DNA of 28,237 nt from a virus: positions 1 through 28,237 of the IMG/VR virus record IMGVR_UViG_3300024180_000027; one strand, written 5' to 3'. A model generated the notes under the pieces. It was not told the DNA's origin. It worked only from the letters and a program-made list of their open reading frames with translations, and made no database searches. A program made the position numbers and the translations under genes. Shown piece after piece: positions 1 to 28,237 of this stretch. Positions within the stretch are counted from its first letter, which is position 1. Each line of letters begins with the position of its first letter.

Positions 1-47
1 TTGATATAATTATATTATAGTATAAACCTCTAAGTAAAAAATAAAAA

Positions 48-461
48 ATGCAAACTAAAATTACATTAGTGGTACTATCATCATTTTGTACATATCTGTG
101 TACATATTTCTTAAATTTATCAATGGATAATATGGAACAATACTTAGCTGTGGTATCTGTATTGTGGTTAGACGGCATATTTGGAATATGGGCAGGTGTA
201 AAAAGAGAAGGCTTTAAAACATATAAAGCACTTAAAATAATTAGAAATACAGCTGTGTGGGTTGCTATACTTACTGTAACACTTACTGTAGAAAAAGGAT
301 TTACAGGAACAGCTTGGTTATCAGAGGTAGTTATGGTACCTTTTATATCACTTCAGTTAATGAGTGCTCTTAAAAACGCTTCTATGGCAGGTTTAATAAA
401 AGCTGATCAACTTAATAAGATTTTAGATATGATTGATAATCATAAAGGATTAAGAAAATAA
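48..461 (+). CDS. Holin-like membrane protein (phage holin family 4 type)
   Basis: This 137-aa protein probably makes holes in the cytoplasmic membrane at lysis. It has a short N-terminal hydrophobic stretch (residues about 5-24), a second at about 32-50 (AVVSVLWLDGIFGIWAGVK), then two more at about 66-80 and 90-106, followed by a charged tail ending HKGLRK. The WLDGIFGIWAG segment resembles the D-x-x-x-G-x-W-A/K pattern of the family 4 (toxin secretion/phage lysis) holins common in Bacteroidota and Firmicutes phages. The ATG follows an A-rich leader with no Shine-Dalgarno. It is the only rightward gene left of the ribonucleotide reductase block and is followed at once by a terminator hairpin. 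No endolysin is visible beside it in the window. The membrane topology is seen in the sequence; the holin role is inferred from family resemblance. Confidence 0.65.
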   Translation: MQTKITLVVLSSFCTYLCTYFLNLSMDNMEQYLAVVSVLWLDGIFGIWAGVKREGFKTYKALKIIRNTAVWVAILTVTLTVEKGFTGTAWLSEVVMVPFISLQLMSALKNASMAGLIKADQLNKILDMIDNHKGLRK

Positions 462-463
462 AA

Positions 464-490
464 AGGGGCCAAATAATATGACCCCTCTTT
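464..490. terminator. Bidirectional intrinsic terminator between holin and nrdA
   Basis: AGGGG (464-468) pairs with CCCCT (482-486), with one mismatch and one further C-G pair inside. A T-rich run follows on the plus strand (CTTTTAT) and TTTTTATTTT on the minus strand. It sits directly after the holin stop (461) and before the nrdA stop (499), so it can end the two converging transcripts. Confidence 0.7.
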
Positions 491-498
491 TATAAAGC

Positions 499-2124
499 TT
501 ATCCTTCACAGGATGAACATTCTAAAATATTACGTGCAAAATCTTGAGCCGAACTTTTACTAAACTGATAGTATAATGTTTTAATTCCTTCTTCCCATGC
601 ATATAAATACAACTGATTAATTTGCTTAGCAGATACAGATGGATCAATCATTAAATTTAATGACTGTGATTGATCAATATACTTCTGTCTTTGTGCAGCT
701 TGTAATACTATTTCTTTAGGAGAAATTTCAACAAAAGATTTAAATACTTCTTTAGTGGGAAAGTCTAGATGTTGTACGCTACCATCTTTTTGTAAAATAG
801 ACTTCCAGATTTTATCTGTATTTAAACCATGCTTTTCAAGTTCTTTTTCTAAGAATGGGTTTCTATATATAGTTTTAGATTTAGCCAGATCTTTAATGAA
901 ATAGTTAGACTTAATAGGTTCTATACCCATAGACACAGCACCATGTATAAATGAACTAGACTTAGTAGGTGCAACAGCAATAAGAGTGGTGTTAGCATAT
1001 CCTTCTCTAAGACATGTGTAGTTATACTGATTATGTAATTCTCTTGAGGCAATCTCACTTCTATCTTTAAGCGTTCTAAAGATTTCACTGTTTAGTCCTT
1101 TAGCTCTTAAAGAATCAAATTCAAGAAGCTTAGACTGCAGCAATGAATGATAACCTAAAACACCAAGACCAATTGCTCTATGCTTTTCAGCAAAGTTATA
1201 AGCTCTCTTCATACCTGGCATAGTCTCAGACTTAATAATAAATTCATCCATCACTGCATTTAAGAAGTATACGTATGTTTCAATTGCGTCAGTTTCTTTT
1301 ATTTCATCCCAGTGCAATAGATTAATAGAGCCAAGGCAACATACAAAAGAGTTATAACTATCTGTTGGTAGTTGAATTTCAGAACAAAGATTAGATGCTG
1401 TAATTTCCATACCAAGTTCTTTGTAAGGAGAATTGTTATTAGAGTTGTCTTTAAACATAATATAAGGAAAACCAAATTCACTTCTGTTTTGAATAATCTT
1501 AGCCCATATTTTACGCTTAGTTTTATCTCCCTCTTTCATTTCTTGCATCCATTGGTCACTAACTGTAATTCCATACTGTAAATTTTGTATAGGATTACCT
1601 TCTGTACCAATGTCTAAAAACTCTAAAATGTCTGCATGTTCAACAGGTAAGTATACTGCACAAGCACCACGTCTAGCTTCAGACTGTTTGCACACATCTA
1701 CTACTGTATCATATATTTTAGCATAATGCACTGGGCCATCAGCAAGTCCTCCCGTTGATATTTCTGACCCTCTTGATCTGATGTTGCCTAAAAAAGCACT
1801 TGTGCCTCCGCCATATTTACTCATCATTCCAATTTCACGTCCTGCATTTAAAATGCTATCTAAGTTATCATCAACGTTAGATCCATAGCAACTAATAGGC
1901 AAACCTTTTTGTTTACCAAAATTTATCCATACAGGGGTGGATAAAGAATAAAATCCCCTTGACATGTAATCTTCAAACTTTTCAGCAAAGCCCTTAATGT
2001 TTAGATATTTTTCAGCTTTAATAGCAATATCTTTAATTCTTTGCTCAGGTGATTCTGATATGTAACCTCTTGATAGGAATGTACGACTATTTTCATTTAG
2101 CCAATAGTATTTTTTATATATCAT
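499..2124 (-). CDS. nrdA: Class I ribonucleoside-diphosphate reductase, large (alpha) subunit
   Basis: NrdA reduces ribonucleotides to deoxyribonucleotides with the NrdB radical subunit, supplying dNTPs for phage replication. The key residues are present: C79 (LPISC; E. coli C225), N245-x-C247-x-E249 (NLCSEI; N437/C439/E441), the second disulfide partner at C262/C263, the radical-transfer pair Y518-Y519 (TLYYQF) and the C-terminal shuttle cysteines C536 and C539. At 541 aa it is about 220 residues shorter than E. coli NrdA. C79 corresponds to C225, so the N-terminal ATP-cone and part of the helical N-terminal domain are absent, and the dATP-sensing on/off switch is presumably lost. The ATG at 2124 is preceded by an AT-only leader. 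It is the last gene of a leftward group (nrdB, secreted protein, nrdA) and ends at a bidirectional terminator. Confidence 0.95.
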   Translation of the reverse strand: MIYKKYYWLNENSRTFLSRGYISESPEQRIKDIAIKAEKYLNIKGFAEKFEDYMSRGFYSLSTPVWINFGKQKGLPISCYGSNVDDNLDSILNAGREIGMMSKYGGGTSAFLGNIRSRGSEISTGGLADGPVHYAKIYDTVVDVCKQSEARRGACAVYLPVEHADILEFLDIGTEGNPIQNLQYGITVSDQWMQEMKEGDKTKRKIWAKIIQNRSEFGFPYIMFKDNSNNNSPYKELGMEITASNLCSEIQLPTDSYNSFVCCLGSINLLHWDEIKETDAIETYVYFLNAVMDEFIIKSETMPGMKRAYNFAEKHRAIGLGVLGYHSLLQSKLLEFDSLRAKGLNSEIFRTLKDRSEIASRELHNQYNYTCLREGYANTTLIAVAPTKSSSFIHGAVSMGIEPIKSNYFIKDLAKSKTIYRNPFLEKELEKHGLNTDKIWKSILQKDGSVQHLDFPTKEVFKSFVEISPKEIVLQAAQRQKYIDQSQSLNLMIDPSVSAKQINQLYLYAWEEGIKTLYYQFSKSSAQDFARNILECSSCEG

Positions 2125-2146
2125 ATTCTTTCATATTATATTTAAT

Positions 2147-2647
2147 TTATTTACACACAAGAGTAAAGAAATATTTTAATGACTTTGACTGACCAAATGA
2201 TTCACCTTCAATAATAACTTTTACTTTTTCTTTGTTGTTATTGTTTATAAGATTACTAAATTTAATATAGTTTTCATTTGCAAAATACAGACCTCCGCTT
2301 TCAGAAGCCATGCAGTCATATGTTTCAATATCACCGTTTTGTCTTTTGACTTTAATTAACCCAAATATAGTTTTATACCCAATAGTTACATTAGGTAAAG
2401 AAGAGTACTCATATAAGTTAATTTTTGCTGCTCCTCCGTAATCTACTACTTTTACAATAAGACTTGCACCACTCTGTGCTGAATTATTAAATTTACCTTC
2501 AAAATATCCAACTTTTACTTTATCTCCTGTTGGATCTCCAAATTCATCTACAACTTCTGAAATTTCCCAATCACCATACGCTATATCTTGCGCATTGATA
2601 TTAATAACTGTAATAGAAGCTAATAATAATAATAATAATGTTTTCAT
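2147..2647 (-). CDS. Secreted protein of unknown function
   Basis: This 166-aa protein starts with a clear signal peptide: MK, a leucine-rich core (TLLLLLLASITVI) and a likely signal peptidase I site after NINA near residue 19. The mature part looks beta-rich, beginning with YGDWEISEV and containing YFEGKF, SLIVKVVDYGG and KVKVIIEGES. C112 or so (DCMAS) and the penultimate C165 could form a disulfide in the periplasm. I do not recognise a named family; the short strand pattern around 'W-x-[IV]-S ... SLIVK' loosely recalls IalB/TagO-like periplasmic domains, but this is weak. It lies between nrdB (26 nt upstream) and nrdA (23 nt downstream) on the same strand and is presumably co-transcribed with them, although nothing links a secreted protein to nucleotide reduction. 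Confidence 0.8.
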   Translation of the reverse strand: MKTLLLLLLASITVININAQDIAYGDWEISEVVDEFGDPTGDKVKVGYFEGKFNNSAQSGASLIVKVVDYGGAAKINLYEYSSLPNVTIGYKTIFGLIKVKRQNGDIETYDCMASESGGLYFANENYIKFSNLINNNNKEKVKVIIEGESFGQSKSLKYFFTLVCK

Positions 2648-2672
2648 AATAATAATATTTAATAGTTAGTTT

Positions 2673-3653
2673 TTAAAATAGATCATCTTCTGTGATGCTC
2701 TTACTCTTTTTATTGTAGTCAACGCTTTTCTTGTAGAAAAAATCTCCTTCTTTTGTTCCAGTTATCTCTATGTCAAACCATTCTACAGACCTTAGCAGAT
2801 TTTCATCAACTTCAAATATTGGTTTCATTCCTATCTTTTCTAAAGAGTTATTAAATCTGTTTTTTATAAAGTGTTGTATTGTATTCTTAGGTAAAAAGTT
2901 AAGTTCACCTTTTTCAAAAATCCAATCTAGTATTCCACACTCAGCTATATAAGCCTTTTTACATGCTGAGTCAATTAAATCTTCAAACTCTACATCAAAC
3001 CACTCAGGATTTTCCTTCTTTATGATATTAATAATCTCAGCTCCAAAGTTACCATGTATCTCTTCTTCTTTACTAGTAGCCTCAACAACATTAGATATAC
3101 CTTTGAATAGGTTCTTTTCTTTATTAAAGCTCATCATAATCAGAAACTGACTGAATAGACTTACATGTTCTATAAATAAAGAAAACAAAAGTACAGACTT
3201 TGTATACATCTTATTATCTCTAGAGCGTGTACCATCTAGATATTTTTTTAAATACTTAAGTCTACCTTCTATTGCAGGTACTTCAATAACTGATTGAAAT
3301 TCTTTTTCTAATCCTAAGATTCTTAGTAGTTTAGCATATGCATCTTTATGTCTTACTTCAGATTCAGCAAATGTAAATCCTACATCACCAACTTCAGTGA
3401 TAGGCATCCTTTTATATAAGTCACCCCAGAAAGTCTTTACGTTAACCTCTATCTGAGCAATTGCTAGCATAGTCTTTTTAATAACATCTCTTTCAGCTGG
3501 TGTAATAGTTACTTTAAAATCTTGTATATCTTCAGTAAAATTAAATTCTGTATCTATCCAATAAGAATGTCTAATTGCATCTTTATATGCTAACAGCTGC
3601 GGATATTCATAAGGAAGTATGTTTACTCTAGGTAAGAAAATGTTTTTATTCAT
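2673..3653 (-). CDS. nrdB: Class I ribonucleoside-diphosphate reductase, small (beta) subunit
   Basis: NrdB holds the diiron/tyrosyl radical cofactor that starts catalysis in NrdA. The metal ligands fit the class I pattern: E69 (AIAQIEV), E99 and H102 (EVRH), E162 (LFIEH), E197 and H200 (EEIH). Y106, four residues after H102, matches the E. coli radical tyrosine Y122. The first ligand is Glu where E. coli has Asp84. The C-terminus ends in acidic/hydrophobic EDDLF, the type of tail that docks into NrdA. I place the start at the ATG at 3653, giving 326 aa. An upstream in-frame ATG at 3791 would add 46 residues of non-homologous AT-rich sequence that runs through a terminator-like hairpin. TAnnTTTG promoter words lie about 165-180 nt upstream. 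Confidence 0.95.
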   Translation of the reverse strand: MNKNIFLPRVNILPYEYPQLLAYKDAIRHSYWIDTEFNFTEDIQDFKVTITPAERDVIKKTMLAIAQIEVNVKTFWGDLYKRMPITEVGDVGFTFAESEVRHKDAYAKLLRILGLEKEFQSVIEVPAIEGRLKYLKKYLDGTRSRDNKMYTKSVLLFSLFIEHVSLFSQFLIMMSFNKEKNLFKGISNVVEATSKEEEIHGNFGAEIINIIKKENPEWFDVEFEDLIDSACKKAYIAECGILDWIFEKGELNFLPKNTIQHFIKNRFNNSLEKIGMKPIFEVDENLLRSVEWFDIEITGTKEGDFFYKKSVDYNKKSKSITEDDLF

Positions 3654-3675
3654 ATTTTTTTTATTATTGAGGATT

Positions 3676-3707
3676 AAAAAGCCACATCTTTGAATAAAAA
3701 GTGTGGC
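3676..3707 (-). terminator. Terminator-like hairpin in the nrdB leader
   Basis: On the minus strand GCCACA (3707-3702) pairs with TGTGGC (3686-3681), a 6-bp stem with a loosely pairing A/T loop, followed directly by TTTTT (3680-3676). It ends only about 23 nt upstream of the nrdB ATG and downstream of the putative nrdB promoter words. It could act as an attenuator of nrdB, or stop antisense transcription coming from the right. Confidence 0.5.
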
Positions 3708-3816
3708 CGTTAAGTAATATAATTTACTAAAAATTACCGATATAGTAAAGGTTATGGCTTTATTTATTAGATATATGCATATATATAACATATAATATTT
3801 TATATATTAGCTATAG

Positions 3817-3833
3817 CAAACTTATCAAAGATA
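3817..3833 (-). promoter_or_regulatory. Candidate Bacteroidota-type promoter for nrdB (TAnnTTTG)
   Basis: Two partly adjacent exact matches to the Bacteroidota -7 element TAnnTTTG lie on the minus strand: TATCTTTG (3833-3826) and TAAGTTTG (3824-3817). No convincing -33 TTG/TTTG at about 19-21 nt was found. Their position in the divergent gap, pointing toward nrdB, is what supports them; in such AT-rich DNA chance matches are easy. Confidence 0.3.
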
Positions 3834-3854
3834 ATATTATTATGTCTTAATCAG

Positions 3855-3883
3855 TTGTTTAAGTGATGCAAAATTTGTATATT
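3855..3883 (+). promoter_or_regulatory. Candidate promoter for the rightward late block
   Basis: TTGTTT (3855-3860), a 17-nt spacer, then TATATT (3878-3883) is a sigma-70-like arrangement whose start point would fall about 20 nt before the ATG at 3911. A near-match AAAATTTG to the Bacteroidota -7 word overlaps the spacer (3870-3877). It is the only sizeable non-coding region upstream of the 3911-9100 genes. Confidence 0.3.
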
Positions 3884-3910
3884 ATTATTATAACAGTTTA
3901 AATATATATT

Positions 3911-4162
3911 ATGCTTAAAAGAATAGTAAATGTCATTTGGACATATAGTTTACAAGATATTTGGAGATCTCTATGGTCTAAAACCGTGGTAGATGAAAAA
4001 GCTCAAGAAGTACTTGCAGAAATAGTAAAAAGGTATAAGCTCACTGCGCAAGAATTAAATGATGTAAGCAAAGCAATCAAAGAAGTAGGTAGTCAATTAG
4101 GGCATGTACCTAAAGCAGTTGCTGGTAAAACCAGAAAAAGAAAAGCTAAAGAGCCTAAATAA
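3911..4162 (+). CDS. Small basic protein of unknown function
   Basis: This is an 83-aa protein with an amphipathic, Trp-containing N-terminus (WTYSLQDIWRSLWSK, about residues 10-24) and a helical middle. The tail is very basic (KTRKRKAKEPK), suggesting contact with nucleic acid or an acidic partner. I do not recognise a family. It is the first gene of the rightward block and its TAA stop overlaps the next small ORF's ATG (TAATG). The leader AAATATATATT-ATG has no Shine-Dalgarno. Confidence 0.7.
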   Translation: MLKRIVNVIWTYSLQDIWRSLWSKTVVDEKAQEVLAEIVKRYKLTAQELNDVSKAIKEVGSQLGHVPKAVAGKTRKRKAKEPK

Positions 4163-4263
4163 TGAGAACTATTTGTTTATTAATTCAATGGATATCAAGA
4201 AACAAAGTTTGTTTAGGTTATTGTCGTAAAGGACTTTGCTGTAAAACCAAAAGTAAAATATAA
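4162..4263 (+). CDS. Possible 33-aa cysteine-rich peptide
   Basis: A short ORF (MRTICLLIQW...) starts inside the stop of the gene before it (TAATG, shared A at 4162) and its own TAA overlaps the ATG of the gene after it (4263). The peptide has five cysteines (positions 5, 17, 21, 26, 27) and is basic. The tandem one-base overlaps on both sides are the main argument that it is translated by coupling. No homology is evident, and it could simply be a spacer between the flanking genes. Confidence 0.4.
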   Translation: MRTICLLIQWISRNKVCLGYCRKGLCCKTKSKI

Positions 4264-4412
4264 TGGAAGAGGATTGGAAATTAGAGATAGCATTTCATTG
4301 GCCACATGATAGACTAGCTTTAGGTTGGGATATTATAATGCCAGATGAAGAATATAAATATTCAACAGTAAAACTTTATATGTTATTTATTACTGTTACA
4401 ATAGACTTTTAA
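4263..4412 (+). CDS. Small phage protein of unknown function (49 aa)
   Basis: The ORF begins MEEDWKLEIAFHWPHDRLAL and ends with a hydrophobic strand (LFITVTIDF). Its composition is that of a folded beta protein rather than random AT-rich sequence: WPHDR followed by a Gly-Trp pair, then DEEYKY, then alternating hydrophobics. I associate peptides with an 'FHWPHDR...GW' start and a 'FVTLTFD'-like end with small conserved phage proteins, but no role is known to me. The start overlaps the previous ORF's stop by one base and the next gene begins 11 nt later. Confidence 0.6.
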   Translation: MEEDWKLEIAFHWPHDRLALGWDIIMPDEEYKYSTVKLYMLFITVTIDF

Positions 4413-4423
4413 ATTAAATTAAT

Positions 4424-4639
4424 ATGGGTAAAGGACGTACTATATTACCAAACCAGAAATTAACAAGGCAAAAAAGTAAACTTTTAATGAGGTCAGGTGG
4501 TGAACTAGATGATATGATGCTGGGTTCTGTTGTTGAAAAAATGCGTAAAGGTGGTAATGCTGAAAGAATAGTAAAAGTTAAGAAAGGCAAAGATAAAAAG
4601 CAAAAGTATAAGTTAGGTGGGTGGACTCATTCTGATTAA
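4424..4639 (+). CDS. Small lysine-rich protein of unknown function
   Basis: This 71-aa, strongly basic protein contains Lys/Gly-rich runs such as VKVKKGKDKKQKYK and an MRSGGE patch. There are no membrane segments. It sits in a row of small rightward genes ahead of a holin and structural proteins, so a minor virion or DNA-contact role is possible, but nothing in the sequence identifies one. The ATG is preceded by AAATTAAATTAAT, the AT-only leader type used across the window. Confidence 0.65.
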   Translation: MGKGRTILPNQKLTRQKSKLLMRSGGELDDMMLGSVVEKMRKGGNAERIVKVKKGKDKKQKYKLGGWTHSD

Positions 4640-4652
4640 AATTTTTTAAATT

Positions 4653-5114
4653 ATGAGTGATAAACCTAAAAAAAAGTTTAGAAATACCAGAGTAGGTAAG
4701 TTTTTAACAAAAAAACTACCTGCTGTACTTGGTATTGCAGGTGATATTTTACCTGACGCAGGCTTATTAAACAAGATTAAATCTTTAATAGAAAAAGAAC
4801 CAACTTTATCTAAAGAAGATAAAGAGCATGCATTGATGCTTATAGAAATGGATAAGATTGAAATGCAAGAAGTAAGTAAACGCTGGGCATCAGATATGCA
4901 AAGTGATTCTTACCTTAGTAAAAATACAAGACCCATGACATTAATATTTTTAACTGTATCATTAGTTATATTTATTTTGTTAGATGGTTTTAAGATAGAC
5001 TTCTCTATAGATCCTAGTTGGGTTGATTTATTAAAATCACTCCTAATAACGGTTTATATAGCATATTTTGGATCAAGAGGAGCGGAAAAGTTTAAAGCAA
5101 TTAGTAAAAATTAA
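4653..5114 (+). CDS. Putative 3-TM holin-like protein
   Basis: This 153-aa protein has a basic N-terminus, a hydrophobic patch (KLPAVLGIAGDILPDAG, about residues 23-39), a charged helical linker (KEDKEHALMLIEMDKIEMQEVSKRWASDM) and two strong membrane segments at about 96-112 (TLIFLTVSLVIFILLDG) and 126-141 (LLKSLLITVYIAYFG). The 'RWxSDMxSDSxLSKNxRP' stretch before the first strong TM is typical of the 3-TM holin family (GTA holin type, Pfam PF11351). It would act in the inner membrane at lysis. A second holin-like gene lies at 48-461, so one may be an antiholin or the two may act together; the sequence does not decide this. Confidence 0.65.
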   Translation: MSDKPKKKFRNTRVGKFLTKKLPAVLGIAGDILPDAGLLNKIKSLIEKEPTLSKEDKEHALMLIEMDKIEMQEVSKRWASDMQSDSYLSKNTRPMTLIFLTVSLVIFILLDGFKIDFSIDPSWVDLLKSLLITVYIAYFGSRGAEKFKAISKN

Positions 5115-5127
5115 AATTAAAAAAGTT

Positions 5128-5340
5128 ATGTACAAGAAAAAAATGAAAGCTGGAGGTGGATTTACTTATGGCGCAGGAGATGGAGATATGACTCCACAAA
5201 AATCAGGAATGGAAATGATGGCTAAAGGTGGCGGATTAATGGGTTTCATGAAAGGAGGCTCAGTGCTTGATCCTATGATGAAGAAAAAATATGGTGGAAA
5301 CAAAGGTGATATGAGAAGATCTGCTAAAAGAGATTATTAA
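5128..5340 (+). CDS. Gly/Met/Lys-rich low-complexity protein
   Basis: The protein has 70 residues, about 16 of them glycine and 11 methionine, with repeated K-G-G units (MKAGGG, AKGGGL, MKGGS, KKYGGNKG). I place the start at 5128 (MYKKKMK); an in-frame upstream ATG at 5068 would overlap the holin gene by 47 nt and add only out-of-frame shadow of it. Short Gly/Lys/Met-rich peptides of this type occur near structural genes of marine phages, but their function is unknown to me. It may be intrinsically disordered. Confidence 0.65.
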   Translation: MYKKKMKAGGGFTYGAGDGDMTPQKSGMEMMAKGGGLMGFMKGGSVLDPMMKKKYGGNKGDMRRSAKRDY

Positions 5341-5359
5341 TATTATTAAATAGATAGTT

Positions 5360-5599
5360 ATGAAAAAATCTAAAAAAACAGCATCTTTTCCAACACAAGG
5401 AGCAAGATACAAGATAGAAACAACTAATGGTTATTTTGATCCAACATCTATACCGGCTAAAATTCAAGCAAAAAAGAATGCAAAAGCTGTAGCTACTAGG
5501 ATCAGATTAGCAGCTCAAGGTTTTGATGCTAAACGTGTATCTACAAAGTCTACTGAGCCAGTACAATCAGAGGCATTTAAAAAAGGTTATTGTAAATAG
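5360..5599 (+). CDS. Small basic protein of unknown function
   Basis: This 79-aa, Lys/Ala-rich protein has a probable helix around residues 33-56 (AKIQAKKNAKAVATRIRLAAQ) and a single terminal cysteine (GYCK). It has no signal peptide or membrane segment. The ATG at 5360 follows an AT leader 19 nt after the previous stop. It lies just before the decoration-like protein, so it may be a minor virion component; this rests on position alone. Confidence 0.65.
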   Translation: MKKSKKTASFPTQGARYKIETTNGYFDPTSIPAKIQAKKNAKAVATRIRLAAQGFDAKRVSTKSTEPVQSEAFKKGYCK

Positions 5600-5606
5600 T
5601 AAAATT

Positions 5607-5951
5607 ATGGCACTCTTAACACCTCAGAAGATATTACAGTCAGGTTTAGTTCCTACGACAGTAACTCCAGAAGCAACTGGTGATCAAATAAATAATACAG
5701 GCAGAGAATTTTTTTATGTAAAGAATGAAGGCACTGTATCACTAACTGCGACTGTAATACCTGTAGTTACTACAGTTATAAATCAATCATTTGGTAAGCT
5801 AAAAAAAGAAAATGCTGTGTTAAGTTTAGCTGTAGGCGAAGATGGTTTTTTAGGTCCTTTTGAAGTTGATGCTTTTAATGATGGTTTAGGTAGAATAACA
5901 ATAACTTGTTCTGTTCAAAGTAATATCAAATTGTCAGTATTATTTGCATAA
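5607..5951 (+). CDS. Putative head decoration/fibre-like structural protein
   Basis: The start at 5607 gives a 114-aa protein beginning MALLTPQKILQSGL. The pattern 'LLTPQ-x-I-x-x-[SA]GL-P-T' followed by 'N-x-G-R-x-F-[FL]-x-V-K-N' (NNTGREFFYVKNEG, about residues 32-45) recalls small beta-sandwich phage proteins annotated as head decoration or minor capsid proteins. The rest is alternating hydrophobic strands, with F-L-G-P-F near residues 86-90 and a closing KLSVLFA strand. An upstream in-frame ATG at 5523 would overlap the previous gene and add unrelated sequence. It is adjacent to the large fibre gene (11 nt gap). The beta-rich structural character is seen; the virion location is inferred. 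Confidence 0.5.
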   Translation: MALLTPQKILQSGLVPTTVTPEATGDQINNTGREFFYVKNEGTVSLTATVIPVVTTVINQSFGKLKKENAVLSLAVGEDGFLGPFEVDAFNDGLGRITITCSVQSNIKLSVLFA

Positions 5952-5962
5952 ATAAATAAAAA

Positions 5963-8623
5963 ATGAGTATTTATATACAAGAAGTATTAGGTTTATTAAA
6001 CAGAGATAAAAAGGTAGATAAACTAGATCCTATAAGAGATCACATAGAATTTGGCAGATTATATAAAGATAGCACAATTAATACTGCTTCTTCATATATT
6101 CCTAAAATGGAACCGCTTATAATTAAATGGGGTGATTTTCTATGTGAAGCAACAAAAGGGTTAACTAGTACTAAAACTGGTTCTGGGAATGTTGGCTTTT
6201 TACCTGTATATACTACTCCTGCTGATGAAGGTTGTTCTATCGCTACACTTATAGATTCCATTGTAACACAAAATACTATAGGAGATACTATAACTATAGG
6301 AGGGAATCTTATAGTAACAGGTAATGTAGTACACGGTACTGATGTAGTAGGTGTACCAGCTCAAACAACAACTATAAATTCTAATCTTAAACTAGAAGGC
6401 CCTGTATATGACTCTCAAGGTACAATAGGTCAGTCAAATAAGATACTAGCAGGTTTAGCGGACGGTAGAACTATATGGAGTGATGGTGGTTTTCTTGTTC
6501 CTACTGTTGGTTTTGATACTTTACCAATGAGTGAAACTGCAAACTGGGATCAGTCTTCAGGTTTTAGAAATGCTTTTATAAATTTAAATGATACATCTGT
6601 AGCTTATAGAGTTATACAAGGTATGACTCCATTATCAGATGGTATGACGGGTGTTGTAATTGCAGAAAATACAAAAACTGGATCTGATCTTGCTGATGGA
6701 GCAATAAGATTTAACAATTGGACTAATGGTGCAAGAACTGTAACTAATAAAGTATCATGGTTTGAACCTACAATTCCACAGTTAGGATATAATACAAGCA
6801 GTCTAAAGTTTGGTGAGTCAATAAAAATAAAATATCATTACTATGATGCTGACTCAACTAATTCTGTTTTATATTGGGAATCTTGTTGTAAATTATACTC
6901 ATCAAATACATGTCCAACAACAACGGGTGCAACATATACTATAGACGAAGAAGGATCTTTAACTAATTCAATGACTGCAGTTGATGATGGATATGGAGGA
7001 TATGGTTTAACATTTAGTATAGTTGGTGGAGATCCTGCTAATGGAACATTTTTATTTGATACAGGTACTGGAGTATTTACATTTACTCCAGATGCTAATT
7101 GGTATGGAACAACAAGCTTTCAATTTCAAGTTACAGATGGGTACTGTAATTCTAATATATCTACAATACTAATAGTTGTAAATAATATTGTAGATCCACC
7201 GTTATGGACATCAACAGATCCCGTAACTTTAAATACTTACCCTAATCTAACAGGTAATGATGTATGGACATATAACTGGACTACAAGTGATCCAGATACA
7301 GCTTGTAATGATTTAACTTATGTTATAACAGTAGACGGAGTTGAAATATATCCAGCTGCAGGTTCTAGTTGGTTAACTTTTACAGATAATGGTGATTGTA
7401 CAGGAACGTTAAGCGGTTCATATCCATCTACAGGAGGTAATTTTACGGTTCAAATGATTGTTAATGATCCAGATGGAGGGTCTGATACACAGTCATTCAC
7501 AATCGGTGGATTAGCTGTAACTCAAAATACATATTTTGTTAGTTGGCAAGATAGTTCTGGTTCTATGAGTAACACTATACAAGCAACTTCTCAAATATCA
7601 AGCGTTCCAGTTTTCTATTGTAAAGGTCAAATTCTTGCTGGTTCAGAAATTAGAGCAACTAGAGATCAAGATCCAAATATTGAATATGGTTTAGTAAATG
7701 ATATTAATAATATAGTCTATTATGCTAACCTTTTGGTAAGAGAAGATATGTTATTTACTTATCCAGGAATACCAGCAAATATATTTATAGATACTATAAC
7801 TAACAGTACCAATTTTTCTCGTATAATAAGTCTTAAAGATATAAATGGGAATCCTTATAATCATGGATTAACTCCCTCAAGTACCCTTGTTAATTTTGAG
7901 TTTAGCTTAACTGACTCCATGAAAATTGCAGATTATCAAAATTCAAATAATCTTAGAAATTTATTGCAAGATTATTATGCTACAGGAGGTACATATTCAG
8001 ACGGTAATACAAATTCAGCTACAAATGGTAGCGATATGTATGATAGTCATATTATATGGGGGCATTCAGAAGAAGAAAGGCAAATTCAAATGATGTCTAA
8101 TAAAGGACTTGGAAGTACTACAGGTCCTACAGGTACTTTTCCTAATGCAGATAAAGTAGTCTTTCTTGCTTTTGGTGATGAGTCAGATATTAGTGCTGGA
8201 TATCAACTTAATAATGTATATACGGGAGCTGGGTCTTGGTCAGATAGAGCAAATACAGTTGTTCAAAACATTGAAGATGATGTTATAGGGTTAAGAGATT
8301 ATATAAGTACTATAGAAACAACAGCAGGAAATAACTCTATATATAGATCTACTTTCTTTCAACCTAACCCACCTAATGCTGGTAGTTTAGAACCATTAGT
8401 TAGTAATGTAGGTGGTCTTTTACAGTATGGTATAAATGGTTCAGTATTTACACCTCCTGCAGCTTCAGCTTATACTAATGCAGCATTTCAAGATATGGTT
8501 GATTATGCAACAAATGGACCTATAAGAGTTAAATATAGAAGTGGATTATCAGATGTAAATGCTCAAAGCTATTGGTATAATCAAATTAAAGCTGCTCTTT
8601 TAGATCATGGGTTTATGGTATAA
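5963..8623 (+). CDS. Large fibre/adhesin with cadherin-like, Ig-like and VWA-like segments
   Basis: This 886-aa protein is probably a virion fibre or receptor-binding protein. Residues 1-65 form a distinct N-terminal segment (VLGLLNRDKK..., YIPKMEPLIIKWGDFLC) that may attach it to the particle. A Thr/Ile/Val-rich beta region follows. Residues about 322-408 fit a cadherin-like tandem repeat of the tandem-95 type: a DEEGS start, NGTFLFDTGTGVFTFTPD, then WYGTTSFQFQVTDG. About 410-515 resembles an Ig-like repeat. From about 522 the protein looks VWA-like: a hydrophobic strand leads into D530-S-S-G-S534, the DxSxS metal-binding (MIDAS) motif, and a later strand (VVFLAFGDESD, D739) fits the second MIDAS aspartate position. 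The segment is longer than a usual VWA domain, implying a large insertion. There is no signal peptide. The domain match is strong at motif level; the role is inferred from position and architecture. Confidence 0.75.
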   Translation: MSIYIQEVLGLLNRDKKVDKLDPIRDHIEFGRLYKDSTINTASSYIPKMEPLIIKWGDFLCEATKGLTSTKTGSGNVGFLPVYTTPADEGCSIATLIDSIVTQNTIGDTITIGGNLIVTGNVVHGTDVVGVPAQTTTINSNLKLEGPVYDSQGTIGQSNKILAGLADGRTIWSDGGFLVPTVGFDTLPMSETANWDQSSGFRNAFINLNDTSVAYRVIQGMTPLSDGMTGVVIAENTKTGSDLADGAIRFNNWTNGARTVTNKVSWFEPTIPQLGYNTSSLKFGESIKIKYHYYDADSTNSVLYWESCCKLYSSNTCPTTTGATYTIDEEGSLTNSMTAVDDGYGGYGLTFSIVGGDPANGTFLFDTGTGVFTFTPDANWYGTTSFQFQVTDGYCNSNISTILIVVNNIVDPPLWTSTDPVTLNTYPNLTGNDVWTYNWTTSDPDTACNDLTYVITVDGVEIYPAAGSSWLTFTDNGDCTGTLSGSYPSTGGNFTVQMIVNDPDGGSDTQSFTIGGLAVTQNTYFVSWQDSSGSMSNTIQATSQISSVPVFYCKGQILAGSEIRATRDQDPNIEYGLVNDINNIVYYANLLVREDMLFTYPGIPANIFIDTITNSTNFSRIISLKDINGNPYNHGLTPSSTLVNFEFSLTDSMKIADYQNSNNLRNLLQDYYATGGTYSDGNTNSATNGSDMYDSHIIWGHSEEERQIQMMSNKGLGSTTGPTGTFPNADKVVFLAFGDESDISAGYQLNNVYTGAGSWSDRANTVVQNIEDDVIGLRDYISTIETTAGNNSIYRSTFFQPNPPNAGSLEPLVSNVGGLLQYGINGSVFTPPAASAYTNAAFQDMVDYATNGPIRVKYRSGLSDVNAQSYWYNQIKAALLDHGFMV

Positions 8624-8626
8624 CAT

Positions 8627-9100
8627 ATGAATTTAAAAAATATAATAATAGCATTAATATTATGCATACCCTTTATATCTTCATCTCAGCTTAATAAAAA
8701 TATATGGCAAGCATCTACATTTCAGTTTTTCTCTGGAGCTGCTGATGGGGCCAATCAAGCTTATCTTTTTCATTATAGTAATAGTGGATTATTTAAACAA
8801 TGGGGTATTAGACCAAACGAAGAAGCATGGAAAAATAAGTGGGTTGTAGATCCAAATGGTCAAGTTAGAGTAGGAACAGAACGATTTTGGTTATCTAGTA
8901 GGTCTTTAGTTTTTTTGACTGACTTTCATCATGCTACAAGATTTGTAAAGCATAGACTTGATGAAGGCACTACTTTAACATATGCTTTTGGTCATGGTAT
9001 TAAAAAGAAAAAGTGGTATTGGTACGTAGCCGATTTTAGCATAATGTTTACTGCTAGATCTATTGGTTTTTATTCTACTTACAATTTAATATTTAAATAG
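8627..9100 (+). CDS. Secreted or membrane-anchored protein of unknown function
   Basis: This 157-aa protein starts 3 nt after the fibre gene. It opens with a signal-like helix (MNLKNIIIALILCIPFISSSQ) and a likely cleavage near residue 20; there is no lipobox cysteine at the right place. The remainder is aromatic and histidine-rich, with FFSGAADGANQAYLFHY, EEAWKNKW, SLVFLTDFHHATRF and a final KKKWYWYVADFSIMF that may be membrane-associated. The SGxxDGxNQ ... HH-x-TR pattern recalls a conserved family of unknown function seen in Bacteroidota and their phages. Its 3' end overlaps the end of the opposite-strand gene by 8 nt. It may act in the envelope at lysis or after infection; this is inference. 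Confidence 0.75.
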   Translation: MNLKNIIIALILCIPFISSSQLNKNIWQASTFQFFSGAADGANQAYLFHYSNSGLFKQWGIRPNEEAWKNKWVVDPNGQVRVGTERFWLSSRSLVFLTDFHHATRFVKHRLDEGTTLTYAFGHGIKKKKWYWYVADFSIMFTARSIGFYSTYNLIFK

Positions 9101-9434
9101 ATTTTTCTTTTTCTAGTTCTTTTTGCAAACATGCAAGTGCACGCCATGCAACTTTAGCAGTGTGACGTATACCATCATTATCAATTGTACCTGCATCAAT
9201 AAGATGTCTAGCTAATGCATCAAAGTCATCAGTAGACTTATTACGATCCCAATGTAGCGGTTTATCAGGGTGATGTTGAATGTTTCCTTGTAATGAAACT
9301 CTTGATATTTCCATAATAGCATCTGGAAAGTATCTTAATACACCAGTAAACACAGGTGTATTTTTTCTATCTTTTGCATTTTTTAAATCATTTATAAAGT
9401 GCCATTCTTTTTCAATCATTCTACTTTTTTTCAT
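9093..9434 (-). CDS. dATP/dGTP diphosphohydrolase N-terminal-like domain protein
   Basis: This 113-aa protein matches the pattern of the short phage domain filed as 'dATP/dGTP diphosphohydrolase, N-terminal' (related to DUF5664). It has LRYFPDAIMEISRVS, then HHP...LHWDR, then a helical half with DALARHLIDAG, D-x-D-G-I-RH, and AKVAWRALACLQKELE. The conserved 'H-W-D-R ... ARHL ... D-G ... H-x-A-x-x-A-W-x-A-L-A' skeleton is clear. Family members are thought to hydrolyse or sense purine dNTPs. I use the ATG at 9434; a TTG three bases upstream (9437) is in frame but less likely. It is the last gene of the leftward block. There is no PurZ-like gene in the window, so no link to base-modified DNA can be drawn. 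Confidence 0.65.
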   Translation of the reverse strand: MKKSRMIEKEWHFINDLKNAKDRKNTPVFTGVLRYFPDAIMEISRVSLQGNIQHHPDKPLHWDRNKSTDDFDALARHLIDAGTIDNDGIRHTAKVAWRALACLQKELEKEKSI

Positions 9435-9459
9435 CAATTAAATATTTATATATAACTCA

Positions 9460-9508
9460 GGAAGCCAGAGCCTAACTATAAAAATTAGACTCCGGTTGGT
9501 TATCTTCC
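9460..9508 (-). ncRNA. Structured RNA element / possible terminator, leftward transcript
   Basis: On the minus strand CCGGAGTCTAA (9495-9485) pairs with TTAGGCTCTGG (9475-9465) over 11 bp with two G-U wobbles around a 9-nt loop. An outer GGAAG/CTTCC helix (9508-9504 with 9464-9460) encloses it, leaving an 8-nt one-sided bulge. On the plus strand the two wobbles become A-C mismatches, so the structure belongs to the leftward RNA. No clean T-run follows, so it may be a processing or stability element rather than a plain terminator. Confidence 0.5.
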
Positions 9509-9580
9509 TTCATTTAAGTTATTAGTACTAGCTATATATAAGCATAGTACTGCTAAAAATGCTATAATTAATATTTTCAT
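9500..9580 (-). CDS. Possible 26-aa single-TM peptide
   Basis: The ORF reads MKILIIAFLAVLCLYIASTN and six more residues ending NEGR. It starts at 9580 with an ATGA overlap with the TGA stop of the DUF932-like gene. It is almost entirely one hydrophobic helix with a cysteine near position 13. Coupled translation through ATGA is the main support; its stop falls just inside the structured RNA element. No family can be assigned to so short a peptide. Confidence 0.4.
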   Translation of the reverse strand: MKILIIAFLAVLCLYIASTNNLNEGR

Positions 9581-10446
9581 ATAAATAAATGAGAATATGA
9601 ATTATTTTGATTAATTACTTCATCAACTTCAATAATACTATTGCTTTTTTTAGATGCTATATTAGAATTTACAATAGGTAATTCTTTTATATTTACATTA
9701 TTAATATTTATTACATTACTCATAATAAAGTCATGAAAGTTTTGAGATGATTGAAGCCAATTTCTAGGGTGAGCTTTCTTTAATGCGTAAGTTACATTAT
9801 TATAAAATGCCCAGCAATTATTTTGTTCAACACCATAATAGTAAGAAGGCTTACTTAGCTCATTCTTAATCATTGTCATTTGCTGTGTATCAAGAGTTTC
9901 TTCTTCAATAAACAATCTCCCTGTTAATTCAGCTTGTTGCTTTATTGTTAAACTGCATGACTTCATTGAATCACGATCATTTATAATACGTGTGTAGTAA
10001 TATTCTGCATTTTTTATTTGATCACTAATATGCATTGAGACTTCCATATTAGCAGCTCCTGTATGTTTACGCTTCCAATTCATCATATCACCTGCAATCA
10101 TGCCATTGCTGCATACTTTTACATATGCGCCAATTGCACATTGAAAGCGTGTACTTTTGTCATATGAATTTGTCCAAGCAAACATCATCCCTAATTCATG
10201 CTCATTGGATATTTTATCATTTTTAGTTCTGCTGTTGTATATATGATATATACCTTGAGCAACGTTTGCATTCATACTAGCTCTGTATATTTCATTTTTA
10301 ACTGTAAAACCACTCTTTCTTAAAAGAGATAAAGTTTTTTCTATCACTGATTTATGTGATACTACTGTATAGCTTTCACCATGATTTGGTAAAGGCGCAT
10401 TTTCTAAATATGATTTAGTAACGTCTTTTGGTTTTATGTAACCCAT
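9577..10446 (-). CDS. DUF932-family phage/plasmid protein
   Basis: This 289-aa protein fits the DUF932 (phage/plasmid-like protein, TIGR03299) family: YTVVSHKSVIEKTLSLL near residue 26, LGMMFAWTNSYDKSTRFQCAIGAYVKVCSNGM around 85-116, a helical region, then WAFYNNVTYALKKAHP...WL near 210-230. The C-terminal ~50 residues are Asn/Ile/Ser-rich and look disordered. Members are widespread in phages and plasmids; their biochemical role is not established. It lies 51 nt downstream of the SPL-like gene and its TGA stop overlaps the ATG of a 26-aa ORF. Confidence 0.8.
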   Translation of the reverse strand: MGYIKPKDVTKSYLENAPLPNHGESYTVVSHKSVIEKTLSLLRKSGFTVKNEIYRASMNANVAQGIYHIYNSRTKNDKISNEHELGMMFAWTNSYDKSTRFQCAIGAYVKVCSNGMIAGDMMNWKRKHTGAANMEVSMHISDQIKNAEYYYTRIINDRDSMKSCSLTIKQQAELTGRLFIEEETLDTQQMTMIKNELSKPSYYYGVEQNNCWAFYNNVTYALKKAHPRNWLQSSQNFHDFIMSNVININNVNIKELPIVNSNIASKKSNSIIEVDEVINQNNSYSHLFI

Positions 10447-10497
10447 AATTATAAACTTTTAAAGTGTAAATATAATAAATTAATCTGACACAGCAAA

Positions 10498-11331
10498 TTA
10501 AAATATATATCTTATTGTATTTAAAGGAAAGTATTTACTGTATATCTCTTTAAATTCTCTTAATAATCTGCTTTTATGTATCAGAGGATATCTCATGACA
10601 CCGCTTTGATTCTTTACTTCTGAACTATACTTCATCATATCCTGAGCTTCTATTGATGCTTTGGCCATTTGATTAGTATGATTGGTTAAAGCAATAACTT
10701 CACATTTATTTATACCTGCATGTTCTTTTACTTGTATAAATAGTTTATCATACTCTTCTTTCCAACCAGGATAAAAGACTAAAGGACTATAATTAATATG
10801 AACTTCCCAGCCCAACTCTTTAAGCCGGTTAACATCAGCTATGCGGCTTTCTATCTTTTGCATCTTAGGTTCTAATATATTAGAATACTTTTGAGGCATA
10901 AGACTAACACGAACTCTTGGGGACTTGTTGAACTTTTTTACATCAAGTTTCAACAATCCGGGATACTTAGTAGCCATAGTACTATTAAGCTGAGGATGAT
11001 CATCATAGCGTTTAAGATAATCAATCAAAGGTTCAGGCATATGTTTTTGCATTAGAACTAAATCTGAATTGCATGCTACATCTACCATAGTATATATAGG
11101 GTCTTGTTGATCAGGTTCTTTATAGTAAGATTTTTCCCAATTAACTACAGACTGGAAGATCTGATCAACGTTTTCATTGACAAATACTCTTTTACCATTA
11201 TATCTAGACATATAACAATAAGTATCTACACAGCCACCAAAACATCCGTAGATAATATTGGGAGCTATGCAGTTAGCACTATTGTTATTTGGTTTAGTTA
11301 CAAGGGTTTTAGTTCTTTGTACCTTAATCAT
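10498..11331 (-). CDS. Spore photoproduct lyase-like radical SAM protein
   Basis: This 277-aa protein has the hallmarks of the SplB family. An N-terminal cysteine cluster, C30-x3-C34-x4-C39 followed by Y-M (YGCFGGCVDTYCYM), would bind a 4Fe-4S cluster and SAM. RVSLMPQ (about 140-146) and the segment E-x-R-I-A-D-V-N-R-L-K-E-L-G-W-E-V (about 161-178) follow. Next come INYSPLVFYPGW and a terminal helix-rich region. SplB enzymes repair the UV thymine dimer of spore DNA. The host here is unlikely to form spores, so a repair role for ordinary phage DNA or a different DNA-directed radical reaction is possible. The cysteine spacing differs from the CX3CX2C of known SPL enzymes. The gene overlaps MazG by 8 nt upstream and precedes the DUF932 gene. 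Confidence 0.75.
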   Translation of the reverse strand: MIKVQRTKTLVTKPNNNSANCIAPNIIYGCFGGCVDTYCYMSRYNGKRVFVNENVDQIFQSVVNWEKSYYKEPDQQDPIYTMVDVACNSDLVLMQKHMPEPLIDYLKRYDDHPQLNSTMATKYPGLLKLDVKKFNKSPRVRVSLMPQKYSNILEPKMQKIESRIADVNRLKELGWEVHINYSPLVFYPGWKEEYDKLFIQVKEHAGINKCEVIALTNHTNQMAKASIEAQDMMKYSSEVKNQSGVMRYPLIHKSRLLREFKEIYSKYFPLNTIRYIF

Positions 11332-11632
11332 TATCTTTTACAAACTGCCCGTTAACCATCTTGCCTGTACGCTTTGCAATTACATTGTAAGCACTTTCAA
11401 GACACGCTTCTAGGCTAAGATTTTGCATTTTAGCTTGGATAATCAAAGTAACCATAATATCACCAATAGCATCTATAATCTCTGCTCGATCATTATTATT
11501 AATAGCTGTACATAGTTCTGTTGTTTCTTCTAATGTTTTCAATGCCTGAGCCATTGGTGTAGCTTTATCAAGAATGCCTTTTTCTTCAGCCCACTTTTCT
11601 ATATCTGTTTGTACTTTAAAATAAAAATCCAT
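11324..11632 (-). CDS. MazG-like nucleotide pyrophosphohydrolase
   Basis: This 102-aa all-helical protein has the MazG metal-binding pattern: E35-E36-x-x-E39 (LEETTEL) and, one helix later, E51-x-x-D54 with D58 (EIIDAIGD). A final helix pair is followed by a basic tail. Such enzymes cleave (d)NTPs to monophosphates; phage versions have been proposed to tune dNTP or alarmone pools. The short single-domain length is normal for phage MazG. Its 3' end overlaps the SPL-like gene by 8 nt, and it is 9 nt downstream of phoH, so all three are probably one transcript. Confidence 0.85.
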   Translation of the reverse strand: MDFYFKVQTDIEKWAEEKGILDKATPMAQALKTLEETTELCTAINNNDRAEIIDAIGDIMVTLIIQAKMQNLSLEACLESAYNVIAKRTGKMVNGQFVKDND

Positions 11633-11641
11633 AATTTAATT

Positions 11642-12304
11642 TTAATTGTTAATTAATAGTTCTAATATTTCAGTTAATGATTCATGTCTATGATTATCTT
11701 CTAATACAATCTTATAAACATGCTTTGAGCTTACTATCTTAGATACTTCATGTATAGCAGAGTAGTTTTTATCTTTTAAATCTATTTGTTGGTTATCACC
11801 ACAAAATATCATCATAGAATCTTTACCTAATCTACTTAAAGCCATTGAAAATTGTGATCTTGTTAAATTTTGAAATTCATCAACAATAACAACAGAATTA
11901 TCAAATGTTCTACCTCTAAAATGAGATAAAGAAACTAACTCTATCTGCTCATCAGTTTCAAGTTTTTCTAAAAACTCAGGTTTATTATATACTTTACGCA
12001 TGTTAGACTTTATAGGGACTAACCATGGTTCCATTTTTTCTTTTTCAGAGCCAGGTAAAAATCCATTATCTTCTGTAGCCACAGTGGGCCTAGTAATAAT
12101 AATTTTATTATACTGCCTCTTAAAGAACTGATCTAATGCAATTTGAACAGCAAGTAATGTCTTACCACTACCTGCGTTTCCATGAATAAAATTAAAAGGA
12201 TGCTTAAGAATGTTTTCTTTTGCAATCTTTTGCTCATCAGATAGAGTAATATTAAATTTTATAGACCCTTTAGGTGGCCTTTTTGTTTTATTTTCTTTAG
12301 TCAT
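11642..12304 (-). CDS. phoH: PhoH-like ATPase
   Basis: This 220-aa P-loop ATPase of the PhoH family has Walker A GNAGSGKT (residues 42-49), the conserved TRP-T...D-x-GFLPG-x-x-x-E-K-M-x-P motif (71-92), Walker B VVIVDEFQN (138-146) and a sensor region GDNQQID. PhoH genes are frequent in marine phages; the protein is an ATPase related to helicase domains but its role in infection is unsettled. The start codon overlaps the polymerase stop by one base (TAATG), implying coupled translation. Length is typical for the phage single-domain form. Confidence 0.92.
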   Translation of the reverse strand: MTKENKTKRPPKGSIKFNITLSDEQKIAKENILKHPFNFIHGNAGSGKTLLAVQIALDQFFKRQYNKIIITRPTVATEDNGFLPGSEKEKMEPWLVPIKSNMRKVYNKPEFLEKLETDEQIELVSLSHFRGRTFDNSVVIVDEFQNLTRSQFSMALSRLGKDSMMIFCGDNQQIDLKDKNYSAIHEVSKIVSSKHVYKIVLEDNHRHESLTEILELLINN

Positions 12305-14295
12305 TAAAATAATTTTAATTGATTACTCTTAATAGAGAGAATACTATTTATCTCAGATTCAATAGCTTGAAGATAATATAAATTATCTATATTATAGTCT
12401 GACCACTTAAGTTTAACTTCCATCTTATTAAAGACAGTTTGTAACCACTTACCTGATTCTAGTTGTATCTCTCTACCATCATTTTTGTTAACTTTTACAA
12501 TCTTAACTCCAGATTTAGATATAAAATATCTATTTATTTTTTGAAGTTTTTTTTCTATAAAAGATTTATTTTCAACACTTCTTGATATTTGATGCCAATT
12601 ACCTTTAGATTTAGATCCAATACAGTAATCTAAAATATTCTTATTACTAGCTAGATAATCCTCAGGTAATATGTCATTAACAAAGTAGTTATATATAGCT
12701 TTTTTTACTACAAGTTTAGATTTACTTTTGTGAAGTTGCAGGTCATGAAAGTTAAACCTACCTTTTAGCTTTACTGGTGCATAACTAAACTTATCATTCT
12801 CAACCTTAAATAGGTAATGAGGCTGACTCTGTTTAATTTCTCTCCATTTGGTAATATCAACAGACTTAAAGTTATTTATACCAATATAATTATTTACATC
12901 AGAAAGAATTAACTTTTGATATTGATCATGTTCTAACTCTAGATTAGTAGTTTCTTCCCATTCTTTACAAATTTGCATGTATAAATCTACATGCTCTCTA
13001 GGAATTATAGTTTCAACACCATCTGTATTTTGCAATAAAGGTACAGCACCTGGTATTCTTTCCATAATCTGTTCATATAACATCATAAGGCTAAGCTGAC
13101 CATTAATTGTAATCTTTAAACACAATTCAGGATCATAAAAGAAGCTGTTTTCATCATTGCTAAGACCAAAAGTAGAGTTAAGTATAATCTTATATACATA
13201 GTTCATTGGATTGCTCTTAGGTATCTTCTTTCTTTCATTAAAGAACCATTCATACTGATCACAAAAGTCATCAACTGGAAAATGCCCTGGTGAAAACTTA
13301 TTTCTAATAGCAAGATTAGGATAAAAACTAGTAACGTCAGAAGACAGTATAACCATATCATCTGAGCTTTCATAAACACCTTTACTTGCAGCACCATGCA
13401 CACCACCTAAACCAAAATCTGTTTTAACACCTTTATAATTTATACTATACTTAAAGTTACCTTTAAGATGTGATCCATCAATTTCTAATGATTTAAACCT
13501 GTCTTTTAATACTTTAAATTCTAAAGATGTAAATGATATATATGGCAATATAATATCAGCTATCTTAATGCTGTCTCTACTTGTCCTCATCCGCTTAAGA
13601 TTCCTTTTAGGTATATTAAGCTTTTTAGTTAAATAATAAGCAAATAACTCTTTACTTATTCTTGGTTCTGAAGCGCTATATAAGTTTATATTGTAAGTGT
13701 CTGTTAATTCTTTTCTTAATTTAATTTGTGATTTAGATCTATTAAATATTTCTTTAGTTGATTTAACATCATTCACACAATATTCTAAAATAGTATCTAT
13801 CTGATCCTGAGTTTTAATCTCTGTTGTGTGACTTATAGGCATATCAATTATATTCTCCCAGTCCATACTATATTGTATCCATTTTAGACTAGAACGTTTA
13901 GCAGGATTATCCCAGTGATGAAGTTTGAATATGTCTATTTGACCAATTTCCATCTTCCATTGAGGATAATCACTAAACTCTCTATTATTAGATTTTTGAA
14001 TACAACGTTGAGCATATATATATATAATCTTAGCGATTTCACAACCACTAAGGCCGGACCAATATTGATAATTATCTATTATATAGTGAGTGACTTGAGC
14101 ATCAAATGCTAGTCCATTGTAAGATATATGCCACTCTTTATTGTTAATATTAGTTTTTAAAAATTTAATGAAACTATCTAATTCATTATTTAAATCATGA
14201 ATAACAAAAACTTTTGTTTCTAGTGTTTTATAATGTTCAAATACACCACAAAAAAAGTTTGATAAAGTTTCATAGTCCATTACCCAGTGCTTCAT
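12304..14295 (-). CDS. Family B DNA polymerase with 3'-5' exonuclease domain
   Basis: This 663-aa polymerase probably replicates the phage genome. Exonuclease motifs are complete: Exo I D7-Y-E9, Exo II N60-G-L-A-F-D65, Exo III Y172-x3-D176. Polymerase motif A is D320-V-T-S-F-Y-P and motif B is K369-x3-N373-S-T-F-G377. Motif C reads N423-T-D425-G, so the first Asp of the usual DTDS is Asn and Ser is Gly. The second Asp, which binds metal in phi29 polymerase, is kept, so the enzyme is likely active. A GGVHGAASKG loop precedes motif A. The size is between phi29-type and larger PolBs; no terminal protein gene is visible and a DnaB/primase system is present, so it is not obviously protein-primed. 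A strong terminator lies just upstream of its ATG. Confidence 0.92.
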   Translation of the reverse strand: MKHWVMDYETLSNFFCGVFEHYKTLETKVFVIHDLNNELDSFIKFLKTNINNKEWHISYNGLAFDAQVTHYIIDNYQYWSGLSGCEIAKIIYIYAQRCIQKSNNREFSDYPQWKMEIGQIDIFKLHHWDNPAKRSSLKWIQYSMDWENIIDMPISHTTEIKTQDQIDTILEYCVNDVKSTKEIFNRSKSQIKLRKELTDTYNINLYSASEPRISKELFAYYLTKKLNIPKRNLKRMRTSRDSIKIADIILPYISFTSLEFKVLKDRFKSLEIDGSHLKGNFKYSINYKGVKTDFGLGGVHGAASKGVYESSDDMVILSSDVTSFYPNLAIRNKFSPGHFPVDDFCDQYEWFFNERKKIPKSNPMNYVYKIILNSTFGLSNDENSFFYDPELCLKITINGQLSLMMLYEQIMERIPGAVPLLQNTDGVETIIPREHVDLYMQICKEWEETTNLELEHDQYQKLILSDVNNYIGINNFKSVDITKWREIKQSQPHYLFKVENDKFSYAPVKLKGRFNFHDLQLHKSKSKLVVKKAIYNYFVNDILPEDYLASNKNILDYCIGSKSKGNWHQISRSVENKSFIEKKLQKINRYFISKSGVKIVKVNKNDGREIQLESGKWLQTVFNKMEVKLKWSDYNIDNLYYLQAIESEINSILSIKSNQLKLF

Positions 14296-14320
14296 AACAT
14301 TGTATCTGCTTATTTTAGAA

Positions 14321-14350
14321 TAAAAAAAGCCCCATTAAATCAATGGGGCT
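14321..14350 (-). terminator. Intrinsic terminator upstream of the DNA polymerase gene
   Basis: A perfect 9-bp stem, AGCCCCATT (14328-14336) with AATGGGGCT (14342-14350) and a 5-nt loop, is followed on the minus strand by a run of seven T (14328-14322). It lies 47 nt after the stop of the 14397-14816 gene and 26 nt before the polymerase ATG. It would end or partly reduce leftward transcription before the polymerase. Confidence 0.85.
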
Positions 14351-14396
14351 ATATTGTAAATGAAAATACTAGCTGTATCAATAAAAAACTCAAAAA

Positions 14397-14816
14397 TTAT
14401 TGACCAGGTACTATTATTTTTGAAACCTTTGTTTCTTTTACATCTACAAAAAACTTTTCATAATCAAACTCTTCAGCATTTACAGCAAAAGTATGTATGA
14501 ATGATTTGATATCATCTTTATCACTAAGGTAAAACTCAGAAAAAGTATCAACTAATCTTCTTTCCTCTTTATGCGTTTTACCTGTTTGTTTATTAGGAAC
14601 CTTAAGCCTTTGAGGCTGTCCAGTATCATCTAATTTGGCAACCATGTGATAAGACTGTTTCATTACTTTACTAATTACAGCTAAAATGCTTGATGCTGGA
14701 TCAAACATAGCTTCTACGTATGGTGAGTCAATGCTCACTGGCATTAATGTAAATGATTTAGCATTTCTAAAACTAGAATTTACTAACATCATATTTTGAC
14801 CAATTGGTTTATTCAT
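14397..14816 (-). CDS. Protein of unknown function upstream of the polymerase
   Basis: This 139-aa soluble protein starts MNKPIGQNMMLVNSSFRNAK. It has a hydrophobic strand region (SFTLMPVSIDSPYVEAMFDP), a central basic patch (RLKVPNKQTGKTHKEERR) and an acidic helical C-terminal half (FSEFYLSDKDDIKSF, EEFDYEKFF). The 'P-Y-V-E-A-x-F-D-P' segment suggests a conserved fold but I cannot name a family. It is followed by a strong terminator, so it may be made at a higher level than the polymerase downstream, which suits an accessory or structural replication factor. That role is inference only. Confidence 0.75.
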   Translation of the reverse strand: MNKPIGQNMMLVNSSFRNAKSFTLMPVSIDSPYVEAMFDPASSILAVISKVMKQSYHMVAKLDDTGQPQRLKVPNKQTGKTHKEERRLVDTFSEFYLSDKDDIKSFIHTFAVNAEEFDYEKFFVDVKETKVSKIIVPGQ

Positions 14817-14827
14817 AATATATATTT

Positions 14828-15403
14828 TTATTTTGTCAAATGTATAGAATTATTATTTAATATTTCTACAATATCACAATTATTATTTAATAATGTTTCT
14901 TTTAATATATCAGGCGGTGTACAAACCTCATATATATCTTCTATACATTCTACATCTACATCTAGTAATAATGCATAATTTTCATGTACATCTTCAGGAT
15001 CTAAGAAACCTTTAATAAAACTTCCTGCTTTTTTCTGGGAAGAGAAAAAATTAAGTATTTTAATCTTATTGTTTAAAGTAAACTTTGAATACTCACCTTT
15101 TAAAAACTTTTTTACATCAGACTTATGTTCACTGAAGTCATAAATAAATAATTGTTTATCTTCATTAATATCAATTCTGCTTTCAAAATGAGAATTATTC
15201 AATAGATTATTATAAGCAAACTTTTCAAATTCATTAGTCTTTTTGGTCTTATACTCACATAAAAACTTATTGTCTTCAGGTGTGTATACACTATCCCATG
15301 CTATATATGTTTGTATAGGAACTTTAATAATACCATTTTTTACATTTAACAGTGGATAAAGAAATACTTTACTTTTTTGAAAATAATTTGTATAAACTTT
15401 CAT
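14828..15403 (-). CDS. Protein of unknown function (191 aa)
   Basis: The protein begins with a beta-like region (KVFLYPLLNV, VPIQTYIAWD) and a central charged part with IYDFSEHKSDVKKFLKGEYSKF. The C-terminal half carries FFSSQKKAGSFIKGFLDPE and an acidic stretch (LLDVDVECIEDIYEVCTPP). It has two cysteines near the C-terminus and no membrane segment. No family recognised. It lies 1 nt downstream of the PDDEXK nuclease stop and 11 nt before the next gene, so it is co-transcribed with replication and repair genes. Confidence 0.75.
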   Translation of the reverse strand: MKVYTNYFQKSKVFLYPLLNVKNGIIKVPIQTYIAWDSVYTPEDNKFLCEYKTKKTNEFEKFAYNNLLNNSHFESRIDINEDKQLFIYDFSEHKSDVKKFLKGEYSKFTLNNKIKILNFFSSQKKAGSFIKGFLDPEDVHENYALLLDVDVECIEDIYEVCTPPDILKETLLNNNCDIVEILNNNSIHLTK

Positions 15404-15404
15404 A

Positions 15405-16394
15405 TCATAATTTAACTTTTTTAACTAATAATTCATAAGGTAATGAATAATTCCTCTCTGTGTAGTGATATTCAGCAATTTTTAATACATTATTTAAGCC
15501 TTCAGCCCAATTACTCATAGATTCCTGTGATACATCATATACATATACTTGGTTATACTTATCAATAACTATAAATTTAAATATAATAGTATATTCATCT
15601 TTATCATCTCCAAGTGAGTCATATACCATTTTAGAATATATAGATGCTTGGAGCCAATAATTATAAAAGTCAACACTTTCACTAAATTTATCTACAGTTT
15701 TACCTGATGTTTTAAGATCACATATCACTACTGTTTTTGACTCAGTATCAACTGTATAGTAATCTATATAACCATGTAGTCCAAAAGTAAACTTTTCTAA
15801 GTTAGATTTAATATACTTTTCTGCATATGTTGTTACTGGATCTAAATCAAAATCAGTTTCTTCATTTTTAAATAAAGACATAACTTCTTTATTAGATCTT
15901 ATTACTTCAGCCTTAACTGTACAATCTAACAAAGTATCTTGATTAATTACATCAACAGAAGAATTATGTAAAAACTTCCAATAAGGTTCATTATCTGGAG
16001 TTTTAACTTTAGCTATTCTCGCTTCATCTGCTTTAAGAGACTGATATAGATTCATGTCTTTTAATGAATCAAGAATAATAGAGTCTTTTACATCTTCTAA
16101 CTTTGCTACAGTTGTATACATAGCAATATTCTTTAATACTTTCCTGACATTATCGGTTGGTGATTTACCAGGTACTACGTTAAACTTTTTTGTTAAATTT
16201 TCAGGTTCAAATACCAAACAGTGTACAAGTTTACCCTCTATTAAGTGCTTATCAGTTTTAATATCACGATCCTGTAGTATATAATCTTTATAGAATAACC
16301 ACGGTGAAAATAATAATTTATTAAGAGAAGAATAACTAAACGCAAAATTTTTATTTGCATAAAACTTTTCTTCTTTATCTAAGTTTTTAATCAT
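15405..16394 (-). CDS. PD-(D/E)XK nuclease, RecB/Cas4/exoVIII-like
   Basis: This 329-aa protein has the order of motifs typical of phage PDDEXK exonucleases (PDDEXK_1 / DUF3799-like). An N-terminal S-Y-S-S-L-N-K-L-x-x-S-P-W segment is followed by G54-K-L-V-H58-C-L-V-F-E-P. The catalytic core has D211 (HGYIDYY), D226-L-K228 (VVICDLKTSGK) and a following helix Y-N-Y-W-L-Q249-A-S-I-Y253. It probably resects DNA ends for recombination or packaging. A Sak4-like ATPase gene lies about 8 kb upstream in the same direction and may be its annealing partner. Its 5' end overlaps the stop of the upstream gene by 8 nt. There is no four-cysteine cluster of the Cas4 type. Confidence 0.85.
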   Translation of the reverse strand: MIKNLDKEEKFYANKNFAFSYSSLNKLLFSPWLFYKDYILQDRDIKTDKHLIEGKLVHCLVFEPENLTKKFNVVPGKSPTDNVRKVLKNIAMYTTVAKLEDVKDSIILDSLKDMNLYQSLKADEARIAKVKTPDNEPYWKFLHNSSVDVINQDTLLDCTVKAEVIRSNKEVMSLFKNEETDFDLDPVTTYAEKYIKSNLEKFTFGLHGYIDYYTVDTESKTVVICDLKTSGKTVDKFSESVDFYNYWLQASIYSKMVYDSLGDDKDEYTIIFKFIVIDKYNQVYVYDVSQESMSNWAEGLNNVLKIAEYHYTERNYSLPYELLVKKVKL

Positions 16395-17556
16395 TTGATA
16401 TAATTTTATTAGTTAATTCCTTTGTAATAAACAATGAATCTAAATTTATTTTGAAAACATCTGCGTTTTCACCAACTAATTTATTTAATAATGTACTGTA
16501 TAACTTTTCTTTAGTTTTATTTACTGCATATTCTGTAAGTTTTTTATTTTTATCAAGAAGCATAATATAATCATTAAACGCACGTATAGAACTTTCATTA
16601 TGATTACCATCATATTCTTTCATTCTGTTTCTAAATGCTTTTACATTTACTGTATTCCAGTTCCTTGTATTTTTTAACCATTCATAGTTCCAGTAATAAA
16701 TTCCTGATACAACATCATATGATTTATCAATATTACAGTTAGCTAGCATTTCTAAAGCTAAACCTCTGTCATCAATATTTTGACTTTTTGACATAAGCTC
16801 TATATTATCATAATCTTTTGTTTCCAAAATAGCTAATCCTTCATCAATAATATTACATATATTAGAGTCTAATATAACCTGAGCAGACGAATTAAGTAAA
16901 GCAATGTAGTCTTTTTGATTTTCTTTATTTAAAGTAAAAGACCTACGTAGACATTCATCTTTTTTAATGCTTACCTCATTATAAATTTTATCTCGTATTA
17001 CCATACTAGCTGTTCTTATGGTTTGATTATAGCCTGAGTATCTATATGAAGGAGTTAATATAAAATTTATCATACAGTCATGAGGTACATCATCAATTAA
17101 ACTTTTTATTTTATTTAAAGCACAATCACTTAGTAAATTCTCATCTTTAAAATACTTAAATACTTTAAATGCAGAGGAAAAAGGAATGCATGTGTTCCAT
17201 TCTCCATGACCTATAAGCTTAGATAAAAAATTTAAAGAAGTAATATGAATGTCAGCCTTCTTTGAATTTCTTATAATAGTGCAATTAAACTTTTCTTTTA
17301 TTAAATCTACTTTTTGTCTAGGTAAACTTAAATTTGGATATCTATATAGTTTTTTATCTTGAAGGGATACTGAATTGCAATTAAAAAGTTTATTAAAACC
17401 TAAACTTTTAAAATCATCTTCTTTAAGTTCCCAATTATTAGAAGAGATTAGCCATATTTTTTCTGAGTCTTCATATGATATATCATCAGCAAAAAGTGAT
17501 AACGCACCATCAGAAAAATTTTCAAGATTTATTTTTACGTTATATATATTTTTCAT
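16387..17556 (-). CDS. Unknown protein paired with the MoxR/VWA module (paralogue A)
   Basis: This 389-aa cytosolic-looking protein has no recognised family. Around residues 65-105 it contains KKLYRYPNLSLPRQ followed by a helix and a strand ending in KADIHIT. The same layout (KKAFILPKCNISQDR ... KADLIIG) occurs in the neighbouring 345-aa protein, so the two appear to share a domain. The C-terminal half is helical and includes ELMSKSQNIDDRGLALEMLA near 254-273, a pattern echoed in the 145-aa protein at 21461-21898. The strands and helix around the shared motif could be a small Rossmann-like fold, but no catalytic motif stands out. It overlaps the nuclease gene by 8 nt and lies 4 nt after paralogue B. 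Confidence 0.8.
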   Translation of the reverse strand: MKNIYNVKINLENFSDGALSLFADDISYEDSEKIWLISSNNWELKEDDFKSLGFNKLFNCNSVSLQDKKLYRYPNLSLPRQKVDLIKEKFNCTIIRNSKKADIHITSLNFLSKLIGHGEWNTCIPFSSAFKVFKYFKDENLLSDCALNKIKSLIDDVPHDCMINFILTPSYRYSGYNQTIRTASMVIRDKIYNEVSIKKDECLRRSFTLNKENQKDYIALLNSSAQVILDSNICNIIDEGLAILETKDYDNIELMSKSQNIDDRGLALEMLANCNIDKSYDVVSGIYYWNYEWLKNTRNWNTVNVKAFRNRMKEYDGNHNESSIRAFNDYIMLLDKNKKLTEYAVNKTKEKLYSTLLNKLVGENADVFKINLDSLFITKELTNKIISND

Positions 17557-17560
17557 AATT

Positions 17561-18598
17561 TTATTTTAAATAATTTTGATATTCTTTTTTTATACATACT
17601 TTAAATGTATAAAAGCGTCTATTGTAAATTAATATTTCTTCTCTTGCAATTGGTTCTAAATACTTAAAAGATTCTTTGCATAGTTTATCATTCCTTTCTA
17701 ACCACAATATCATTTCTTCAGCACTTTTTCTCATAAATAATCTAAACCTAGATTCATTAATCCAATATTTAAGATCTTTATCTAATCTTTTTCCATATAA
17801 TATATCACCACATTCCCTAGAAAGTTTCCATATTAAATGATGTTTATTATTATAATCTATGGTAGGTATAACTTTAATAGCTAATGCCTTATCATCTTTA
17901 TTAGAATTTACTTGTTCAATAAGATCTTCTACTAACTGATCATCAAGAGTTATTTTATTTGCAGATCCTTGCAATACTGTTTCAGGATCTATAACACTTA
18001 TACTTTTTGAATCAATAATATAAGCCAGATTAACGGCCATGCCAGTCAACATATATGTATTATATAAAGAATCATCAATATTTAAACCATAATATGAAAA
18101 ACCTTCAGTAAGATATTTAGTTATTAGAACTGATAAACCCGAATTATAAATTGCTATTTTTTTAAAGTCTGTATCTGTACTTGTACATTTAACTGTTTCA
18201 TAGTTCCATAATCTATTCATCATTAAAGTAGAGGGTATATTATCTCCGTTTTCTAATGTTCCTTTAAATATACCTTCATGTCCTATAATTAGATCTGCCT
18301 TTTCATAATTATTTGTTACAGTTATGTTATTTTCCTTAAGAGCTGCTTTTAATCTATCTTGAGATATATTACACTTAGGTAAAATAAAAGCTTTCTTTTT
18401 ATTTATAAACGTAGTCACATCTTCAGTTGGTGCTGTTAATATGCTTTGTATTTTTTCATAAGCTTCAGCATTTTGAGTACATAATACTTTATTTACTTCT
18501 ACTGAAGTAGAAAGGACACCGTAAATGGTGTCACTTTCTAATCCAAAGTATTTTAAAGCATCAGTATCAAAATCTTGATATACTGATTTATTTGCCAT
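17561..18598 (-). CDS. Unknown protein paired with the MoxR/VWA module (paralogue B)
   Basis: This 345-aa protein lies 4 nt downstream of the AAA+ ATPase gene and 4 nt upstream of paralogue A. Residues about 88-126 (KKAFILPKCNISQDR ... ITVTNNYEKADLIIGHEG) match the layout of a segment in paralogue A, suggesting duplication and divergence. A later helical part carries HHLIWKLSRECGDILYGKRLD and a basic C-terminus (RRFYTFKVCIKKEYQNYLK). No transmembrane segment is evident. No known family was recognised. The tight packing with the ATPase suggests that both paralogues are substrates, adaptors or partners of the MoxR/VWA machine; this is inference from context. Confidence 0.8.
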   Translation of the reverse strand: MANKSVYQDFDTDALKYFGLESDTIYGVLSTSVEVNKVLCTQNAEAYEKIQSILTAPTEDVTTFINKKKAFILPKCNISQDRLKAALKENNITVTNNYEKADLIIGHEGIFKGTLENGDNIPSTLMMNRLWNYETVKCTSTDTDFKKIAIYNSGLSVLITKYLTEGFSYYGLNIDDSLYNTYMLTGMAVNLAYIIDSKSISVIDPETVLQGSANKITLDDQLVEDLIEQVNSNKDDKALAIKVIPTIDYNNKHHLIWKLSRECGDILYGKRLDKDLKYWINESRFRLFMRKSAEEMILWLERNDKLCKESFKYLEPIAREEILIYNRRFYTFKVCIKKEYQNYLK

Positions 18599-18602
18599 AA
18601 TT

Positions 18603-19874
18603 TTATTTCATTGTCATTTTAACAATCTCAGGGATCATCATTAATTTATTAAACTTCTTTTTGTTACCGTTAAAAATTGTACGTACAATTAAATACTTAA
18701 GATCATTAGTAAAATAATCTTCAGTACATAATGCTTTAAGCCTATCAGTAATCTTTTGTACTATTTTATTCTCATTAGAGTAAACAATAGCATAATTACC
18801 TAATCTTGTAGCCAATGTTGATGCAATATCTGCACGGTAATTGTCATCTTTACCAATACAACTTCTAAGCTCTCCCAGTATGTAAGATTCACTATCATGA
18901 GTTAGTAAATCTTTAGGTGTCACTAGTTTATCGAGTTTGTTATTAATAAAAGTTGTAAACATAGAAGCAAAAGCATCACCAACAGAACCTTCTCCAATCA
19001 TTTGAATTAATGATAAGTTATTTTCAAATGAATCAAAGCTTGAAATTGAATTGAAAAATGTAGTAATAGATCTTGCATTTGTTTCTTGTGTTACAAGCTC
19101 TGGATGAAGCAACAAGAAATTAATACATCTAGTATCAATACCAGCACCTTCTGCCCACTGTGCCCACACATTAACATCAAACTTAAGATTTGCAGTTACA
19201 TATCTAGTTTTCTGTGCACTATCTACACTGTTAACCATATAATCTCCGTTATCTGGGTTCGCTGTTAAAATTATATGCCAATCTTTTGGTAGAGTCCATG
19301 AAATATAGGTTTGTCTATCAATTAACTCCATTACAGCTTGAATAAACCTTGTGTCTGCACGGTTCCAATCATCTAATAATAAGATACCACCAGATTTTGC
19401 ATCAGCAATCCATTCAGGTGCACAATAAGACATTCTATTCTTACCAGTCATCTTAAACCCTTGCTTTAGATACTCTTGTACTGCAAGTTCATCAACCCAT
19501 TGACCAATTTTTTTTGTAACTGTTTGATTTAAGTTTGCTAAACTATTTCCAGCTGCTCTTTGTGTAGCGGTAACCATGGAAATGTTATCTTGTTGCTTTA
19601 CAGCTACTTTCTTTTCCTTATACATTTGAAACTGCCTTACTGGAAAACCAACTAAGTCACCTAATTCTTCTATTTGTGCAAGATTTAACTTTACAAATTT
19701 CAATTCATTTTCCTTAGCAAGTTCTACTATAGTAGAAGTTTTACCAATACCAGATTCACCTACAACTTCTACAGATACAGGACTTTTACCTGACTTTTGT
19801 AAGTATCTGTTGTTTGTTATTATATGATTTATAAATCCTTTTAATTCTGTTGCATTTAAATTTACTTGTGCCAT
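18603..19874 (-). CDS. MoxR-type AAA+ ATPase
   Basis: This 423-aa AAA+ ATPase has Walker A G39-E-S-G-I-G-K-T46, Walker B GILLLDDWNRAD (163-174), sensor 1 in LTANPDNGDY (204-212) and a candidate arginine finger at R224 (QKTRY). The 'DD-W/E-N-R-A' box and 'AxPExI' (A152-PEW) are of the MoxR/AAA_5 kind. MoxR proteins act as chaperones that remodel or activate partner complexes, usually with a VWA protein encoded nearby; here the VWA-metallopeptidase is two genes upstream. The C-terminal half is helical, as expected for a lid and partner-binding region. The upstream leader AATAAAATTAAATTAA is shared with the next gene upstream. Confidence 0.9.
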   Translation of the reverse strand: MAQVNLNATELKGFINHIITNNRYLQKSGKSPVSVEVVGESGIGKTSTIVELAKENELKFVKLNLAQIEELGDLVGFPVRQFQMYKEKKVAVKQQDNISMVTATQRAAGNSLANLNQTVTKKIGQWVDELAVQEYLKQGFKMTGKNRMSYCAPEWIADAKSGGILLLDDWNRADTRFIQAVMELIDRQTYISWTLPKDWHIILTANPDNGDYMVNSVDSAQKTRYVTANLKFDVNVWAQWAEGAGIDTRCINFLLLHPELVTQETNARSITTFFNSISSFDSFENNLSLIQMIGEGSVGDAFASMFTTFINNKLDKLVTPKDLLTHDSESYILGELRSCIGKDDNYRADIASTLATRLGNYAIVYSNENKIVQKITDRLKALCTEDYFTNDLKYLIVRTIFNGNKKKFNKLMMIPEIVKMTMK

Positions 19875-19900
19875 TTTAATTTAATTTTATTAATTTTTAT

Positions 19901-20302
19901 TTATAATTCTGCTGTAAAACTACAAGATCCGTGATCCTTAATACTTTTTAATATTTTCCTACCTAAATGATAATCATTGTACTCAGAAATTTCTTCTGAA
20001 TTTAGAGGCGATAGACCTGCTTTACTAATATATTGATGAAAATCAAGTGTATCATCATCTAAAGTTTGATGATCATGATCTAAGTTAAATAAATCATAAT
20101 ATGTTATAAGAGCTAGCTTGTGATCTTTAAATGAATCCTCTATGCTATGAAGTTCAGTTTCAAGAACTTCTAAATCACTTATATCAAAGTAATAATTTAA
20201 AGTATCTGGCACTCCAACTACTCCAAATCTATCAGCAGCATTACTTCCTTGAGATCCAAAAGCAAACTTCCCATAAATATCACCTTCATAATATCTTCCC
20301 AT
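19901..20302 (-). CDS. Conserved-looking phage protein of unknown function
   Basis: This 133-aa acidic protein starts MGRYYEGDIYGKFAFGSQGS. That start (GRYY-x-GDIxGKFxFxxQ-S) is one I recognise from hypothetical proteins in large phages and viruses, with AADRFGV shortly after. The middle is very acidic (NLDHDHQTLDDDTLDFHQY). The C-terminus has YHLGRKILKSIKDHGSCSF. It sits between the VWA-metallopeptidase (1 nt gap) and the MoxR ATPase (26 nt gap), so it is likely part of that module. No catalytic motif is visible. Confidence 0.75.
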   Translation of the reverse strand: MGRYYEGDIYGKFAFGSQGSNAADRFGVVGVPDTLNYYFDISDLEVLETELHSIEDSFKDHKLALITYYDLFNLDHDHQTLDDDTLDFHQYISKAGLSPLNSEEISEYNDYHLGRKILKSIKDHGSCSFTAEL

Positions 20303-20303
20303 C

Positions 20304-21467
20304 TTAATTTAATTTTATTACTTGTCCTGGTAAACTATTGTTTATAGTAGAAATACTGCTTAATACCCATAAAGTATTTTTAGGGCAATCATCAGGATTA
20401 CTTGCTTCACCATCTGTTAAATATACTAGAGCTGTATAAAGCCCTCTCTTTTCATTAAAGTGATCAATTACTGGTTGAAAACTTGTTCCACCACGACCGT
20501 GTATTTCCCAATCTCTTTTTGGATTAAATTCTTTTACACTATTCAAGCTGGTATCACACTGTGCAATTGTAATCTTATGACCTGTTTTATGCATGTGAGC
20601 TAATTCATTAAAGAATTCTTTTAACTCATCATTGTTTACAGATCCACTTGTGTCAACACCAACTAGTATATGATTCTTAAATTTAATCTTAAGCCCGGGA
20701 CTACCAGAATAACGTTTGTTATATTTACGTCTTAGTTTCTTAGTATAAACTATACTAGAATTACCTACAAATCTTCTTAGGTAACCTTTCCAGTCAAATT
20801 TAGCTGGTTCAATATGCCTTAATCTCTCAATTAAATCAGAAAGTTCACCAGGAATAGAGCCTTGTCTCTTTTCTGTTTGCTCAGCTGATTCTTTTAGTTG
20901 ATGCTCTATTTGTTTTTGCATCAATTTTTTATCAGCTTCTGGTAAGTTATCAAATTCTTCCCATGTACTATGACAATATTGTGATTCACCATCCATTTGA
21001 TCCATTAAGTTATCCAAAGACGGTGATGTTCCATCTTCCTGAGCTTGTTCTAAAAGCTCATAATACTTTTTAGTACCTGCTTTAATAGGAAGCTTTAGCT
21101 CTGGAAAACTTGATAATAATAAACCACCATCAGGCAATTTACTTTCCAGTATGTACTGGTTGATTTCTAAATCAGCAGCTATATTAAATAACTTGTGATT
21201 AGAATATAAGTCTCTTAGTAATAAGTGACCAAATGCAATATGCAATAGCTCATGCTTTATTAATCCAAACCTATGATCCTCACTAAGTTCATTAAAGAAC
21301 TCTGGGTTTATAGTTAATTGCATACCAATACCTTTTTTACTTACTCCTGCCGTAGAAATACGTTTACTGTATTGTTTATTGATACCAATTAAAAAGAGCC
21401 CGTAAAAAGGCTCTGTGAATATTAACTTTTTGGTTGTTCTTGCAACCTGATCTTGTATGTTTACCAT
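20304..21467 (-). CDS. Metallopeptidase-like protein with C-terminal VWA domain
   Basis: This 387-aa protein has two domains. The N-terminal part has a zinc-peptidase helix H72-E-L-L-H76-I-A-F-G-H and a following AADLEINQ (D99/E101 as possible third ligand), as in the DUF2201 putative metallopeptidase family (PF13203). A charged linker (about 160-215) follows. The C-terminal part (about 265-387) is a VWA-like domain (PF09967) with an intact MIDAS: D272-T-S-G-S276, T328 in GRGGTSF and D352 in YLTDGEA. In bacteria such proteins pair with MoxR ATPases, and a MoxR gene lies just downstream. The substrate is unknown. The leading residues 1-40 (TTKKLIFTEPFYGLFL) are the usual start of this family. 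The start at 21467 overlaps the upstream gene by 7 nt. Confidence 0.9.
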   Translation of the reverse strand: MVNIQDQVARTTKKLIFTEPFYGLFLIGINKQYSKRISTAGVSKKGIGMQLTINPEFFNELSEDHRFGLIKHELLHIAFGHLLLRDLYSNHKLFNIAADLEINQYILESKLPDGGLLLSSFPELKLPIKAGTKKYYELLEQAQEDGTSPSLDNLMDQMDGESQYCHSTWEEFDNLPEADKKLMQKQIEHQLKESAEQTEKRQGSIPGELSDLIERLRHIEPAKFDWKGYLRRFVGNSSIVYTKKLRRKYNKRYSGSPGLKIKFKNHILVGVDTSGSVNNDELKEFFNELAHMHKTGHKITIAQCDTSLNSVKEFNPKRDWEIHGRGGTSFQPVIDHFNEKRGLYTALVYLTDGEASNPDDCPKNTLWVLSSISTINNSLPGQVIKLN

Positions 21468-21898
21468 ACTATGTTAAATTTAATATCATCTAAAAATTTA
21501 TAATTTATTATGTTAGTAATTGTTGATCTTAACTCTTTAGTAAACTGTTCTGTAAATATTTTAATGATTTCAGAATTATCTGAATAATGATCTTTAATTG
21601 TATTATATAGATTATCCCAGCATATATCATTTATTTCTACAGGACTACCAAAACGCTTATTTATATCTAATCTATTTTTATAATGAGAAAATTTATCTAT
21701 CAAAAATATATCTTGATGTTCATCTAATATTCTTTCTCTTGTATATTCATTAGATGCTTTAATTAACATAAGTATGTATATTGGATCTAAGCCCATACTT
21801 TTTATATTTTTTAACCCAATACTTATGTCATCTTCATGAGATGCGTTTAATAATTCTTTTAAATTTTTAAAATCTGAAACTTTGAATTCTTTCACCAT
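21461..21898 (-). CDS. Helical protein of unknown function in the MoxR/VWA module
   Basis: This 145-aa, mostly helical and acidic protein begins MVKEFKVSDFKNLKELLNAS, then HEDDISIGLKNIKSMGLDPI. That motif, a short helix, S-x-x-DD, then a G/A-L-E/K helix, resembles one in the C-terminal half of paralogue A (16387-17556). The rest contains CWDNLYNTIKDHYSDNS and a C-terminal FNIVW. It overlaps the VWA-metallopeptidase gene by 7 nt. Function is unknown; it may be an adaptor. No enzyme motif is seen. Confidence 0.75.
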   Translation of the reverse strand: MVKEFKVSDFKNLKELLNASHEDDISIGLKNIKSMGLDPIYILMLIKASNEYTRERILDEHQDIFLIDKFSHYKNRLDINKRFGSPVEINDICWDNLYNTIKDHYSDNSEIIKIFTEQFTKELRSTITNIINYKFLDDIKFNIVW

Positions 21899-21918
21899 AA
21901 TTTTTTAATTAATCTATA

Positions 21919-22311
21919 TCATGTAAATAACATTTCATTTGAATAATTCTTTTCTTGTACAACTAGTCTATTGTATGATAAATCATAGCTTTGTTTATAA
22001 ACATCAATATATATTGAAGCATAAGAGCCTTTGTTATTAACCAAATCACCAGCTGTATCTATTTTACTATCAATTATATCTATTGCCAATTGCATGAGTA
22101 TGTTTTCCTCACTATTTTTAATTTTTGATGATATGTAATAACTTATATTACTTTTCTTATTCTTACTCTTGTATCTATAAATTATATCGTCTATATCACC
22201 ACTATCTCCGGAGCCTGAAAAAGTTATTTCAACTTCACTTACTCCTAGATCTTTTAGTTTTGCTATTAGAAGAACTTGTTTCAATCTTTTTTGTATTTCC
22301 TGATCTTTCAT
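21919..22311 (-). CDS. Small protein with GSGDSG motif (DUF6878-like)
   Basis: This 130-aa protein has an N-terminal helix (EIQKRLKQVLLIAKLKDLGV), a strand and the loop VEITFSGSGDSGDIDDIIY at about 26-44. The [FY]-x-G-S-G-D-S-G-[DQ]-I pattern is the hallmark I associate with DUF6878-type proteins. Two further helices hold the segment NILMQLAIDIIDSKI, and the C-terminal half ends in a strand-rich stretch. The first 77 nt overlap the 3' end of the RusA-like gene in another frame. The helix before the motif looks like part of the fold, so a later start is not attractive. It is the first gene of the run leading into the VWA-metallopeptidase. Confidence 0.65.
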   Translation of the reverse strand: MKDQEIQKRLKQVLLIAKLKDLGVSEVEITFSGSGDSGDIDDIIYRYKSKNKKSNISYYISSKIKNSEENILMQLAIDIIDSKIDTAGDLVNNKGSYASIYIDVYKQSYDLSYNRLVVQEKNYSNEMLFT

Positions 22312-22693
22312 TATCTTTTAAACTATTTTCTTTTAATATTTCTATATATACACCTGGATTATCTTTATTATACTCATATTCATAAAACATAGGGTTTATG
22401 TTATCAGCATTATCATCTTCAATCCATTTATATTTGGTCATATCATCTTGCACTGTTTGTGCAGGATTAATATAATCAAATTTATGACGAGATCCCCTAA
22501 TAAATGTAAAACCAATTTTAATAGGAAGTATATACTTTTTAATTTCTTCTTGAAACTCAGAAGTATACTTTTGATAATACTCTTTTGTATTTTTACGATA
22601 ATTCATTACAGCTTTACTAGCAATAAAATACTTTCCTGTCCATCTACGCCCATTCTTTGAGCTTGGTACATTACCTGGTATAAACCATTTCAT
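22235..22693 (-). CDS. RusA-like Holliday junction resolvase
   Basis: This 152-aa protein has the RusA layout: FIPGNVPSSKNGRRW at residues 4-18, then IASKAVMNYRK, a strand (IKIGFTFIRGSR), the acidic active-site region HKFDYINPAQTVQDDM with D73 and D83/D84, then WIEDDN (D93/D94) and a closing strand NPGVYIEI. RusA enzymes cut Holliday junctions with paired Asp residues; here they would process recombination or replication intermediates before packaging. The fold ends near residue 119. A Ser/Lys/Asn-rich tail of about 33 residues follows, which is the part overlapped by the next gene. It lies 2 nt downstream of the primase. Confidence 0.75.
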   Translation of the reverse strand: MKWFIPGNVPSSKNGRRWTGKYFIASKAVMNYRKNTKEYYQKYTSEFQEEIKKYILPIKIGFTFIRGSRHKFDYINPAQTVQDDMTKYKWIEDDNADNINPMFYEYEYNKDNPGVYIEILKENSLKDNERSGNTKKIETSSSNSKTKRSRSK

Positions 22694-22695
22694 AA

Positions 22696-23673
22696 TTATT
22701 TATTTAAAGTTTGTTTTAATAAAGGCTTTAACATTTTATGTACTTTATCAAAACCATGTTCCTTCATAGCATCTGATACATCTTTACATATAGTAGGTAC
22801 AAATCCATGAATATTATATCTATCATGATAAACTTTTACAGCTTTCTTGCCTGCATCATCATTATCAAATAATGTAATTACTTTTTGATATTTATTCTTA
22901 AAGTTTTGAATAACATGAGGTTTAATGATAGTATTTTCTGAATCAGGACTAATTACATCAATATTGTAACCAATACTTTTAAGGCACATTGCATCTTTAA
23001 GTGATGAACAAATAACTAAATATGGCTTGTTATATGATAGCTGATCTTTACCTTGCAGATAAGATTTAACTTTACAGAATTTGTACTTTCTGTTAAAAGG
23101 TTGATATATCTTGTATACATCATTATCTTTATCAAAGTAACCATAGCCACACTTAGGGTTTATTGTAAGTGATTCTATTTTGTCTGACCCATCTTTAATT
23201 AAATTATAATATTCAATTGGATTGACGTTATATTCAGTTAATAATGTCTTCCCTATTCTAAAGCTTAACCAGAAGTCTTTATCAAGCTTAGTCCACTGTC
23301 TTTTTTTTATAAAGTCAACTTTCCATCTATTTATAGATTTAACTTTTTTATTTATAATTTGTGATGACCTATTATATTTATTATAATCTGATGTCAGTTT
23401 TGTTATAGCATTATTAACATCTAAGTTAAACAAAAACTTTATTAAGTCAATCTTACTACCACCCTTACCTGTTGAAAAGTCTTTAAATTTATACTGCATT
23501 ATAGATTTATCTACATATATGCAAAAACTTGGTGTCTTTTCCATAGGATTAAATACTGATTTGATTTTTATATCTTGACCAATCAGTAGTTCAGGTAAAT
23601 TTAGGTAATGTTCAAAAACCCAAGTACTGGGTACATTTTCCCATTTATCTATAAAATTTTTAGTATTAAACAT
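22696..23673 (-). CDS. DnaG-like (Toprim) primase with degenerate zinc ribbon
   Basis: This 325-aa protein follows the phage primase order. An N-terminal CHC2-type region keeps the K-T-P-S-F core (residues 46-50) and GKGGSKIDLIKFL. The usual zinc ligands are missing: the C-P-x-H position reads S39-V-F-N42 and the C-x2-C position reads F-K-D-F-S. A Toprim-like half follows with C222-S-S-L-K-D227-A, where most family members have E-G-x-x-D, then SPDSENT and L-F-D270-N-D272-D-A-G-K. It would make primers for the polymerase or act as a Toprim nucleotidyltransferase. The DxD motif is intact. It is preceded by a terminator, lies 2 nt from the RusA gene, and shares the operon with DnaB and the SSB-like protein. 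Confidence 0.8.
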   Translation of the reverse strand: MFNTKNFIDKWENVPSTWVFEHYLNLPELLIGQDIKIKSVFNPMEKTPSFCIYVDKSIMQYKFKDFSTGKGGSKIDLIKFLFNLDVNNAITKLTSDYNKYNRSSQIINKKVKSINRWKVDFIKKRQWTKLDKDFWLSFRIGKTLLTEYNVNPIEYYNLIKDGSDKIESLTINPKCGYGYFDKDNDVYKIYQPFNRKYKFCKVKSYLQGKDQLSYNKPYLVICSSLKDAMCLKSIGYNIDVISPDSENTIIKPHVIQNFKNKYQKVITLFDNDDAGKKAVKVYHDRYNIHGFVPTICKDVSDAMKEHGFDKVHKMLKPLLKQTLNK

Positions 23674-23684
23674 AAAATTAATGT

Positions 23685-23721
23685 ATTAAAAAAGTGGGCT
23701 CAAAATTAATTGAACCCACTT
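23685..23721 (-). terminator. Intrinsic terminator between SSB-like gene and primase
   Basis: On the minus strand AAGTGGGTTCAA pairs with TTGAGCCCACTT over 12 bp, with one U-G wobble, around a short A/T loop (outer arms 23721-23715 and 23698-23692). A run of T follows (from 23693 leftward). On the plus strand the wobble becomes a mismatch. It lies 16 nt after the SSB-like stop and about 12-19 nt before the primase ATG. Confidence 0.8.
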
Positions 23722-23737
23722 AAATTAATTTATAATA

Positions 23738-24412
23738 TTACAGTTCAAAATCAGATCCTGAAGTAGAACTTGGTTCAAAACTATTAACAACAGCAGGTTC
23801 TTTTTTAATAAAAGGCCTAAAATGATTGCTATCAGTTTTATCAAAAACTGTAAGTTTAGAATCCTCTACATCAAGAGCTTCTAAAGGAATACCCATTCTA
23901 GTCCTTTTAGGTAAAAATAAATCATTATTTACATAACCTTCTCTATTTTCCCATTCTCTTGCTCCAAGACATGCGTTTATATATCCTGTATTAGAACAAA
24001 TACCTGAAGCTTTACTCATAAACTCTTCTATAGTAGAAGCTTCAATAGAATCTAGTTCTTCTCTTTTATTAACAGTTTCTGATAAAAATATCATTGCTTT
24101 TAATACTTCATTATCACGAATAATCTCATTGCCATTAGGTAATGTAGTATCTTTAAATGGATAAGGAGAGAACCTTACTCTACCAACTTGACCTTCAAAG
24201 CGTGGTCCACTTGGATTATTAACATCTTTTAAAAAGCCATTAAAATCACCACCCATAGGCTCACTTTCTACATGAAGTGTAATGTTGTATGCATCCATAT
24301 CATATGGAGTTTGATCAAATGTAATAGAATTGATCTTAATTTTTTGATTGCCTGTTCCAATTACTGGTTTAGCTTTGCCTGTTCCAGCAGACATGTCTTT
24401 AGTGTTTAACAT
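23738..24412 (-). CDS. Putative single-stranded DNA-binding-like protein
   Basis: This 224-aa protein has a beta-rich N-terminal half (KIKINSITFDQTPY, YNITLHVESEPMGG, VGRVRFSPYPF) compatible with an OB-fold and a helical stretch in the middle. A Ser-rich linker precedes an acidic hydrophobic tip (SSTSGSDFEL), like the C-terminal tail by which SSBs recruit partners. It lies between the Sak4-like ATPase and the primase, a common place for phage SSB genes. A strong terminator follows, so it may be made in large amounts. I see no sequence motif that proves SSB identity; a recombination-associated or scaffold role is possible. Confidence 0.55.
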   Translation of the reverse strand: MLNTKDMSAGTGKAKPVIGTGNQKIKINSITFDQTPYDMDAYNITLHVESEPMGGDFNGFLKDVNNPSGPRFEGQVGRVRFSPYPFKDTTLPNGNEIIRDNEVLKAMIFLSETVNKREELDSIEASTIEEFMSKASGICSNTGYINACLGAREWENREGYVNNDLFLPKRTRMGIPLEALDVEDSKLTVFDKTDSNHFRPFIKKEPAVVNSFEPSSTSGSDFEL

Positions 24413-24435
24413 AATTTAGTTTATTAATTAATTAA

Positions 24436-25119
24436 TTATTTATTGTACTTATCAATACAATCTTTTACAAATTGAAGATCATTAGGAATAAATAAATCTT
24501 CAAACATACCCATTGGTGATTTACATGTGTTTTCTCCTGAGTTTTGAGTTTCAAAACCGTATTGAAGTACACCATCATCATCTTTATTTACTTTACCAAA
24601 AAGAACTATAGAAAATAAACCTTCTAGAGTAAGAGTGTTATCAATCATCTTACCTATTGTTTTTGCTTTAATCTTTCTATTACCATTTATATCAGTGGAA
24701 TCTTCTGAGTGAGTCAAGAAAAATATATTTAAATCATCTCTTAGATCTTTAGGTAACTTAGCAACTTGAGCTAAGTTAGCTGCAATCTGAGTAAATTTAT
24801 CATAACCTTTTTCATTGGCTCTATCAAAATATTCAAAAGAACTCATATATTGCCAGTCATCAATTACAATGTTTTTTATATGATCCATTTTGTCATTTAC
24901 ATGCCTCATTGCTTTAATGATACCAGGTGCAGTAGCTGTAGATGTCAAGTTTCCTTTTGGATTATCCTTAGATATCTGACTGTACATGCCCTTCCAACCT
25001 TTAAACGGTAAAGGTTTGTTGGCTATATTTATAATAAAAGTCTCTTTTGGGTTTAATGTTCTGATTGAAGTAGACTTTCCTGTACCTGAATCAGCAATAA
25101 CTAATACGCTGTTTGCCAT
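24436..25119 (-). CDS. Sak4-like RecA-fold ATPase (AAA_24 type)
   Basis: This 227-aa P-loop ATPase begins MANSVLVIADSGTGKSTSIR, with Walker A at A9-D-S-G-T-G-K-S-T17. Walker B is IVIDDWQYM (84-92), and a later strand FFLTHSE fits a sensor position. Proteins of this kind (PF13479) in phages are often called Sak4 and anneal ssDNA with the help of an SSB. The SSB-like protein is the next gene downstream (23 nt). Length fits the single-domain RecA core. It would support recombination-dependent replication along with the RusA and PDDEXK proteins in the same transcript. Confidence 0.8.
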   Translation of the reverse strand: MANSVLVIADSGTGKSTSIRTLNPKETFIINIANKPLPFKGWKGMYSQISKDNPKGNLTSTATAPGIIKAMRHVNDKMDHIKNIVIDDWQYMSSFEYFDRANEKGYDKFTQIAANLAQVAKLPKDLRDDLNIFFLTHSEDSTDINGNRKIKAKTIGKMIDNTLTLEGLFSIVLFGKVNKDDDGVLQYGFETQNSGENTCKSPMGMFEDLFIPNDLQFVKDCIDKYNK

Positions 25120-25122
25120 GAT

Positions 25123-25653
25123 TTATTTATTAAATTTATTGATTACTTTGGTTAGTGTGATTAATGTTTGATTGATCTCTTCAAGCTTATCTACAAGAAC
25201 AGTGGTTGATCCTTCATCAGGATTCGGCAAATCAAATAACGTTTTACCTATATCTGCTACAAATTTAGGTTCTTCTATAATAGATTTTCCTCTAGAAGTT
25301 ATATCATTAATAACCTTTAATTCATTTACAGGGACCATATGTCTTTGAAATCCAGAATTACTTGTGATTAATTCGTATTCAGATTTCCAGTGTGGATTAT
25401 ATTTAAGTAAATATAGAGTCCTCTTTGGATCTTCAGAATCATAATCAATACTTACAAATTCTGTATATACATCTATTTCTTTTTCAAGTTCACTTGGAAA
25501 GAAACTTATGTATAGTTCATCTTTACCAGATGGTCTGTATGCCATCTTAGGAATATATAATGCATTTATCTTACCTTCTGTTTGAAAGTAATCTTCATGC
25601 TGTTCTTTTAACTTTGCAACTTTAATTTTGCGTTCTGAGGGTGTTAATCCCAT
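25123..25653 (-). CDS. Protein of unknown function with C-terminal coiled coil
   Basis: This 176-aa protein lies 3 nt before the Sak4-like gene and 32 nt after the DnaB-like gene. The N-terminus is helical and basic (TPSERKIKVAKLKEQHED). A beta-rich middle follows (LYISFFPSELEKEIDVYTEFV, TLYLLKYNPHWKSEYELI) and then a terminal heptad-like helix (LVDKLEEINQTLITLTKVINKF) suggesting oligomerisation. I do not recognise a family. Its position between helicase and ssDNA-annealing ATPase suggests a replication or recombination accessory role. Confidence 0.75.
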   Translation of the reverse strand: MGLTPSERKIKVAKLKEQHEDYFQTEGKINALYIPKMAYRPSGKDELYISFFPSELEKEIDVYTEFVSIDYDSEDPKRTLYLLKYNPHWKSEYELITSNSGFQRHMVPVNELKVINDITSRGKSIIEEPKFVADIGKTLFDLPNPDEGSTTVLVDKLEEINQTLITLTKVINKFNK

Positions 25654-25685
25654 ATTATTGTTATTTAGTTATAAATTCATTAATG

Positions 25686-26642
25686 TTACCTTCTATCCTG
25701 TTGTCCAGGTGTTTGCATTTCTTCTATTTTCATTTGTTCAAACTTAGCTTTAAAGAAACTCATTCTTGCATCACCATTTCTTGCTTTAAGAAAATGCAAT
25801 ACAAGTGTTCTATCATTTTCAATGATATATCTATCTGGACCATAGAACCTAATCTTTTGTTTAGCCGGTCTATTAATACCAATTAACATATCGGCATGTT
25901 GCAGCATAGCATCTGAACCAAAAATATCTGACTCAAGTATATAATTACCATATTTACCATCAATAGCTCTGTCAGGACTATCTATGTTTCTGTTTAATTG
26001 TGATAAAGCAATAAACAATACAGGGTAATCTCTTTTACATTGTGTAAAGAACTCACCTAATTCAAATAACATATCTAATGTATTATTTTGATAAGGAGCT
26101 CTTTTTACTAACATAGTATGATCAAGAGTTATCATAGTCTTTACACCTTTATGTAAATTCATATACTTATCTATTTGATCACGCATCTGATTAACAGTCA
26201 TTGGTGTACTTATTATATCTACTGGATTTTTAACTCTTTCTTTTGCATACTGATGACATTTATTTAAAGTATCTGTAGTTAGTATACTACCCGCACTACA
26301 TAATTCTTTATATGTTTTACCTGTAATAGAACTAAACTCTCTAATTGCAGAAGTTCTACCAACCATTTCAAATTGAAATTCTAATACTCTAAACTTATCA
26401 TGAGGATTTAATGCAAAAGACTCTCTTATAATTTGATCTTTTATTAAAGTCTTACCTGAACCAGGTCTACCACCAATGACAGTAAGTGTATTCCACTCTA
26501 AACCATCAGTAGCTGCATCATTAAATTTAGGCCAAGGAGTATATATTGACTTCTCTTCACCAGTAGATCTGGCATACATATATTTCAGTGCATCATTGAA
26601 GGCTGTATATTGGCCCACCCATGCTGGTGTTGGTTTACTCAT
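25686..26642 (-). CDS. DnaB-like replicative helicase (C-terminal RecA domain)
   Basis: This 318-aa protein has Walker A GGRPGSGKT (57-65), the E-F-Q-F-E-M DnaB motif 1a (88-93), Walker B TMITLDHTML (169-178) and the L-S-Q-L-N-R motif (213-218). A DIFGSDAMLQHAD region follows, then a C-terminal F-L-K-A-R-N-G-D (arginine finger region). It lacks the N-terminal DnaB collar and consists of the RecA-like C-terminal domain plus a short N-terminal helix, as in several phage helicases. It should form hexamers and unwind the fork, probably with the primase nearby. Its ATG overlaps the upstream gene by 4 nt (ATGA), suggesting coupled synthesis with that protein. Confidence 0.9.
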   Translation of the reverse strand: MSKPTPAWVGQYTAFNDALKYMYARSTGEEKSIYTPWPKFNDAATDGLEWNTLTVIGGRPGSGKTLIKDQIIRESFALNPHDKFRVLEFQFEMVGRTSAIREFSSITGKTYKELCSAGSILTTDTLNKCHQYAKERVKNPVDIISTPMTVNQMRDQIDKYMNLHKGVKTMITLDHTMLVKRAPYQNNTLDMLFELGEFFTQCKRDYPVLFIALSQLNRNIDSPDRAIDGKYGNYILESDIFGSDAMLQHADMLIGINRPAKQKIRFYGPDRYIIENDRTLVLHFLKARNGDARMSFFKAKFEQMKIEEMQTPGQQDRR

Positions 26643-27229
26643 ACTACGTTTTCTTTAAAATGTTCATCTTCTGTACTTACACCATCTATTATCATATCAC
26701 AGTAATCAGCTAATGTAGAGTGCTTTACCCTGTGCTTATCTTGCTTACATATAAAGTACTGACTAGTTTGCATATACATATAATCTGCATCTCTATATTC
26801 ATTAACATACATTCTAGTAGCTTGATGTACCTGATCCCATGTATAATCATAAGTTTCAAAAAACCATCTAAAGGCCTCTCCTAAAGCTTTAATGTTATTT
26901 CTTGCTGGTTTACCACTTGGTAATTTTTTAGCTGGAAATACTTCTCTATAGTTGCTTATCCTTTCAGCAAAATTTTTACCCATCAATTGAATATCAGTTT
27001 TTTTCTTTGCTTTTATAAAGTAACTATCAAGTCTAGCACATATTGCTTTTGATTGACTTGTCATTATATATTTTTTATCTTTTAATTCAAGAAATCCTTT
27101 ATTAACTAAACTAATTTTATCCTTTTGATCTAGTAAAGGCAGAGATACTTTCTGCTTCATGCTAAATAATATTAAACTTTCATTAGGTGTTAGATTTGCT
27201 TTTATTATTTTCTGGAATAGATCCCACAT
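26639..27229 (-). CDS. Probable winged-helix replication protein (helicase loader or initiator candidate)
   Basis: This 196-aa protein looks like an N-terminal winged helix (LTPNESLILFSMKQK, LVNKGFLELKDKKYIMT; residues about 13-58). A linker precedes a helical C-terminal domain with FPAKKLPSGKPARNN, EAFRWFFETYDYTWDQV and YMYMQTSQYFICKQD. I recall similar proteins next to DnaB in Bacteroidota phages, but their biochemistry is unknown to me. Adjacency and a 4-nt ATGA overlap with the helicase gene make helicase loading or origin recognition a fair guess. It overlaps the DnaA-like gene upstream by 47 nt. Confidence 0.7.
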   Translation of the reverse strand: MWDLFQKIIKANLTPNESLILFSMKQKVSLPLLDQKDKISLVNKGFLELKDKKYIMTSQSKAICARLDSYFIKAKKKTDIQLMGKNFAERISNYREVFPAKKLPSGKPARNNIKALGEAFRWFFETYDYTWDQVHQATRMYVNEYRDADYMYMQTSQYFICKQDKHRVKHSTLADYCDMIIDGVSTEDEHFKENVV

Positions 27230-27647
27230 AGTTTTTTAATTTTTTTAAAGTGCTGTTATAAGCTGATAAAATTAAAGCATCATTTGTAGAAAATGCATCT
27301 TTAATTGCTGTACATGAGTAAATGACTGACGCATGGTGTCTTTTTAAAAACTTACCTACGTCTACTTTGGTATGACCAGCGTTTACAGCTAAAAAGCACA
27401 TTACTTGAACGTATATAGCAAAACGTCTAGTTTTAAGTTTATAACTTAAATGTTCAATATTTATAAAATCTGGATTATTTTCATGTAATGCAGATAAAGC
27501 GGCATCATGAAAAGCTTTAATAGATATTATTGACTGATTTTTTAAAGGAGTATAAATATACAGTTTTACACCATATAAATTATAAAAAGTATCTTTAAAG
27601 TTTTTAATTCTCTTGTCTTTATCTGTTAATTTATTTTCTACCACCAT
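27183..27647 (-). CDS. DnaA domain IV-like DNA-binding protein
   Basis: The 154-aa protein carries, at residues 75-118, the layout of the DnaA C-terminal helix-turn-helix (Bac_DnaA_C): RFAIYVQVMCFLA, a short turn, VDVGKFLKRHHASVIYSC, then TAIKDAF. This parallels the DnaA signature (R-x-x-A-x-Y ... x-x-I-G-x-x-x-x-R-x-H-x-S-V-x-x-A). DnaA binds origin boxes with this domain. The AAA+ domain is absent, so the protein could bind phage origin sites, compete with host DnaA or act as a repressor. Length and the lone HTH differ from DnaA itself. The gene overlaps ung upstream by 10 nt and the winged-helix gene downstream by 47 nt. Confidence 0.7.
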   Translation of the reverse strand: MVVENKLTDKDKRIKNFKDTFYNLYGVKLYIYTPLKNQSIISIKAFHDAALSALHENNPDFINIEHLSYKLKTRRFAIYVQVMCFLAVNAGHTKVDVGKFLKRHHASVIYSCTAIKDAFSTNDALILSAYNSTLKKLKNYVGSIPENNKSKSNT

Positions 27648-28237
27648 TGTATTATTCTTTTAGATTGATCTACTAATATTTTATTTGCTTTATTAAAGAC
27701 ATCATTTGAATTCCATAAACCACCTCTATATGCTGCTGATGCTGGGTGTGCACATTTAAGAATTGTACAATTTGGTAATAATGTTTGCCATGACTCCGCT
27801 TTTTTACCCATAAGTATAAATATAGTATTAGGGTTATATTTATTTATGCTACTAAATATATACTCTGTAAACATTTTCCATATAGAGTAATGAGAACCAA
27901 TTTTATTAATCTCACAGGTAAAAGCTGTATTAATTAATAAAACACCCTGGTTAGACCAACGTCTTAAATCATTATTATAACCTTCATGCTTACCATATAA
28001 ACTTTTAAAAATATACTGCAATGACTTTTCTGTTTTACCTTTTTTACTACAGCTAAATGCAATTCCGTCAGCTACACCTAATTGTGGGTATGGATCTTGA
28101 CCTACTATGACAACTTTAAGATCTTCATAAGGGCATTCATAAAAACCATTAAATATATCTTTAAACTTAGGTGTAAAGCGTTTACCTTCATTTACATTAT
28201 TAACTAAAGTATTTATAATCTTATCAAAAGCTTCACT
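27638..28237 (-). CDS. ung: Uracil-DNA glycosylase, 5' end outside the window
   Basis: The reading frame is open from 28237 leftward to the stop at 27638, giving 199 aa with the N-terminus missing. It contains the catalytic-water motif GQDPYP (usual GQDPYH, with the P variant known from other UNGs) followed by G-V-A-D-G-I-A-F-S. Next comes W-S-N-Q-G-V-L-L-I-N-T-A-F-T, the uracil-pocket region, and H-P-A-S, the active-site His loop, followed by R-G-G-L-W. UNG removes uracil from DNA. E. coli Ung has 229 aa, so probably some 20-40 residues lie beyond the edge. A TTG near 28021 could open a shorter frame but would cut off the active-site motif. Confidence 0.9.
   Translation of the reverse strand, partial: SEAFDKIINTLVNNVNEGKRFTPKFKDIFNGFYECPYEDLKVVIVGQDPYPQLGVADGIAFSCSKKGKTEKSLQYIFKSLYGKHEGYNNDLRRWSNQGVLLINTAFTCEINKIGSHYSIWKMFTEYIFSSINKYNPNTIFILMGKKAESWQTLLPNCTILKCAHPASAAYRGGLWNSNDVFNKANKILVDQSKRIIQWW

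Follow-up and report, generated by a model that had tools for sequence, protein, structure and literature searches.

Conserved linkage of a MoxR-type ATPase and a metallopeptidase-VWA protein with a partner trio in the replication block of a phage lineage

A core of five genes, X-VWA-ATPase-U1-U2, was identified among the replication and recombination genes of a phage lineage. Its ATPase-VWA pair is already known in phages, as gp24/gp25 of phage N4 (PMC4193335) and as the MoxR-vWA pair of jumbo phages (PMC7824862), and the fixed partner trio X/U1/U2 of this lineage appears to be undescribed in the collections and literature searched; an earlier sequence-only reading, which could not name the set as a system, was right about the partners but not about the pair. 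Tentatively, and with slightly less than even confidence, we propose that a MoxR ring, a VWA-zincin co-chaperone and these dedicated partners act on a replication or recombination complex, with U1 and U2 as specificity partners. The lineage supplies the gp24/gp25-type pair with obligatory partners, a recognisable domain type among them, and with a fixed genomic setting, which makes the function of the pair testable. It also suggests that MoxR/VWA machines may act in phage DNA metabolism, besides virion assembly.

Gene content and organization of the locus

The window is the whole stretch of DNA analysed, a virus record of 28,237 bases, and all coordinates refer to it. Its leftward run comprises, in order, a primase, RusA, the module, a PDDEXK exonuclease, two small genes, and DNA polymerase. 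The features are as follows.

22696-23673, - strand: primase, resembling annotated Crassvirales primases; upstream flank
22235-22693, - strand: RusA-like resolvase (phrog_1682, E = 1.5e-20); upstream flank
21919-22311, - strand: DUF6878 protein (PF21798, E = 2.4e-10); optional insert at the RusA/X boundary, not core
21461-21898, - strand: X, small acidic helical protein encoded between RusA and VWA; core
20304-21467, - strand: VWA, predicted DUF2201 zincin-type metallopeptidase with a VWA domain (phrog_1314), homologue of N4 gp25; core
19901-20302, - strand: GRYY protein (phrog_33624); optional insert at the VWA/ATPase boundary, not core
18603-19874, - strand: ATPase, MoxR-type AAA+ (phrog_1297), in the family position of N4 gp24; core
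17561-18598, - strand: U1, paralogue of U2, with a probably BRCT-like N-terminal segment (about 66-116) and a helical C-terminal part; core
16387-17556, - strand: U2, fast-evolving paralogue of U1, with a probably BRCT-like segment (about 66-120) and a helical C-terminal part; core
15405-16394, - strand: PDDEXK exonuclease (phrog_412 exonuclease VIII, E = 2.8e-17); downstream flank
12304-14295, - strand: DNA polymerase, from polymerase matches; downstream flank (12304-16394)

Seven of these ORFs (16387-22311) had been read as one tightly spaced leftward module. All seven were found on the - strand, and the spacing held: 4, 4, 26 and 1 nt from left to right between U2, U1, ATPase, GRYY and VWA, a 7-nt overlap between VWA and X, and a 20-nt gap between X and DUF6878, whose family assignment was also confirmed. 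This compactness was not peculiar to the seven ORFs, the surrounding leftward block being just as tight; RusA overlaps the DUF6878 gene and the exonuclease gene overlaps U2. Searches of Pfam, PHROGs and other families returned no significant match for U1, U2 or X. For the kinship of the phage, primase similarity favoured Crassvirales, but polymerase similarity did not.

Metallopeptidase-VWA protein and MoxR-type ATPase

The VWA protein matched PF13203 (E = 1.1e-17) and PF09967 (E = 1.9e-15) in Pfam, both above cut-off, and phrog_1314 (E = 1.5e-63) in PHROGs. Its zinc ligands (HExxHxxxxH), NxAxD motif and MIDAS residues were invariant in an alignment of 12 diverse phage homologues, in agreement with the intact HExxH and MIDAS noted before. 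Judged from these matches and residues, it is a DUF2201 metallopeptidase-VWA protein that combines an HExxH zinc site with a MIDAS-bearing VWA domain; the active-site residues are intact and peptidase activity is predicted. The name attached to phrog_1314, HNH endonuclease, was rejected for this gene, as only DUF2201_N, DUF2201 and PhageMetallopep matched in Pfam.

The ATPase matched phrog_1297 'ATPase' (E = 5e-35), whereas its matches to MoxR-related AAA models were weak (AAA_5, 20 bits, under the 22-bit cut-off). Aligned with N4 gp24 and others, it retains Walker A, the sensor-1 asparagine and the conserved arginine. Walker B is DD, invariant in 15 family members, versus DE in the other aligned phages; a degenerate pattern for DE-type Walker B gave no match. 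The ATPase gene of one relative locus, L337, is interrupted right behind Walker B by a group I intron (Rfam RF00028, E = 4e-20), whose ORF reads as resembling a GIY-YIG homing endonuclease. By their family matches, the ATPase and VWA genes form a side-by-side phrog_1297/phrog_1314 pair.

CobS/CobT cobaltochelatase was rejected as the identity of this pair: phrog_249 scored E = 8.9e-5 against 5e-35 for phrog_1297, and the VWA protein carries DUF2201_N. A related function, insertion of a cofactor or metal into a phage or host enzyme such as ribonucleotide reductase in a CobS/CobT- or NorQ/NorD-like manner, is very improbable in our estimate. Cellular MoxR/VWA pairs insert metals (PMC13036017), cobST-like pairs have been reported in tailed viruses (PMC8651126), and the translations of ORFs 499-2124 and 2673-3791 look like two ribonucleotide reductase subunits; however, the closest families are phrog_1297 and phrog_1314, the match to phrog_249 'porphyrin biosynthesis' covers a 42-residue P-loop stretch, and none of the genes in the block was recognised as a chelatase partner.

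Conservation of the core among relatives

IMG/VR supplied the close relatives, whose VWA proteins were 82% identical or more; deeper relatives, with VWA identity down to 53%, came from contigs that are assigned to bacterial MAGs but bear the same phage genes. The phages carrying the block were mostly marine. Among 247 redundant loci, VWA was followed by ATPase in 202/202 on long-enough contigs, and ATPase by U1 in 200/200, where a truncated copy of the window was the sole exception. On such contigs, the U1-U2 adjacency held in 187/187 loci and that of U2 and the exonuclease in 179/179. The upstream order of primase and RusA was also kept. In the deeper set, U1 was present in 40/40 and U2 in 37/37 distinct VWA lineages with enough room (53-84% identity). 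Over all U1 genes with room upstream, the ATPase gene lay directly upstream in 278/278 redundant loci. Of the 59 distinct deeper lineages, 55 were flagged for a separate X, but for as many as four of these the X profile matched U1 or U2 instead, which leaves at least 51.

The remaining two genes behaved differently. DUF6878 was found in 17/59 distinct lineages and GRYY in 12/59, the latter in few near relatives, and both insert at two fixed places. A spore-photoproduct-lyase-like gene comes and goes between U2 and the exonuclease. Within ATPase-U1-U2, no insert was seen apart from the L337 intron and a duplicate at the same locus. With the core genes kept and GRYY and DUF6878 variable, these counts delimit the module as X-VWA-ATPase-U1-U2; its boundaries are set by conservation and not by tight spacing. 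The proposal of a conserved MoxR/VWA module with uncharacterised partners was therefore sustained by the unbroken VWA-ATPase-U1-U2 linkage, but not for the seven-gene set: the neighbours do not always co-occur as one block, GRYY and DUF6878 being optional among relatives.

Kinship of U1, U2 and X

Profiles were compared with one another for families delimited mostly by their place in the gene order. They related U1 to U2 with a probability of 96.7% (E = 3.7e-10, 279 columns), X to U2 with 90% (E = 1.6e-6) and X to U1 with 33% (E = 4.5e-4), against a maximum of 2.3% in 15 control pairs. Of 150 column shuffles of smaller families, 0-3 reached the scores observed. Further, an HMM built from 46 X proteins of other types than that of the window ranked X, U1 and U2 first to third among the window ORFs (E = 1.6e-5, 0.015 and 0.048). 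The X protein of another locus (L269) has the same longer C-terminus as that of the window. L337 carries three tandem U genes, and the middle one matched all three profiles (U1 9e-44, U2 8e-62 and X 1e-6), an intermediate that confirms the relatedness of the three families; at L345, the U2 profile matched (2e-7) the gene that takes the place of X. From the HMM, the profile comparisons and these two loci, U1 and U2 are recognised as diverged paralogues, as the mutual relation reported for the two unknowns had indicated, and X as a protein that carries on its own the helical motif common to them by profile similarity.

Conserved gene order in phages may stem from co-expression alone. That no dedicated machine exists, and that unrelated genes merely kept their order in the shared operon of a conserved lineage, would fit the equal synteny of the adjoining replication genes and the absence of U1, U2 and X from other sampled phages with the pair. 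We regard this as rather unlikely, as inserts occur beside VWA and between U2 and the exonuclease but not within ATPase-U1-U2, save the L337 intron and duplicate, and three of the five genes have sequence in common.

Probable BRCT-like segment of U1 and U2

The AlphaFold2 model of U2 reached a pLDDT of 88 and a pTM of 0.69; the U1 model (pLDDT 53) was left out of the fold search. Foldseek with the U2 model returned four viral proteins in BFVD (E = 9e-9 to 5e-6), from a crAss-like phage (one), an uncultured phage (one) and a single podovirus (two), with ctYsL76 and ctz6O13 among the records behind them; the two podovirus relatives would fit a U1/U2-type pair there. Among solved structures, Foldseek pointed to PARP BRCT domains (probability 0.93, E = 0.42, about 51 columns). 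A profile of the segment from 21 U1/U2 proteins, searched against 177,635 PDB sequences, gave PARP1 BRCT as its top two matches (E = 0.022 and 0.034), and single U1/U2 members matched Pfam BRCT or BRCT_2 at 0.005-0.008, below the curated cut-offs. Each line is inconclusive alone; combined, they make it likely that the N-terminal segment of U1 and U2 is BRCT-like, a domain type of DNA-repair proteins. No U1/U2 homologue was found among 50,697 phage records, and no usable U2 match among nine Crassvirales records.

Rates of change within the block

Mean pairwise identity over 51 loci was 88% for the ATPase, 84% for VWA, 73% for U1 and 42% for U2, compared with 70% for both primase and exonuclease. 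The ATPase and VWA protein are among the best conserved of the block and U2 is the fastest-changing: a constant machine with one variable partner. The fast change of U2 points to a target that varies in part and may be a host protein. Correlating the pairwise identities of different genes did not single out the module partners.

A machine that dismantles a host complex for counter-defence or host takeover, with U2 as its variable recognition part, would account for this pattern and for the variable number of U genes, three in L337. In close pairs, dN/dS was 0.24-1.6 for U2 and 0-0.25 for ATPase and VWA, although few substitutions underlie these values, and gene 14828-15403 was likewise fast (55% mean identity). 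No PADLOC or anti-defence similarity was found; moreover, accessory counter-defence genes are usually gained and lost, whereas the place of the module in the replication block is unbroken. We therefore consider this explanation improbable.

ATPase-VWA pair in other phages

A tblastn search detected the VWA protein in 425 phage records, and many of these phages were N4-like. In the regions inspected, the ATPase gene is mostly upstream of VWA, either directly or with up to three or four small genes in between. The pair occurred without the module neighbours in N4-like, jumbo, Moorella, Thermus and Rhizobium phages and in a cyanophage, and U1, U2 and X were not found in the inspected regions of other phages with the pair. 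The seven-gene idea thus fails across phage groups, and the five-gene core survives within its lineage. The Moorella VWA protein as a probe of viral contigs gave no match. Nine Crassvirales records, whose primases resemble that of the window, yielded no usable VWA match. Several of these nine records contained MoxR-like ATPases, in cr115_1 inside the replication block, and a conserved AAA+ ATPase has been described in the crAss-like replication block (PMC7886860).

The surroundings of the pair bear on a role in virion assembly, in which it would act on capsid or tail proteins both as a chaperone and as a processing peptidase, with U1, U2 and X as assembly helpers. Iyer et al. (2021) proposed virion assembly for the MoxR-vWA pair of jumbo phages, citing a precedent in the archaeal virus ATV (PMC7824862); the pair adjoins virion genes in GAP32 and S-TIM5, and the second structural module of roseophage RPP1 is close to the gp24/gp25 homologues (PMC4193335). 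These placements count against a replication role. In several other phages, the pair is near helicase, polymerase or nucleotide genes, and gp24/gp25 of N4, core genes of N4-like phages, are middle-transcribed and not among the virion proteins named in PMC4193335. Both observations favour replication or recombination. In the window, the genes lie in the replication block, on the opposite strand to the rightward ORFs at 3911-9100, and U1 and U2 are probably BRCT-like; virion assembly is accordingly judged unlikely, if the strongest of the alternatives.

Proposed mechanism

We tentatively favour a remodelling complex at replication or recombination intermediates. The ATPase would assemble the usual MoxR ring, with the VWA protein on top as a co-chaperone, as in NorQ-NorD and RavA-ViaA. 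X, U1 and U2 would be dedicated partners that dock via their common helical motif, and U1 and U2 may select the target by their BRCT-like and variable regions. By pulling or twisting powered by ATP, the machine would then remodel a protein complex at intermediates of phage replication or recombination, the place of action of primase, RusA, exonuclease and polymerase, and the metallopeptidase may cleave the target. We infer complex formation, docking through the helical motif, BRCT-like targeting of DNA or protein, and possible cleavage. The remodelling complex is favoured by the probable BRCT-like segment, the kinship of U1, U2 and X, the intact active sites and the mechanism described for NorQ-NorD (PMC13036017), and its site by the unbroken VWA-ATPase-U1-U2 linkage between primase/RusA and exonuclease/polymerase. 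Location and partner type point more towards replication or recombination than towards the anti-defence or host-complex ideas raised before.

A bolder version, to which we give little credence, is that the module may be an ATP-powered extraction/protease machine for protein-DNA complexes at replication forks or DNA ends, targeted by the tandem BRCT-like paralogues. By analogy, it might resemble p97 with Spartan and would be of a MoxR/VWA kind not described before.

Comparison with known systems

The PARP-1 BRCT domain is weakly similar to the U1/U2 segment in fold and sequence profile, with about 40-50 residues aligned at weak E-values; the rest of U1 and U2 is unlike PARP-1. VMAP ternary conflict systems (Kaur et al., 2020; PMC7159879) share MoxR, vWA and an obligatory third component, but differ in gene order, and the VWA protein of the window is slow-evolving. 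Identity with such a system was rejected: no VMAP was detected, PF13203 and PF09967 fill the VWA protein and leave no room for an effector, and U1 and U2 did not match VMAP or effector families.

NorQ-NorD and RavA-ViaA share a MoxR ring and a VWA co-chaperone that remodel a partner (PMC13036017); they are cellular, act on respiratory enzymes and have other partners, and the abstracts on them describe no metallopeptidase domain. Group 2.2 jumbo phages, with GAP32 as an example, share MoxR and a vWA protein with an N-terminal metallopeptidase (PMC7824862), but their pair lies among virion genes and is without U1/U2/X. N4 (Schitoviridae) is without U1, U2 and X, its VWA protein is about 23% identical to that of the window, and its gene order is reversed, VWA preceding ATPase in the window. 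In several phages, ATPase and VWA are near each other with a like order in the sense of transcription, and N4 gp24/gp25 share with the window the ATPase and metallopeptidase-VWA families, their adjacency, and a place among the middle genes.

The MoxR-type ATPase and VWA proteins

18603-19874, minus strand, MoxR-type AAA+ ATPase
20304-21467, minus strand, metallopeptidase-VWA protein

The Walker B motif of the ATPase was LLLDDWNRAD, with Asp as the second acidic residue. This Asp was invariant among 15 members of the ATPase family, whereas the other aligned phage relatives carried Glu at this position. In the related viral locus L337 (9151-11460), the ATPase gene was split directly past Walker B by a group I intron, which matched RF00028 at 10431-10664 (E = 4e-20) and whose ORF reads like a GIY-YIG homing endonuclease. 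The location of this interruption is a sign that the insertion site is highly conserved.

The VWA family is named "HNH endonuclease" by phrog_1314 and in many GenBank records. This identity was rejected because the protein is a zincin-VWA, and the label thus looks like a spreading annotation error.

Other genes in the window and related loci

5963-8623, plus strand, 886-aa protein with a DSSGSM stretch beside repeat-like segments
10498-11331, spore-photoproduct-lyase-like radical SAM protein (NCBIfam E = 4e-41, below the cut-off)
14828-15403, another fast-evolving unknown gene of the replication block
22235-22693, minus strand, RusA

The DSSGSM stretch reads like a VWA/MIDAS motif, and by position the 886-aa protein had no relation to the MoxR/VWA module. 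The radical SAM protein was shorter than the spore-photoproduct-lyase family model, and its gene was relocated in two related loci (L269 and L271), where it lay between U2 and the exonuclease gene. The gene at 14828-15403 (mean identity, 55%) was positioned downstream of the exonuclease gene in near relatives. Between the related loci L002 and L005, the dS of RusA was 0.65, far above the 0.05-0.16 of neighbouring genes, which suggests that recombination occurred locally.

L337 (11506-14715) harbored three U-type genes in tandem instead of two, the middle one being intermediate among U1, U2, and X, the small helical acidic protein.

Comparison with a crAss-like phage

The crAss-like phage cr115_1 (L248, 5567-7521) encoded two tandem MoxR/CbbQ-like ATPases flanked by a Sak4-like gene and a primase gene, a place in the replication block that matches the location of the MoxR/VWA module in the window.
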